Part shown: positions 1-64,000 of the stretch, piece by piece
Layout: each line of letters opens with the position of its first letter
Position numbering within the stretch: position 1 is the first letter of the stretch
Assembly (NCBI GenBank): GCA_003116975.1
Contig: BGKB01000005.1
Coordinates: 5,880 to 69,879, forward strand
Source of the DNA: Aurantiochytrium sp. KH105
Taxonomy: Eukaryota > Sar > Bigyra > Thraustochytrida > Thraustochytriidae
Reading direction: 5' to 3'
DNA: 64,000 nt
Notes under the pieces: generated by a model
What the model was told of the DNA's origin: nothing
Seen by the model: only the letters and a program-made list of their open reading frames with translations
The model's database searches: none
Program-made: the position numbers and the translations under genes

Positions 1-1373
1 CGGGGCGAGAGAGAGAAAAGATAGAGCCGCGAGGAGGACGCCGCGCTCGCTTTTCGAGGGGCCGCCGCAAGTCAACAATGTGTGGGATAGAGCACTTGTC
101 CAGCGGAAAGCGCACTTGCGCTCCGCGATATACTGCACTGTAGCGGGCTGCGCCGGAGGCGGCCGTACCCTAACCCTTGCGGTGTCGAGTCCTTTTTCTT
201 GTTTTTGGTACGTTCCAAAGTGTTCTTGGGGCGGGCGTGTTTCACGAGCAGGGACCCATGATCCTTGAGGCAGAAAGATGCATGCTTCGTCAAAAAGAGA
301 GAGAACGAGTGAGGAATACGAGTAGGGCTTGTCAGACATGAGGCTCAATAAGTCAGTCTTAGCTGCTTATACATTGATCTCTTGACATGATCGACTCTTT
401 GTTTTCTCGCTTGTCAAACCGTCAGCGGCAAAATTTGTTCGTAAAAGGAATGAGGAAAGGAGCTCATACATACAATGTAAAATGTGTTCGGGCACAACTT
501 GTCAGATCCGAATTTTGAATTATATAACAATAAAAGCGAGCCTAAACATTGGCTTTTTGCGATTGTTTAGCACAGTTTTGCAAAGGGTAAGCACTTTTTG
601 CACAGCATAAAATGGATGATCACTATTGCAATGAGCGCGAAATTAGGCCTAGGCTTCGTTTCGGCTCGACGATAACGTTTGGTTCTAGCTCGTTTCTCGT
701 TTGGGAAGAGTGCGCAACTTTTTAAAATGAAAAAGCAACATGGCCTGCCAGAATTAGCGCGAGGTCTTCTAGCGCACGAAGCTGGCACTGATAGCGACAG
801 AACGAACTTATTCCTTTGCACGGAAAGAGCCAAACCACTCGCAATCAACAAAAGAATTTGTGGTCGTGCTTTCAGTGTTGCAATCAATACACAGTCAGCC
901 TCTTTTCCTCTCCCTATTGTGAGCTTAGCTTCTAGATTAGTCGAACAAAACTGTGCGTCGAATACTTAACGGGGAAGCACGACGCAAGTATACAGAAAAC
1001 CCCCGTTTCTGCTGACAACAACCTCAATGTCGCAGCAGCAGCATCATGCCATTTCTTCAAACCAGCAACCAAGCAAACGTTCTACGGCTACGGAGCGACG
1101 CTTTCGCCCCTGCCCTCTCACGACGTCCCCCCTCGTCTTTTCCGCAATAAAAGTAAATGCTTGTCTCAGCCGCAGCAGCAGCTCGGCATCGTTCGTGTTG
1201 ATGCTTCGGAGAGCGCCACTGCCAGCATCAGAGTTGCCATGGGGACACATGGCAAAAGTCACTGGATCCACGAGATCGGGAGCTCGCAATTTTGTCCCGA
1301 GCGGTTCTGCTCGACAGCTTCGCGCGATGGGCAGACCGCGAACGAAGCGAGCAGACGCGGTGGCCCTCGAGGC
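1..1373. other. gene-free left end of window
   Basis: Only short, overlapping, unrecognised ORFs on both strands. The last part (about 1160-1373) is open in the frame of the downstream hydrolase gene and is read here as its 5' leader. AT-richer stretches lie around 470-700. No RNA gene or repeat was recognised. Confidence 0.5.
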
Positions 1374-2828
1374 ATGCGAACGAGGCAGCTCGGCGACTTT
1401 GGCTCACGCGTCCTGCAGCGCAGACGGGCAAAGTCAAGGTACAGCGGCGTGACTGTGACGACAAGGACCTTGTGCACGATGAGCTCCGGCGGACTCGACG
1501 AAGCGGCCGTGAGCGACAAGATCCGCGGCACGCTCCTAGGCGCCGTGCTTGGCGAGTCGCTGGCGATGCCGGTCCACTGGTACTACAACCCGCAAAAACT
1601 AAAGGAGGCCTATGGAGAGGTCACGGAGCTTCGCGCGCCCAAACCGACCCATGCCGAGTCGATGATTCTGCGCTTCAGCTACAACGGGTCAATCGACATC
1701 CTCCACGACAAAAAGGCGTACTATGAGGGATGTGACCCCGAGATCGCCGCGAAAATGACCAAGGAGGAACGCGCCAAAGTCTCCGATGAACACGGCAACT
1801 TTGTTGGCAGAGAGGCTGAAGACCGCCCTCACTACCACGCCACGCTCAAGCGCGGACAAAACACCTCGAACATGTGCATCTCGCGCCTGCTCATGCGCTA
1901 TCTCGGCGAGGTTCTTGACAAGGGCGAGGATCGCTACGACCCGCAAGAATACCTCGAGCGCTTTGAAAAGTACATGACGACCGACCCTCGTGAACATCCG
2001 GACGATCTGGCTCAGGTCTTTGTGCACAATGACCCGTACCTCGACAGTTACGTGCGCAAATTCTTTGAAAACCTTTCGAAAGGAGTCCCTCTCATGAACT
2101 GTGCCTATAATCAACGTGACAATTGGGCCATCAACAGTCTTGACGGAGTTCTCGTGAGCATCCCGCTCATCGCAGCCTACAAGGACGACCCTGAATCCGG
2201 GCTCCTTGGCCGCGTCGTCGAGCATCACATGCTGACGCATCGCTCCCCCTCCGTCACCGCTGCACTTGGCGTTGTTGCTCCGTTGCTGCAGCAAATGTAC
2301 CAGGGACGTGATCCCGACGAAGCGCTCGACGCCGCCATGGAAAAGATGCGGCCCCCGCGCCTTACTGGTCGTGCCATGCACGAGAGCTACGCGAGCCACA
2401 ACGGACCCGACTTCATTCCCAAGTGGGAAAAGTGGGACCAACACATGGAGATGGCTCCGGGCAAAAATCTCAAGGAAGTCGTTCACCAATATCTTGCCGA
2501 GGGCAAGAGCAACAAGGATGTCGCTGGCTACACAGAGGGCGAGGGCATCTTTTCCACGGCGTGCTACTGCGAGCAGGCTCTTCCCATTGTTCTTTTTCTT
2601 GCCGCAAAGTACAAGGATGACTTTACGGGCGCTCTCCAGGCCAACGCCGAGCTCGGCGGGCATAATACGGCGCGCGGGGCCATTCTTGGCGCCATCATGG
2701 GCGCTCGTCTCGGCCAAAAAGCTCTTCCCTCGGCTTGGATCGACCAGCTTGCAGTACCTGATCAAATTGCCGCAGAGATCGATGGCATTGTCAAGGTGAG
2801 CGCGCTTCGCGCGCAACAAGCCAAGTAG
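1374..2828 (+). CDS. ADP-ribosylglycohydrolase-fold protein, copy 1
   Basis: About 484 residues. The family cleaves ADP-ribose from modified proteins or small molecules using paired metal ions. Visible family signatures are the N-terminal helix (GTLLGAVLGESLAMPVHW), HYHATLKRGQNT, the HND-x-Y segment near the middle, and the C-terminal NAELGGH-x-TARGAILGAIMGARLG helix pair. In classical members the last segment carries a metal-binding GGDTDT; here it reads GGHNTA, so activity or metal use may differ. In-frame ATGs lie at 1239, 1374 and 1479. 1374 is preferred because it gives an Arg-rich, acid-poor leader (RTRQLGDFGSRVLQRRR) and a total length matching the paralogue downstream; 1479 would give the bare domain. 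The gene lies directly upstream of its paralogue in the same direction. Family assignment is confident, substrate unknown. Confidence 0.82.
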   Translation: MRTRQLGDFGSRVLQRRRAKSRYSGVTVTTRTLCTMSSGGLDEAAVSDKIRGTLLGAVLGESLAMPVHWYYNPQKLKEAYGEVTELRAPKPTHAESMILRFSYNGSIDILHDKKAYYEGCDPEIAAKMTKEERAKVSDEHGNFVGREAEDRPHYHATLKRGQNTSNMCISRLLMRYLGEVLDKGEDRYDPQEYLERFEKYMTTDPREHPDDLAQVFVHNDPYLDSYVRKFFENLSKGVPLMNCAYNQRDNWAINSLDGVLVSIPLIAAYKDDPESGLLGRVVEHHMLTHRSPSVTAALGVVAPLLQQMYQGRDPDEALDAAMEKMRPPRLTGRAMHESYASHNGPDFIPKWEKWDQHMEMAPGKNLKEVVHQYLAEGKSNKDVAGYTEGEGIFSTACYCEQALPIVLFLAAKYKDDFTGALQANAELGGHNTARGAILGAIMGARLGQKALPSAWIDQLAVPDQIAAEIDGIVKVSALRAQQAK

Positions 2829-3385
2829 CCAGCCAGTTAACCAGCCAGCCAGCCAGCCACTTACAACACTATGCCTATACTGAAAAAGAACTTTCCTGTA
2901 GAGCTTTGATGTGTCTCACCTCCGTCGTCATTTCTTCTTTGGGGGGGGGGGGCGAGAGGAAGGTGTTTCTTCTGTTGGTGCAGGCAGCGCAATGATGAAG
3001 CGGACGATGGCTTCGTCCGACGACCGTCCGACGCGCGAACGCATACTTGGCCATTTTCACGGACCGAACTCAGCATGCTCATGAACGCAGCCAGCGCTGA
3101 TTCCTCGGTGTCAGCTGCAACAGCAGCTTGACGTGACGCTCACTTTGCGTACGCGACCGCAAACCACCAATCGACGCTCGTACGAGTTTCTCCACTGTCA
3201 CCAAATCTCCAAAGCACACCTAGCCTACTACGATCTCCTCGTTGCAGTTCCAGCTGCTTGAGGTGGGGGACAGATCCTCTCTGTCCCCCTTTCCTTCTTG
3301 ACTTGACACGGGTCTTGGGCACGAAGACCCGAGATCAGGATCGAGAATCGATCGAGGCGAGAGATTGACAGCGAGGCAGAGCTGC
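2829..3385. promoter_or_regulatory. intergenic region between the two hydrolase genes
   Basis: About 560 bp. It starts with a CCAG-type tandem repeat just after the stop (2832-2860) and holds a G homopolymer at 2941-2951. No coding signal was recognised. It must contain the 3' end of copy 1 and the promoter/5'UTR of copy 2; no TATA-like motif stands out. Confidence 0.4.
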
Positions 3386-4846
3386 ATGCTCGGACCAAGA
3401 CTTGCGCGCAGCGGACTGCGCACGTATCTTGGCGCCGTGGGAGCCCCGACTTTCTGCCGTAGGACGGCAAGAAGCGTGAGCGGAAACGCAGCAGCAGCAG
3501 CAGCAACAGCCGCAGCAGCAGCCATGGCGTCAGACGATGAAGACCGCGTGCGCGCCTCGCTGCAGGCCTTTGTGGTGGGCGAAGCGCTGGCAATGCCGGT
3601 ACACTGGTTCTACGACCCCGTCAAGCTCGAGCAAGAATATGGGCGGGTCGACAAGATGATGGCTCCCAAGCGCTCGCACGCCGAGTCATTCATGACCAGC
3701 ATGGAATACAAGGGATCCATTGACATTCTCTTTGACAAGGCCGTGTTTTACGAAGGCTTTGATATCGAACACATCAAGAGTCTGAGCAAGGAGGACCGCG
3801 AGGCGCTCTCGTCGGATGTTGGCATTTTCGTCAACTCTGGCTCGGACGAGCGACCGCACTACCATTTGAGCCTGAAAAAAGGCCAAAACACGGCCAATGT
3901 GTGTGTGGCAAGGCTGCTGATGCGCTACCTCGCCACTGTCAACAAGGGCGGAAAAGATCGCTATGACCCCAAGGAGTTTATCGAGGCTTTTCGCGATTAC
4001 ATGACTACGGACCCGCGCGAGCACCCGGACGACATTGCTCAGATCAAAGCGCACAACGATGCGTACCTGGACGTATACGTGCGCAAGTTTTTTGAGAATG
4101 CCTCAAATGGTCTCCCGCTTACCGTCTGTGCCTACGACCAGCGGGACCGGTGGTCGATTGGCAGCCTCGACGGCCTCGTCATGGCGGTTCCGCTCATCGC
4201 GGCGTACCGCCACGAGCCCGAGGCTTTTCTCGTGGGTCGCGCTTTGGAGCACCAAGTTTTGACGCACCGTTCTGTGACCATTTCAGCCGTCGTAACTGTT
4301 CTGGTGCCTCTGCTGCAGCAGCTTTGGCGCGGCGAGGACCCGGACAAGGCTCTCGATGCGGCCATGGACAAGATGCGCCCGCCCGCCATCACTGGTCCTC
4401 AGATGCTCGAAACCTACAAGGCCAACATGGGCCCAGACTACATTCCAAAGTGGGACAAGTGGGACCAACACATGGTGTCTGTCCCAGATATGACCCTGCG
4501 CGAGCTTGTTCACGATCTCATTGCGCAGGACAAGCCCTTGCAAGATGTGGCCGGTTTTCATCGCGGCGAGGGCCGTTTCTCGACGACATGCTATTGCGAG
4601 CAAGCGATGTCAATTGTACTTTTCCTTGCCACGAAATATGGCCAAGACTTGCAAGCCGCACTACAGGCCAACGCGGAGCTGGGTGGTCATTCCACCGCTC
4701 GGGGCGCAATCCTTGGAGCCATCATTGGCGCTCGTGTGGGCACTGACGCCATTCCGCGGGACTGGCTCGCGGGGCTTGCAGCGCCGGACCAGGTCGTCAA
4801 CGAGATCGACGCTCTGCTCGGTGCCTCGACCAAGGCCGCTCGCTAG
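3386..4846 (+). CDS. ADP-ribosylglycohydrolase-fold protein, copy 2
   Basis: About 486 residues from ATG 3386, a tandem paralogue of the preceding gene. It shares long identical blocks (TTDPREHPDD, VRKFFEN, QANAELGGH-x-TARGAILGAI). The leader MLGPRLARSGLRTYLG...FCRRTARSVSG is Arg-rich and lacks acidic residues, a plausible mitochondrial presequence; an Ala tract (from GCAGCA repeats) separates it from the catalytic domain. A second ATG at 3524 sits in a strong GCCATGG context and would give a cytosolic form, so dual targeting is possible (inference). As in copy 1, the usual GGDTDT metal motif is GGHSTA, and the mid-protein metal motif reads HNDAY. The 3' flank has an AATAAA at about 4927. Confidence 0.83.
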   Translation: MLGPRLARSGLRTYLGAVGAPTFCRRTARSVSGNAAAAAATAAAAAMASDDEDRVRASLQAFVVGEALAMPVHWFYDPVKLEQEYGRVDKMMAPKRSHAESFMTSMEYKGSIDILFDKAVFYEGFDIEHIKSLSKEDREALSSDVGIFVNSGSDERPHYHLSLKKGQNTANVCVARLLMRYLATVNKGGKDRYDPKEFIEAFRDYMTTDPREHPDDIAQIKAHNDAYLDVYVRKFFENASNGLPLTVCAYDQRDRWSIGSLDGLVMAVPLIAAYRHEPEAFLVGRALEHQVLTHRSVTISAVVTVLVPLLQQLWRGEDPDKALDAAMDKMRPPAITGPQMLETYKANMGPDYIPKWDKWDQHMVSVPDMTLRELVHDLIAQDKPLQDVAGFHRGEGRFSTTCYCEQAMSIVLFLATKYGQDLQAALQANAELGGHSTARGAILGAIIGARVGTDAIPRDWLAGLAAPDQVVNEIDALLGASTKAAR

Positions 4847-6311
4847 CTCATTCAAAACAAATGCGGTGTCTTTTTTCGCAGTTGAAAGAAGAGGAGGGGG
4901 GAGGGAAGAGACCTCATTTTTTCATAAATAAAAAGTTGATTTTCAAAGCGCGGCGCAAGATCGCCAATCAATCAAAGCCACACCTTCGAAAACACCTGCG
5001 GCTCGCGCTGCAGTACGTCAGGTCGGCCAGTTGCAGCTAGTTGTATCTAACCCAGGCGAACGATGCCGAAGGCCGGCCTTGGCGCGGCGGCGGCCTCTTG
5101 CCATCCCAACGGCTATCTCTTTGTCTCACCCTCGTCACCATCGTCCGAGGACAGTTTTGATCAGCCCGCCAGCTTCACAGGCCTTTGCGCTGTGCACTGC
5201 TGTGCGTTCGGACTCATCATTGAACGCTTGGAAGTCAACGGGCAATTTCTTCGGGACAGAGTCCTTGTCGCTGACACTCCTTTTTACTGTCTTTGTCTCG
5301 CACGACTGGCGTCGAGCACGGCTGTGGTCTGTGGCTGACTATGCCGATCACGACGCAAGGTTCTCTTTCCTCCCATCCATCTTCGGATTCGGCTCATGGC
5401 ATCTCGATCATGGCCAGCCGCCATGCTATCGCTCGCAAGAACTCGGTACGGAGAAAAAAAAGAAGAAGGAAAGAGCACGCCATCATCGACCACCATTCTT
5501 GAAAGCTTTCGCAGGTAAGAAAATCATCATGCGCGAGGTTCTCCAATCTTCCCAGGCCACTGCGTTTATTGCCTTCCGCGAAACCCTCCAGACAGGCAGC
5601 CAGGCAGCCAGGCAGCCAGGTACGACGACGCAGCAACGTTTCGCTCCGCAGTCGCAGTTGCTTCGTTCTCTTGAGCGTCTTGTCCCGCCCTGCCCTGCCC
5701 TGCCCCGTATTGTAACAGCGCGGCACACACCCATCTTCTGTAGGCAGCGTTTCTTCTTCACCGTCGTCACAAACAAACAAACACTTCGCCAAAGCGCCAA
5801 CATTCTCCGGCCCGGCTGCGGCTGGCAAAGCTGACTCCGCGAAGCCGTGCCGCGCGAACTCATTCTCCGAGCGTCTGCGCCCGACAGCCAAGCCGCACCA
5901 CCGCCAGCGGTGGCGGCAAGCCTCGAGACGCTGGCAGTGGCAGCAGTCTCTTGCCCTAGTTCAGATCAGCCGTGTTCGCTATCGCCGGTACTACCGACAG
6001 CGAGCGCACGGTGCACAGCGCACACGAATACTCCGAAGACTTGGCGCCGAGCGCGGTCACCTTCACGGCAGTCACCGAGGAGGGGGAGACCGAGCTCGAG
6101 CACTCTCTCTACGGCACGCGACGCTCGTGAACAGCAGACAGACGAGTCGAGCTCGTGACTCGCAGGAGCAAATAGCGCGGCGGTGGCCGTCGTCGGGGTT
6201 GAGGGACCAGTCCTCAAACCCGATCGACCGACAGCAACAGTATACCTGCGAGAAGACACGTCAAGCCTCGCCAAGACAGTAGTATAATTGCCAAGAACAG
6301 AAAAAGGCAAG
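4847..6311. other. 1.46 kb intergenic region, no supported gene
   Basis: Contains an ORF of about 267 codons on the plus strand (5031-5834) with no recognisable family, biased composition and overlapping ORFs in other frames. It is treated as non-coding. There is a short GCCAG repeat near 5592-5620 and a GCCCT repeat near 5687-5705. A GCAG|GTAAGA sequence near 5512 could be a 5' splice site of a leader exon for the flavoprotein gene, but no partner was proven. Confidence 0.4.
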
Positions 6312-7667
6312 ATGGGCTCGCAGTGCTCCACGACAAAGTCCGTGGCAGAGGACAGCCATGGAGAGGTCCCCAAGATCATCGCAAAGGATGAGCCCAAAGG
6401 TGCCTCCACGTCGACGCAGGAAACCAAGGCGCCCCATATCGTCGTCGTAGGCGCGGGATTTGGCGGTCTGGCAGTAGCGCTTGGACTCCGCAAAGAACTC
6501 GATGAGGGTCTCGTGACCATGACCCTGATCGAGCGTTCTACGACTTTTGCTATCAAGGGATGCCTGCAATTCGTTCTCGACGGCCGCAAGACCTTTGACG
6601 AGATCACCCATAACCTCGAGGATGCCAAGGTGAGCGACAAGGTGCGCAAATGCTTTGGCTGGAGCGTGTCGAGCCTCGACGTTGACGGCAAGTCGCTCAA
6701 GATGGGCAAAATTGGCAGTAACGACGCCGACGAGACGGTGTCCTTTGACTACCTTGTCCTGGCCACAGGCGTGGTGAGCGACCCCACGAGCATCCCGGGC
6801 CTCGCAGACTCGATGCTGAACTTTTGCGACGACACGCACACCATGAAAATTAAGGAAGCTCTCGATGCCGTGCCCGAGGGTGGCACCGTGCTGGTAACCA
6901 CAGCTGCAGTGCCGTACAAGTGCCCGCCCGTACCCTTTGAGTACGCCTTTCTCGCCGACAGCATGCTGCGAAAGCGTGGCATCCGTGACAGCGTCAATGT
7001 CATTATCACGTCACCCAAGGCTCCGTTTCCTTTTGGCGGACCGGTGCCCAAGAAGGTCTTTCTCGCCGCTTGCGCAGACAGGAACATTGAGTTCCGTGCG
7101 GGCATCAAGCCTGTCAAGGTCCGCTCGGATGAAAAGGTCGTCGAATTCAAGCATTCGGAGGGCGAAGGCGAGGACCAGGAGGTGACCTTTGATGCGCTCA
7201 TCGGAAGCTACCCGCAGCGCGCCCCCGATCTTTTGGCGGACCTTTGCAACCCGAAGGGCTTTGTCCCTGTCGACCTCATCACCATGGAGACCAAGAAGCC
7301 CGGTGTTTTTTGCATCGGCGACTCCTCATGGATGATGCTCAAGACTGAGCCCCCCAAGCCGCACCCCAAGTCGGGCGCTTTTGCCAAGATTGCGGGCGAG
7401 AATGTTGCGACGATGCTCGGCGCCATCGCGCACGGCGATTCACTGGAGGACGCTCGCGCAAAGGTCAGCAAGAAGCGCATTGCCCGCTGCTTTGCCGAGA
7501 CGGGTGACGGCGAGGGAATTTTGATCGAGCCCAAGCTTCTCGACGATGAGGACGGCCCCATGGGTTTCCGTTCGGAAGGCCCGACGCCAGAATTTGGTGC
7601 TGCCAAGGTGGATTGGATCAATGAGATTGAGATGCACTACTTTGGAAAGTCGAACTTTCACAACTAG
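6312..7667 (+). CDS. SQR/FCSD-like FAD-dependent oxidoreductase with N-myristoylation motif
   Basis: 451 residues from the first ATG (6312). It is a two-dinucleotide-binding-fold flavoprotein: FAD-binding GAGFGG at residues 47-52, LVLATG in the middle, and the C-terminal GD motif in FCIGDSSW. The central PYKCPPVPFEYAFLAD segment (Cys at about 204), in place of a canonical second GxGxxG, is typical of sulfide:quinone oxidoreductase/flavocytochrome c sulfide dehydrogenase relatives. Several other Cys residues are present. The N terminus MGSQCS fits the N-myristoylation consensus (Gly2, Ser6) with Cys5 available for palmitoylation, and closely resembles the start of animal FSP1/AIFM2 (MGSQVS). 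Membrane attachment without a transmembrane segment is inferred. The electron donor could be sulfide or another thiol and the acceptor a quinone; this is not provable here. The flanking genes do not suggest a pathway. Confidence 0.8.
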   Translation: MGSQCSTTKSVAEDSHGEVPKIIAKDEPKGASTSTQETKAPHIVVVGAGFGGLAVALGLRKELDEGLVTMTLIERSTTFAIKGCLQFVLDGRKTFDEITHNLEDAKVSDKVRKCFGWSVSSLDVDGKSLKMGKIGSNDADETVSFDYLVLATGVVSDPTSIPGLADSMLNFCDDTHTMKIKEALDAVPEGGTVLVTTAAVPYKCPPVPFEYAFLADSMLRKRGIRDSVNVIITSPKAPFPFGGPVPKKVFLAACADRNIEFRAGIKPVKVRSDEKVVEFKHSEGEGEDQEVTFDALIGSYPQRAPDLLADLCNPKGFVPVDLITMETKKPGVFCIGDSSWMMLKTEPPKPHPKSGAFAKIAGENVATMLGAIAHGDSLEDARAKVSKKRIARCFAETGDGEGILIEPKLLDDEDGPMGFRSEGPTPEFGAAKVDWINEIEMHYFGKSNFHN

Positions 7668-8592
7668 TGCAACCCTTGCCTTGGTCTAGGCCTGGACTGG
7701 GTCTTATTTGGCCTCGACGGGCTTCCGTCCATCTGCTACTTATTCATAAAAAGAAAAAGAAAAAAGAGACATTTTCGTAATGATTCGTGTGTCGATATCC
7801 CCGACCAAAGACCAACCATTCATAGTCGATCATCATCATAATCATCCTTTTCTTCTTCTTCATTTTTTCTTCTATCCTTCTTGATGATGTGCTCTTCCAA
7901 CCACCGTCACTGCCACTCATACTGGGTCGGTCGGTCGGTCGGCTGCATGGTGACCGCAAATTGTAGTATAGGCTTAGCGTCTTGATGTAACCGTTTCGGT
8001 TACAACAACGCACCTCCAACGCTCCTTCTCGCGGTAACCAACCAAAACTAGGGCTCGCCTGACAACCACTCAAGGCCTCGAGTCCTCTCGCGCGGGCGAC
8101 CAAAACCCCGCGGCAGACGTCGCAGACCTACAACGCAAGGTTGCGTGCCGCGCGGCGCTTTCGCGCGTGGCTCCGCACAATGTGCGGGCCCGTGCGCGGG
8201 CGACCGTGCGAGCGGTGAACTTCGCTGAGCGAAGCAAGGTGCGTGCAAGCTGGACGGGCGGACGCGCAAAGGCGCGGAGGCCGAGAAGGAGGACGAGAAG
8301 GACGGGGAGGATCATGCACAATAAGCCGGCCGTCTCGATGTTCCCGTCCTTTGGGCGGGGAGAGGTGAAATGACGGTGACCAAAGCCAATTTTTTGCTGA
8401 GTCAAGTGCAAAAGAGACGCGGTGTTGGGCGCTCTTTGAGGCGCGCTCGCTTACGGTGGAGCGCGCGTCGTGCGTCTGATCTGCGGATAGTCTGTTGGCG
8501 AGAGAGAGAGGGGAGGAGAGATTTGAGATGGATATCGGGCAAGAGATACGAAAACGTCAAAGGCTGTGCGATCTGGATCGCAGTAGGAGCAC

Positions 8593-8630
8593 GAGCAGAG
8601 CAGAGCAGAGCAAAGCAGAGCAGAGCAGAA
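8593..8630. repeat. AGCAG pentanucleotide microsatellite
   Basis: Seven to eight nearly perfect copies of AGCAG, one of many pentanucleotide tracts in this window. Confidence 0.85.
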
Positions 8631-9392
8631 CTTGAGCTAGGCAGCGCAAACCCACTTGAAGGAGGATGCTTCTGCATTTTTTTTTTACAGGACGTGTCCC
8701 TGGACGACTTGTGGGAAAGCAAAGCCGTTCTTCTGCGACAGGACGGAGTTGGGCTTCGCGCTTTGTCTGCGTTCTGTAGGCTCGCAAGCGCGTTGCATTC
8801 AACCGGCTCTGATACTGGCGTATGTTGGACGGCAAGACGAGCCTTAAGGCCACAACCATTGTCCGTTGGTTGTCTCCGGGTCATACTCATCACACATTCC
8901 AAACGTGTCTGCTTTTAGCTTTTTTGCCTGGCTGTCTGCGTGGGCTGTTTCTGCTTGGCGCTTGTAAATGACGATATCGTAGATGTCATGCACCACGCTG
9001 AGGAGCCGAGTCGTTCATTTTTGGGCGGCTCGGAAGCTGCAGAGAATCATCTCACCCATTATCTGATACGAGTCGATCGGTCGGATGGTCTGGCCCATCC
9101 ATCCATCTCTCGCGCGCGTGCTTCTTTTTTTGTACACGTCGTGTCGAGGGAAGAAAGAGAGAAAGCGAAGAGAAAGAGTCGAGTCCCGAGAATGATGTCC
9201 AAAACACATGGCGTAGCAGTTGTCCTGTGACGAAACTTTTTACACGACGGTCTTCTGAGCGATCAGCTCACTTTAAGTCGCACATACTGATGAACGTGTT
9301 TTTCAGAGGACTGCGCGCTCGTTCATTTACGAAACGATTGTGTTGCAAGGGCCATCAATCTCGGCGAACTGACCAAAGGAAGGAGGGTTAAA

Positions 9393-9416
9393 AAGAGAGA
9401 GAGAGAGAGAGAGAGT
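9393..9416. repeat. GA dinucleotide microsatellite
   Basis: Run of alternating G and A of about 24 bases. Confidence 0.8.
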
Positions 9417-10356
9417 CTACCTGTCAATGAGAAACAAAGAAACTGACTGACGTTGTCATCATTCACAGCACGCTTGCAACATGTACATATTTCATCTTGT
9501 GGCAGGCAGTGAGCACATGTTGTTCTATCAAAGTTTCTGCGTAAGTGACTCCATGTGTACACATGAGCATGTACTCCTTTGGGACGACTCTGCTCCTGCA
9601 ATCGACCGGAGTGAGAAAAAGGGAGAGCACGCGCGCACATATACCTTTCTTCATGTATCGTGGGCCCCGCTCCAGGGAAGAACACCATACTTGCTACTCT
9701 TGAATTCCTGATGACAATCTATACACACCAAGATCTCTGAGGAGCATGCAAGGGCCCCGTGTCATGATTGGTTGCAAGGCGCTCTTTTCTCCAAGTATTG
9801 CGCATAATGGATGTACAGAATGGAAAGAGGATTGCGAACGGGATTACGGGGGCGAGTCATCAGGTGGGCGGTTGTAATGATGACAACTGTTGAGCATGGA
9901 TGAAACCTTTGGATGTTAAAATTTTGGATTGACGAGTCTCGCACTCTGTGAAACTTTTGTCCAAATCTGCCTTCCTTCTGAGCTCACAGAACTCATTAAC
10001 CATTCGATCGCATCATCGACTCTGCCTTCGCTGTCTCGCTACCTTTTTCTCGATGCACGATCCTTCTGCTTCGCGCATGGGGTGATGATGTTAATGGAAT
10101 TGGACACCCCAACTGACGTTGCTGCATCTTTTGCCGCGCAATTTGAACAACAGTCTCTTTCGTGCACTCATTTCGTTATTAGAGTAGCATAGCAGCCAAG
10201 AAGGCTCATGTATTTATTTTTTCCTTCATCCAATTTTTGTATTTTTCGACAAGCCTCACTGTCAATTTATTTGTTGGTCCCTTCGCACCTTATTGTTTCT
10301 GTTCCCCCCTTGATTTTCGCGTTGAATATTTTCTTGCAAAGTAGATACTACACACA

Positions 10357-11103
10357 ATGGGCGGCGAACGCGCGACGGTGGCGGCGCGGCAGGTGCTCGG
10401 TGAGGGCTTTCATCGGACTCTCGTCACCTCTGTGCTTGTTGAAACGGCGCGCGAGTCTGCTGCGGCGGAAACTTCGAGACTCGCTGCAGAATGCGTCGTG
10501 GCCCTCGTCGAGCATCTGCCACGGGAGGTCTACGTTGACTTCGACGAGGTCGCCGACCAGCGGAGACTTGGCGTTGCTGGGGTTCCCATGCTCGTGGGCA
10601 TAGGGCTTGAAAAGGGGCTTGACGTCGAGAAACCTGCCGAGGTATCGCAAGCTTTTTCTATAGCAACAATCGCATCACATGTCTCGCTTCGTGTGAGAGA
10701 CGACATCGATGCACACATTGGTGATGATGACCTAGTTTTGCGCGCTGAGTTTAGGCTACCACTTCATTTTCGTTATCAGGCGCCTGCACACGCTACCTTT
10801 GCGCAGGCACACATTCAGAAACCAGAGTCAGTATGGGTTGCATGTCCAGACCAAAGCAGCAGCTCGGCGGGCCACAACCGACAACCACCATTTGCTGTGG
10901 AAGCAAATGGGTTTGTTTGGCGCGAGAGCACACTGCTGACAGACATGGCGCTTAACAGTGTGACTGTCGATATCCCCGTGGGCTCTCTGGATGATGCATT
11001 TATTGTTCACACCGTCACAGCGCTTGTGACCATGCTCGGCGCGCTCTTTCTTGTGTTTGCAGTTCACATGCGAAGAGAGCGCAGCACCCTCAAACAAGAG
11101 TAG
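10357..11103 (+). CDS. PIGX: PIG-X-like subunit of GPI mannosyltransferase I
   Basis: 248 residues. PIG-X (Pbn1 in yeast) is the ER membrane partner that stabilises PIG-M, the first mannosyltransferase of GPI-anchor synthesis. Family marks in order: LPREVYVDFDE (about 54-64), DVEKPAEVS (89-97), the diagnostic LPLHFRYQAP (134-143), V-x-CP (161-164), VDIPVG (204-209) and one C-terminal transmembrane helix (about 216-236) followed by a short basic cytosolic tail. No cleavable signal peptide is visible at the ATG, and an in-frame TAG lies 13 bases upstream. Either targeting is by the tail anchor, or an upstream exon was missed. Length is close to that of animal PIG-X. Confidence 0.85.
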   Translation: MGGERATVAARQVLGEGFHRTLVTSVLVETARESAAAETSRLAAECVVALVEHLPREVYVDFDEVADQRRLGVAGVPMLVGIGLEKGLDVEKPAEVSQAFSIATIASHVSLRVRDDIDAHIGDDDLVLRAEFRLPLHFRYQAPAHATFAQAHIQKPESVWVACPDQSSSSAGHNRQPPFAVEANGFVWRESTLLTDMALNSVTVDIPVGSLDDAFIVHTVTALVTMLGALFLVFAVHMRRERSTLKQE

Positions 11104-11476
11104 ATGTCTCCTGACCCATCAGAAATCACTCTCCGTATTTTTACTATTCGTGATGATTTATAAAATAGAGAAAGAGTGAGACGTTCTCACCAAAAAAAAA
11201 GTAGGTCCTATTTCAGGATGCTCATCACAGAAATCGAACTTTTTTTTTTTTTTTGCAGAAAGCGGAAACCATTTCTTTGGGAGTCCAGGAGACAGTTGCG
11301 ATTGTGCACCTTGATTTTTAAACATTTGTGGCTTTTGATTTTGAGATCTACAAGAAGGGCATAATTAGGGTTCACGGCGCGCCTGCGCGATAGCTCGAGG
11401 GCAACAGGTAGTCGGCGGATTGATTGTTTGGTGTGCTGGCCAAGTCATTCTATGATTTGCAAACGACTTGAAGCAA
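11104..11476. terminator. convergent 3' flanks of PIG-X and the minus-strand unknown gene
   Basis: 370 bp between two convergent genes. A/T-rich, with poly-A at 11190-11199 and poly-T at 11240-11254, compatible with 3' end formation on both strands. No canonical AATAAA was noted and no gene is present. Confidence 0.35.
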
Positions 11477-12511
11477 TCACCTGGAGCGATCGAAAGCTGA
11501 CCGGCTCATTGTGTCCTGAATACCGATTGTAGGCTCCGAGGCACGCTGTGACGAGTTGTCGGAAACCTTTGAGGTAAGAATATCGGCGTGCGTGGCTGCG
11601 CTGCTAAGCGATAGATTTGCCAGCTTGTTCTCCAGCGATATAGTTTCTCCCTTGGCAGCGAGAAATGAAGCATACCACGTGTAGGCGCCCTTGACATTGC
11701 CGCCAGAACCCGGGGAAAATCCACCGTCGGTTCCCCCGCCGGAAGAGCTGCCGCCAGGACTCGAAGGAGGATAAAAGTCGTAGGGAGAGCCTGGCGGCGT
11801 GGACCCCGGAGACCCGGAGGAGCCGTCGCCACCGCCACTATTGCCGCCGCCGCCGCCGCCGCCGCTACTGCTTCCAGCGCCGTGAATTCCAGCTGCCGCG
11901 TTGCCGCCAAAATTACGCAGCAGAAGCTCGAGGTCTCCAAGAGCGGTCCTGAGTGTCTGGTGCGCTTGTGAAATTTGAAGGTAATCTTCTTGCGAGAGCT
12001 GGTGCGGGTTACTGATGAGCATCAGAGTTTCGAACGCGACATCGTCGGCACTCTCTTTGATGTTGAGCGCGCTCGACTGCGAGGAATACGAGTACTCGAT
12101 GTCGGAGGAGGCGACTTCCTCCTCCTTCACGCCAATATGCGGCGTGGACGGGGGTGACACGGGCGTCCCGCTCTCTGCGGCCTGCGTGAGCTTTCGTAGC
12201 ACGCCTCGCGTCGCCATCCACAAGGAGCCGCACTGTTTTGGATAGGCGCGCTTCATGCCCTCGTAGTCGTAGGCTCTGAGAAAGTCCATGACGGTGGGAA
12301 AGTCCGCGTTCGTGGCGTACCTTGCTTGGAGGGCCCTGTAGTTCTGGTCATTGGACCTGGCGCTCTGCAACCACTGGAGAATGTCGCGCAGGCCCTGCGT
12401 CGGGCCGACCGCCGCCAGACGTGCGTGTTGTTCCGCAAGGTGGCGCACGGTCGCGCGCGCCAGCTTGAGGTTCACCTTGCGGCCCTCCCACTCGAAGAGG
12501 ACTTCCGCCAT
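11477..12511 (-). CDS. uncharacterised protein with Gly/Ser-rich tail
   Basis: 344 residues from ATG at 12511. No family recognised. Residues 1-120 are a mixed helical domain (begins MAEVLFEWEGRKVNLKLARATVRHLAEQH) with no known motif. Residues about 125-170 are acidic and Ser-rich. Residues about 190-215 look helical. Residues about 220-290 are a long low-complexity Gly/Ser/Pro tract. The frame stays open upstream to 12838, but that part is a low-complexity Arg/Glu-rich translation of GC-rich DNA and of a CGCCT repeat, so it is read as 5'UTR. Compositional evidence for coding is good in the first half; function unknown. Confidence 0.65.
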   Translation of the reverse strand: MAEVLFEWEGRKVNLKLARATVRHLAEQHARLAAVGPTQGLRDILQWLQSARSNDQNYRALQARYATNADFPTVMDFLRAYDYEGMKRAYPKQCGSLWMATRGVLRKLTQAAESGTPVSPPSTPHIGVKEEEVASSDIEYSYSSQSSALNIKESADDVAFETLMLISNPHQLSQEDYLQISQAHQTLRTALGDLELLLRNFGGNAAAGIHGAGSSSGGGGGGGNSGGGDGSSGSPGSTPPGSPYDFYPPSSPGGSSSGGGTDGGFSPGSGGNVKGAYTWYASFLAAKGETISLENKLANLSLSSAATHADILTSKVSDNSSQRASEPTIGIQDTMSRSAFDRSR

Positions 12512-13459
12512 CGCGCAGCTGCGCGCGAGCCGCTCGCCCCAGGCCCCCTTCGCGCCGCGCTCGCCTCCCCCCCCCGCCGCGCAGCTAGCTTCGCTCGCTC
12601 GCTCGCTGCCTCCGCGCCGCGTCCCGCGTCCACTTTCCCAGCGCGAGCGCGCACGAGATCGCTCAACGCGCTCGCCGACGGCGCGATCCGACCGCCAATC
12701 TCCGCCGCACGCGCCCGCGACCCCGCCTCGCCTCGCCTCGCCTCGCCCGCCCGCTGCCGCGCCGTGCCGCTCGTGCTCGCGCTCGCGCTCGCGCTCGCTC
12801 TCTCGATCGGGGTCTGACGCCTCGGCCGCGCTGTGCATGCACGCGATGCGGGCACGCGACCCCCGCGAGATTGGCTAGTTGGCAGGGGTGCGACGCGCAC
12901 CGGACCCGGGGCGCCCCCCACGTTGCGATGCCTGCAGGGGCGGGGGGTGCCGCCGCGTCCGCTGCGCGCAGAGCGCGGCTTTTTGGGGCGGCGCTCTTGC
13001 CAGCTTCCGGGACCGCCTCGGGAACGGGACCGAGCCGGGGTGTCCCGCGGAGCTGTCTCCATCGCCCGCCATCGAGGGGGAGGGGGAGGAGGGGAAGGAG
13101 GAGGAGGAGGGTTGGGAATGGGAACGTGGTGGGAGGGGTTAGGGGAGAGAGGGGGGGAGACGAGGCTGTGGCAGGCAGACAAGTTGGGCGTGTCATGAAA
13201 AGTGGGAACGGGACAAGCTGGTAAATTGCAGAAGTGGGTGGATGGGTTTTCTTTTTTCGTTTTTATGTGAAGTATATGTATAAAAGAGCTGTGTTGAAAT
13301 TGGCATGTACGCTTCAGCTCGGCTGCTACGTGGTTTTGGGCAAGTCCACATTTCGTCATTGGCGTCAGGATCAACTGAATTTGCCTTGTCCGTATATGGA
13401 TCGAGGCTCTCCTTCTTTCTTGAAGTCCTCTTGCTGTCCGCAGACGCGAGTCCGGGCTC
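12512..13459. promoter_or_regulatory. GC-rich 5' flank of the unknown gene and 3' flank of the WW/UIM gene
   Basis: Extremely GC-rich from 12520 to 13190, with Arg/Pro/Gly-coding ORFs in all frames, typical of GC-skewed non-coding DNA. It contains the CGCCT repeat (12724-12747) and a G-rich, GGA-repeat-like stretch at 13070-13170. No gene is supported. Confidence 0.4.
12724..12747. repeat. CGCCT pentanucleotide microsatellite
   Basis: About five copies of CGCCT lying some 210 bp upstream of the minus-strand start at 12511. Confidence 0.8.
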
Positions 13460-14995
13460 CTAGGAGCGGACCAAACGCGCCAACGTCTCATTGATGTATC
13501 TTTCATCCTCGGCAACCTGAAAGTGGATAGCCATGCGATCTTGGCAAATGTCGGGAGCGTTTTTTCCGTATGTAAAACGATCTTCAGGCTGAAGGTCATC
13601 GAGAGGCGAGTTCGTCTTGCTTCGGCGTCGCTCATTTCCGTCAGGGACAGAAACGGAGGAATCCTTCGATCTCGGCCGCTTGCCAGGCGATGAGTCATTT
13701 TCTCCTCTCTCCTTTTTCACTGTATCAAGCTCCTCAGACGAGGATTTGGGAGGTGTCCGAGGTTCGCACTCATCCATGCGCATGTCGCGGATACCGGATA
13801 CAATCTCAGCAGTGGGACTGGGGGGGACGATAGCGGCGCTGTCGCGAACATTCATGGCCTCGAACTTGCCCGAGATCTCTTTCGCAGTCCCACCTGACGT
13901 GATGCTGGCAACATCATCAAGATCCACATGCACAAAGTCAGAGCTTGCGCGGGTACCTTGCGAACGTGTTTCGGCAAAGTCATACGAGTCGTCGTCGTCG
14001 TCGTCACCCTTCCTGGAGTCAATAGCATCCGGCTTATCGACCAAGCAAAAGCCCTCATCACTCGCGTTTGCTTCATCATCCGCGTCAACCTTGCATTTGG
14101 ATGCGTCCTTTCCTTCCTCCTTTTCTTTCTTTCCTTCTTCTTCTTCTCCTTCTTCTTGTCGATCGGCATAGTCCTCGTCCTCTGAGTACGGATAATTGTA
14201 CTCCTCCTCATCCTCTTCTTCGCCATCGTTGCTTGCGGGGTGCACGCAATTGTTAGCGTTATCTTCGATCTTCAGCTTCGAAACATCTTGCGTAATCTTG
14301 TCAGTACTGGTCTTTGCATGATCAGTACCATTGTCGCATGAATCCTTTGCGTCGTCCATCGATGATGTATCATCGCGCAAGTCAGAATCCGTATCGTCCT
14401 TAGAGTCAAGTTTTCGATTTTTGGCCTCTTCCAAGGACTGGCGAATGGCCATCTCGAGCTGTTCTCTTTCGATATCGTCGGAACCTCGAGAATCGTGCCC
14501 ACGCTCTGACGCTGGGGTCCCAGAACGAGCGCTCGCGCCGGTTGCGCCCGCCGAAGCACCGGTGGCACCCCGTGAAGTCTCGTCCTCATCTTCGCCTTCA
14601 ACGTACTCAACATTGAAGTCAAATTCGCCGCGTTGCTGCGAGCGCTGCGAGCGACAGGCTTCGAGTTCCACAAAAGCCTCTTGATCGCAAGGATGAAGCC
14701 ACTGCGTACGCCCGTCCTTGAAATTGTAAAAGTACACGAACTCGCGGGAGCGGCACATGCACGGTTTCCAGTGATTCGGGAGAGGCTTTTTGAGGGCGGC
14801 TTCGGCGATCCAGCACAAGACGCTCTTTTCGTCCGAGGTCATCTCTAGATAGGCGCAATACTTTTCCACGAGAGGCTGCTGGAGTTCGAACTCTAGCAGA
14901 GTCTCAACAAAGATCTCATCTTCACCGATTGCCGCCTCTCCGGTCGAGACGAGCACGCGCTCGGGGTGCTCGAAGCTACGCTTGTTGGCAAACAT
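13460..14995 (-). CDS. CEP164-type WW domain protein with ubiquitin-interacting motif
   Basis: 511 residues from ATG 14995. Residues about 40-108 match the N-terminal module of CEP164-like centriolar distal-appendage proteins: a helical EKYCAYLEM...VLCWIAEAALKKPLPNHWKP followed by a WW core (W76, FVYFYNFKDGRTQW, HPC). Residues 174-192 form a good ubiquitin-interacting motif (DIEREQLEMAIRQSLEEA). The rest is disordered and strongly acidic (about 255-330), with Ser/Asp tracts and a KRPRSKD-type basic patch near the C terminus (possible NLS). It lacks the long coiled coils of animal CEP164 and is much shorter. A cilium/basal-body role would follow from the WW type; the UIM suggests binding to a ubiquitinated partner. 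This role is inference. Confidence 0.75.
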   Translation of the reverse strand: MFANKRSFEHPERVLVSTGEAAIGEDEIFVETLLEFELQQPLVEKYCAYLEMTSDEKSVLCWIAEAALKKPLPNHWKPCMCRSREFVYFYNFKDGRTQWLHPCDQEAFVELEACRSQRSQQRGEFDFNVEYVEGEDEDETSRGATGASAGATGASARSGTPASERGHDSRGSDDIEREQLEMAIRQSLEEAKNRKLDSKDDTDSDLRDDTSSMDDAKDSCDNGTDHAKTSTDKITQDVSKLKIEDNANNCVHPASNDGEEEDEEEYNYPYSEDEDYADRQEEGEEEEGKKEKEEGKDASKCKVDADDEANASDEGFCLVDKPDAIDSRKGDDDDDDSYDFAETRSQGTRASSDFVHVDLDDVASITSGGTAKEISGKFEAMNVRDSAAIVPPSPTAEIVSGIRDMRMDECEPRTPPKSSSEELDTVKKERGENDSSPGKRPRSKDSSVSVPDGNERRRSKTNSPLDDLQPEDRFTYGKNAPDICQDRMAIHFQVAEDERYINETLARLVRS

Positions 14996-16521
14996 GTGGG
15001 TTGGTCACGAAATCGAGCGCTCGCTCTCGCTGTGTCCACGGCGTGCGTCGAGGTGAGGGGTCGGCAACAGGCGCAGCGGAGGAGACCGCGGGCGGGGCGG
15101 AGCAAAGGGGCAAGGGGGCGGTCCTCGCCGTCCGCGTCTCGTTCTCTCTCTCTCCGTCCCTCTCTGCCTTTCTGGTTTTGGAGTCGTGCGCTGGGCGATC
15201 GATGGCCGGCCGCACACGCTCGCTCCTGTTTCGCTCTCGCTCTCGTCAACTCAGCTCAACACCGCTCGCGCGCCTGGAGACGCGAGCGAGCGCGCCAGAA
15301 GAGAGGCAGGCTTGGACCACGGGCCCAAGGGAGTCGCGCGAGCTCCCCGTCCCCCCGCCGCGTCGTTCTGCGCGTCGCCGTCGCGCGCTGCGTCCTCGCC
15401 GCGCGTTCTCGCCGCGCGTTCTCCGGGTCCCGCGAGGTCTGTCTTGTCGCGCGCGATTCCCGCGCAATGCCGCGACGCGCGCTCCTCCTCGCGGCCCTGG
15501 CCCGCGACGAGCTCCGCCCTCCGTGCCGCGCGCGGCCGCCGAGCGCCCGAGCGCGAGGCTGCGTCTGCGCGAGGCTGCGCCGCGCGAGGCTGCGCCGCGT
15601 GTGCGGGCGAGCGGCCGGGCTACGCGGCGTTGCGATTTTGCTTGGGCCGGCAAAGATTTGCCGCCGGTTCTGAGCCCGTGCGGCTGCAAATGCTGCTTGT
15701 ACTGTGAGAAGGTAGGGCAGCTGTCTTTGCAGAGAGAGAGAGGGAGAGAGGGGGAGGGGGAAAGGGATGGCTCTCTCTCTGTCGCGCAGCTAAGGCCAGG
15801 ATCTCTGGTTTATGGTTGGTTGACTGATTGATTGATTGATGCCTCGGCCGTCTCGCGGGCGGCTCGGCAGCTCTTCAGGCTCGCCACTGGCCGCGAGATG
15901 AGCGTGACATGAAGAATGATGGTGATAGTGATGATCGGGGTGGGCGGGCGGCCGGCTGGCTGGCCGTGCGTGGAGGTGCAAAGGTGCGAAGGTGCGTGCT
16001 TCAACGAATTCGTGACACGGAAAATGGACGGGAAGTGCAGCTTCCCGCCCTTACACCTACGGCCACTGGCCGGGCCGCGCCCAGTGGAGATGAGAGGGGT
16101 GGAGAACGGGCGACTGTGGGGCCGCCGCAACAGAGAATGCGCTGCAACGTGCGAGAATTGTCCTCATTCCCACAGTCAGCCGGTGAGCGACCACTGTCTG
16201 CGTGTGGGAGGGGTCTTCGCTGTTAACATGGAGTGCTCATAGGGAGCGGTCGCTGTCGCGTGCAGAGAGCGGGAGCGCGAGAACTTGGAAGCGCACGGAG
16301 GAAACGGAGAGGAGGAAAAGAAGTGCGCGCGAGATGGCGGATGAAGAACATGGTGAGACAGATTAAAAACATCATTCTCGTGGACTGTGATGAACAAACT
16401 GTGATAGGTTTACATAACGATTTGTCTGCGGGCTCTTAGAGTCACTCCTTGCTCTTTTCGTTTCGTCAAGTGCCCGCAAAGCGTGTTCTTGTTTGGTGGT
16501 GGAGAAAAAAAAGAGGTTGGA
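14996..16521. promoter_or_regulatory. GC-rich region between two minus-strand genes
   Basis: 1.5 kb. The part next to the WW/UIM gene start (15000-15660) is very GC-rich with Arg-rich ORFs in several frames. 15720-15780 has GA-rich tracts and 15825-15840 a TGAT repeat. It holds the promoter of the WW/UIM gene and the 3' flank of the kinase gene. No gene is supported. Confidence 0.4.
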
Positions 16522-18849
16522 CTAGTTTTGAAGGAAGTCCTCCAAATCATCGTTGGAGGCCGATCCGGTGCCGCCGCTGTCGATGCTCTGGCTAAAGCTG
16601 TGCTCCGAGCTGCGAATGCCGGACCCGAAAATGTGCGCCCGAGACCGCATGCCGCGGAAGGCTCGCTGCATACGCACGAGCATACTCGAATAATTCGTGA
16701 TAGCATGCTCTTGATCTCTTTTGGAAGGCTCAATGCTGCTGAGCTGCTCGTGGCTGAGCGCCGGCAGCGGCTCGTACTTGCACACCCAGTCGTGCTGGCA
16801 GATTTCATCCATTGTGGCACGCGTGCGCGGGTCCTTGTCGAGCATACGTTGCAAGAGAACACGAAGACGCATGCTGGTCCCGAGGCCCGTTCCTGGAAAC
16901 CGCAATGGATTCTCGAGGATTCGATGCTGCATCTCGTCTTGCGTGAGTGGTGCGCGAGAGGAGCGTTTGCGACGAAGCGGGCTGACCACAAGATCTAACG
17001 CGGACCCAGATCGATCATCCCGACTTCCGTTTCCGCCACCGTCCCCAGCCCGAGACTCGTCGCGCTCGCCGCTCGAGTACGCGCCTTCGCGTTCCACGGA
17101 AGACGTGGATCCTCCCGAAGAAAAGGTAGGAAACTTGCGCATCTGCTGCGAAAAGGAACCCCGCGACTGACGCCGACGCTGCGTAAAAGGTAGACCACCG
17201 TAGATGAACGAGTAGAGCGTGACACCCATTGCCCAAATGTCGGCGGCGCGACCAGGGATGAACTGCTCAGGGCGGGGTTCCAGGACACTGTTCTCCCGCG
17301 GAAGCCCAATGGCCGTCTCCTGCGTGGCCGCTGCGTCTGCTTGATCATCGAGGTCGCGCAGCAGACGCTCTTGCAAAGCCTCTTCGTTGACTTTGATGCG
17401 GTAAAATTCGGGCGGAAGGAACGCCGGGGTGCCCACGACGAGCGCGGTGGCTACAAGGTTGTCATCGATGCCGAGAATACGGTGCTCCTTGCCTTGTCGC
17501 GTCTGTGTGGCGATGCCGAGATCTGTGAGTTTGAGACGGCGCTTGACGCGATCAATGATGAGATTCGAAGGCTTGATGTCGCGGTGCATGATGCCGTGGT
17601 GATGCAAGTAGCGTACGGCCAAGAGTAGCTGGCGAAAGTACTCGCGCGCCTCATCCTCGGGCAGTGGGACCCCCGAGTTCTTGAGAAGGAGTTGGTCGGA
17701 GAGCTGTCGCAAAGGTCCACCCGAAACGTATTCAAAGACCAAGTGAATGTCGCGATCCGTCGTGACGTCGACGACCTCGAGCAGACGCACAATGTTGGGA
17801 TGGTTGACTTTTTTCAGCAGTGCGATTTCGCGACTCACCTGCTTCATGACCGAGTTCATCCCGGAGCCTCCTTTTCGGCGACGGCGACCCACTTGACGCG
17901 GCATCGCCGTCGTGCCCACCACGAGACTGCCTCCTTTGATCGTTTTGATCGCCACAAACTCTTGGGTCTCAACGTGCCTGCATTTGATGACCGTTCCCTG
18001 TGCGCCTCGACCGATCAACGAAATGACCTCGTATTTGTCTCCGATCATGAGCTTCTTGGAGGCACGTTGCGAAGAGTCGTCGCGATCTCCATCTTCCCAC
18101 GTCAGAGGCATGGGCGGGTTCTCGACGCTTTGTGGTGGACTGCTGAGCGGAGCGCTGTCGCGCCCGTCGAGATAGGTCATGGGCGGAAGCGGCTGCGAAC
18201 CATCAAAGTGCATAGTAGTCCCTCCTTCGCCGTTTGCCATGGTGTAGTCTGTTCCGTTGTGATCAGAAAGGGAGAGGGATTCGCCCAGACGAACGGTATT
18301 TGATTTGTACACGGTGCCATACTCGTCTTCGTTTTCTTCGTGAGAATTCAGCATGGCGGACTCCGGTCCTGGGCCTTGCTGATGTGGTGGCTCGTGCAAG
18401 AGAGGCGACGGGGGTGGTGCCTTTGTTGACGATTGGCCGGTAGATTCGGGTGCACGCGCAAACTCTGCACCTTCGCCAAAGTCACGGGATGCAGCATAAT
18501 TTAACCTGTCTTCTGCGGTCGCTATTGATGGTTCTGCTGGGGTGGTGTGTTGTTCGGCGGTGGCCTGCGCGGAGCTGCTCAGCGAGCTGTCGACGCTATT
18601 GAGGTCAGAGTACGATTTTTCCTCCTCGACGACAACGTCGAGGTGTTCGTCGCAAGAAGTTGCGTTTCCCAGCTTTCGTTTCGACCTCTTGCCTTGCTTC
18701 TGCGCGCTGCCGACACTTCGGCTCGACCCACTCTCGCACGGGGTCATCTTTTCTGGCTTGCCCGCCTCCGCCTGCGCTTGCTTCTTCTCCCCGCATTGCC
18801 CGTTCGCGTCTGCGTCGCCGCTCTTGGGCGCGGAGACCTCGCTGCCCAT
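16522..18849 (-). CDS. CaMKK/LKB1-like Ser/Thr protein kinase, N-myristoylation motif and C-terminal IQ motif
   Basis: 775 residues from ATG 18849. MGSEVS fits the N-myristoylation consensus. Residues 1-265 are disordered. The kinase domain spans about 273-688: GRGAQGTV P-loop (280-287), VAIK lysine 302, a basic Arg/Gly insert (about 312-332) before helix C where CaMKK has its RP insert, HRDIKPSN catalytic loop (Asp424), DLG at 443-445 in place of DFG, GTPAFLPPE (473-481), and DIWAMGVTLY. A long Ser-rich insert (about 557-635) sits between subdomains IX and XI. After the domain, residues 727-737 (MQ-x3-RG-x3-R) form an IQ calmodulin-binding motif. All catalytic residues are present. HRDIKPSN and GTPAF resemble CaMKK and SNF1-activating kinases. 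It is probably a membrane-tethered, calcium-responsive kinase upstream of an AMPK-type kinase (inference). The frame is open up to 19197, but that is a TTTC microsatellite translation. Confidence 0.88.
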   Translation of the reverse strand: MGSEVSAPKSGDADANGQCGEKKQAQAEAGKPEKMTPCESGSSRSVGSAQKQGKRSKRKLGNATSCDEHLDVVVEEEKSYSDLNSVDSSLSSSAQATAEQHTTPAEPSIATAEDRLNYAASRDFGEGAEFARAPESTGQSSTKAPPPSPLLHEPPHQQGPGPESAMLNSHEENEDEYGTVYKSNTVRLGESLSLSDHNGTDYTMANGEGGTTMHFDGSQPLPPMTYLDGRDSAPLSSPPQSVENPPMPLTWEDGDRDDSSQRASKKLMIGDKYEVISLIGRGAQGTVIKCRHVETQEFVAIKTIKGGSLVVGTTAMPRQVGRRRRKGGSGMNSVMKQVSREIALLKKVNHPNIVRLLEVVDVTTDRDIHLVFEYVSGGPLRQLSDQLLLKNSGVPLPEDEAREYFRQLLLAVRYLHHHGIMHRDIKPSNLIIDRVKRRLKLTDLGIATQTRQGKEHRILGIDDNLVATALVVGTPAFLPPEFYRIKVNEEALQERLLRDLDDQADAAATQETAIGLPRENSVLEPRPEQFIPGRAADIWAMGVTLYSFIYGGLPFTQRRRQSRGSFSQQMRKFPTFSSGGSTSSVEREGAYSSGERDESRAGDGGGNGSRDDRSGSALDLVVSPLRRKRSSRAPLTQDEMQHRILENPLRFPGTGLGTSMRLRVLLQRMLDKDPRTRATMDEICQHDWVCKYEPLPALSHEQLSSIEPSKRDQEHAITNYSSMLVRMQRAFRGMRSRAHIFGSGIRSSEHSFSQSIDSGGTGSASNDDLEDFLQN

Positions 18850-19069
18850 GGCGTTCGTCACCCGTGGCACGCACGGGCCCCGCCTTGCTCTCGAGTCCTG
18901 CGTGCGGGTTCTGCGTGCGCGCAGGGCGGCGAAACTTCGCGCCAGCGAGGCGCCTCGCCCGCGCTCTCGCCCGCCCGCGCTGCCTCCCTGCCCGCGTGCG
19001 CGCGCGCTAGCCCGCGCGCTCGCGCCGCGCCGCTTCCGCTTCTGCTTTGCTTCTGCTTGCTTTGCTTCT

Positions 19070-19070
<1 letters not shown>

Positions 19071-19117
<47 letters not shown>

Positions 19118-19118
19118 T
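19071..19118. repeat. TTTC tetranucleotide microsatellite
   Basis: Twelve TTTC units about 220 bp upstream of the kinase ATG. On the minus strand it reads as GAAA and would encode KERK repeats. Confidence 0.9.
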
Positions 19119-20075
19119 GTTTCCTTCGCTGCTGCTGCTGCCGCTTCTGCCGCTGTCTGTGCCGGGGCTGCTTTTCGCTTCTTCTTCTCTTGCGCAAGGC
19201 GTCCGTCCTACAAGTGGTTCTTGGAGAGGTTGTCCTGGCACCCAGGTCTCGCGGTGGTATACAGGATGTCCTTGCCGTGCGAGGTGTCCTTCTTTATCCT
19301 CGATCTTCTTTCTCCTGGTGCGTGTCTTGTTCGGCCTTTTGCGTTGCTTTGCTCTGGCTTGGGCTAGCTGGTGTCCTTGTCCTGCACGTCCTCCGTGACC
19401 ACCTTGGAGCGCGCCGCTTTGAGGGACGACGGAGACGGAGACGAAGATGCGAGCGCCTTATCGCCGCGGCGAGGAGGCGCAGTCGACGCGACGGCCCGAG
19501 CTGGGGCGCGCTAGCTAGGCGGCTCGAGCTAGGTGCGATCAACAAACACGACACGAGGGGGATGAGAGGAGAGGAGAGGAGGATGAGACCTCGCGATTTG
19601 GATGCTTTTCAAGCCAAGGCCGCCGCTCCGCTCCACTCCACTCCGCTCGTGCGCGGTACCGCCGCGCGGAGCCAGCAAGAGCCCTCGACGCGGTATACGC
19701 GCGCGCTTGCGTGCGTGTCTCGCTCGCCGCCCGCCCGGCGCGCTGGCTGCCTTGCAGGGAGGGAGGGCTGGCTGTGCAGGGGGCGGCCAAGTCCCCGGGA
19801 CCGCGTGCGGCTCCGAATCGAGGACGCGGGCTCTCCCGCCGGCGAGCGTTTCGCCGCGCCGTGCCCGCGCGCCGGCCGGCTGCCGCTGCGCCTGGCTGGC
19901 TCGCGCACCGCGCGCGAGCCCCGGTCTCCCGCGCGGCGAGCCGAGGCGAAACGAACCAGGTCGGCCGCCGGGTCTGCCCGGGCTCCGCGCCTCGCTCGCC
20001 TGGGCTGCGTCGCACGCGAGAGAGCTAGCGTGCGCGCGCGCGTGGCTCCCGCTGCCTCGCCCCGCCGCGCCTCAG

Positions 20076-20107
20076 GTCGCGTCGCGTCGCGTCGCGTCGC
20101 GTCGCGT
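20076..20107. repeat. GTCGC pentanucleotide microsatellite
   Basis: Six perfect GTCGC units, immediately followed by a different pentanucleotide array. Confidence 0.85.
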
Positions 20108-20110
20108 GGC

Positions 20111-20145
20111 TCTGCTCTGCTCTGCTCTGCTCTGCTCTGCTCTGC
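20111..20145. repeat. TCTGC pentanucleotide microsatellite
   Basis: Seven perfect TCTGC units, abutting the GTCGC array. Confidence 0.9.
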
Positions 20146-20924
20146 TTGCGTTGCCTCGCTTCTCCGCGCGCGGCCAAGCTCGAAGCTGCCGAGGCCTCGC
20201 TCGTGTTTTCCTGGTCTGGTCGAGCCTCGCGCTGCCTGCTTCGTCCTCGTGCGTGGACGAGGCTCGAGCTCCTGGTGCTCGACGCTGCTCTCGCGCAGCT
20301 CCTCCCTCGCGCAGGGCCGCGCGGACCGCTCGCCCCGTTGCAGCTTTGATTGCTGGTTGGTTTGTTTGCTTGTTTCCTGGCTGGTTTGTGCTGGTCTGCT
20401 TGGGCCCAGGCACGCAAGCGAGCAAGCAAGCAAACTTTGCGTGTTTTTCTCTGGCTGGTCGAGTGGTTGAGCGGCGACTTCGATGCTGCCGTCCTTCGTG
20501 GTCCTCTTGCCGGAGACGGCGACGGGCACGACCTGCTCTTGCAGGATTCCAGAGAATGGGACTCCAGAAAGGGTGCTTGCTCCCTCGAGACTTGGACGTC
20601 CGTGCCGGGCTTGATTTACTTCTCAGCGCTCTGCAGCTGGGTCTCTTGGTCACTACGCCACTAATAAGAACCCGCTGCGCGTGTAAAAGTGATCCAGGGA
20701 AGCTAGCATAGCCGTGCCGGGGACTGGCGTGTGGCCAAGAGCAAATACAAAATGAAGCCTCCTTCCCATCCCCTCTTTCCCTGCCCCCTTCGAGTGCTTC
20801 GACGAGGTCGTGCTTCGACGAGGTCGTGCGCGTTGGGCGCGGGCTCGTAACCGCTGCTGGTACCCGGCAGGCAGGAAATGGTGAAGGTCGGGTCGGCTTG
20901 GGTTGGGTTGGAGTGAGCTTTTTT

Positions 20925-20974
20925 GGCAAGGCTAGGCTAGGCTAGGCTAGGCAAGGCTAGGCTAGGCAAGCAAG
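20925..20974. repeat. GGCTA/GGCAA pentanucleotide array
   Basis: About ten units, mostly GGCTA with interspersed GGCAA variants. Confidence 0.85.
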
Positions 20975-21574
20975 CTCTCTCTGGTCATCATCATCATCAT
21001 CGACTGGGACGCAGGGATGTGCGCACGACAGTTCGCCACCGTGCACGACCGTGCACGACGCAAAACCCAAGGAGGCAGACGACAGCTGCCCGAGGAAACG
21101 TCCAGGTCGAGGCACGCGAACGACTTCGGGAATGAAGGGGGGGAGGGGGGGGGGGAATTTGGGCCTGCGAGCAAGAGCAGTAGCGCGAGCGAGCAAGGGG
21201 GGCTAGACTCCTTCGTCGCAGCGGCCTTGCGGGCGCGATGGATTCCACTCTGTCTCGCTGAATCGACGCGACGAGGTGACCTCGGCTGATCAAGCATGCA
21301 AGCAGCTCGCTGTCAGGTGCAGTCAGATAAAAACACAAGGAGGCAGGGCATGGAAAGATGATTGCTAGTTTTTAGAGATTGGCCAGGGGGGACGACGGCA
21401 GCGAGTGTGGTCATGGATCCGTCGGCTTGCCTTGCACTGACGGCGCACCGCATGAACAAGAAAACGAGGATTCCTGCGCCTCCGACCTCAAGCCGGCAGG
21501 CCCTTCTCCCCCTCCCTGCATGCGAACAAGAGCGAAACCGCTCGAGCGCGGCGGAGGCTTGGCTCGTACGTTGC

Positions 21575-22310
21575 TTACTCCTCCTTGCAGTCGGCAAAGA
21601 CCATCTTGAACGTCTTGAGGTCAGGGTTCTTGGCGAGAATCTCCTCGTCAACATCGTCGAGCTCAACGAGGGACTCGATCTTCTCGTAGTCACCAACGTA
21701 GGTGGTCTCCTCGCCGTCCGTAATAAAGACTTGAGGGTAGTTGCCGGTGACACCGCTGATGGCCGTCAGCTCCTTGCGCACATCCTTCTCGTCGATAGCA
21801 TCGACCTCCTGGTAGCGGATCTTCTTGGTCTGCATCCACGTGATCACACGGCGCTGGCCGTTCTCCGTGGCGATCGTCGGCGCTGTAAATGTTCGTCAAC
21901 ACGCACAAGAGGCGCGGCAGAGTGTTAGTCAGCCTGTCATTCTTCGCAAGACGCAACTTGGCTGTATCCGAGCTTTTTGTTTTTTGCTTTTCTTTTTTGG
22001 GGGCTCGACGTTGCTCTCGCGTGCGAGCACGACGCGCTGTTGCCGCTGCGCGTTACGGGAAAACACCCATTCACGATGCAGGGCAGGACGCGAACGTTTC
22101 TGCATGCACGCCCGCGCTCGCGCGCGAGAGCACGAGCAGCGCGCAGCTCGCAGAGCGTCCGCGTCATTTCCCTCGCTCAGACCTTCTTGCTTGCGCCACA
22201 ATTCACCTCCTGCTCCATCTCCTTTTTTCGAACTCCTGCGCGGCGTCGCACGCGCGCGAAGCGGGGGACTTACGGGACGGGGTGACGAGGATGAGAGCCT
22301 TGTGCGACAT
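21575..22310 (-). CDS. SH3BGRL-like thioredoxin-fold protein (two exons)
   Basis: Spliced gene of 114 residues: exon 1 22274-22310, intron 21883-22273, exon 2 21575-21882. Exon 1 encodes MSHKALILVTPS and ends at a consensus GTAAGT donor. The acceptor is TTTACAG. The join is in frame (37 + 308 nt = 115 codons with stop). The product has the SH3BGRL fold of the glutaredoxin family: a first beta strand (ALILVTPS), a helix (RVITWMQTKKI), strand YQEVDAIDE, helix KDVRKELTAI, the cis-Pro region NYPQVFITDGEETTYVGDYEKIESL, and a C-terminal acidic helix. The redox CxxC is absent, as in SH3BGRL proteins, so it is probably a non-enzymatic adaptor. It is the only clearly intron-bearing gene in the window. 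Confidence 0.82.
21883..22273 (-). other. intron of the SH3BGRL-like gene
   Basis: 391 bp, GTAAGT donor (minus strand) and TTTACAG acceptor. Splicing restores one continuous thioredoxin-like frame. Confidence 0.8.
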
Positions 22311-24172
22311 GGTGCTTGCTTACGCGACGCTTCGACAGCGAGACACGGACCGAGAGCGCGCGCGACGAGAGAGGTGGGGCGGTCGGTGCACACGTGGATT
22401 GATTCTGCGTTTGCTTTTTGCTTTCTCGATTTGTTGTGAATTTTCCGCTCTGGGCGACTTTAAGCTATGCCCCCCTTTTTTCGCAGCTCACTGCCACGCC
22501 TGGTTCAGGCGGCATTCTACAGCACAACTTGGAAACACTGTGCAGCAGTATTCTTGCGGACATGGCGTAGAGCGCTACGGGCCGCGTTTCGTGAGCTTGG
22601 TCGCTCACGTCTTGGTCGCTGCCTGCGAAAAGACAAATAATTTGGCATTCGGCCAATCTTATTCGTCGGATTGGTTGTTTCGGAGACACACGCGGGCACG
22701 TGCGTCCCTTTCACGTCATTCCTTTTCAAACCATCGACCAGAGAGACAAATGAACACCATCCTAAGAATAGTTTATCTACAAATGAACCCCCCATTCTCC
22801 CTTGAGACGGACGACTTGGTTTTACGTGTTGTAGAAAAAATGAAAAGAAGAAGCAGGAAAAGAAGAAGAAAAAATCTTTGCGAGCGCTTTACGAGCCACA
22901 AACAAGAACCCATCTTGCCAGCCAGCTGCAGCTGGAGCGAGAGACCGGAGATGGAGAAAGTGTGCGAAGGGAAATCAGAATCAAGCGCTTGCTTGATACA
23001 AGGTAAAAAAACATACAAACACTGATCAATCTAGGTGTCCACAAGGTCAACACCCAGATCTCGCGTGCGTGAACTCACAGCCTGGATTTGGCGTGCGCAA
23101 ACTCCTTCAAATCCAACTACAAGCGCTCCGCGAAAGCCCCTCGCTCGTCATCCCACCCGCCCTCTGCAACTGCGACAGAAACCTCGGTAACTGCCTCGTT
23201 CTCTACGGAATCGTCTCAATCAGCACAGAAAGCGCACAGCTCGCCCATGTCACCAGGTATCTCCGTGCAAGAACGACCCTTTACAACAAAATTAACACCA
23301 AAATTTTTCCGGAAATCGAAAACTCCGTCGGCAAAACCGCGCAACCCAGGCTGCCCAACTTCTTCGCCAAAAGATTCGCAGCCGCCATGGCCATGATCAA
23401 ATGAGACGGCTATTGCGGCATCAACATGCCAGCAGCCTAACGTCAGGGCCGCATTCTTCCCCAAAACTTTCTCAAATTGAGACGCGAGTAAACAGAGCCT
23501 GTGCCGATTGAATGGTCCTTCATGCCACCTGTCTTGTCGGCACGGGCCCGCAGCGCTTTTTTCAGATCCACATTGCCGTCTTCTCGTCCAATCACGCGAT
23601 CCCTCATCGCGAGCCAGACAAAGAAACCGCTTGCCTGGATCAAGGACGCTACGGGGGGTTCTCATCCACCTCGATCACAACGTTGCCCAACAATTCGTTG
23701 CCAGCTGCGAATGCTGTTTCATTTTCACGGCTTTGACGCGTGAAAGGTGAGAACCTGTCAGAGCAATGCAGGACCTTGGAACCGAGCTCATCCAGCTCAA
23801 GCTTGAGATAGAACGTGCATGCCTAGTTCAAAAGAATCCCATGACGGTCGTCGCGCGACACTATATAGCAGCAAATCTGCGCAACAAGCTTTTACTTTTG
23901 CCGATTTCGATTTCGGCTTCTTTTTCTTTCTCTTTTCTTCGCTTTTCTCTTCGTGTCGAGCATTCCAGGAAATCCGGGACATGTCCCGGATAACCAACCC
24001 AATGGCACGCGCTGGCTCGTCGCGTGTGCAGACTTGCAACTACGCCCCGAATCGGCCCGACCGCGCCAGCGCCGCTTGACAGCGCGCACTCGCGCGCCCA
24101 GCGTGTCCAACTCCCCCTTGCGCGCTCGCGTTTCCCCTCGTCCCCCCTTTCATCGTCCGCAAGGAGAACAAG
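22311..24172. other. 1.86 kb region upstream of the TIR/TPR cluster
   Basis: Lower GC than its surroundings. Several medium ORFs on both strands overlap (23069-23404 plus, 23216-23665 minus). Minus-strand pieces between 23440 and 23815 have a coding-like look in more than one frame but no recognised family, so a decayed gene is possible. The final 200 bp is homologous to the sequence upstream of the second TIR/TPR gene and carries the palindrome listed next. Confidence 0.35.
23972..23991. promoter_or_regulatory. perfect 20-bp palindrome upstream of TIR/TPR gene A
   Basis: ATCCGGGACA followed by its exact reverse complement, about 180 bp before the ATG. The counterpart before gene B (about 28690-28716) keeps ATGTCCCGGAT and has a separate 12-bp palindrome CCGAAATTTCGG. 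It could be a dimeric regulator site or hairpin. Function inferred only. Confidence 0.5.
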
Positions 24173-26065
24173 ATGAAGAAGGCCATCGCCAAGAGGTCTA
24201 GCGCGGCACGTGCCAGCTTGCAGCGCATCCGCTTCAGCTTCACGCGCAAGGCGGACGACGAGATCTTCTCCGAGGACGCGCGCAGGATCGTCGACCCACG
24301 CAGCATCTCCCTACGCGCCATCAAGGAGCTCCGCGACGAGGTGCTCAGCGGAGAAGCCGCCGCTTCGGTTGAGCTGTATGTGGCTAAGCGCGACCTCTCT
24401 GGCAAAGTCAAGAAAGGTGCCACCATCCAGGCCCTGCGCACCAAAACGAACGGCAAGCTGCAAGGTCGCGTGCCGTACGTCGGCGTGCCCATCACCTTTG
24501 AGCCCGGAAAGGACGCCGATCCCAAGCCCCGTCAAGACTGGAGCACGGAAGATGTGGCTGAACATGTGGTGCTTGCCTTGACCAAGAATCTGCCACAGGC
24601 ACAGTTCTACCTCAGTCTGCTCGAAGAAGAGGACGTTGGAGCAGATTTTCAAGGCACTTTTGTGAGTCAGGCGCGCAAGTGCCGCTTCAAGGACCTCGTC
24701 GCAGCTCTCGAGGACCACTTTGGCCAAGACGCCGACACGGCCTTTGTCTGGCTTGACCTCTTTTGCGCGAACCAGCCTCTGCTGACCAGCGCAGACGAAG
24801 ACCTGTCTCCCAAAGTGGTTTCTGCGCGGAACCAGTATCTGACGCACGGCTTGCATCGGGCAATCGGGCGATTCGGAAGCGCGGTCATCTTCTTTGACCG
24901 CTGGGACGTGCCCGCGCCGCTGCAGCGGGCCTGGTGCGTATGGGAGATCATGGGCGCCATTACGCAGGCGCAGAGTTTCGAGGTTATTTTTGCGCCTGGA
25001 CAAGAGCAGGCTTTTGTCGAGGCGCTGCTTGAGGATGTTTCTGGATTGGCCAAGGTCATGGCCGATAACAACAATATGCGCGATGCAGAGTGCTGGAAGA
25101 AAGAAGACAAGGAAATGATTGACAAATCAGTCGAAGCAACCGTGGACGGTGGCTATGTGACACTGATCAAAGAGGTCAATCGACGCGTGCACGCATGGCG
25201 GCTGAAAATGGCGCGAGACGCAGTATTGGAAGCTCGGAGTGGTGATGGTGATGCAATTGAGCTTGCTCAGATTCTTGTTTGCACTGGTTTACTTTTACAC
25301 AGCCAGGGCGAGTACATTGAAGCTTTGCAGATGCTCGAGGAAGCGCTGTCGATTCGCAAGGAAAGTCTTGGCGACCGGCATCCCTCAGTGGCGACCACGC
25401 TCAACAACATCGCCTTAGTGTATCACCCACAAGGCCGCTACGAGGAGGCCTTGGCGTACTACGAGGAAGCGCTGTCGATTCGCAAAGAAAGTCTTGGCGA
25501 CCGGCATCCCTCAGTGGCTCAAACGCTCAACAACATCGCCTTAGTGTATTACAATCAAGGCCGCTACGAGGAGGCCTTGGCGTACTACGAGGAAGCGCTG
25601 TCGGTTCGCAAGGAAAGTCTTGGCGACCGGCATCCCGATGTGGCTCAAACGCGCAACGGTATCGCCGGCGTGTATTGCTCACAAGGCCGCTACGAGGAGG
25701 CCTTGGCGTACTTCGAGGAAGCGCTGTCGATTCGCAAGGAAAGTCTTGGCGACCGGCATCCCGATGTGGCGATCACGCTCAACAACATCGCCTTAGTGTA
25801 TCACTCACGAGGCCGCTACGAGGAGGCCTTGGCGTACTACGAGGAAGCGCTGTCGATTGCGAAGGAAAGTCTTGGCGACCGGCATCCCGATGTGGCGACC
25901 ACGCTCAACAACATCGCCAACGTGTATAACTCACAAGGCCGCTACGAGGAGGCCTTGGCGTACCACGAGGAAGCGCTGTCGATTTTCAAGGAAAGTCTTG
26001 GCAACCAGCATCCCTTTGTGGCGATCGTGCTCAACAACATCAGGAAACTTCGCGCATTAATGTGA
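24173..26065 (+). CDS. TIR-like domain / kinesin-light-chain-type TPR protein A
   Basis: 630 residues from ATG 24173. Residues 1-155 are an N-terminal domain without a known family (basic start, ends WSTEDVAEHVVLAL). Residues about 158-330 look like a TIR-fold domain of the kind fused to TPRs in protists: TFVSQARKCRFKDLVAALE, FVWLDLFCANQ, AIGRFGSAVIFFDRWDVP, LQRAWCVWEI (Glu258 is the candidate catalytic-type acid). From about 365 come TPRs: one degenerate unit, five full 42-residue units (25349-25978) beginning SIxKESLG and containing HPxVAxTLNNIA, and a capping half unit (GNQHP). Repeats are nearly identical in DNA and differ at a few fixed codons. Architecture suggests a sensor that recruits a TIR-type effector (inference). 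A paralogue lies at 28925 and a headless array between them. Confidence 0.8.
   Translation: MKKAIAKRSSAARASLQRIRFSFTRKADDEIFSEDARRIVDPRSISLRAIKELRDEVLSGEAAASVELYVAKRDLSGKVKKGATIQALRTKTNGKLQGRVPYVGVPITFEPGKDADPKPRQDWSTEDVAEHVVLALTKNLPQAQFYLSLLEEEDVGADFQGTFVSQARKCRFKDLVAALEDHFGQDADTAFVWLDLFCANQPLLTSADEDLSPKVVSARNQYLTHGLHRAIGRFGSAVIFFDRWDVPAPLQRAWCVWEIMGAITQAQSFEVIFAPGQEQAFVEALLEDVSGLAKVMADNNNMRDAECWKKEDKEMIDKSVEATVDGGYVTLIKEVNRRVHAWRLKMARDAVLEARSGDGDAIELAQILVCTGLLLHSQGEYIEALQMLEEALSIRKESLGDRHPSVATTLNNIALVYHPQGRYEEALAYYEEALSIRKESLGDRHPSVAQTLNNIALVYYNQGRYEEALAYYEEALSVRKESLGDRHPDVAQTRNGIAGVYCSQGRYEEALAYFEEALSIRKESLGDRHPDVAITLNNIALVYHSRGRYEEALAYYEEALSIAKESLGDRHPDVATTLNNIANVYNSQGRYEEALAYHEEALSIFKESLGNQHPFVAIVLNNIRKLRALM
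25349..26062 (+). repeat. 126-bp TPR-coding tandem repeat, array A
   Basis: Five full copies plus a partial one of a 126-bp unit. Conserved blocks such as GGCCGCTACGAGGAGGCC are invariant, while the codon after SI, the codon after HP, and the codons after IA and VY change. Confidence 0.9.
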
Positions 26066-26112
26066 CTCGCCGCCCCAACCTAACTAAAACTAAAATCTTG
26101 ATTTACAGGTGT
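26061..26112 (+). repeat. short repeat R, copy 1 (possible 47-nt intron)
   Basis: Starts TGTGACTCGCCGCCCCAA directly after a TTAA (26057-26060), contains CTAACTAAAA and ends in TTTACAGGTGT. A second copy lies at 28097-28142. GT at 26062 to AG at 26108 would make a short intron with a CTAAC branch-like site, but splicing here does not lead in frame into the next TPR array. Confidence 0.6.
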
Positions 26113-26210
26113 GTGTTACCCTAACTGGTCATCTGAACCTAACCTAGATTTTAGATCTCTTTTTCTTAGACCCCTTTGCACTAACCTAGCTAACCCAACC
26201 TGGTCGAGCG

Positions 26211-27385
26211 AGGAGGCCTTGGCGTACTACAAGGAAGCGCTGTCGATTTACAAGGAAAGTCTTGGGGACCGGCATCCCGATGTGGCGACCACGCTCAACA
26301 ACATCGCTTATGTGTACAAAGAACAAGGCCGCTACGAGGAGGTCTTGGCGTACTGGGAGGAAGCGCTGTCGATTTACAAGGAAAGTCTTTGGGACCGGCA
26401 TCCCGATGTGGCGACCACGCTCAACAACATCGCCTTAGTGTACAAAGCACAAGGCCGCTACGAGGAGGCCTTGGCGTACTTCGAGGAAGCGCTGTCGATT
26501 CGCAAGGAAAGTCTTGGCGACCGGCATCCCGATGTGGCGACCACGCTCAGCGGTATCGCCGCAGTGTACATAGCGCAAGGCCGCTACGAGGAGGCCTTGG
26601 CGTACTTCGAGGAAGATTTATCGATTTACAAGGAAAGTCTTGGCGACCGGCATCCCTCAGTGGCGACCACGCTCAACAACATCGCCTTAGTGTATGACAA
26701 TCAAGGCCGCTACGAGGAGGCCTTGGCGTACTTCGAGGAAGATTTATCGATTTACAAGGAAAGTCTTGGCGACCGGCATCCCTCAGTGGCGACCACGCTC
26801 AACAACATCGCCGGCGTGTATTACTCACAAGGCCGCTACGAGGAGGCCTTGGCGTACTGGGAGGAAGCGCTGTCGATTCGCAAGGAAAGTCTTGGCGACC
26901 GGCATCCCGATGTGGCGACCACGCTCAACAACATCGCCTTAGTGTATGACAATCAAGGCCGCTACGAGGAGGCCTTGGCGTACTACGAGGAAGATTTATC
27001 GATTTACAAGGAAAGTCTTGGCGACCGGCATCCCGATGTGGCGACCACGCTCAACAACATCGCCGGCGTGTATTACTCACAAGGCCGCTACGAGGAGGCC
27101 TTGGCGTACTGGGAGGAAGCGCTGTCGATTCGCAAGGAAAGTCTTGGCGACCGGCATCCCGATGTGGCGACCACGCTCAACAACATCGCCGCAGTGTATC
27201 ACTCACAAGGCCGCTACGAGGAGGCCTTGGCGTATTGGGAGGAAGCGCTGTCGATTTTCAAGGAAAGTCTTGGCAACCAGCATCCCTATGTGGCGACCGT
27301 GCTCAACAACATCAGGGAACTTCACGCATTAACACGGAGTTCGCGAGTGAAATGTACCAAAAACAGCAGGCCAATCGGCACCTAG
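26211..27385 (+). pseudogene. headless TPR array (third array, no start codon)
   Basis: About 390 codons in one open frame containing eight full 42-residue TPR units and the same GNQHP capping half unit as gene A, but no Met anywhere in the frame and no N-terminal TIR-like domain. It begins abruptly inside a repeat (SSEEALAYYKEAL) after about 100 bp of unrelated sequence. The end reads through a TTAA into LTRSSRVKC..., shared on the opposite strand with 28071-28092. Several units carry EEDL or AYWEEAL variants not seen in gene A. It is either a 3' exon of an unrecognised spliced transcript, a truncated pseudogene, or a silent repeat donor. Open frame over 1.1 kb means it is recent or maintained. 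Confidence 0.7.
27333..27354 (-). repeat. repeat L, inverted copy
   Basis: Its reverse complement matches 28071-28092 at 20 of 22 positions. It directly follows TTAA at 27329-27332, where the third TPR array ends. Confidence 0.7.
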
Positions 27386-27547
27386 ACCCCTCCGGCTTTG
27401 ATTTTTTTTTCGAATCAGTTGGTCGACCGTTTACCCAACGGCGAGAAACGTCGATTGCCGCACTCTTGGTCTGCAAAGTCAACTCGTTGCAAAGTTAGAC
27501 CCGGGCGCCCTATGTAATATATGGGCAGGCGGGCGCGTGAAGGGNTC

Positions 27548-27688
27548 CGCGAGAAGTGGGACCAGACCGAGGCAGACTGGAGCGCGATGCCAGGCGACAA
27601 GCCGGCGTCGTTTCCGGACGACAAGCAGCTCAAGACCAAGCTCGCCAACATGAAGCATGCCCTCAAGAAGCAGAGGTCGGAGGTTTGA
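27548..27688 (+). pseudogene. fragment of an FPDDK-domain protein (3' end)
   Basis: 46 codons to a TGA reading REKWDQTEADW...SFPDDKQLKTKLANMKHALKK. This resembles the C terminus of the polyQ protein at 36947 (ADFPDDKKIATKIANLKTSLRKR). It starts just after the single ambiguous base N at 27545, with no start codon, so it is a gene fragment or is cut by an assembly join. Confidence 0.55.
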
Positions 27689-28070
27689 CGACTTGCTGAC
27701 CCCAGACGTAACGATAAACAAAGATCATTCCGATGCATTTGCGCTAATCCAACTCTTCTACCCCGTCCATGCAGTACGTCCATGGCCTTGTCACGCCCTC
27801 CACGCCTCCGCAAGGCCCGCACGCCCGCCCAGGGCCTCGCAGGTCCCGGTTCTGCCTGCTTGTTCCCTATGATGCTTGCTGATGATTAGCTGCTGATTAG
27901 GTGTTTGCCGGGCCGAAGCAACTTTGCAGAGACGGCCCGCACGCCCGCGCCCTTCCGGCCGGCGTCCTCCCTCGGGGGGGCGCGCACGCTGCCGCGGCCG
28001 CGCGCCGATCGAAGCAAAGCCGGACAGGGCTGATGCCCAGAACCTCTGGCAACAAGGAGAGGCCAGGTGG

Positions 28071-28142
28071 CACTTTACTCGCGAACTCCGTGTTAATGTG
28101 ACTCGCCGCCCCAAACTAACTAAAACCTTGATTTACAGGTGT
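28071..28142 (+). repeat. intact L-TTAA-R junction, R copy 2
   Basis: L (28071-28092), TTAA (28093-28096) and R (28097-28142) are contiguous here. R matches 26061-26112, and L matches the reverse complement of 27333-27354. GT at 28098 to AG at 28138 could be a 41-nt intron. Confidence 0.65.
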
Positions 28143-28514
28143 CAAGGGTGTGCGCAAGCTGCAAAAGGCGCTGGACGCCGGCGAGGTGGCGCTGGTGTGC
28201 ACGCAGCCGACCGCGCCGCTTGCACTGGAGAGCTCTGCGCGGGAGCGCCTCAAGACGTGCGATCTGACCAAGGCAGTGAATGCAAAGCTTTGCGCGCCGG
28301 GTTCATTTCTTACGACGAGCGCTGCGACCTTGCTGATGCGATGTTTGCACGCGAGGACTTCGCGCATCAAGACACCTTGTTTGTCACGCAGCTTTTGTCT
28401 CCGAAAAAGGAGTTGGGGGACCTTTTATGCAAGGATATTGCGTCTGAGCTGCGCGAAACGCTCCGCGAGAAGATCTCGCCGCAAGCCTTGGACCACATGT
28501 TGGCGCTGTATTGA
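28139..28514 (+). pseudogene. unrecognised coding fragment after R copy 2
   Basis: Starts right after the candidate acceptor TTTACAG, with VKGVRKLQKALDAGEVALVCTQ in one frame. It passes near 28290 into another frame reading RAGFISYDERCDLADAMFAREDF...LRETLREKISPQALDHMLALY to a stop at 28514. Both halves look coding in composition, so one frameshift (or sequencing error) in a single former exon is the simplest reading. No ATG start and no known family. A/T-rich sequence with AATAAAA follows (28553-28560). Confidence 0.5.
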
Positions 28515-28924
28515 ATTGACACGAACGAGTGTCGAATGAGGATTGATTAAGGAAAAATAAAAGAAAAATTGATGATCGATTGGCTTGTTGACTGAATGGC
28601 TTGCCGATTGATTGATTGGCTTGCTGACTGATTGGCTTGCTGACTCACTTTATTGGATGACGACCATGCCGATCATCTTGCTTATCACCCCGAAATTTCG
28701 GATCATGTCCCGGATTTCCGACTCAAGACACGCGCTGTGCAGACTTGCAGGCACGCGCTGGCTCGTCGCGTGTGCAGACTCGCATCACTGTCCCTCGTTC
28801 GGAGACGCCCCTGGCCGAGGCTACGCCACGTGCGAACGCATACTACCGTGCCCGGCGTGTCCACCTCTCTCGCGCCTTTCCGCGGCCGCTCGCCTGCGTC
28901 GCCTGCAGCGAAGGAGAACACAAG

Positions 28925-31576
28925 ATGAAGAAGGCCATCGCCAAGAGGTCCAGCGCGGCACGTGCCAGCTTGCAGCGCATCCGCTTCAGCTTCACGCGCA
29001 AGGCGGACGACGAGATCTTCTCCGAGGACGCGCGCAAGATCATCGACCCGCGCAGCATCTCGCTGCGTGCCATCAAGGAGCTCCGCGACGAGGTGCTCAG
29101 CGGAGAAGCCGCCGCTTCTGTTGAGCTGTACGTGGCCAAGCGCGACCTCTCTGACAAAGTCAAAAAAGGCGCCACTATTCAGGCCCTGCGCACCAGGGCG
29201 AATGGCAAGCTGCAAGGTCGCGTGCCGTACGTCGGCGTGCCCATCACCTTTGAGCCCGGAAAGGACGCCGATCCCAAGTCCCGTCAAGACTGGAGCACGG
29301 AAGATGTGGCTGAGCATGTGGTACTCGCTTTGACCAAGAACCTGCCCCAGGCGCAGTTCTACCTCAGTCTGCTCGAAGAAGAGGATGTTGGAGCAGATTT
29401 TCAAGGCACCTTTGTAAGCCAGGCGCGAAAGTGCCGCTTTCAGGACCTCGTCGCAGCGCTCGAGGACCACTTTGGTCAAGACGCCGACGCTGCCTTTGTC
29501 TGGCTTGACCTCTTTTGCGCGAACCAGCCTCTGCTGACCAGCGCAGACGAAGATCTGCCTCCCAAAGTGGTTTCTTCGCGGAACCAGTATCTGACGCACG
29601 GCCTACATCGGGCAATTGGACGATTCGGAAGCGCTGTCATCTTCTTTGACCGATGGGACGTGCCCGCGCCGCTGCAACGGGCCTGGTGCGTTTGGGAGAT
29701 CATGGGCGCCATTGCGCAGGCGCAAAACTTCGAGGTCGTCATTACGCCAGGACAAGAGCAGGCTTTTGTCGAGGCACTGCTTGAAGATGTATACGGATTG
29801 GCCAAGATCATGGCCGATAATAACAATATGCGCAATGCAGAGTGCTGGAAGAAAGAAGACAAGGAGATGATTGACAAAGCAATCGAAGCAACAGTGGAAG
29901 GTGGCTACGTGACACTGATCAAAGAGGTCAATCGACGCGTGCACGCATGGCGGCTGAAAATGGCGCGAGACGCAGTATTGGAAGCTCGGAGTGGTGATGG
30001 TGATGCAATTGAGCTTGCTGAGATTCTTGTTTGCACTGGTTCACTTTTAAAGAGCCAGGGCGAGTACATTGAAGCTTTGCAGATGCTCGAGGAAGCGCTG
30101 TCGATTCGCAAGGAAAGTCTTGGCGACCGGCATCCCTCAGTGGCGACCACGCTCAACAACATCGCCTTAGTGTACAAAGCACAAGGCCGCTACGAGGAGG
30201 CCTTGGCGTACTACGAGGAAGATTTATCCATCAGCAAGGAAAGTCTTGGCGACCGGCATCCCTCAGTGGCGACCACGCTCAACAACATCGCCTTAGTGTA
30301 TGACTCACAAGGCCGCTACGAGGAGGCCTTGGCGTACTACGAGGAAGCGCTGTCGATTAAAAAGGAAAGTCTTGGCGACCGGCATCCCTCAGTGGCGACC
30401 ACGCTCGACAACATCGCCGGCGTGTATTACTCACAAGGCCGCTACGAGGAGGCCTTGGCGTACTACGAGGAAGCGCTGTCGATTAAAAAGGAAAGTCTTG
30501 GCGACCGGCATCCCTCAGTGGCGACCACGCTACACAACATCGCCTTAGTGTATGACTCACAAGGCCGCTACGAGGAGGCCTTGGCGTACTACGAAGAAGC
30601 GCTGTCGATTTGCAAGGAAAGTCTTGGCGACCGGCATCCATATGTGGCGGCCACGCTCGACAACATCGCCCAAGTGTACAAAGCACAAGGCCGCTACGAG
30701 GAGGCCCTGGCGTACTACGAGGAAGCGCTATCGATTAAGAAGGAAAGTCTTGGCGACCGGCATCCCTCAGTGGCAACCACGCTCAACAACATCGCCTTAG
30801 TGTATCGCAATCAAGGCCGCTACGAGGAGGCCTTGGCGTACTACGAGGAAGCGCTGTCGATTTTCAAGGAAAGTCTTGGCGACCGGCATCCCTCATTGGC
30901 GACCACGCTCGACAACATCGCCAGCGTGTACAGAGCACAAGGCCGCTACGAGGAGGCCTTGGCGTACTACGAGGAAGATTTATCCATCAGCAAGGAAAGT
31001 CTTGGCGACCGGCATCCCTCAGTGGCGACCACGCTCAACAACATCGCCTTAGTGTACAAAGCACAAGGCCGCTACGAGGAGGCCTTGGCGTACTACGAGG
31101 AAGCGCTGTCGATTGCGAAGGAAAGTCTTGGCGACCGGCATCCCTCAGTGGCGACCACGCTCAACAACATCGCCTTAGTGTATGACTCACAAGGCCGCTA
31201 CGAGGAGGCCTTGGCGTACTACGAGGAAGCGCTGTCGATTAAAAAGGAAAGTCTTGGCGACCGGCATCCCTCAGTGGCGACCACGCTCAACAACATCGCC
31301 TTAGTGTACAAAGCACAAGGCCGCTACGAGGAGGCCTTGGCGTACTACGAGGAAGATTTATCCATCAGCAAGGAAAGTCTTGGCGACCGGCATCCCGATG
31401 TGGCGACCACGCTCAACAACATCGCCGGCGTGTACAGAGCACAAGGCCGCTACGAGGAGGCCTTGGCGTACTACGAGGAAGCGCTGTCGATTTTAAAGGA
31501 AAGCCTTGGCGACCGACATCCCTATGTGGCGATCGTTCTCGAAAGCATGCAAGACACTCGGGAGAGAATGACATGA
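28925..31576 (+). CDS. TIR-like domain / kinesin-light-chain-type TPR protein B
   Basis: 883 residues from ATG 28925 (same start context as gene A). The first roughly 390 residues are nearly identical to gene A: unknown N-terminal domain, TIR-like domain (TFVSQARKCRFQDLVAALE, FVWLDLFCANQ, FFDRWDVPAPLQRAWCVWEI). Then follow one degenerate TPR, eleven full 42-residue TPRs (30101 onward) and a different capping half unit (DRHPYVAIVLESMQDTRERMT). Repeat number is more than twice that of gene A. Unit variants at the x of SIxKE are R, S, K, C, F, A and L; after NIA are L, G, Q and S; after VY are KA, DS, YS, RN and RA. The upstream leader is homologous to that of gene A, so regulation may be shared. 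Probable immune-type or allorecognition sensor (inference). Confidence 0.82.
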   Translation: MKKAIAKRSSAARASLQRIRFSFTRKADDEIFSEDARKIIDPRSISLRAIKELRDEVLSGEAAASVELYVAKRDLSDKVKKGATIQALRTRANGKLQGRVPYVGVPITFEPGKDADPKSRQDWSTEDVAEHVVLALTKNLPQAQFYLSLLEEEDVGADFQGTFVSQARKCRFQDLVAALEDHFGQDADAAFVWLDLFCANQPLLTSADEDLPPKVVSSRNQYLTHGLHRAIGRFGSAVIFFDRWDVPAPLQRAWCVWEIMGAIAQAQNFEVVITPGQEQAFVEALLEDVYGLAKIMADNNNMRNAECWKKEDKEMIDKAIEATVEGGYVTLIKEVNRRVHAWRLKMARDAVLEARSGDGDAIELAEILVCTGSLLKSQGEYIEALQMLEEALSIRKESLGDRHPSVATTLNNIALVYKAQGRYEEALAYYEEDLSISKESLGDRHPSVATTLNNIALVYDSQGRYEEALAYYEEALSIKKESLGDRHPSVATTLDNIAGVYYSQGRYEEALAYYEEALSIKKESLGDRHPSVATTLHNIALVYDSQGRYEEALAYYEEALSICKESLGDRHPYVAATLDNIAQVYKAQGRYEEALAYYEEALSIKKESLGDRHPSVATTLNNIALVYRNQGRYEEALAYYEEALSIFKESLGDRHPSLATTLDNIASVYRAQGRYEEALAYYEEDLSISKESLGDRHPSVATTLNNIALVYKAQGRYEEALAYYEEALSIAKESLGDRHPSVATTLNNIALVYDSQGRYEEALAYYEEALSIKKESLGDRHPSVATTLNNIALVYKAQGRYEEALAYYEEDLSISKESLGDRHPDVATTLNNIAGVYRAQGRYEEALAYYEEALSILKESLGDRHPYVAIVLESMQDTRERMT
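30101..31573 (+). repeat. 126-bp TPR-coding tandem repeat, array B
   Basis: Eleven full copies and one partial copy of the same 126-bp unit as arrays A and the headless array. Some whole units are identical to one another; others differ only at the fixed variable codons. Confidence 0.9.
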
Positions 31577-32350
31577 GAAATGCCCGCGACAGGATGCCTC
31601 CCGCGCGAAATTGGCCAAAACAAGTTGAGAAAAACAGGTCCAAGCTAAACCTAAAAAATGGGTTTATACTTACCTGCTGCTTTTTAATCCCGCCATCAAA
31701 CTAGCCGCACTCGGCGCGAAGCCGCATTGCACGCTGCATCATCGTCTCGCCGTCGCCAGGATCGTCACGCGACCGAGTCTTCTGCCGCGTCTGCACGCCG
31801 CTCTTTTTCTCAAGCCGTCTCTTCTGGCCTCGAGTCCGAATCACCTTCTCGCTTGAAGCAATACCAGCTTCCTCCTTCGATTCAGACCGCGACCTCTTGG
31901 CAACGACTATGCCTATCTCGCGATCTTAAGTCTTCTCTCCTTTAGCAGGAACCACTTGCCTACCTTCAGGCACATCTTCACGCTTCTCCAGTTCTCCAGG
32001 AAGCTCACGCCTAGGAGACAATTGCCTATCCTCGAGCGGGGCCAGCTCAACCTCTTGCTGTTTCACCAGATCATAGTGCTTCTCGTTGGGAGGACCTTCC
32101 GAGCTCGCTTCTTCTGGCAAATGTCGTGGGCGATTGCTCTGGATGAACCTGCGGCCGAGCGCGAGCTCAAGTGGGGGCTGCTGGTTCAGGTTTTTTGTTG
32201 AGCGCATTCGCCTCTATATTCTGCTGCAAGAAATTGAGAAGAAAAATGTAAATAATACTGGCCTTGAGCTCATCGAACTCGGCCAGCTCAACGGAGTTTT
32301 TTTTTCAGAGTCAAATGATGATGGCTTTACATAAGAATTGGAAATGTACT
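31577..32350. other. region downstream of gene B, weak coding remnants
   Basis: Minus-strand ORF 31926-32207 (rich in Glu, Pro, Arg) and further open minus-strand sequence at 31704-31925 have coding-like composition but no family I recognise. A degraded gene or mobile-element piece is possible. It serves as the 3' flank of the sulfur transporter gene on the minus strand. Poly-T at 32298-32306. Confidence 0.3.
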
Positions 32351-33469
32351 TTAGAACTTGATTTCCGCAAAGTTGCCTGAAGCAGCAGCGAAAATCATGC
32401 CGCCAGCGAACATCCCAGCGACAGTGATAAGGGATGCAATGGAAAGCTGGGCCATGCCACTAAGACCATGACCCGAAGTGCAGCCTCCACCAAGACGAGC
32501 GCCAAGAAGAAGCAGGAAGCCGCCCACGAAGGCGTTAAGGTTGGAACCTGCGCCGTTGGCATAGGTTGGTGCGAGCATCGGGTAGCCGCTAAGGTATTGT
32601 GAGAGCGCAGCGCCAGCCATGATGCCGGTGGAGACAATGACCTGAAAGAGCGGCTTGCGATCCTCGCGCACTGCAGTCAGGTACGGGGCATTCTTGTCGA
32701 GGTTGCGGTCAAAAAATCCGGCAATGTACGAGGCGATGAGCACCCAGCCTGAGGACTGGCCGAGAGCCTTGCCAGAGCTGAGCTGGACCGGAATCTGCAG
32801 CAGGCCGAGCAAAAGGCCGGCGAGCGCAGGATCCCAGTACTGCGCGTCAAGCTTACCGTGCTCATAGTTCGCAAATGGCGGGGCTGCTGCGAGGATGCGA
32901 GCCTGTGAGTCCTGCCAGGGAAAGGTCGTGTCGAGGGCGGCAAGAACGCCGGCGCCCATGGCGACAAAGGCGATCGATCCAATTGCGTACGGGAGAAAAC
33001 TGGGAATAAGGTCCGATTCTTCGGCGGTGTTACGCTTGAGAAAGTCGGGGTTCTTGCAACCGAGCCTTTCCAAGTAGCCAAAGGTAATGGCGCCCAAGAG
33101 ACCGCCGGCAAGAATGCTCATGGTGAAAGGCATACCAGCGCCAATCTGCGCCCATACGGTGCCGGGGCAGCTTCCCGAGAGATACATGCCGGCGCCCAGA
33201 AGAAAGCCTCCCACGAGATTGGCGCCGTAGCCGCCGAGCATGTTGAAGCCGAGGGCGGTGCCGCGTTCGGCCTTGCGCTCCTTGAGTCCGAGGGCGTGCA
33301 GTGCGAGAACGACGGCTGCCGAGGTGGAGCTCGCGGTGAGGAACATGCGCATCATTGTGAAATCGCGCATTTCCATCTGCTGCGAGATGACCATGGGCAC
33401 ATTCGTGTGTGCTTTGTCGAGCGCGAATCCGAAGACCGTCCCTGCACCGAGCGCGATAAGGCCGTCCAT
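32351..33469 (-). CDS. YeeE/YedE-type sulfur-compound transporter
   Basis: 372 residues from the first ATG (33469). A membrane protein of about nine to ten helices in two pseudo-repeats. Each half has the diagnostic motif: GAGMYLSGSCPGTVW (Cys101) and LLLGARLGGGCTSGHGLSGMAQLS (Cys330). This is the YeeE/YedE (DUF395) family, whose structurally known bacterial member TsuA takes up thiosulfate by relaying it between conserved cysteines. A hydrophilic linker (about 135-157) separates early helices. No organelle presequence is evident. Most members are bacterial, so an ancient transfer is possible. A TACGA pentanucleotide repeat lies 53 bp upstream. An SQR-like flavoprotein occurs elsewhere in the window, but linkage is loose. 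Confidence 0.87.
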   Translation of the reverse strand: MDGLIALGAGTVFGFALDKAHTNVPMVISQQMEMRDFTMMRMFLTASSTSAAVVLALHALGLKERKAERGTALGFNMLGGYGANLVGGFLLGAGMYLSGSCPGTVWAQIGAGMPFTMSILAGGLLGAITFGYLERLGCKNPDFLKRNTAEESDLIPSFLPYAIGSIAFVAMGAGVLAALDTTFPWQDSQARILAAAPPFANYEHGKLDAQYWDPALAGLLLGLLQIPVQLSSGKALGQSSGWVLIASYIAGFFDRNLDKNAPYLTAVREDRKPLFQVIVSTGIMAGAALSQYLSGYPMLAPTYANGAGSNLNAFVGGFLLLLGARLGGGCTSGHGLSGMAQLSIASLITVAGMFAGGMIFAAASGNFAEIKF

Positions 33470-36400
33470 GTTCTCTTGCCGTTCGCTTCCTCCCAACGCC
33501 CAATCCAAAGGCCTCGCTTGCTACGATACGATACGATACGATACGATACGAGTTTTCTCTCCTCCGCTCCGCTCTCTCGCGCCGTCGATGGAAGCGTTCG
33601 GTCGAGCAACTCGCCGATCGATCGATTGGGTTTTGCGCGCCGCCGCCTTCGCGCTTCCGGGCCTCCAAGTCGGGATTCCGTCGCGCGGAGAAAAGCAGCC
33701 AGGCGCCTCTCCCACGGAGAAAAGACGCCGCGGCCCGGTGCGGCGACTGCTAGGAGCCCCGGTAGGCAGGACCTAGGGGCCCCGGCCGCCGGGCCGAGAG
33801 CTTCGCCCCTTTTACCGACTGATCCCGGTCTGTGTGATAAGGGAGAGAGCGCCACATACATACAGGCCCACTACATACTCCGCGGCTTTCCTCCGACTTT
33901 CGATCTCCTCCGACGTTCCCGAGTCCCTGCCGCCAGCCAGCCTCCTCGCGCCACGCTTGGCCAGCCAGAGCGGGCTGCCGCGCCGGCGAGGCAAGGCGGC
34001 GTGGAGCGAGCGGAGCGCATGCGGCTTCGCTCCCCTCTGCGCGGCGCGTGGAGAGAGCGAGGAGGAGATGCGCCGGCCGAGAGAAGATGGGAGAGATGGC
34101 AGGAGACGGGATGACGTGAGCGGTGGAGGCTGGACCACCGCTCAGAAGTTGGGAGGAAGCGCCGAGAGCGAGCTCGCGATCAAGTGCGGTCGCCGGGAAA
34201 CTTGCGAGGCGCATGGCGAGGGCAGCCAGATGACGAGCGGAAGGGACAAGTCGGCGAAGTCGAGTTGGCAGCTGATGACTTGAAGAAGCGTTGGGAGTTG
34301 TGATTGTCGCGGGAAACGAAGTGCAAAAGTTGGTGATCTTCTTTTCTGTGTCGAAGAACGCAGTGGTGCGCAGAAAGCGTCAAGAACATGCACGCGCACG
34401 CGCGAATCCTCGACAAAGCTTCTCTATCCATGTTCCTTTTTGAAAAATCTTCGCAACGACGACCTCCAAGTTTCATTCGCAAGAACAGGAAGAAGAAGAA
34501 GCTGAAGAAGAAGCAAACAAACGTTGCTGTCAAAGTACCACCTTGATCAGAATCTCGCCGTTCGCTTCAACACGTGTCCCTATTTTGGGGTCTCGCTGCT
34601 CGCTTATGTACTTTTTGGCGTTTCATATTGTGCGCATTCGCTTCATTGGCCCCACCCAAAAAGAAACAAAGCACGATTTGGGCATCTTGTGTTCATGGCT
34701 TTTTTTTTGGAAATCGATTAGAAATGATTTCGCTGAAAAACACGCTGAGATGACAACGCGCTTTTTCTTGCCTCATTGGTCTGTCATATCTTTCACATGG
34801 TTTAGACTTCATGAAGTCATTGTCGAGTTCATCAACCCAAAGCTCGATATAATAATGAGCATCTTATCTTCATTTCCTCTTGCTACGGTCGTCGAGAAAT
34901 GATTTCACTACAACCATTGGACCACAATAAGGAGGTGAACCTTCCCAGAGACCTGATGTCGGGCGGGAAGCTGCTCTGCGAGAGACAGATTACCGATGAT
35001 CAATATCGAAGGGGCACGATGCAGGAACAACGCCATGATCCCGCACCGTGGGAACGCGCGGAGTCGAGGACAACTACAAGACCGCGCCATTAGTTCGTGT
35101 CGAGCTTGGTCCGCGCTGCGGAAATAATAATAGTCCAACCATGGACCTACTTTGTAAAGTTGAACCAGGGTCACGACTTGGGACCACGGGGCTGAATAGA
35201 CCTGGCGGCGACAATAGTCGATGCCAGAAGCCGGCAGAACCGAAATATACACAACTACACCAAAACATGGAAGCCAACTCCGAACAGCAGCGTGAGAAGC
35301 TTTCAATCTCCGTGCTAGCCACGAAGCGGGATTTCTCTCGCGTAAAGTGAAAGCAAGTTGTTCTTCTCATCCTTTTGTTCTCTGAGAAATTACCGTCAAC
35401 AAACAATAAATTGAGGTGAGAATGCGCTTTGCTTGCCGCATTGGTCTATTCATGTGCCACACTACGTCGGCTTTATGAAACCGTTCTGATTGGACTTTTA
35501 CCCATTGTGTGTTGCGCTGCTGTAGTTGCTGCTGCAGCTGTAGCTGGCTGCTGGTATTATGCGGCCGCTGTAGATATACATACCATACGAACTCGTTTTG
35601 CCTTCTTGTCTTCTTCTTTTTACCTCCTCGCTCCCACTTCATTTGTTTTTTTGTTTTTTTTTCTTCCATTGTTTTTCCCCTTTCCTTTTCTTTTCTGCCT
35701 GATCTTCAACCGGAGGTCATCCTTGACGGGGTCCACAAAGAAGGTCATTCTGGCAGGTCCTTCACGCACACGTGCTGGACAACGCGCTTTGGCTGGACCG
35801 TCTGTCTCCGGACGTACATGCCACTTGCCTTCTTGCCTAGCACGTGTGCATACACCCCATACGAAGTTTGCTACCAACCTTGGCCACTCACCATGGTCAC
35901 TCGCAACGTTTTCTTCTCGTCTCTTTTCCTTTTCGTTCGACCCTTCCTTTTTCCCTCCTTTTCATTTCATCTCGTTCGCCCTTTTTTCACTCCCTTTTCA
36001 AGTTGTTTTTCCGCATTTCACCTCTGCTGAGCAGAGGCCTTTTCCTTTCTTTCTTTCCTTCTCTCTTTCTTTCCTTCTTTTATTCTTTTTTTCCATCTTT
36101 CCGTTTTTCTTTCGATTCACATTTCTTTCTTTTTTCAACTTTCAATTTTACTTTCGCAAGTCAAATTCAATTTATTTCCTTTCATCACCATCCTAAGCCC
36201 ACTCCTACTCTTTCCCCTATCCGATTTTTCCCTCGCCCGACCCCGACTTTCCATCGGCCCAACGGCGGCTGTTCCCGTCCGTTCCTTACTGCTCCATATG
36301 CTGTACACCCGAGTGGGTCCCGATTTTTCCCTCGGTGACCCCACCTTAACCCAGGCGTCTTTTTTCTCGCTAATTCCGCGTTTTCCTCTTTTTCCGCTTA

Positions 36401-36946
36401 TTTTTCCGCAATCCCCCGTGAGGAAGCCCGGATCTCCCGAGAGAAGCCCGCCTTCCGCTTTCGCGCCGCTTTCACGCAAGTCCGCGGGGATCGCTCCACT
36501 GCACTGCTGAGAGACAGTGTACCCAGACGCGCGGCCGCACCAGCTCCCCCAGTGGCGCAGGCGGGGGCGGGGCGCGGCGGCCCCGCGCGTAAGGCGGCTG
36601 CGCCCGCGCGGCGAGGGGCAGTGGCCGCAGGGGGCGCTGCGGGGCGCGGCGCAGAGGGGGCCGGCCGCGCAGAGCCAGGCTGTTTGATTGAACTGCCCTT
36701 TTCTTCTCTCCTTCAAATTCCAATCAGGCGCGCGTTGACTCACTTCGGCCGGGTTCAAACAAACAAACGACGGAGAGGGAGCAGAGAGAGAGAAAGAAAG
36801 CGGCGAGCGGGCAGCGGCGAGGCGGGCTGGCAAAGCGGCGCGCGGCCGCGGGAAAAAGCGGCGCGAGGGAGCGCGGCAGTCGCGCGGGAGAGAGCGGCGC
36901 GCGAGGCGAGGCGAGGCAGGCGCGCGCGGGCGGGAGCGCCGGCGGA
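33470..36946. other. 3.5 kb gene-free region with pyrimidine-rich tract
   Basis: Divergent promoters of the transporter (minus) and polyQ gene (plus). 35590-36180 is strongly T/C-rich on the plus strand and opens a long Phe/Ser/Leu ORF (35429-36196) that reflects composition, not a gene. 36500-36940 is GC-rich with GAGA and GCGAG tracts, the likely 5'UTR or promoter of the polyQ gene. Nothing else was recognised. Confidence 0.4.
33522..33552. repeat. TACGA pentanucleotide microsatellite
   Basis: Six units of TACGA immediately upstream of the transporter start, inside the likely 5'UTR or core promoter. Confidence 0.9.
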
Positions 36947-37774
36947 ATGCCGCGCAGGGTGGCTGGAGACGACGCTGGGCAGGGCGGACGCGGCGGCGGC
37001 AAGCGCAAGAAGGTGAACTCCATGGACCTCCTGCAGCAGCAGCACCAGCAGCAGCAGCAACAACAGCAGCAGCAGCAACACCAGCAGCAGCAGCACATGG
37101 CGATGAACATGATGAACTTCGTGCCGCTGTTCTCGCCCAACGCGTCGCCGACCGACGTCGCACGCGTGCTGGGCCTCTCGCCGCACGAGGTGCCCATCGC
37201 GACGCACGCGTCCCACGACTATGAGCCCGTGGCCATTTTCACGCAAAAGGTGCGCACGCGCATTGCGGAGATCCTTGCGCCCGCCCACCAGCAGGAGATC
37301 ATGATGCACGACTACCCGACGGCAGCGGGCCTCCCGAAAAAGGTCTCAAAGAAGAAGCGCGGTCAGCCCCCCGCGCAGCCCGTGGCGCAGCAGCAGCACT
37401 ACCCTGACCCGCACATGAACTACGCAAGTGCCGCCATGCAGCGTCCCATGGATATGGCCATGCACCAGCATCACCATCAGCCGCACGCCCACCACATGGG
37501 GGGCGAGACCGACGTCTCGGGCGTTGGCGCTGGCGACGACAGCAAGAAGCCGCGCGCAAAGTTCCCCCACGAGTACGGCGAGCTCTTGCGGAATGAGATT
37601 ACCAAGAACCCACAAACCAAACCAAAGGAGCTCCAGTCCTGGCTCAAGGCTGTCCTTGTCGAGAAGAACGGCGGCCGTCTGCCCGCCGACTTTCCCGATG
37701 ACAAGAAGATCGCCACCAAGATTGCTAACTTGAAAACCTCTTTGCGCAAGCGGACCGAGGCCGCCGCCCGCTAG
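36947..37774 (+). CDS. polyQ/His-rich protein with C-terminal FPDDK domain
   Basis: 275 residues from ATG 36947. The first 23 residues are basic, with a GGKRKKV patch (possible NLS). Residues 25-50 are Gln/His-rich from a CAG-repeat tract (37033-37097). Residues 55-115 form a compact domain (NASPTDVARVLGLSPHEVP). A His/Gln-rich linker (about 145-185) follows. The C-terminal 70 residues are charged and helical: FPHEYGELLRNEITKNPQTKPKELQSWLKAVL...FPDDKKIATKIANLKTSLRKR. The last segment recurs in the fragment at 27548. No known family; composition suggests a nuclear DNA- or chromatin-associated factor (weak inference). Confidence 0.7.
   Translation: MPRRVAGDDAGQGGRGGGKRKKVNSMDLLQQQHQQQQQQQQQQQHQQQQHMAMNMMNFVPLFSPNASPTDVARVLGLSPHEVPIATHASHDYEPVAIFTQKVRTRIAEILAPAHQQEIMMHDYPTAAGLPKKVSKKKRGQPPAQPVAQQQHYPDPHMNYASAAMQRPMDMAMHQHHHQPHAHHMGGETDVSGVGAGDDSKKPRAKFPHEYGELLRNEITKNPQTKPKELQSWLKAVLVEKNGGRLPADFPDDKKIATKIANLKTSLRKRTEAAAR
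37033..37097 (+). repeat. CAG/CAA trinucleotide repeat coding polyQ
   Basis: Interrupted CAG/CAA run inside the coding region, with CAC interruptions giving His. Confidence 0.85.
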
Positions 37775-38562
37775 CTACGCCTCTTTTTTTCAAGACGGCA
37801 CTGATTTTGCTGATGGATTTATCGCTCGTAGCTTACGGTTCCGGCGACGCGGGAGACCCGTCTGCATCGCGCTTGCCCACACGGTCTCTACACGCAGAGC
37901 CATCTCTTCTTCGTTTTTTCCCCCTTTCTATCTTTGTTTACGAACGCAAAAAAATAAATAAATAAAATGAGATGATCTAAAAAAATGTGGAGGAATGATT
38001 GGAGAAAAAGCAGGAGAGACAGAGGGAAAAAAAAATAAAAAAATTCTTTTTTTCCCAAATCAAATCAAAGCGCTTCGTTTTCTTTTCCTTCGACTTTACA
38101 AATTTTTCATTTTTCTTCCTTTCTCTTTCTTTTCTTTCCATTCTTTCTTTTTCATCCATGACCATCGCCATTTTTCTTTTCCTCATTCGGCAAAGCATTA
38201 TTCTTTTTTCTTTTTGAAAGCGGTGCGCAACGTTGATGTGAAATACATTGACCTCATGACATACATTATGGGCCTGCTACGCATGACAAACATCTCAAAG
38301 ATGGGGCTACCTTCTTTTTCATCACAGCTGAGATTGCTAGACACGCTGACAGACTGCGCCGGTGGACATTCTCACTTCGGGACCTCGAAGAGCACACAAT
38401 AGACTAAAATAGAAGAGGCGGCGACGATTGATTACGTTTTTACATTTCAAATCCAATTGATTGACGCGCGCGGCATCAATCCAGACCAAGCTGGCCTCTC
38501 GACATTTTCCCCACGAACTCCAAGAGGCTGAGGAACAACGCAATCCCATGAATATAATGAAT
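37775..38562. terminator. AT-rich convergent 3' region
   Basis: Between two convergent genes. AATAAATAAATAAA at about 37953-37966 and long A- and T-rich stretches (37975-38215) suit polyadenylation on both strands. No gene. Confidence 0.5.
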
Positions 38563-40014
38563 CTATCTTACAACAGGCACAAGGTCTTGCAGCGTGGAGT
38601 CCGTCTCGTCGCCATTAGCAAAAAAAGTGCGCACAAAAGCCCGAAAGGCAGGTGACTCTTCGATGAGAATGTGGCTGTTTTCGGCGAGTCTGTCAAAGTA
38701 GTCTTCGAGCGCAGAGCGGCGCCGCGAAATGCCCCTCGTGGACAGCTTCCGGCCGCAAAATGTCTTTTGGGGAAAAGGAAGCAGGCGCATTCCGCAATAA
38801 TTAGAAATTTGACTCTCGATCAGCTTGTGCCAGGCTCGGAGCTCACGATAGCGCATACTTTGTGCATGAGCAAAGTCCAGCACCACGTGGTAGCGCACGA
38901 CCCCCGAGGCATCCGTGTAGGCATCGGGCACGTGAAGACTCATAGTGTGAGCGCGAATTCGTCCTGGCAGCGGCGACATGACGCCACAGACGGCATTTGC
39001 ACTCCTTTCGAAATGCCGTCGCACCAGCACTTTCGACTTGGGGTGATGCGGCGACGGAGAGGCGGTTGCGGCGGCGGCGGCGGCGTCAAAGGCAAGATCT
39101 GTGCTTACCACGGGGGGACCTTGAGGAGGGAGTATTCGCGCCACGGTCGGAATACTCTTGCATACGAGACGCGAGTATAGCATGCCGCTTTGGTCAGCGA
39201 GCGGCAAAAAGGAAATAAGAGGAATAAGGCGGTCCAGCACGTCGAGCGTTGCCTTGACGTCCATGTACTCAATGTACTTGGCGAGCATGGGCAGGTGTGG
39301 AAGCAAAGTGTCATAGTACAGGCAAAGCCGCTTTGTGTGTGGTGCAAGAATGGCAATGTGCGGCAAAATTTGATCAATGTACATGAGCGAGTCTTCCCAG
39401 CCGCGCACCTCGAGAAAACAAATGAGGTTACCAACATGAGGGCGCATTGCGTCCAAGTGGGGCACGAGCTGATCCATGTGATCCAGGAGCGCCTCCGAGT
39501 GCGGCGCCAGCTTGTGTACATGGGGCTCCAGCACATCCATGTATTCGAGAAGAAGAGCGCGATGCACCAGTAGTCGCGGCAACAGCGGCATGAGGTACTG
39601 TTTTTCGGCCATGATGCTTTCGACCATGGGTCCCAAGCGGTCTATATCGTTCAGAAGCTCCAGCGAGTATGGCAATAATGTCGTCGCGTAGGGCAAGAGC
39701 GCGGGGAGATGTGGAAGAACGTTGATGGTAGCCTCGAGCTTGGCGCGCACATTGTCTAGCTTTGGGACGATATGCATGTTTGGTCGCGCGTTCTTTGGGC
39801 CGAGGAAGACTCCCAAGGCCAAGGCCAAGGCCGCAAAGGAAGCAAACCTGAGAAACCCCATCGTGAGACCTGGTGAAGAAGTCAACCCGTCACTCTCTGT
39901 CCAGACACGGGTCGTTATCCAGAGTCCCGCTGCCACCACCGCCACGGCCGCCGCCGTGGCGACGACGGTCCCGGCCAACAGGCCTGGCCGCCGCTGCACC
40001 GTCGCAGCGGACAT
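38563..40014 (-). CDS. membrane-anchored PX-domain protein with LPH repeats
   Basis: 483 residues from the first ATG (40014). Two N-terminal hydrophobic helices (about 11-34 and 53-72). Residues 95-265 form a run of short leucine repeats of the type LLPHLPxLxPYxxxLxxH (for example LPHLPALLPY, LEPHVHKLAPH, LVPHLDAMRPH, ILPHIAILAPH, LLPHLPMLAKY), probably an alpha-helical solenoid or coiled coil. After a His/Pro/Ala linker comes a PX domain (about 355-470): MRYRELRAWHKLIE, the PxxP loop LLPFPQK, and the basic RRRSALEDYFDRLAE with SPAFRAFV. PX domains bind phosphoinositides, so the protein may tether an organelle membrane to PI3P-bearing endosomes (inference). It is head-to-head with the gene at 40744. 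Confidence 0.75.
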   Translation of the reverse strand: MSAATVQRRPGLLAGTVVATAAAVAVVAAGLWITTRVWTESDGLTSSPGLTMGFLRFASFAALALALGVFLGPKNARPNMHIVPKLDNVRAKLEATINVLPHLPALLPYATTLLPYSLELLNDIDRLGPMVESIMAEKQYLMPLLPRLLVHRALLLEYMDVLEPHVHKLAPHSEALLDHMDQLVPHLDAMRPHVGNLICFLEVRGWEDSLMYIDQILPHIAILAPHTKRLCLYYDTLLPHLPMLAKYIEYMDVKATLDVLDRLIPLISFLPLADQSGMLYSRLVCKSIPTVARILPPQGPPVVSTDLAFDAAAAAATASPSPHHPKSKVLVRRHFERSANAVCGVMSPLPGRIRAHTMSLHVPDAYTDASGVVRYHVVLDFAHAQSMRYRELRAWHKLIESQISNYCGMRLLPFPQKTFCGRKLSTRGISRRRSALEDYFDRLAENSHILIEESPAFRAFVRTFFANGDETDSTLQDLVPVVR

Positions 40015-40743
40015 TGCGAAGTACTTCTGTAGGCCGTCCTTCTCGGGACTGTTTCGCTTGCCCCTTTCTTTAGAGGCGCATAGTTTTGGACACCGTTTTG
40101 TACAGCGTTTCGCGTATAAAACGCCCAAGGGGGTTAAGTTTGGGCTTGGAAAAGACTGGCGTGACGTCAATTATCATCATCTCCTCTCGGAGAATGATTG
40201 TCGTCTCTGCGGAGGAGGACTCTCTTCGTTGAGTGCTATTTGCTGCTCCCGGGAATCTTATTTCCTAATTTCCTCCAAGGCTATTCGGGCACGTGGACCA
40301 CGAATCAGGATAATCCGCATTTGAGGTAAATACATGTAGCTCTTTGGGCGTCCGCGCGTTCCACGTGCATACGTGTCGAATACGACTTTTTGAGCGCACA
40401 GCCAAATGCTCCATCAATCATTGTCTGGGGCGGCTGGTCGCGCATTTCTACTTCGGGTTTGTTTCTCTCTTTGTCTCTTTTCTTTGCAAACATGATTCAA
40501 AGGCCGCTGCAAGTGAGCAAGCAAGCAATCGAGCAAGCAAGCGAGCAAGCAAGCGAGCGCGTGTTGGGGCGCGGCGCGCCAGACGAGGACGCGGAGGGGA
40601 GGAGGAGGGGAGGGAGGACGCGCAAGCGAGGGCCGTGGCGCTCGCTCGCTCGCTCGCTTGTTTCCGTGAAGAGTTAGGCTGAAGAAACGCAAGCCAACAA
40701 AGAAGCAAACGAAGAGAAGACAGTTTGACGCGCGCAAGATACC
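40015..40743. promoter_or_regulatory. bidirectional promoter region
   Basis: 730 bp between divergent genes. It contains a GCAA/GCGA-type repeat (AGCAAGCGAGCAAGC, 40515-40560) and a GCTC run (40640-40660). No gene. Confidence 0.4.
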
Positions 40744-41466
40744 ATGGGCGTGCTGCAAACGGCATGGGAAGGACCAGTGGCGCGCCTGATGCTGTCGGTG
40801 GTCATGGGCGCGCTCATGGGACTGATCTTATCGTTTGTGATCAACTGCACGCTGGTGGAAATTAGCTTGAATGCGGTTTTCTCGTTTTACTTTGGATTTC
40901 TGTTTCTATTGATTGGCGGCTTGATCATCTTCAGGGTGAGCAGCCATATGCAGCTTGGACGCCGGGTGCTGCTGTACATGTTTGGCGTCTCGATTGTGTC
41001 GTCGGGAATCTTATGTCTCCTTTTCAAAGAGACGTGGATCTTTACGCTTCCGCGCGGCCTCAAGGCGATTGTTTACGGAACGCTGGGAGCGGCGTGTTCG
41101 TTTGCCGTGACGTTCTCGACGCTGGACCTGCTCAATTTCTTTTGGGCGCTCTGCATGGACTCCAACACGCAAGGTCTCATTCAGTCTGTGCAGCAGGTAG
41201 ATCTTATCATGGGGACGTCGTTAGTTTTGGGCTTGAGTTTTGGGCTCTTTTTCGCGCTCTTTGACGTGGGCAAGTTTGCACATTCGGCCAGCGACCTCCG
41301 TCACGAGCTGCTACACGAGGAGATGTTCTCTGTGCCGCTTGGGATCATGGCGGGCTCTCTTGCTGCCGCCGCCAATGAGACCTTGCGTTCGCGCCACGAG
41401 ATTTCGCGCAGCGACTACAAATATTCTCCGCTTTTCTCTGACGACAATGATGACGATCTCATTTAG
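40744..41466 (+). CDS. multipass membrane protein, unrecognised family
   Basis: 240 residues from ATG 40744 in a strong ACCATGG context. Five to six hydrophobic helices: about 13-37, 43-65, 75-95, 104-135, 150-173 and perhaps 193-207. The C-terminal tail is polar and acidic (SPLFSDDNDDDLI). Acidic/dileucine-like tail elements could direct endosomal sorting. No signature of a known transporter family was recognised. Shares a promoter region with the PX-domain gene, hinting at coordinated expression. Confidence 0.72.
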   Translation: MGVLQTAWEGPVARLMLSVVMGALMGLILSFVINCTLVEISLNAVFSFYFGFLFLLIGGLIIFRVSSHMQLGRRVLLYMFGVSIVSSGILCLLFKETWIFTLPRGLKAIVYGTLGAACSFAVTFSTLDLLNFFWALCMDSNTQGLIQSVQQVDLIMGTSLVLGLSFGLFFALFDVGKFAHSASDLRHELLHEEMFSVPLGIMAGSLAAAANETLRSRHEISRSDYKYSPLFSDDNDDDLI

Positions 41467-43018
41467 TTAGCGCTCGGTCAGTGGCGAATGCGCGCTAATG
41501 CGCTGCAGCTGCAGCTGCTGCTTGCGCCGATTGAGGACGGCGATAGCATCTCATAAAACTGTGTAAAGTACGACATTTCTGGCCAGAGTGAGTGGCGTTC
41601 GCATGGACGTTTGAGCTGCTCGCTTGTAGTAGTTTCCCGCATCTTGTTTTGATTGTATGTTCGGTAGGGGTTGTCGCAGAGATCGACTCGATCGGCAGCG
41701 GCTGCAGATTTTCATTCGCGTACACGTAACCTAAACGAGGAAAGAAGGAAACCCGCCCCGCTTGTGCTTGTGCTTGTGCTGGCTGACCGGCAGTGACGCT
41801 CGCGATCCAACCAAACGAGATGAAATACCGGCCCGTCGCGGTGCTCGGCTTTGCTACGTATGTCGGTGGCTGCACTCCGTGGCGAGCTGCTTCCGACACT
41901 GCCGGTCAGCCAGCCTAATAAGCAGCAGCGAGCGACCAAAGGGCTTGCAGCCTGCTCTTTGCTTACTTCCCAGCCTGGCACGACGGACGGATGAAAATTC
42001 GCGATGGACCTCAAACTATGCATTTCGAGCAGATTCCGAGCCCGTCCTTGGTCAAAAGTCATGCCATGCGTTTTTCACGCAGACGCAGACGCAGACGAGT
42101 GCATGGCGAGAAGTACAACGTGCAGTGGTCATCGATCTTCCTTCGGCCAATGCGTCAATCTCTAGGGTGATGGCAGTGCAGGCTGCATTGACAGCGGGAT
42201 GTACGCCGGGTCTGCAGTCCGAACTCCAATCCTTGTCAATACCACGTGCCGCTGCGAGCCACCCCTGCAGTACTGCCTCCGAGGCTCGCATCGCACGCAG
42301 GGCCTCTGGGGCTTCGGGAGCCCGTGCGACAGGACTTCAGACCCGCCGTCGGCTTGCGATGGAAGCCATCGCGGCGCGGCCGATTCCGGGCTCGGAGGAC
42401 GAGGAGGTATTCACTCGCTGCCCTGCTGCTGCTGCAGGCTGCTCAGCTGTGCAGTCGATTCTCTTGATGCTAGCTAGTACTGGTACTAGTTATTGTGGCC
42501 TAGGGCAGCCCTGACCCGCTTCTTCCCGCCCGCTGCCCTCGGAGGGCGCGTCAAAAGAATGAAAGAAGGGAAGGAAGAATGGGAGGAAGGGAGGACTTGG
42601 AGCGGCGCGAAACCCGGCCGGAGAAGGTATTTTATTTTGTATGTTAGTTATGCTGTGACTGTGAGTGAGCCTCCTAGAAGTAGGCCTAGCTAGGATGTAG
42701 GTTTGGCGCTGAGTTGATTGCAGGGAGTGATGCCAAGCGTTCTGGGCAAGACGGGCTTGGCACGCCGGGATTGCCGGCAAGCAGCGAGTTTCGTCTGCAG
42801 GTTTTGAGCGAGGGCCTCGTCGAGACGCGTTGGGAAAGTATAGGGCAGGAGGAATCAAGCCGAAGGGCAAGCTACTGTGCAAGGGTTGGGCGGCAGCGGC
42901 AGGCTGCTACTTTTATGAGGCGGGGAGCCACGAGCGAGAGGATTTCTCCTTGTGGGGTTGGGCAACAAGGTGATCGAGCGCGTGTATGTGATAAAGAGTC
43001 AGATAGGGTTGAATAATT
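41467..43018. other. gene-free region
   Basis: GC-rich, overlapping short ORFs, no recognised gene. Holds the 3' flanks of the membrane-protein gene and of the small minus-strand gene that ends at 43019. Confidence 0.4.
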
Positions 43019-43615
43019 TTACAGGTGCAGGCACCGCGCGAACTTGTGGAGAAGCTTGCGATGGTCCTTGCGTCTAGGTTTACGTTGGTGGCGCTGCCAG
43101 CACGAAGACTGGAGCGTCTCGAGGTCGACGAGGTCGGCCTCGGATTGAGAAACAAGGTGGCCGCGCGATCCGGAGGAGAGACGACGCGTCTGCCGCACGC
43201 GGAGCGCCGCCTCTCGTTCGGGCGCGAGCTGGAGCAATAAGGAGTCCTCGATGGACGGCTTGGCCACGGAATAGTCTGCGGAGTATCCTCCATTACGACT
43301 TGCTTGGAGCTGCTGCTGCAGCTGCTGTTTTGCCGAGGGGGGCGAGGACGTCCATGAGATGGAGGTGGCGTGGTCGGCGCCGAAGCGTCGGTTTGTGCGC
43401 GAGTGGGAAGAGTTCTTGTACAATGCGCGCATGTGTTGCTCTTGTTGCCGATGCTGTGCGATATGCCGGGGTCGCTTTTGGCTCTCGTGCTGCATGGCCT
43501 GGGTCACGCTCCAGGAGTCGTGCTTGGTCCGTGGCGCCTCGACGTAGTGGGGGCTGTTGGTGCGCTCCTCCCACCCGGAGGCCAACTCCGGGCGCTCGTC
43601 GATGGTCGCCAACAT
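43019..43615 (-). CDS. probable small protein with degenerate WW-like start
   Basis: 198 residues from ATG 43615 (A at -3). Composition and strongly C/G-ending codons look coding, unlike the neighbouring DNA. Residues about 10-40 (ELASGWEERTNSPHYVEAPRTKHDSW) resemble a WW domain, with two Trp about 20 apart and a central Tyr, but the final Pro is missing. The rest is Gln/His/Arg/Ser-rich, with a polyQ segment and a basic C terminus (HQRKPRRKDHRK). The stop is embedded in CCTGTAAAA, so a further exon cannot be excluded. No family assigned. Confidence 0.5.
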   Translation of the reverse strand: MLATIDERPELASGWEERTNSPHYVEAPRTKHDSWSVTQAMQHESQKRPRHIAQHRQQEQHMRALYKNSSHSRTNRRFGADHATSISWTSSPPSAKQQLQQQLQASRNGGYSADYSVAKPSIEDSLLLQLAPEREAALRVRQTRRLSSGSRGHLVSQSEADLVDLETLQSSCWQRHQRKPRRKDHRKLLHKFARCLHL

Positions 43616-43797
43616 CGTGTGTCCTTTGATGTTTCTGTTTGTCTGTCTGTGAAGCTCGCTCGCTAATTTCTACGCGAGCGCCGTGACGCTTGGCCTCGTC
43701 CGCTGCTGCTGCCTGTGAGACAGCGTGCGGACGAAGACTTTCTGCGCAGCTCGACGACTTGTCTTGCGCTGCGCCACGCCGCGCCGCGCTGCGCCGC

Positions 43798-43825
43798 GCC
43801 TCGCCTCGCCTCGCCTCGCCTCGCG
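43798..43825. repeat. CTCGC pentanucleotide microsatellite
   Basis: About five to six units of CTCGC, continuing a degenerate GCGCC/GCGCT stretch. Confidence 0.85.
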
Positions 43826-44201
43826 CTCCGGGTTAGGGAGGGATGGCGATCGAGGCCGTGAAATGAACGAGAACTAGAATGTCCAGCGGGGGTCCCGCGA
43901 TCCTCGTGCTCGGCGAGCAGCGGCGCACGCAAAGCCGCTCTGCGCTGCAGCAGGGGATGGCGTCCGTCCTCTCGCTCAGGTGTCGGCCGCTGCGTCCGGG
44001 CTCGGGCTCAAGCTGGCACGCGAGCGAGCGAGCAAGCAAGCACGCAAGCACGGCTCGGCAAGGGCCCTGGCGCGCACGCGACTCCGAGCCTCGCGTTGCA
44101 GGTCTGCGCTCCCGCTCCGTGCTCCTCCTTTCCTCCCTTTCTTGCCTTCCTCCCTTTCTTGCCTTCGATTCGCTCTGATTCTTTTTTCTTTTCCTCTGCG
44201 A

Positions 44202-44284
44202 TTCTTTCTTTCTTTCTTTCTTTCTTTTTTCTCTGCTTCCTTCCTTCCTCTGCTGCCATCCTTCCTTCCTTCCTTCCTTCCTTT
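44202..44284. repeat. TTTC and TTCC tetranucleotide microsatellites
   Basis: TTTC array (44202-44230) followed by TTCC arrays (to 44284), separated by a short unique stretch. Confidence 0.85.
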
Positions 44285-44519
44285 TTTGGCCGCTGCTGCT
44301 GCTGCTGCGCACGCGACCTCGGGCTCGTACTACCTCAACCCCTTCGACCCCGTCAACACAAATCAGCTGCTGCTGCTGGCCGCGCAGAGGCCGAGGCGCG
44401 GTGCTCGCTCGCTTGCGCCAGTACAAATCAGCGGCGCATTGCATGCATCCCCGCATCATCCTTGCGCATCGCTCGAGAGAGAGAGCCGAGGAGCGTCGCG
44501 GCTCACCGTGAGTCAGCCC

Positions 44520-44556
44520 GATGCGATGCGATGCGATGCGATGAGATGAGATGCGC
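44520..44556. repeat. GATGC/GATGA pentanucleotide microsatellite
   Basis: Five GATGC units then two GATGA and one GATGC unit. Confidence 0.85.
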
Positions 44557-44866
44557 TACCGAGAGCACGCATGCATGCGAGCGAGCGTGCAATGACCCGC
44601 CGCCGCGGCGCCGCATCGACCGCGCGAGCCTGCACCGAGACGAACGCATCGTGGTCACCTCTGGCCCTCCCGCCCGCCAGGCTCGCGGCCTGGGGTCGCC
44701 GCTGCACCCGGCCCTGGCAAGGCAAGCAGGCACCTCGGCGCGGCTCGCGGGCGGCAGACTGCGAGGCCCTGCCAAGGCGCGAGATAAAGAACCGACCGCC
44801 CACACAATACTATACGTATAGAAACAAAGAAAGAAATACAGAAAGAATGAAAGAAAGAAGCCCAAC

Positions 44867-44896
44867 TTGACATTGACATTGACATTGACATTGACA
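44867..44896. repeat. CATTGA hexanucleotide microsatellite
   Basis: Five perfect CATTGA units. Confidence 0.9.
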
Positions 44897-45109
44897 GCGA
44901 GTGAACGAACGAGGTCGATCGGATCGCCGTCGACGCTCCTTCCTTCCTTGCCGCCTCCCTCCCTCGCGCTCTTCCCCCTGCCGCGGTAGATCTCCGCGTC
45001 CTCCTTCCTGCCCGCGCTCCTTTCCATCTTTCTTGCCGCCTCGCTCGCGCTGCTTGCTGTGCGCGCCCGGCGAGCGAGGTCTTTCCGAGCTGCGGCTGCG
45101 GACCGGCCA

Positions 45110-45140
45110 GAGAGGGAGAGGGAGAGGGAGAGGGAGAGAG
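45110..45140. repeat. GAGAGG hexanucleotide microsatellite
   Basis: About five units of a GAGAGG hexamer. Confidence 0.85.
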
Positions 45141-45374
45141 CCGCGGCGGGCTCGCTCACGCGGCGCAGGCGGACAGCGGCCAGCGAGCTGCTGCGCGCGG
45201 GCCGCGCCGCCCCGCCGCGGGAGGAGGAGGAGGAGGAGGGCGCGGCGAGCTGGCTGCGGCGGCGCGCGGGCCGGAGACGGCGCCTCGCTGCGCGCGCATG
45301 CTGTGCAGGAGGAGTTTCTAGCAGTGGGCGCCTGGTATAAATGTACTTTTCCTCTCCGTCTCGCAAGGGCAGAG

Positions 45375-45404
<30 letters not shown>
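45375..45404. repeat. TTTC tetranucleotide microsatellite
   Basis: Seven TTTC units. Confidence 0.85.
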
Positions 45405-45405
<1 letters not shown>

Positions 45406-46575
45406 GCGCTGCCGCGTGCCTGCACGCGCCTGCTTCCGCCGGTGTCATAGAACGAATCGCAGGCAGCCAGAGAGAAGGAAAGAAGGCGGGCGAGGGGGAG
45501 CAGCGGAGCCTCCGCGCCTTGAGTCCTCGTCGTGGAGCGGCGCGGCCCGCTCCGGCCGCCGCCGCATGTCTGTCAGTCTGGTTTCCGAAGAGGGGCGGCG
45601 AGCCGGAAGGACGCGAGGCGACGCTTCTTGACTTGCCTCGAGTTGCCATTTGCATTGTTGCTCTCGCTTGTTGCCGCCTTTGCTTTCCCGCTTTCTTCCT
45701 GGCCTCGCGGCGCTTCCATCCATCCCAGCGCCCTGCCTGTCGGAGGAAGGCGCGGCTTGCGAGCCCGGTTTCTCGCGCTCGCGATCCGCGCTCGCTCGGT
45801 CCGCGCAGGCTCGACACGACATCGAGCCGCGCGCCCAGGGCGGAGCGACCGGGAGCGGCGCGACTTTGTTCGATTTCTTGGTCGCGTCCACGCGTCCACC
45901 CATTCCACCCACCCATCTGGCCGCGCGTGCAGGCCTCGCTCGATCTTTCGAGCCATCACTACGATTGGCGGAGCAGAGCAGATTAGTTGATCAAAATCGA
46001 GTAGATCGCAGGCAGGCGGTGCTACTCTACTTCGTAAGCCAGCTAGCTTAGCTGAGGAGGTACACCGTGCTGACCGACATGGCGCGGAAGAGCGGCCAAG
46101 GCGCGCCGCCTCTCCGAGCCAGCTCTCTGGCCGAGCTGCCGCGTCTCGGCGGCGGCGATCGGATCGATCTTGGTCGCCCTGCCAGCGCAAGCGCGCTAAT
46201 TCATGTGGGTGGCGTCGAGCGAGCGAAGGCCGGAAGGCGGGAGGAAGGATAGCGGATGAAGGAATCGTGAAAGGGGGGGATCATGGTGACATGAGGAGCC
46301 GTCGTGGCGGGCCGCGAAGATATGTCCTTGCGGAGGCCCGCATCGCGGCCCGCGGAGGCGAGGGCTCTTTTCCTTTCGTCACTCCGAGACCGCGCGGGCG
46401 GCCGAATTGCAGTCGCGGGCGCACGCACGAGCGCGTCGGCAGCTGCAGGCAGCTAGCTAGCTAGCTGCAAGTGTCAGTCAGCAACAGGCAGGATCAGCGG
46501 GGATCAGCGGGGCCGGAGGAGCAGCAGCAGCGCTGCAGCACGATGCACTGACGCAGACGCAAGGCAGGTTTGGTA

Positions 46576-46655
46576 CAATCAATCAATCAATCAATCATTT
46601 TTATTCATTCATTCATTCATTCATTCATTCACCATGGTCATTCATTCATTCATTC
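46576..46655. repeat. AATC and ATTC tetranucleotide microsatellites
   Basis: AATC array (46576-46597) followed by two ATTC arrays (46603-46632 and 46640-46655). Confidence 0.85.
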
Positions 46656-48286
46656 GTTCGATGGATGCATTCGCGCCTTCCCACCCGCCAGCCACGGTAT
46701 AATGGTCCGCAGCGGCCACCGTCACTGTTGTCGTTCGGGAAGAAGGACCACAGATGATGCTGCACAAGGAGCGTTTCTTCGTGTATACTAGCCTAGCCTG
46801 GGATCTATCCATCTATTTACGACACACACACGCACACCCCTGCGTGAGTCGCTGTTGGCGTCGCCTCGCCTCGCATCGCCTCGCCTCGCCTCTCGCAGTC
46901 GCAGCCGCATTGGCGCGGTCGGCACCAGCCACATGCATGCCAGCAGCCAGCCAGCAGCTTGAGGCACGCATGGACGGATGGCAGCGGTGGATGATGCCGC
47001 GCGGCGGCTTCCAGCGAGCGTTCACAGGCCTCGCGGCGCGCCCACGGCGAGCCCACGGCGCGACCAAGCGGCTTCGGGCGGCGGCGCCTTCTGTGGATGG
47101 ACGCCGGAGTCTCCCTGCCTGCCTGTCCACGCGGGCCGCGCCGGAGCAGGCAGGCCGGCAGCATGCAGGCAGGCAGGCGAGCGAAGAACGCGAACGCGAG
47201 CGGCTGACTGACTGACTGACGGGCTCGGCCTGCCTGCCCGCCTGACTGTGAGTGCGATGCAGCCGCGCGCTCTTCAGGCGCCTTGGTCGGCGGAGTCCGC
47301 TCGGCGCAGGGTGGACGCGGGGACGGAGGCGCAGCGCAGGTGCAGCAACAACAAAGAATCAAAAACAAACAAACAAACAACAAAATCAAAGAAAGAAGGA
47401 GAGAAAGAAAAGAAAGAAAGAAAGAAAGAAAGGCGCCGTAGGAGCTGCCACTGATGAATGAGAGACCCGGGAGACGCCCGACCCGCGCCCGCAGCTTGGT
47501 TGGCATCCATCATATGCGACCGATCATGAGGAGGAGGAGCTGCCGCTGCCGCTACTGCCGCTGCCATGGCTGCTGCCGCTACTAAGACAGCGGCGACGGA
47601 CCCGCGCCGCGTCGACGGACAGGAGCCTTGACTCGCGGCCTCGGAGGCCTCGGCGCGAGGCTGCGAGAGAAAGCAAGTCGAAATCTTCGCAGAGGTGCGT
47701 CGAGCCGTGCGATCGGATCAATCAGTCCGCAGCGTCGATCGTGCTGCTGCTGCAGAGGGCGCACGAGAAGAAAGGCCATGTAGTAAATCAGCGTTCAATG
47801 CACACGCTCGGGACAGACGCGCCACGGCGCAGTCGACGCGGAAGCGCGCGCCTCCCAGCCGTGACGGTCCCGAGTGGCATGTGCTGGCCGCGCCGATCAT
47901 TTGCTCGTCTCGAAGGTCGATCGGTCATCCGGATGCGCGCATGCTTCGCATGCTTCGCAGGATCTGGAGCCTGTATCCTTCGACCGGGCTGCCGCCACCG
48001 CTGCTCGCAGTCGCGCAGCCGCGACTAAGAAGGAGGAGGACGCGCAGGTGGAAGGAAGGCGGTTGTAAGCAAGCGGAAAGGGCGCGACAGCGGCAGCGGC
48101 CTGCGACGGCCTAGTTCTGGTTGTTAGTATGTGGCATGCCATGTCCGTGCGCCGCATCCCGGGCTCACAGGCGCGTTCTTGTGCGACCAAAACGGTCGAG
48201 ATGGTCGCGCTTTTCCACGGCGACGAGGAGGTGCATGGGCTGCGACCGATAGGGAATTCGCGTCGAATCGGGCGGACAGCGGCCAT

Positions 48287-48314
48287 CTGCCTGCCTGCCT
48301 GCCTGCCTGCCTGC
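48287..48314. repeat. CTGC tetranucleotide microsatellite
   Basis: Six to seven CTGC units. Confidence 0.85.
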
Positions 48315-49640
48315 GCGAATGGCAATCAAGCGCCTGCAAAAAGATCGCATCGAATCGAGATGAGATGAGATTACCTACATTCATCTCAAGTTGCTTGCAA
48401 GGTTTTACGGCCGGTACCCTCCCACCACTGCAGCCGCCACCGTGCGGGGTAGGATCCAATCGGCAGCGAGGGACCCTCCTCCTCGACCATCATCCCCCGC
48501 TCGACTCCGCTTTTGTTCGCATCGATTCGCCCATTCACTTCGGTCGAAGCCCGTCCAGCTTGGGGAGAAAGAAGAAGATGGTCTCGCGCCCGGTGCTCGA
48601 GCCCATCGCTCGCGCCCTTGTTGACTGTGATTATCGTCGACCAGGGGAAGGATCGATTCGCCGCCGCGATCTTCAAGTCGCCCGCTCGTCGACACGATCA
48701 CCGCGTCCGGGCAGCTAGCTAGCTAGCTGGCCGCGATCCTTCCCGCGCTCGCGCTCTCCAGAAAGAGAGAGCAGCGTCGCTCATCATCACCTCTTCAGAC
48801 AGACAGACACAGACGACAGACACACGTGCAAGACTCCGCCTGTCCGTCGGTCTGGCGTCCGTCGGTGCGGCAAAATGGGTGGCTGGCGCGTAGCTGCTGC
48901 AGCAGCCAGCAGCCAGGTGGAGTCTCCGCAGCCCGGGCCCGTTCCGAGTCGCCGAACGCGAAACTCGGCCTGGCGCGGCCCACCCTGGCCGCGGCTCGCA
49001 AGCCTCGCGCGAGGGCAGGTCGGGGCAGGCGCGCGCACCCCTTCGCACACCCGGGTGTGCGGCGACGTGTGCGCTTGCGCAGACACGTTCCGAGGGATCC
49101 AGATTCGTTTCCCCACACAAGGCAAGGATGCGCTTGAGCTCGTCAAGCGACAGCGACAGCGGCTGCGAGTGGCCGCGGGATTGGGACTGGAATGGATGGT
49201 CGGGAGCGACACTGCTGCGAGGGGAAGAAATGGCAACCATGGTCTACCGGGCGTGGCAGTGGCTATGATAGACGCCGGGCGAGTCGTTTGATTGGCCTTC
49301 CATCCATTGCGGGCAGCAGCAGATTCTGCCATGGCCACACCAGTACCTGGAGATGCGATGCAGAAGCCAGATGCAGCCAGGTCCAACCACATTGTGGAAT
49401 AAATGGTCGCAAGAAAGCGGAAGGCCAGCAAGGAAAGGGTTGGAGGGGGGGGGGCTTGCAGAGATGCTAGCTAGTGCTTGCGAAGCCTCTCAAGATTCGT
49501 TTCGACTCGTTTCGATGGGACGACGCGCGCACTTGTGAGGGCCGGCCGCAGCCAGCTGCCGAAAGGATAGATGAGCGACGCGAATGGAAACGAAGCTTCG
49601 GCTTCATGCGACTTGCTGTCGCTTTGGTGCTGACGCTTGC

Positions 49641-49716
49641 TTGTCTCAACTCGTCTCGACTCATCCCGACTCGTCTCGACTCGACTCGACTCGACTCGAC
49701 TCGACTCGACTCGACT
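49641..49716. repeat. CTCGA pentanucleotide array
   Basis: About 15 units; the left half carries CTCGT and CATCC variants, the right half is perfect CTCGA. It is the longest pentanucleotide tract in the window. Confidence 0.9.
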
Positions 49717-50732
49717 TGGTCTTTTGCAAACGAGTCCACGCAGTCTTCGAGCCGCCATCACGGACCGAGTTTCGCGGCTTTGCCTCACTCAAGCCACCAC
49801 GCGTTCACCTTTCTCGCGCTTTGCCATACCACATGCCATTCGTCCGCGCCAGCACCCGACCAAGGTTCGGGCTTGCACCTGACGCTCCAGGCTGCAAACC
49901 AACCAACCAAACCTTCCGCGCATCCGCTCTTGTGTTTTCCTCTTGTCTTTCATTTATTTTCACCCAAAACAAACTGCGGGTGAGCTGAGCTCCGTCCCCC
50001 GTGAATCTCCGGTGAAATTGATCAGCTGGCCGGTGAGGCTTTCTCGAGGAATAACTTGCATGCCGGGGACGCGCTCTGAAAGCCAGCCTGTGCATGCGGT
50101 AGCGGCAGCGGTTAGAGACAGTCGGGTCACTCTTCCCCAAATAAAGAAAACTGCAGTCGCAACGTGATTCGTCTCATCGTGCTTGCCTTCCATTTCCAGA
50201 TGATGCATTGCCGCGCTCTTGCACTGAGCCCGCCTACCTCATTTGATGAGGGACCAGGCATGATTCAGTTGTCCTTGCAAGTACAACTTACTTGTAGGCC
50301 TAGCTTGAATTTTGATGTTTGACTGCCAGAGACTTTGGATCATCGCACCTACAACTAGCTTGCACCTTGATTCCTGGCTAACGGGTTTCCTCAATCAATT
50401 GCAACTACACCTTGCTTGTGCCTTGCATTTTCAAAGCCAACGAGTCCATTCACCTCATTGCACACAGAGAACCGTCGAGTTTTCATCATGAATAGAATGC
50501 GGCCTCTCACAGAGTAAAAGCAAATCGAGAGATGTCATCTTGACTGAAAACAGGAGACTTTTACGTTGCGAATGTAATTCCTCACGCAACGGGATGAATG
50601 TCCTACACATAATACAAACAAAAAAAGAGAATACAACGTCACGGACGAACTCACAAAGAGACATAAAAAAATCTAAAATGGCTTGAATGCAAAAGCATCA
50701 ACGCTATGCTCGATCTTGACCAAAGACCAAGG

Positions 50733-51854
50733 TCACTGCTTGTCCACATCCGAAAAGTACGACGAGTCCGAATCAACTTCGTCGTCAGTGGACAAATCGG
50801 TAAAGTCACGCTGCGCACGCTCCTTGGGCGAACCAGCCCAGAGAATGCGGTACAAGAGTGAGGAAATCTTGAAAAACCAGTACAAGTTGAGACACACGAG
50901 CACAGCCATAAGACCAATGACAACCTTGTACAGGGACTCACTCATCGCAGCACGACCGTCCGTAAACAAAGTGGGCAACAAAGCCGTCGAAACGCGATAG
51001 ATGCGCGCGTATGCCCACGAGCCCGCAAAACCCACAAACAGAAGATCCGCCATACCCTTCCAGCGAAAGTTGCTCGCGAGCTTGGAGCTCTCCAAAAAGA
51101 TGTCCGTCACATCGTGCAAAAGCAAACCTACCATGCCAATTCGCACAAAGTTCCCCAGATACACAATGCTCAAGAGAACCAAGACCGTCGTGTGATGAAC
51201 CGTCATCTCCCACATGTCGCTTGCGCGTCTGCCCTCCGTCAGCTGGGACACCAAAAGCACGAGGTAAAGAGGAATTTCTAACGCCACATAAAACCACCGC
51301 ACCGACTCCTCATTGCGCTGAAGGGGAATGTTCTCCCAGCAAAGCGACAAGTTGCGACTCCAGGGCTGACCCCGCAAAATGTACAGGTTCGTGAAAAAGC
51401 ACAGCGCGTACATACCCAGCCGCCACAAGCAGTCCGCCGCCACGCGCACCTTGACGCTTTCGCGGTCCACGCGCTGCCGCGAGCGGAACCAGCCGTTCAC
51501 ATCCTCGACCGGCTTGTCGATGGCCTTGGACAGCGACTTGACCTCGTTCATGTCCGGCAGCAGCGGCTTGTGTCGCGCGTAAATGGCCTCCAGCTTTTCC
51601 GACTCGAACGCGAGCGGCTGCGACTTGAACCGCAGCCCGCGCCGCACCGCCGGCCGCAGCAGGGCGCGTTCCAGCACGAACTTGCTCACCGCCAGCGCCG
51701 CCGCGCCCGCCGCCGCCACCGTCGCGAGCTCGCGCCCCAGCGGGTACTCGCCCGACGCGGCGGCGCCGCCGAAGCCCGCGCGCGCCGCCGCCGCCGCGGC
51801 ATCCGGGGCCCACATGCCGGCCGCAAAGCCGTCCAGCTCCGCCGCGAGGTCCAT
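50733..51854 (-). CDS. ceramide synthase with Hox-like and TLC domains
   Basis: 373 residues from ATG 51854. Ceramide synthases N-acylate sphingoid bases in the ER. Features in order: N-terminal Ala-rich helix (about 42-66); a Hox-like domain (about 84-131: LEAIYARHKPLLPDMNEVKSLSKAI...VNGWFRSRQR), as in animal CerS2-6; then the TLC/Lag1 domain (about 133-350) with about six helices, the conserved His pair (220-221, VHHTTVLVLLSIVYLGNFVRIG) and HDVTDIFLESSK (His247, Asp248, Asp251). The C-terminal tail is acidic with Ser (STDDEVDSDSSYFSD), like the CK2-phosphorylated tails of known ceramide synthases. All Lag-motif residues needed for activity are present. Upstream in-frame sequence is a repeat translation and was excluded. 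Confidence 0.9.
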   Translation of the reverse strand: MDLAAELDGFAAGMWAPDAAAAAARAGFGGAAASGEYPLGRELATVAAAGAAALAVSKFVLERALLRPAVRRGLRFKSQPLAFESEKLEAIYARHKPLLPDMNEVKSLSKAIDKPVEDVNGWFRSRQRVDRESVKVRVAADCLWRLGMYALCFFTNLYILRGQPWSRNLSLCWENIPLQRNEESVRWFYVALEIPLYLVLLVSQLTEGRRASDMWEMTVHHTTVLVLLSIVYLGNFVRIGMVGLLLHDVTDIFLESSKLASNFRWKGMADLLFVGFAGSWAYARIYRVSTALLPTLFTDGRAAMSESLYKVVIGLMAVLVCLNLYWFFKISSLLYRILWAGSPKERAQRDFTDLSTDDEVDSDSSYFSDVDKQ

Positions 51855-52553
51855 CCTCGCGCGCCCAGTCGCGCTCGCGCGCCCTGCCCGCCGCAAAGCC
51901 GCTGCCTCGCGCGCCTCGCCTCGCCTCGCCTCGCCTCGCCGCTCGCGCCCGTCGCCGCCAACGGGATCTGCGCCGCGCCACTCGCGCATACATGTGCACG
52001 CGCAGCTTCGTGTCAAGACACATCACATCATGATACCTCCTCCCTCATCAGAACAGGGCCTTGTGCACACTGCAAACTGCTGCTGCGCTGCCACACGGCA
52101 GGAAACGAAACTCCGTCCCCTGGAGCATGAAACGCGGGCGGGCGAGGGAGAGAGGCGGGGGAGAGAAATGCTCGGGATGCAAGGGCGGTAATGGCAGGCG
52201 CACTTGGCGAGGAATGGCTGGGTTTGGAGTGGCGAGGACTCGGATCAGATCTGATGTGATCGTGGAGCCGTCATGAAGAGCTTCTTGTAGTACTTCAACG
52301 CCCATAATTCAGAAGTGCACGCAAAATGGACCAGCATGAGCTCAAGGTCTGTGCAAAGAGAATGGAGCAGACGAAGGGCCCCACCATTTCTTTTCTATAA
52401 AAGATAATGAAACCGCAACAACCCCTTTTCTTCATTCGGTGTAAAGAAAGCAGCAAAGAAATTAGGAAAAGGTCTTTCCATCAGTTATTGAAAAGATCGT
52501 GCATCAGCGTCATTCTCAAGTCGTGCGTTTCGCAATCGTCAGCGCCATATGGT
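51855..52553. promoter_or_regulatory. ceramide synthase 5' flank and TTL-like gene 3' flank
   Basis: 700 bp between two minus-strand genes. The first 100 bp is GC-rich with the CGCCT repeat, the rest AT-richer. No gene was recognised. Confidence 0.4.
51913..51940. repeat. CGCCT pentanucleotide microsatellite in ceramide synthase leader
   Basis: Five to six CGCCT units some 60 bp upstream of the ATG at 51854. Confidence 0.85.
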
Positions 52554-54773
52554 TCAGTTGCGTCGCTGCGTGCGACGCGCCTTTGGATCCTCAAGCAAAC
52601 TCGGCGCCGGAAACATGTAGCAGGGCGAAAAGGGGTCACCGTTGTACTTTTCCTCGAGATCGTTGTAGATGAGAGACCACTTGCCAAACGTAAAGCCATC
52701 CTTGACCGTCATCGTCGTTGGCAACTCGTGAGGGGTAACATGAATCTTAAGCACGAGGTCCAAGAGTTCCTCCCAGATCTCCGGCGTCAGGCCCTTCACA
52801 GGATACTCCGTCACGAGCGGATACCCGTTGCCCTCCAGCAAGTGCACGTTACCCAGCTTGTCGATCAGCCAGTCAATAGCAAAAAGGTGGAAACGCCCCG
52901 GAACGCGTTTGAGCTTCTTATTCTGCACGTCCGTCGTCTTGAACACATACAGCGACACCTTTTTCATGTACTCGCGCGCGCGAGCAAGATACTCTGGCGG
53001 AAAGTCCATCTCGCGAGACAGCTCCTCCGCCATCTCGTCAAAGCTGAAAAAGTGGTTGACTTTGCTCTGACTTCCCGCATTGGTGACATGAACCTTGGTG
53101 TTCTTGGTGTCTCGGCTGTACCGTGTGTCTGATTTTCGGACAAAACCATCTGCAAAGAACACCAGCTGCGGATCCAGACTTCCCACCAAGAGGTAGGTGC
53201 GCAAGTCGAACTTGTAGCCTCCTTGCATGGTCGCTGGCTCCGCCACGTACTCCATGACAATCACAGCCTTGGGCGACTGGCATGAACCGACCTGCGCCTT
53301 GAGATCAGCAAGTCCCCGCAAAACCTTGATGCCCATGCCATGAAACGTTGTGCTCGGCTTCCAAAGCCACAGCTTTTCGAGATTCTCCGGACGCGATGCG
53401 GCCACAAAGAGAGCCTCGCACGAAGCCTTGACGTCCAAATTGTACTGTGCCGGCTGAATCCGCAAGTCCTCATACGTGCATCCGTGGTGCTCGGCGAGTC
53501 TGCGTCGGCACGAGAGTTGCATCAGTTTCGTACCGCCAATGCACCCCGAAACACCGATGCTGTTCAGCATTTGCTTGCCTTGCTTGATATACGGCACCTT
53601 TCCACGTGACAAAAGCAAGGTCGCCCCGGCGTTCGAACCCTCGGCGGTCGTGCGCGTCATCCAGCCGCGTTTCCGAAGAATTCCATACCATGGCCAAAAG
53701 TTCTTCTTGCTATTGTAAGTCTTCACCATGGGTTTACGCGGAAGCTGCACTTGCGGCGCAAGAACCATCTGTGAGCCGTCGTATCGAGTCTCTCCGCGGA
53801 AAACCGGGGTCGAAGTCTCGACGGTCGCCCCTGCGCTCTCGCCATCTTCAATCGAGTCTTCGCCCGAGGACGCGTCGCCCTGATCCAGACTTTGCATCAG
53901 CTCTGCGCTTTCCAGCGCTTGACGATCAGCGACACTCAGCCTGCCGTCGCTCTCATCATCACCGTCCTCCGCCTCGCGAGACCAGCTTCCCAGCTCGAGA
54001 GTTTTATCAAAGTTTGTTCCCTCTCCTCCCTGCTCTCCATCTTTCTCCAAGCTGCTGCCGAGATCCCCAATAATATCCTCCAAATGATCGCTAAGGGCAA
54101 TGCCCAGCAGACCACCCGTTTCTTGGTTCTCGAGCTCGAGATCGAGAACATTTGACTTCTTATCCTCCTCGTGGTCAATTTCTTCCTCGTCTTGCTGTCT
54201 ATTATGATCCAGGTCCTCAGATCTCAGCAATGGCTCGCCCGATGAAACGCCTGCACTCGCGACACTGTGGGCTTCTTCTCCTTCTTTGTCATCGGCGCGG
54301 TCCACGGTGGCGTCAATGTCCAGACGCTCATCATCGTCATCATCGTTCATATCGTCATCATCACCATCGTGAAAGGTTGTCATCCATTCGGGAAGTCCAA
54401 ACGACGAAATCTCAGAGAGAAACTTGGATGGGGACGCCTCAGCAATCGCAGCACCCATGCTTGAAGTTGGATAGCCGTCATGGCTGGCTTCAGAAGACGC
54501 GGGCCCGCTGCTGCTGCCCGCATTTTTCGATGCGGCGTCCGAAGTCTTCGAGAGATCCTTCACTGCCGTGAGCTGGAACAAAAGAACCAGCAAGCCTCCA
54601 CAAAAGCAAAGAGGTACGATCTTTTGCATCAGACGGGCGCGGAGCGACAGTCTCGTTCGCCCAAAATGTGCTCCGGCGCCCCATTCCCGCGAAGACGACG
54701 AGTTTGAATACCGAGACGACCTGCTCGACCCGCCAAGGCCAAGCAGTCCAAAGTCTGATCCATTGTGCGACAT
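52554..54773 (-). CDS. tubulin-tyrosine-ligase-like protein with signal anchor
   Basis: 739 residues from ATG 54773. Residues 1-50 are Ser/Arg-rich cytosolic sequence. Residues 52-71 (IVPLCFCGGLLVLLFQLTAV) form a single signal-anchor helix. Residues 72-355 are a long acidic disordered stem. Residues about 360-720 are a TTL-type ATP-grasp ligase domain with the usual landmarks: FWPWYGILRKRGW, KPSTTFHGMGIKVL, VMEYVAEP...YKFDLRTYLLV, VHVTNAG and NVHLLEGNGYPLVTEY. ATP and Mg ligands (KFDLR; LLEGN) are conserved, so it is probably active. TTLs normally add Tyr, Glu or Gly to tubulin in the cytosol; a type II topology would put the domain in the secretory lumen, with an unknown acceptor. Shares a divergent promoter with the fucosyltransferase-like gene. 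Confidence 0.85.
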   Translation of the reverse strand: MSHNGSDFGLLGLGGSSRSSRYSNSSSSREWGAGAHFGRTRLSLRARLMQKIVPLCFCGGLLVLLFQLTAVKDLSKTSDAASKNAGSSSGPASSEASHDGYPTSSMGAAIAEASPSKFLSEISSFGLPEWMTTFHDGDDDDMNDDDDDERLDIDATVDRADDKEGEEAHSVASAGVSSGEPLLRSEDLDHNRQQDEEEIDHEEDKKSNVLDLELENQETGGLLGIALSDHLEDIIGDLGSSLEKDGEQGGEGTNFDKTLELGSWSREAEDGDDESDGRLSVADRQALESAELMQSLDQGDASSGEDSIEDGESAGATVETSTPVFRGETRYDGSQMVLAPQVQLPRKPMVKTYNSKKNFWPWYGILRKRGWMTRTTAEGSNAGATLLLSRGKVPYIKQGKQMLNSIGVSGCIGGTKLMQLSCRRRLAEHHGCTYEDLRIQPAQYNLDVKASCEALFVAASRPENLEKLWLWKPSTTFHGMGIKVLRGLADLKAQVGSCQSPKAVIVMEYVAEPATMQGGYKFDLRTYLLVGSLDPQLVFFADGFVRKSDTRYSRDTKNTKVHVTNAGSQSKVNHFFSFDEMAEELSREMDFPPEYLARAREYMKKVSLYVFKTTDVQNKKLKRVPGRFHLFAIDWLIDKLGNVHLLEGNGYPLVTEYPVKGLTPEIWEELLDLVLKIHVTPHELPTTMTVKDGFTFGKWSLIYNDLEEKYNGDPFSPCYMFPAPSLLEDPKARRTQRRN

Positions 54774-55285
54774 CTTCGTACGCTACGCGCTCGCTAACAA
54801 GCCCAATCAATCGACCGTCCTTGTCGTCGGATGAGCCAAGCCAAGCCAAGCCAAGCCAAGCCAAGCCAAGCCAAGCCAAGCCAAGCCGCCGAGCCGAGCG
54901 GTTCTAGCTTGAACCTTCTCGGATGCCCAGTCCTCAACCCGAGTTCGTTCGCCGCTTCGCCTTGTGTACCACCTCACGGCACGCAAGACGAGCCGCGCCG
55001 TAGCTGCTTGGCGCAAACAAACAGGCAGCAAGCCCGACACGCAACGCACGCAGGCGACGCGCGCCTCCGATGCCCGTAGCCCCGAGCGCGTTCTCGTGAT
55101 TGAACCCATCGTCTGCGGCATCATCATCATCATCGTCATGTAATAAAAGTAGGTGGACGAGACGGAGAATCCGATCAGCATGGGGAATTGGGGTTGCGCA
55201 AAAAAGGGTTGCGCATGTCACGAAAGTGCTAGAAGTCAACGACAGCAACGAGGCCTGCAATACAGCAAACTTCATCTTTCGAACC
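54774..55285. promoter_or_regulatory. bidirectional promoter with AGCCA array
   Basis: 512 bp between divergent genes. The AGCCA array (54834-54888) sits near the TTL-like start. An ATC/TCATCA repeat lies at 55118-55138. No gene. Confidence 0.5.
54834..54888. repeat. AGCCA pentanucleotide microsatellite
   Basis: Eleven units of AGCCA, about 60 bp upstream of the TTL-like ATG. Confidence 0.92.
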
Positions 55286-56665
55286 ATGAGGCGCGCGCTG
55301 CAGGTCGTGGCCCTGGCACTGGTGTTGGCGCTGGTGCTAGCGGCGCCACGCGTCTCGGCGGCGGCAGTCGGCGCCACAGACAACAGCCCGGGAAAAGGAG
55401 GCCTTGCTCGCGCAGGAATCAAAGCGATCCGAGGCCCCGGCCGCGCCAAGGCCAAAAGTCCTTGGCTCGCGGAAGAAACGACACACCTCGAGGCCGTAGA
55501 GAGTTCGGGCAAGGCCCAGAAAAGGGATGCAGAAATTGTTCTCAGTGCTCTAAAAAAGTTTTTCTCCTCTGAAGAAGTCTGCTCGGACCCAGCGCGCTCC
55601 ATCAGCTTTCAGAACCGCGGTGCTGGAGAAGGCCTCGGATCTCTTCTCAATGGCTACCTTATCACCTGGTCAACCATGCTTGCCGTCGACGGCAAGCGAT
55701 TATGCGCGCACGAGGCCAACACCGCGTACGTCAATGCCTCCACGTGCCCCTCGCAGTCATGGGATTGTCTATTTGAGCCCATCAGCCCAGAGTGCACATG
55801 CGCTGCTGCGCCGCAGCGGGCCTCCTTTGAACAGAGGGCCGCTACACGCTGTTTTGATGAGTCCCATAGCGAGATCTTTACAAGCAATGGCCTACGTACG
55901 GTGCTTCGTGAGACACTCAAGACACATCTTGCGCCCTTCCTTCCAGCGTCCACACCGCTCCCGAACCGCGACGATCATTGGTACATGGCTCTCTTTTACC
56001 ATTATGTCCTCCGTCCGAACCAGCGACTTTTGGACTTCAAAATGGCGCTTCAAAAGGTCGTCTTCCCAGGAATCGACTTTGAAACCGAAGCCATTGCCTG
56101 TCACGTGCGTCGCGGTGACCACTGGATGGGAGAGCATCTCTCTGATGACGCATATCTTTCCAGCATTCGTAGTGTGGCGAGCGCGACAGGCGCCTCGGTA
56201 GTTCTCCTCGCGTCGGACGATTTTAATGTGCTCGAAAGCTATCCTTTGCGTCTGAAGCCTCTTCGCGTTGTTTCTGTGCCCACGAACTACTCCGCGCTGC
56301 ATGAACTTGGAAAAGCATGTGTCGGGATGTCGCGCAAATGTTCTGCGGCAAAACACCTCCGTGAGAAAGGCTCCAGCGACGAGGGATTGCTCCTCATGTC
56401 TCAAATTCTGCTCATGGCAGAGACCAAGGTCACGATAGGCAGCATCGGATCCAACTTTGCCCGCGTCATTCATCAGCTCCAATGGGCACGCACCATCCTT
56501 TCGGGCAAGGGAACGCCTCACCCCATGCTCTCCTTCTTCGACATGGTGGGGGCAGAATACTTTGCCTGCGGATGGCGCCGATCCGGTCACATCACACGCG
56601 ACAATGCAAGCGTCCAAAAGGAGTGGGTCGCTCGCCATAATTTTTACAAATCGATCGTTATTTAG
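55286..56665 (+). CDS. fucosyltransferase-like (GT23-type) secretory glycosyltransferase
   Basis: 459 residues from the first ATG (55286). Residues 1-25 are a hydrophobic signal peptide or anchor ending VSA-A. A stem follows, then the catalytic region. GLGSLLNGYLITWSTMLA (117-134) is the nucleotide-sugar side Gly-rich loop; CHVRRGDHW (272-280) matches the HVRR-type motif of alpha-1,6-fucosyltransferases/NodZ; VVLLASDD and VTIGSIGSNFARVIHQL form the remaining GDP-fucose motifs. Many Cys (about 99, 140, 154, 161, 170, 172, 189) suit a lumenal protein. N-glycosylation sequons occur (NAS at 150, NYS). Exact linkage made is uncertain; core alpha-1,6-fucosylation is one option. It lies head-to-head with the TTL-like gene. 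Confidence 0.72.
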   Translation: MRRALQVVALALVLALVLAAPRVSAAAVGATDNSPGKGGLARAGIKAIRGPGRAKAKSPWLAEETTHLEAVESSGKAQKRDAEIVLSALKKFFSSEEVCSDPARSISFQNRGAGEGLGSLLNGYLITWSTMLAVDGKRLCAHEANTAYVNASTCPSQSWDCLFEPISPECTCAAAPQRASFEQRAATRCFDESHSEIFTSNGLRTVLRETLKTHLAPFLPASTPLPNRDDHWYMALFYHYVLRPNQRLLDFKMALQKVVFPGIDFETEAIACHVRRGDHWMGEHLSDDAYLSSIRSVASATGASVVLLASDDFNVLESYPLRLKPLRVVSVPTNYSALHELGKACVGMSRKCSAAKHLREKGSSDEGLLLMSQILLMAETKVTIGSIGSNFARVIHQLQWARTILSGKGTPHPMLSFFDMVGAEYFACGWRRSGHITRDNASVQKEWVARHNFYKSIVI

Positions 56666-56730
56666 CTGGTGAACAAAAACTGCACAATGAGAGGGGGCGG
56701 CATCTTTTCAATCTTCCAAACAAATCCATG

Positions 56731-59700
56731 TTACATGTCAATTGAATAAAAGCTCGCGCGTGTCGGTCTCTGCGGCTGTGCCGCTTCGTCCTCGCGCTGC
56801 TCTCCCTCCGAGGCCAATGTGCCGTCCGCTGCCCAGCCTTCTTCGCCAGCACCTAATTCCTGCTGCGCATCTTCGCCAGCGCCACCATCATAGGCTTCAT
56901 CCTCTGGGTACTGATATGGAACATAGCCCTCAGCCGGTGGCTCCCACTGCGTTTCTCCCGTTACAGCGTGCTGATAGTACATGTACCCGCTTCCCTCATC
57001 GTACACCTCGTACCACTGATACTGCCCATCATTTGCAGCTTTGTCGACTCGAAGACCTTCTTGTGACCTTGGCGGCGCGTAGTCTGGCGCACTCTGGGGC
57101 TTTTCTATGGCTTCTGTAGGCGCCCGCTCTGTTGCTGCGCTCGCAGCGCGATAGTCTTGTCCCGTCTTGGCTTCCTCCTCGAGCTGTTCATATTCTTGCT
57201 GCTCCCCTGCAAGATTTTCAAGCGCATACGCGCCGTCTTCTTCCGCTGAGACCGGATAGTCCGCTGGCGAATCTGTTTGTGGCTCAAAGGCCTCTTCAGC
57301 TTTGCAGCCATCGGCATCCTCCTCTGGCGCTGTGGTCGGTTCCACAACACTTTCTTCCGTGGCGATTCCGACTTCTTCCTTTGCTTGCGCTGCGCTCGCG
57401 GTCAGCGCAGCGTCTGCGTCATCTCCGTGGGTAGTGACGCCATCTCCATCCTTGCAGTCCACCTCAACGTATTTTTCCCCTTCAAAGTCGGCTTCAGCCT
57501 TGATCTCGCTGGCAATTCCTTTTTCCACATTCTGCACTTCAAGTGGAGTTTCGACAGAATCCACGTCCGCGAGAGCATTTGCAAACTCGCGATCTTCGGC
57601 GCTTCCAGCCATGTCTGCTGGTGCACCTTCGCTTGGCGAAATGGTATCTTGCTTGGTCTCTTCGGCGTCTTCGAGCACCTCCACATCCGCGCTTACTTGC
57701 GGAAATGAGCTTTCGCTATATTCACCTTCGTCAACTCTTGCGTCATCTTTGTCGGGGCAATTCTTTTCCGCAACTTCGTCAGCCACAGCGTACACTCCCG
57801 CTTCTTCCTCGTACGCTTTCATTTCTGCTTCTTGGTCCTTCGTTTCCTCGATGGTACTGTGATCAGCCTGTACTGCTTCCGAGGATCTCTCTCTATGAGC
57901 TGGAGGCTCTTCATTAGGGTCCGTGACCATACTTTCTTCCAAAGCGAGTTCTTGCTCTCCTTGTCCTTCATTCTTGTCCGCGGTGCTAGTAGCCTCGTCT
58001 ACTCCGTCTTCTTTCTCAAGCGCACCTTCGTCTATTACATCATCCGCGGGCTGCGTGGAGACATCACCTGCGGCTATTTGGAGCTCTTCGGCATCGTCAG
58101 TTTCAGCAATGACCGATGACTTATGCATGTCATTCATGGCGCCATTATCGAAGGATGTACCGTCGATCACCTCCATTGTAGCTTGATCTTGGCCTCCCAT
58201 CGGAGATGATTCCGAATCGGCTTCTCCGACGTGCACTTTGGACTCATCGTTTCCATTTTCATTGCCTTCGTTGCCCTGTACAGCCTCTGAGACATCGTCG
58301 TGCGTTTCGGCATGGAAGGCTGAGCCACTTTCTCTTTCGATGGACGACTCCATCACAGTCGCTTGCTCGGCAAGAGGGTCTTCGGTCTGCCCTCCCTCAG
58401 ATACGCTCTCCATAGCAGCTTCCGTGGACTTGACGTCAATCGCTGCGCTCGTTTCGATCTCATCAAGTCCACCTGTTTCAGGCACAGGGTACGTCAGTGC
58501 GTTGTCGTCCAACTCAGCTTCGTGTGCACCCATTTCGGTAGCTTTATTGGCAAGAGCGCTTTCGTCGTTGTTCTCTGTCTCCACTATTTGCATCGTTGCC
58601 GAGATGGCTGCGCTGCCATCAATAGAATCGACACCATCTGCCGGATTCTCGGTATCAGTGTCTTTTTGCACTTCCCCTTCGGTAACTTCAGCGTCATCGA
58701 GGTAATTGGAGTTCGTCTCGTTCATCGTGTCAACTTTGTGCTGCTGACCTTGCTGGTCCCTTGGTTCCTGGCTTTCAGCAATCTCGACACGAGCCGAATG
58801 CTCTGTGTCACCTTCATTACCCTCCATTGGGGCGGATGTGGAGTACGCTTCTTCAGACATGTCTGCATCTTTCGGCAGCATGGGACTCTCTTCGGGCAAC
58901 TCATGTGCCTCCTTAGGCTCCCGTTCAACGGCGTCCGCTTCCGGGATCTCCAGTGCTTCTCGATCATGATCACTTGCGCTGCCATGAACTTGAACGTCGT
59001 CTATTTCTTCCTTTGTTGTCAACAATGTACCAAAGACTTTCTCTTGGCTTTCTCGATCTTGAAAGTCCTCTTGGTCTCCTTGCTGATCCAGGTTCTGAAC
59101 TTCTCCTTGTAGGTCCTGATTCTCGATTTCTCCATCATTCTGGTTCTCGACTTCTCCTTGATTCTGATTCTCGACTTCTTCGTGATTCTGACTCTTGCTT
59201 TCTCCTTGTTGATCCTGAGTAATTCCTTGGCGTAGGCCTACTTCGTCTTCCTGGCCATGATAATATGTTTCCTTCTGGTCTCCGACGTCAAAGGCAACTG
59301 TATCACTTGGCGAAACAGAGTCGGCATTTCCAAGCTCTGAACGAGCTGGATCTTTTTCGGCAGCATCCTTGCCTTCAACATCACAATCATCCACCGGGTC
59401 GTCAAGCTCCACATCAAGCTTTGCATCGTTTTCAGCATAAAGCTTTGTCTCCTGAGCTGGCTGAGACCCAAAAGGTACGAACGATTCTGGGCTTTTCGCA
59501 TCTTTACTTGGAAGCGAGGGTGGCGGTGGTGCTGACATTGGAGGAGGAGGTTTACTTTGACTTTTTCGCTGCGGTGGTGGTGGCGGCGGAGCGACTTGCT
59601 TGGACCGCTTTGGAGGTGGAGGCGGACTCATACGTTTGGGCGAAGCCGTGGACGCTGATGGTGCTTTGGGTGATGACGGCGTCGGAAGCTTCTTATCAGG

Positions 59701-60705
59701 GAGAAAGCGTTCCCTGAGCGGAGCAGTCGAGGACTTTCGTTGAAGATCATCCTCGCTGACCCTCATCCTTTCCTCTTCGACGTGGTTTTGGGTTTCCTTC
59801 TTCGAGTTGTTCTCACTCGCCAACATTGCAGGCGGCTTCGGTAATGGTTTGTACTTGGGTTTAAGCCGTGGAGCACCCGCGACACTTTCGGGGGTTTGGG
59901 GGACGAATTGAACTGGCTGATGAGGGTGGCGAGGCAAGGGTGCAGTGCGAGGAAAGGCTGGACCTTGTCCTCGCCTTTTCATGGCGTGCTTGAGTTTTGC
60001 AAGTCGTTTTGCCTCTCGATCCTTGACGCGTTTCCGAACTTCACGAAACTCTTTCCGATTCTTGGCACGCACCTTTTTCCTTGCCTCAATACGATCCAAT
60101 TCCCTCTTTTCCAAGAGCTCGTCCATGTATTGATCCTTGCGGATGAGCATTCGACGAACCTGAGCTCTCTGGCGAGCGCGTGCACGCGCCTTTTCTCGAG
60201 CAATATCGAGCTCCTCGAGAGCTTGACGCTCTTTCGTGCTTTGCTGCAAGGCAGTTCGCGTCGAGGAATCCTGGTGCTGAGCAATTGCCGCCTGCACGTC
60301 GTTGGCAGCAACCTCTTGATTGGCCCAACGAATTACCTCGTAGGGAGAAATATAAGGTTTGGCGAGCGCGGCTGGACGGCGACTGACCGTGCTAAGCTCA
60401 GGCTCATGAGAATGCGGACCATACGGACTATACCAGGTAGCATCATCTCGGGCGACGGCAACGACGTTGAGCCCCTTTCGTCTGTGCTGCTCGAATGTTA
60501 AAAAGAACTTTTCGAGGAAGGCATCATCGGAGATGTCTGGGTGGTTTCGCACGGCTTCTCGCCAGATACCTCGCGCAAAACCGTCTTGATCACGCAGAAA
60601 GTTGCGCAGATACTGTTTCCTCCGTGCAGTACCTTGCGTGCGAAGCAGGTCTCGGAGCAGCTCCAGGTCTTGGCCGTAGCTGCGTGGCCCCGCCTCAGCA
60701 GCCAT
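56731..60705 (-). CDS. large acidic Pro-rich protein with C-terminal WW domain
   Basis: 1324 residues from ATG 60705 (strong context); a weaker ATG at 60846 would add 47 residues. N-terminal about 100 residues are a helical domain (LLRDLLRTQGTARRKQYLRNFLRDQDGFARGIWREAVRNHPD). Residues about 125-265 are a very basic coiled coil (KERQALEELDIAREKARARARQRAQ...). Next come Pro-rich clusters (KRMSPPPPPKRSK, APPPPPPQRKS, SAPPPPSLP) that could bind SH3, WW or profilin, then about 750 residues of disordered acidic Glu/Asp sequence including a short ENQNQGEVENQNDGEIENQ-type repeat. Near the C terminus is a classical WW domain (YQWYEVYDEGSGYMYYQ... TGETQWEPP). No clear orthologue; a scaffold, possibly cytoskeletal, is suggested by the Pro/WW/coiled-coil mix. 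Confidence 0.75.
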   Translation of the reverse strand: MAAEAGPRSYGQDLELLRDLLRTQGTARRKQYLRNFLRDQDGFARGIWREAVRNHPDISDDAFLEKFFLTFEQHRRKGLNVVAVARDDATWYSPYGPHSHEPELSTVSRRPAALAKPYISPYEVIRWANQEVAANDVQAAIAQHQDSSTRTALQQSTKERQALEELDIAREKARARARQRAQVRRMLIRKDQYMDELLEKRELDRIEARKKVRAKNRKEFREVRKRVKDREAKRLAKLKHAMKRRGQGPAFPRTAPLPRHPHQPVQFVPQTPESVAGAPRLKPKYKPLPKPPAMLASENNSKKETQNHVEEERMRVSEDDLQRKSSTAPLRERFLPDKKLPTPSSPKAPSASTASPKRMSPPPPPKRSKQVAPPPPPPQRKSQSKPPPPMSAPPPPSLPSKDAKSPESFVPFGSQPAQETKLYAENDAKLDVELDDPVDDCDVEGKDAAEKDPARSELGNADSVSPSDTVAFDVGDQKETYYHGQEDEVGLRQGITQDQQGESKSQNHEEVENQNQGEVENQNDGEIENQDLQGEVQNLDQQGDQEDFQDRESQEKVFGTLLTTKEEIDDVQVHGSASDHDREALEIPEADAVEREPKEAHELPEESPMLPKDADMSEEAYSTSAPMEGNEGDTEHSARVEIAESQEPRDQQGQQHKVDTMNETNSNYLDDAEVTEGEVQKDTDTENPADGVDSIDGSAAISATMQIVETENNDESALANKATEMGAHEAELDDNALTYPVPETGGLDEIETSAAIDVKSTEAAMESVSEGGQTEDPLAEQATVMESSIERESGSAFHAETHDDVSEAVQGNEGNENGNDESKVHVGEADSESSPMGGQDQATMEVIDGTSFDNGAMNDMHKSSVIAETDDAEELQIAAGDVSTQPADDVIDEGALEKEDGVDEATSTADKNEGQGEQELALEESMVTDPNEEPPAHRERSSEAVQADHSTIEETKDQEAEMKAYEEEAGVYAVADEVAEKNCPDKDDARVDEGEYSESSFPQVSADVEVLEDAEETKQDTISPSEGAPADMAGSAEDREFANALADVDSVETPLEVQNVEKGIASEIKAEADFEGEKYVEVDCKDGDGVTTHGDDADAALTASAAQAKEEVGIATEESVVEPTTAPEEDADGCKAEEAFEPQTDSPADYPVSAEEDGAYALENLAGEQQEYEQLEEEAKTGQDYRAASAATERAPTEAIEKPQSAPDYAPPRSQEGLRVDKAANDGQYQWYEVYDEGSGYMYYQHAVTGETQWEPPAEGYVPYQYPEDEAYDGGAGEDAQQELGAGEEGWAADGTLASEGEQREDEAAQPQRPTRASFYSIDM

Positions 60706-61209
60706 GCCGCTCGCAGCGGACGACGAAGAAGCGATCGCGCACGCGCGACGAGCCTCCCGTACACGCACTTTCGAGCTTCGCTTTCTGCTGATCGAATTCC
60801 TCGCGTCCCGGAACCTACTCGAGCCCGTCTCAACCTGACAGAGCATAAAATAAAGTTGGATGCGGCGCGGACCGCGCAGCGCGACGAAAGCAATGTTCGC
60901 AGACTTGCTGTGGGGTACACACCTTGTGTTCGCGCACCCTCTTTAGGGTCCCCGCGTGCGAGGACGAAGGGCTCGCTTTCGTTGCGTGAGATTGCAGCGA
61001 TCAAAGCCGTGCCGTCCGAGTGATGCTTCGGGCATCATGAGGTCGCGGCAGTGGTCGACAATCCCTTCTTCCTCGCTCTCGCAATACAGAAAAAGCTTGG
61101 TCATTCCTGCTTTGTGATCCAAATGGCAGTATACTGTTATACTGCTTCTTTCCCGTGGCTCAGCTAATTTGGGGTGAGCAAACAGCTGACTACGTCTACC
61201 CAAGGCAAG
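60706..61209. promoter_or_regulatory. bidirectional promoter region
   Basis: 500 bp between divergent genes (acidic WW protein minus, glucosidase II beta plus). A TATAC-like AT stretch (ATACTGTTATACTG) occurs at 61129-61144, about 70 bp before the glucosidase ATG. No gene. Confidence 0.4.
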
Positions 61210-63243
61210 ATGCGCGTGTCGGCGCGGCGCGCGGCAGCGACAGTCATCGCTGCGTCATGGCTTGCGTCACTTGTGCCTTTGACCACGGGCAGTCGACCGT
61301 GCGTCATGGCACTCGACAAGCTGGATGCCCAAGCGCAAGGCTGCGAGCCGGACGCCATCGCGGACGTCTCGGGCCACGCCGCTGAAGGTCGTTGGGCGTG
61401 CTGCCCGGACGATGGAGCACAGACGCTCTTGCTCTCGCGACCGCGCCCGGATGCTGTCACTGCGCCAAAATGCTCATGCTCAGAAGGATCCACGGCAAGT
61501 TTCCGCTGCGACGACACCAAACTGCTGCGTCTCGACCAAGTCAACGACGACTATTGCGACTGCGATGATGGCTCCGACGAAGTCGGCACGAGCGCGTGCT
61601 CGCATAGTAGCAAAGAAACGTCCTTGTTTTGGTGCGCCAATGACGGCTTCGAACCGCGTGCCATTCCTGATTCTCGCGTCCGCGATGGGATTTGCGATTG
61701 CTGCGATGGCTCCGACGAAATGGTCGCAAGCAATAGCAAGAGTCGCCTTGCGAACGCAGCTTGCTCGAACACGTGCGCTACGCTGCAGGCGGAAAAGGTC
61801 AAACAGCGTACAGCTTCATTACAGCTCGTTGCGCAGGGCCGCCGTGCAGCAGACGCACTTCTCGAGGAACAGTCGAACTCGCGCGACGATGCCTCAAAGC
61901 GCGCCGAGATCCTCCGTAAACTCGCAAGTTCTCTTGAAAGCACGCTCAAAGCTCGCGTAAAGGCGGTCTGGGATGTGGAGGAGCAAAAGCAGCGTCGCGT
62001 TTTCCGCGAAAAGCAACTTGGCTGGGCTCGAAGACAGAGCCGGCGATGGCGCCTCCAAGGCCAGCGTGCTATCAGCCCAGAGTCTGCGATTGATCACGAG
62101 GGTGCAGGATCAGATGAACCAGAAATACACATGAGCACGTCGGCAGTGACTGGACATGCAAACGAAAATGCAGATGACGAGGAAATGGAGATGGAGAATG
62201 AAAACAAGAACGATGACCTCGAAGATAATCTCGCAAAAATCCGAAACAATATCGAGACCGCTGCGGGAATAAAAGAGGCGCTACATCTCCTCAAGTCCGC
62301 CAGAATCCAGCTCGAAGATACTCCTGGGGCGACAATTGTTACGCTCGAACGATATCTGCAAATCAAAGAAGATGGGATTGCTGCAAAAAAAACTCCGATT
62401 CTGACCCGAACGACGGAGCAGAGGCGCCAGCAGACGCTGCTCGCTCCACTCCTGGACGGAGGCATGGCCGAATGGCGACGGGTGTTTCGAAGTCTGGCCG
62501 AAGGATTGGGCGTCCTTTTTTCTCCCATTCGCGGCGTGTACGAAGTGATCTCCCGATTGCTGCCACGCAGCGTTACCTATTGGTCCGAAAAGGCACTCGC
62601 AAAGTCATTGACGACGCTAGCGCCTGTACGAATTTGGTTCGTGCAAAATGGAGTCTATGACCTTTGGTTACGCTTCTGGGACGCAGGACCGACCATGTAC
62701 TTTTATTTTTGGCAAGGTGACAGTTTTAGGGACGACATGATCAAATCATCGCCGCAGCTCAGTCGTCTCAAGCAAGTTGACGACAAAATCAATGACCTCA
62801 TCGCGCGGTGCAGGACACTCGCGACGCGCGCACTCGGTCCGTCTGCAGGCCCAATCGACACTTCCGCTTGGCCAGATCCGAAGTTCGCTGCCCTCGAAGG
62901 GCGATGTCTTTCACAAAATCTCATGGGCTACAAATATTCTCTATGCCTCTTCAAATCCGCCAAACAAGGCGCCACGTCGCTTGGAAAATTCAAGGGCTGG
63001 TCCTCATCGAGCGGGCCTGTATGTGTGGAGGATCCAGTCACTGGCGAAATGCCTCTTCAGGGATGTGCAAGTCTTTCTTTTGCTGACGGTGCCAAGTGCT
63101 GGAACGGCCCGAAACGATCGGTGGACGTTCGGTTCAGGTGCGGCATCGAGAATGAAATCATCTCGGTGGACGAGCCGAGTACCTGCGCCTACGCCATTGT
63201 CGTTGAGACCCCCTTTGCCTGTGAACACATTCAAATTATCTAA
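61210..63243 (+). CDS. PRKCSH: glucosidase II beta subunit (PRKCSH/GTB1-like)
   Basis: 677 residues from the first ATG (61210). Glucosidase II trims glucose from N-glycans in the ER; the beta subunit retains the catalytic alpha subunit and reads mannose. Residues 1-27 are a signal peptide. Two LDLa-type calcium modules follow at about 88-180: VNDDYCDCDDGSDEVGTSAC and RDGICDCCDGSDE. Next comes a coiled-coil region (about 190-290) and an acidic stretch rich in Glu/Asp/Asn (about 300-345). An atypical aromatic region follows (about 420-510, FSPIRGVYEVISRLLP...VYDLWLRFWDAGPTMYFYFW). The C-terminal MRH domain (about 560-677) has paired Cys. No HDEL-type retention signal ends the protein (it ends CEHIQII). 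The gene is longer than animal or yeast versions. Confidence 0.88.
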   Translation: MRVSARRAAATVIAASWLASLVPLTTGSRPCVMALDKLDAQAQGCEPDAIADVSGHAAEGRWACCPDDGAQTLLLSRPRPDAVTAPKCSCSEGSTASFRCDDTKLLRLDQVNDDYCDCDDGSDEVGTSACSHSSKETSLFWCANDGFEPRAIPDSRVRDGICDCCDGSDEMVASNSKSRLANAACSNTCATLQAEKVKQRTASLQLVAQGRRAADALLEEQSNSRDDASKRAEILRKLASSLESTLKARVKAVWDVEEQKQRRVFREKQLGWARRQSRRWRLQGQRAISPESAIDHEGAGSDEPEIHMSTSAVTGHANENADDEEMEMENENKNDDLEDNLAKIRNNIETAAGIKEALHLLKSARIQLEDTPGATIVTLERYLQIKEDGIAAKKTPILTRTTEQRRQQTLLAPLLDGGMAEWRRVFRSLAEGLGVLFSPIRGVYEVISRLLPRSVTYWSEKALAKSLTTLAPVRIWFVQNGVYDLWLRFWDAGPTMYFYFWQGDSFRDDMIKSSPQLSRLKQVDDKINDLIARCRTLATRALGPSAGPIDTSAWPDPKFAALEGRCLSQNLMGYKYSLCLFKSAKQGATSLGKFKGWSSSSGPVCVEDPVTGEMPLQGCASLSFADGAKCWNGPKRSVDVRFRCGIENEIISVDEPSTCAYAIVVETPFACEHIQII

Positions 63244-64000
63244 CCACCGTAAGCAAAAACCCAATGCTCTTTTGAAAATAGAAGAACATTCATGTGCCTT
63301 GGCCAATTTTTCGAAGCAGACAAACTAGTTCTTCCTTTGCGATCTTGGTGCGTGGACTATGAAAATGATTGGGGCCGCGCTCGTGGCCGTTCACGTTGTT
63401 GTTGAGCAGCCCGCGGACAGCAGTCGTAGTACCTTGCAACATTGTGACATTCAAATCTCCACAATGAACGGCGTGAAGCTCGCACGCATCAATGGTGTTC
63501 ACGTTGACGAGCTCGAGAGATCGAGTCGGCTGCTCCATGTTGGAACGAGGCGCCCCCACATTGATCCCGAGGAATGGTGCATTTCAATTGAATGCCACGG
63601 ACGCGAATGGCAGACCATGCCAGAGCAGCGGTGCAGTATGCTGCAATCCACGATCCAACTTGGCTTCTGGGATGCAGGTACGTTGTGCGCACAGTGTGGC
63701 TACACGTCTTAATGAGGTGTGGCGGAACGAGATGATTCAGGACCTTGACGTCAAAAACAGAAAAAAGAAAAAAGAGACGGGACTGACACTTTATCTTCGC
63801 CATGGAAACGGAAATGCATTAGGTCAATTTCAAATCTTGCATCGCCCTCCGCCACCAGCACCATTGCCAATGCCCCTGCACGCAGACATTTGCAGCGCGG
63901 CAGACGAAAACGAGGAACAAAAACACACGCGGCAATGTGAAGCCATGGATCACACTGTGTTGCTTGGCCCTTGCGTCGTGTCATTGATCCTTTTCGTCAT
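63244..64000. other. right end of window, possible partial gene
   Basis: Two competing readings at 63290-63712. A minus-strand frame ending at 63290 (LVNVNTIDACELHAVHCGDLNVTMLQGTTTAVRG...IAKEELVCLLRKIGQGT) would be the 3' exon of a gene entering from the right and convergent with glucosidase II beta. A plus-strand ORF 63359-63712 (ATG start) runs into GCAG|GTACGT, a good 5' splice site at about 63677. Neither matches a known family, and the choice needs sequence beyond the window. Confidence 0.3.

Follow-up and report, generated by a model that had tools for sequence, protein, structure and literature searches.

Two genes and an adjacent orphan repeat array were found to belong to a large family in which a predicted SH3-like and TIR-like N-terminal module is followed directly by an array of near-identical tetratricopeptide (TPR) units. 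We consider it probable (roughly 0.6) that these are NOD-less recognition receptors evolving in the manner of the fungal NLRs with highly conserved repeats. What the DNA displays directly is this anatomy, a site-specific excess of amino-acid replacements, differences between two apparent haplotypes, and a homogeneity across loci that extends to the units but not to the N-termini. The window, i.e. the whole 64,000-nucleotide stretch that was analysed, comprises bases 5880-69879 of contig C5 in a genome of 76 Mb assembled into 367 contigs.

The locus consists of the two genes and the orphan array (Table 1). A unit search of the window recovered 27 TPR units in three runs with a 126-bp spacing inside each run; each array is a single open frame, Pfam assigns the units to TPR_12/TPR_10, and no two of the 24 full units are identical. 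The ATG at 28925 is most likely the start of gene 2. The 3' flank of gene 1 (26056-26110) recurs in slightly altered form at 28093-28141, beyond the orphan array and the element inserted in its tail, pointing to an origin of this array by duplication of the gene 1 tail. Its reading as a spliced continuation of gene 1 is disfavoured both by that matching 3' flank and by gene 1 having a stop and a cap unit of its own. The final residues of the orphan frame are read-through into the TTAA-flanked element, which we take, from its TTAA, to be piggyBac-like; most of it matches at least 40 places in the genome, its own copy included (134 candidates). By eye, a piece within the element (about 27520-27690) is similar to the last part of the 36947-37774 frame (FPDDK ... 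K.AN motif), and the element may have captured a gene piece. The flanking frames at 16522-19197 and 32351-33508 appear, again by eye, protein kinase-like and membrane transporter-like, respectively; no tRNA was found in the window, which looks eukaryotic. Elsewhere in the genome, a PfaA-like PUFA synthase is present in two copies (C72, C155) scoring 930 bits, below the family cut-off of 1010; the same search also gave matches below the cut-off in 11 of 14 control genomes. Along with the size of the genome and, by eye, its scarcity of introns, these copies hint at a thraustochytrid (Labyrinthulomycetes) as the possible host.

Table 1. Features of the receptor locus, in positions of the window
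Feature	Position	Strand	Remarks
Gene 1, 630 aa: N-terminal SH3-like and TIR-like parts, 5 full TPR units, C-terminal cap	24173..26065	+	N-terminal call by similarity to gene 2
TPR array of gene 1, 5 full 126-bp units	25337..25966	+	
Orphan TPR array, open frame lacking the N-terminal domain	26111..27385	+	8 full units and cap at 26231-27332; 3' end disrupted by the TTAA element
Dispersed element with inverted ends (CACGGAGTTCGCGAGT...), 760 bp	27333..28092	.	TTAA duplications at 27329-27332 and 28093-28096; inserted in the orphan array's tail
Gene 2, 883 aa from ATG: SH3-like and TIR-like N-terminus, 11 full TPR units, cap	28925..31576	+	
Predicted SH3-like barrel of gene 2, residues 65-119 (model 36-90)	29117..29281	+	Structure model
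Predicted TIR-like alpha/beta part of gene 2, residues 159-272 (model 130-243)	29399..29740	+	Structure model
TPR array of gene 2, 11 full 126-bp units	30089..31474	+	Most variable codons: unit positions 7, 17, 20, 23, 27, 30, 31
Cap unit and stop, C-terminus of gene 2	31475..31576	+	End resembles that of the single C21 gene

The original prediction saw in these genes a diversifying recognition system with a TIR-like effector at the N-terminus and with neither an NB-ARC nor a NACHT domain. This is partly supported: the missing core and the diversification of the repeats (see below) stand, and a search for membership of the N-terminus in the TIR or HET sequence families found none. When scanned alone, the N-termini (388-389 residues) returned only DUF7067 at an E-value of 0.4, and the TPR array follows them directly; thus, the NB-ARC or NACHT domain that defines NLR/STAND proteins was not found. 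A first structure model, for which 25 close paralogues were used, reached a pLDDT of no more than 64.3; its matches were mostly to SH3 and helical-repeat structures, with no TIR among the best 50 matches listed. The final AF2 model, for which 20 distant paralogues were added and 8 near copies left out (37 rows), is confident (pLDDT 91.7) and combines an SH3-like with a TIR-like part. The latter resembles TIR domains in the predicted order of its α-helices and β-strands and in a conserved glutamate predicted to lie in a helix after a strand: in gene 2 an FVWLD string lies at residues 191-195 and a C-x-x-E string at residues 255-258, and Glu258, predicted to lie in the model helix 224-235 after the strand 207-212, is retained in 35 of 37 members (Q in the other two). 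Genuine TIR sequences from the same genome also contain a C-x-x-E string, in 21 of 22 cases. The model's fold matches to TIR structures (plant SNC1 and RPP1, bacterial AbTir, and SARM1) are weak; the SH3-like part fills most match rows and the TIR-like part was hence barely probed by the fold search. The TIR profile search that the original prediction had called for came back empty at E-values up to 1, with 0/25 and 0/37 members, and hhalign of the N-terminus against TIR gave 0.6%. The family thus differs from TIR domains in its want of sequence-profile similarity. A PDB sequence search with the N-terminal profile likewise retrieved nothing meaningful.

A W-x-D block, a following A-N-Q and a later W-x-x-x-E-like block in the family resemble HET motifs. 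No member reaches the curated HET cut-off (0/37; best 16.5 bits against 22.5), with sub-threshold matches in two of the 37, over HET positions 3-65 in one (L063) and 39-61 in the other (L065). A genome-wide HET search gave no matches, as it did in the control genomes, and is hence uninformative. The HET domain (PF06985) has itself been proposed to be a distant relative of TIR, according to the available portions of the sources (PMC4986451; PMC10197012). As to the genuine TIR complement of this genome, TIR_2 is above its cut-off at no fewer than 150 places (258 candidates), in open frames of 173 to 2016 residues, a repertoire very large for a unicellular eukaryote; the nearest of these places (C5:74223-74531) is 4.3 kb beyond the window end. 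By eye, none of the 150 TIR_2 matches listed (of the 258 candidates) coincides with any of 106 places of the present family.

We numbered the unit such that EEALSI occupies positions 1-6, and fixed the TPR numbering by the TPR_1 alignment (gene 1 residues 449-479 on profile positions 1-31), which places TPR position 1 at unit position 19. The claim that near-identical 126-bp units carry a few freely varying codons is borne out: the scaffold codons are near-identical across gene 1, gene 2 and the orphan array, while the codons singled out in the original prediction, namely unit positions 7, 17, 23, 24, 27, 30 and 31, all vary. Further variable positions, absent from that prediction, are 3 (A/D), 20 (T/Q/I/A) and 42 (Y/F/W/H). 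The silent positions flanking them, said to be unchanged, are nearly but not fully so, with alternations of GCG CTG/GAT TTA, TCG ATT/TCC ATC and TAT/TAC. Two dialects at unit codons 9-10 (GAA AGT and GAG GCC) separate the arrays on C82, C65, C134 and C1 from the others; they sort mostly by array and cut across both N-terminal clades described below.

The expectation that the variable sites face the concave groove was examined with positions set in advance. In the part of a TPR survey available (PMC1261162), the most variable concave-face positions are 2, 5, 9, 12, 13, 33 and 34, and HOP contacts its ligand through positions 2, 5, 6, 9, 12 and 13. The former seven were fixed beforehand as the test set. 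Across 150 units of 16 high-identity arrays, from which cap units (score under 90) and the C69 array (stops in its N-terminus) were dropped, their mean entropy is 2.29 bits as against 0.63 at the other 35 positions, a value matched by 1 of 100,000 random position sets. TPR positions 12, 9, 13 and 2 are the four most variable in these 16 arrays; contrary to the preset expectation, TPR position 34 (unit position 18) is conserved in this 42-residue type. At the variable positions, the 150 units carry 137 distinct seven-residue strings. This seven-position variable set, used also for the allelic, single-step and clade comparisons below, includes unit positions 7 and 17, which were picked after the data had been seen.

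The proposed per-position dN/dS calculation was run instead as pN/pS over classes of positions, and the variation proved to be unevenly spread over silent and replacement sites. By this counting method, which does not model recombination, pN/pS at the preset positions is 1.91 in the window (0.32 elsewhere in the unit) and 1.41 over the 16 arrays (0.57 elsewhere). It exceeds 1 at these positions in 14 of the 16 arrays, the exceptions being C170 (0.90) and C78 (0.98); C1, C65 and C134 are near 1 outside the preset positions too (0.94, 0.84 and 1.04). Four degenerate arrays give 0.87 at preset positions versus 0.51 elsewhere. Within the window, 93 within-array unit pairs show 3 synonymous and 260 replacement codon differences at TPR positions 2, 5, 9, 12 and 13, while the 35 positions other than these five and unit positions 7 and 17 show 219 synonymous and 119 replacement differences in the same pairs. 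Unit pairs that differ solely within the seven variable codons number 4 of 93 in the window, where 0.01 would be expected if differences fell anywhere; set against all 16 high-identity arrays the same four pairs are 4 of 701, with 0.38 expected. Chance does not account for this concentration of the variation. Hence, the selection on the concave face that characterizes receptors with high-internal-conservation (HIC) repeats is seen here at the preset positions with the counting method.

We further counted, for codons occurring together in an array, the steps of a single base that separate them. At the seven variable positions there are 35 synonymous and 260 replacement steps over the 16 arrays, with 21.6% synonymous expected (p 2e-5), while the remaining positions show 229 synonymous and 323 replacement steps, with 24.0% expected (p 1e-19); the window alone gives 2 synonymous and 26 replacement steps at the variable positions (p 0.067). 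This shortage of silent steps in the groove and their excess in the scaffold imply that replacement is favoured in the former and disfavoured in the latter. The same counts bear on two other explanations. In one, recent amplification and unequal crossing-over homogenize the units neutrally, and relaxed constraint at exposed residues mimics diversification. The units are indeed homogenized, four of the 16 arrays contain near-identical duplicates (4 or fewer differences), and at the preset positions pN/pS falls slightly short of 1 in two arrays; however, relaxation alone can yield neither a pN/pS above 1 nor the deficit of synonymous steps (35/295 against the expected 21.6%), and we regard this explanation as quite unlikely. 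In the other, the variable codons would be directly altered by targeted hypermutation, as in diversity-generating retroelements. While changes are concentrated in few codons, and 150 of the 260 replacement comparisons at the five positions in the window involve two or three bases, random codon mutation predicts about 22% synonymous single steps where 12% (35/295) are observed, making it extremely improbable.

The genome appears to have been assembled as two haplotypes. Each of two window segments, 32340-33520 and 16522-19000, is matched at 97% identity by a single partner on contig C21, which is further collinear with window positions 15663-23886 (93%) and 30971-34251 (91%); C21 is the apparent other haplotype of the window locus. 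In place of the three window arrays, of 5, 8 and 11 full units, C21 has only one gene, comprising a cap and 4 full units, which aligns with gene 1 at its start and with gene 2 at its end. The N-terminal pS is 0.19 for C21 versus gene 1, 0.22 for C21 versus gene 2 and 0.19 for gene 1 versus gene 2. Just upstream of the C21 gene, a stretch of about 1.1 kb (C21:651174-652289; L031 and L051) lacks a window match and represents an insertion or deletion between the haplotypes.

Six further pairs were taken as allelic from matching upstream DNA, which in the case of C62/C52 matches in two pieces. Unit counts are 5+8+11 on C5 versus 4 on C21 and 10 on C170 versus 14 on C78, while C106 and C115 both have 12; the number of repeats is thus polymorphic between the two apparent haplotypes of one genome. 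Unequal unit numbers were not read as polymorphism for C52, C200 and C97, which are cut 1.5 kb past the N-terminus, or for C46, which has a unit with a short deletion; the pairs C62/C52, C200/C97 and C86/C46 were scored at a lower limit (60). Replacements occupy 13/28 aligned variable sites between C5 gene 2 and C21, 33/70 between C170 and C78 and 16/84 between C106 and C115, i.e. 62/182 over these three high-identity pairs, versus 1/70, 6/63, 0/42 and 1/28, i.e. 8/203, in four degenerate pairs (both sums by hand). The pairs C65/C134 (24/56) and C243/C40 (36/49) were left out of the sums, their upstream match spanning only 250-290 bp. The N-terminal dN/dS ranges from 0.09 to 0.43 in 6 of 7 allelic pairs and is 0.79 in C106/C115.

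Array lengths and haplotype differences might also be produced by errors of collapse or expansion in the assembly, and both an N at window position 27545 and the stops or frameshifts in some copies (C69, C115) could point that way. However, the 24 distinct units of the window are not a product of collapse, the degenerate pair C35/C9 was assembled with ten matching units each, and assembly cannot create a replacement bias, such that we judge this account very unlikely. The haplotype differences are also relevant to the kind of recognition that the main reading may entail: alleles could serve to distinguish self from other members of the species when cells touch, as in fungal HET-domain genes. 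Such allorecognition would fit the wide difference between alleles of a single locus in this genome, as well as the two members (of 37) with HET matches below the cut-off; nevertheless, the two very different alleles of a diploid must be compatible in one cell and dozens of loci seem excessive, leaving this version of the main reading unlikely.

The N-terminal domain has at least 106 places in the genome at E-values up to 0.001 (117 candidates), 58 of which cover at least 250 of its 388 residues, 56 of these being free of stops (hand count). Many of them are members of apparently allelic pairs, and high-identity arrays accompany only some. In a protein tree of 25 N-termini, those with such arrays fall into clades I and II (support 100/99 each). 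Between the clades (48 pairs, excluding C115 and the orphan array) the N-terminal pS is 0.674, ranging by block from 0.56 to 0.79 and still 0.719 in the block adjoining the array, while that of the TPR scaffold is 0.198 (range 0.107-0.288); the fall in silent divergence comes at the first unit, with a pS of 0.151. For comparison, scaffold pS is 0.154 (clade I) and 0.173 (clade II) within arrays and 0.189 (I) and 0.197 (II) between arrays of one clade. The degenerate arrays are silently diverged (pS 0.66 from clade I and 0.70 among themselves), and therefore silent constraint on TPR codons cannot explain the low values across clades. With such diverged N-termini, the low scaffold pS suggests that the units were homogenized across distant paralogues, for which ectopic exchange of units between distant loci, confined to the array, would be the simplest account. 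Two clade I N-termini are poor in units, with one unit on C195 (L032) and none found on C217 (L012/L040), and these genes may have lost their arrays. Scans with two peptide patterns for relatives of the family gave 31 stretches in bacteria and archaea and 14 in viruses, none of which was confirmed.

We tentatively extend this to a genome-wide pool of TPR cassettes exchanged among TIR/HET-fold receptor genes with deeply diverged N-termini, i.e. a NOD-less, cassette-based and rapidly re-assorting repertoire, with new receptors perhaps made by exchange in the germline or even in somatic cells and with the two haplotypes of one individual already differing in their repertoires; we hold this possible, though a good deal short of established.

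In the mechanism we favour, the proteins would be intracellular receptors in which the SH3-like and TIR-like module, of the TIR/HET fold group, is joined straight to a TPR superhelix of the 42-residue kinesin light chain type. In part of the family, the window included, recombination within arrays and between loci would keep the scaffold near-identical while selection diversifies the residues facing the concave groove; with a conserved scaffold and a diversified groove, unequal exchange and conversion would keep yielding new combinations of binding surface and new lengths. A ligand, an enzymatic activity and an immune role would go with this mechanism. The groove would bind a peptide or protein, and the variable residues along consecutive units would determine which; the ligand itself may be variable, and could be a self marker or come from a parasite or virus as non-self. 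Its binding could cluster the TIR-like domains and lead to signalling or killing, perhaps through NAD cleavage. As there is no nucleotide-binding switch, clustering by ligand or release of inhibition would have to replace it.

The arrays could alternatively belong to polymorphic cargo adaptors or scaffolds, with kinesin light chain-like TPRs diversified toward changing endogenous cargo peptides of the host rather than non-self. Kinesin light chains have the same 42-residue TPR type and are the best solved-structure matches, with the gene 2 array nearest to KLC1 by sequence (E 1.6e-53), and their TPRs bind peptides in the same groove. For such adaptors, however, it would be unusual to find the replacement excess, length differences between apparent haplotypes and, where light chains have their coiled coil, a TIR-like N-terminus; kinesin light chains are not known to have a TIR-like N-terminus or hypervariable near-identical repeats, and we think this reading improbable. 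A candidate code from DNA-binding repeat proteins was also considered, but the accessible part of the source (PMC11417379) offers no TPR code to test.

The regime proposed for these receptors resembles that already known from fungal NLRs with highly conserved repeats. As far as the available parts of the sources describe (PMC4986451; PMC12222747), Podospora NLRs with HIC TPR, ANK or WD repeats show repeat-number polymorphism and selected concave TPR sites, and fungal NLR repeats are exchanged within and between genes, so that conserved repeats, number polymorphism, selected concave sites and repeat exchange appear common to both. HIC repeats are defined there as over 85% identical across at least 100 residues (PMC4986451, as available). 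Mean pairwise amino-acid identity, which is not that paper's own measure, is 0.892 for gene 2, 0.858 for the orphan array and 0.848, just under 85%, for gene 1; it is above 0.85 in 3 of the 16 high-identity arrays, C21 (0.853) included, and 0.652-0.848 in the others. Unlike the fungal NLRs, which in the available descriptions have a NACHT or NB-ARC core, the N-terminal module here joins the TPR array directly, the homogeneity of the units is set against N-termini of high silent divergence, and the host is probably not a fungus. The candidate receptors of brown algae (NB-ARC-TPR and LRR-ROCO), in the part of the report available (PMC11378527), have shuffled repeat exons and selected concave LRR sites; the shuffled repeats would be a shared feature, as would the stramenopile setting if the host is a thraustochytrid. 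Those candidates, as described there, keep an NB-ARC or ROCO core along with repeat exons, whereas the present arrays are single-frame with no NB-ARC found. Such a family in thraustochytrids is absent from the titles and abstract openings of the literature matches listed, a coverage outside which most subscription journals lie, and neither TIR nor TPR nor tetratricopeptide appears as a word in the available main text of a comparative genomic study of thraustochytrids (PMC12258536).

What is new, then, is the missing NACHT/NB-ARC core, the non-fungal-looking host, the differences between haplotypes of one genome, and the diverged N-termini against a shared pool of units. Most of the diversifying repeat receptors described in fungi, plants, animals and brown algae have a nucleotide-binding or GTPase domain at their core. 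The present family, a large one, appears to follow the same evolutionary recipe with an effector-like module joined straight to the sensor array, and its host apparently belongs to a protist group about whose immunity little has been described. The sharp contrast between the N-termini and the TPR pool allows cassette exchange across the genome to be tested cleanly, and the groove positions named above constitute a concrete candidate binding code.
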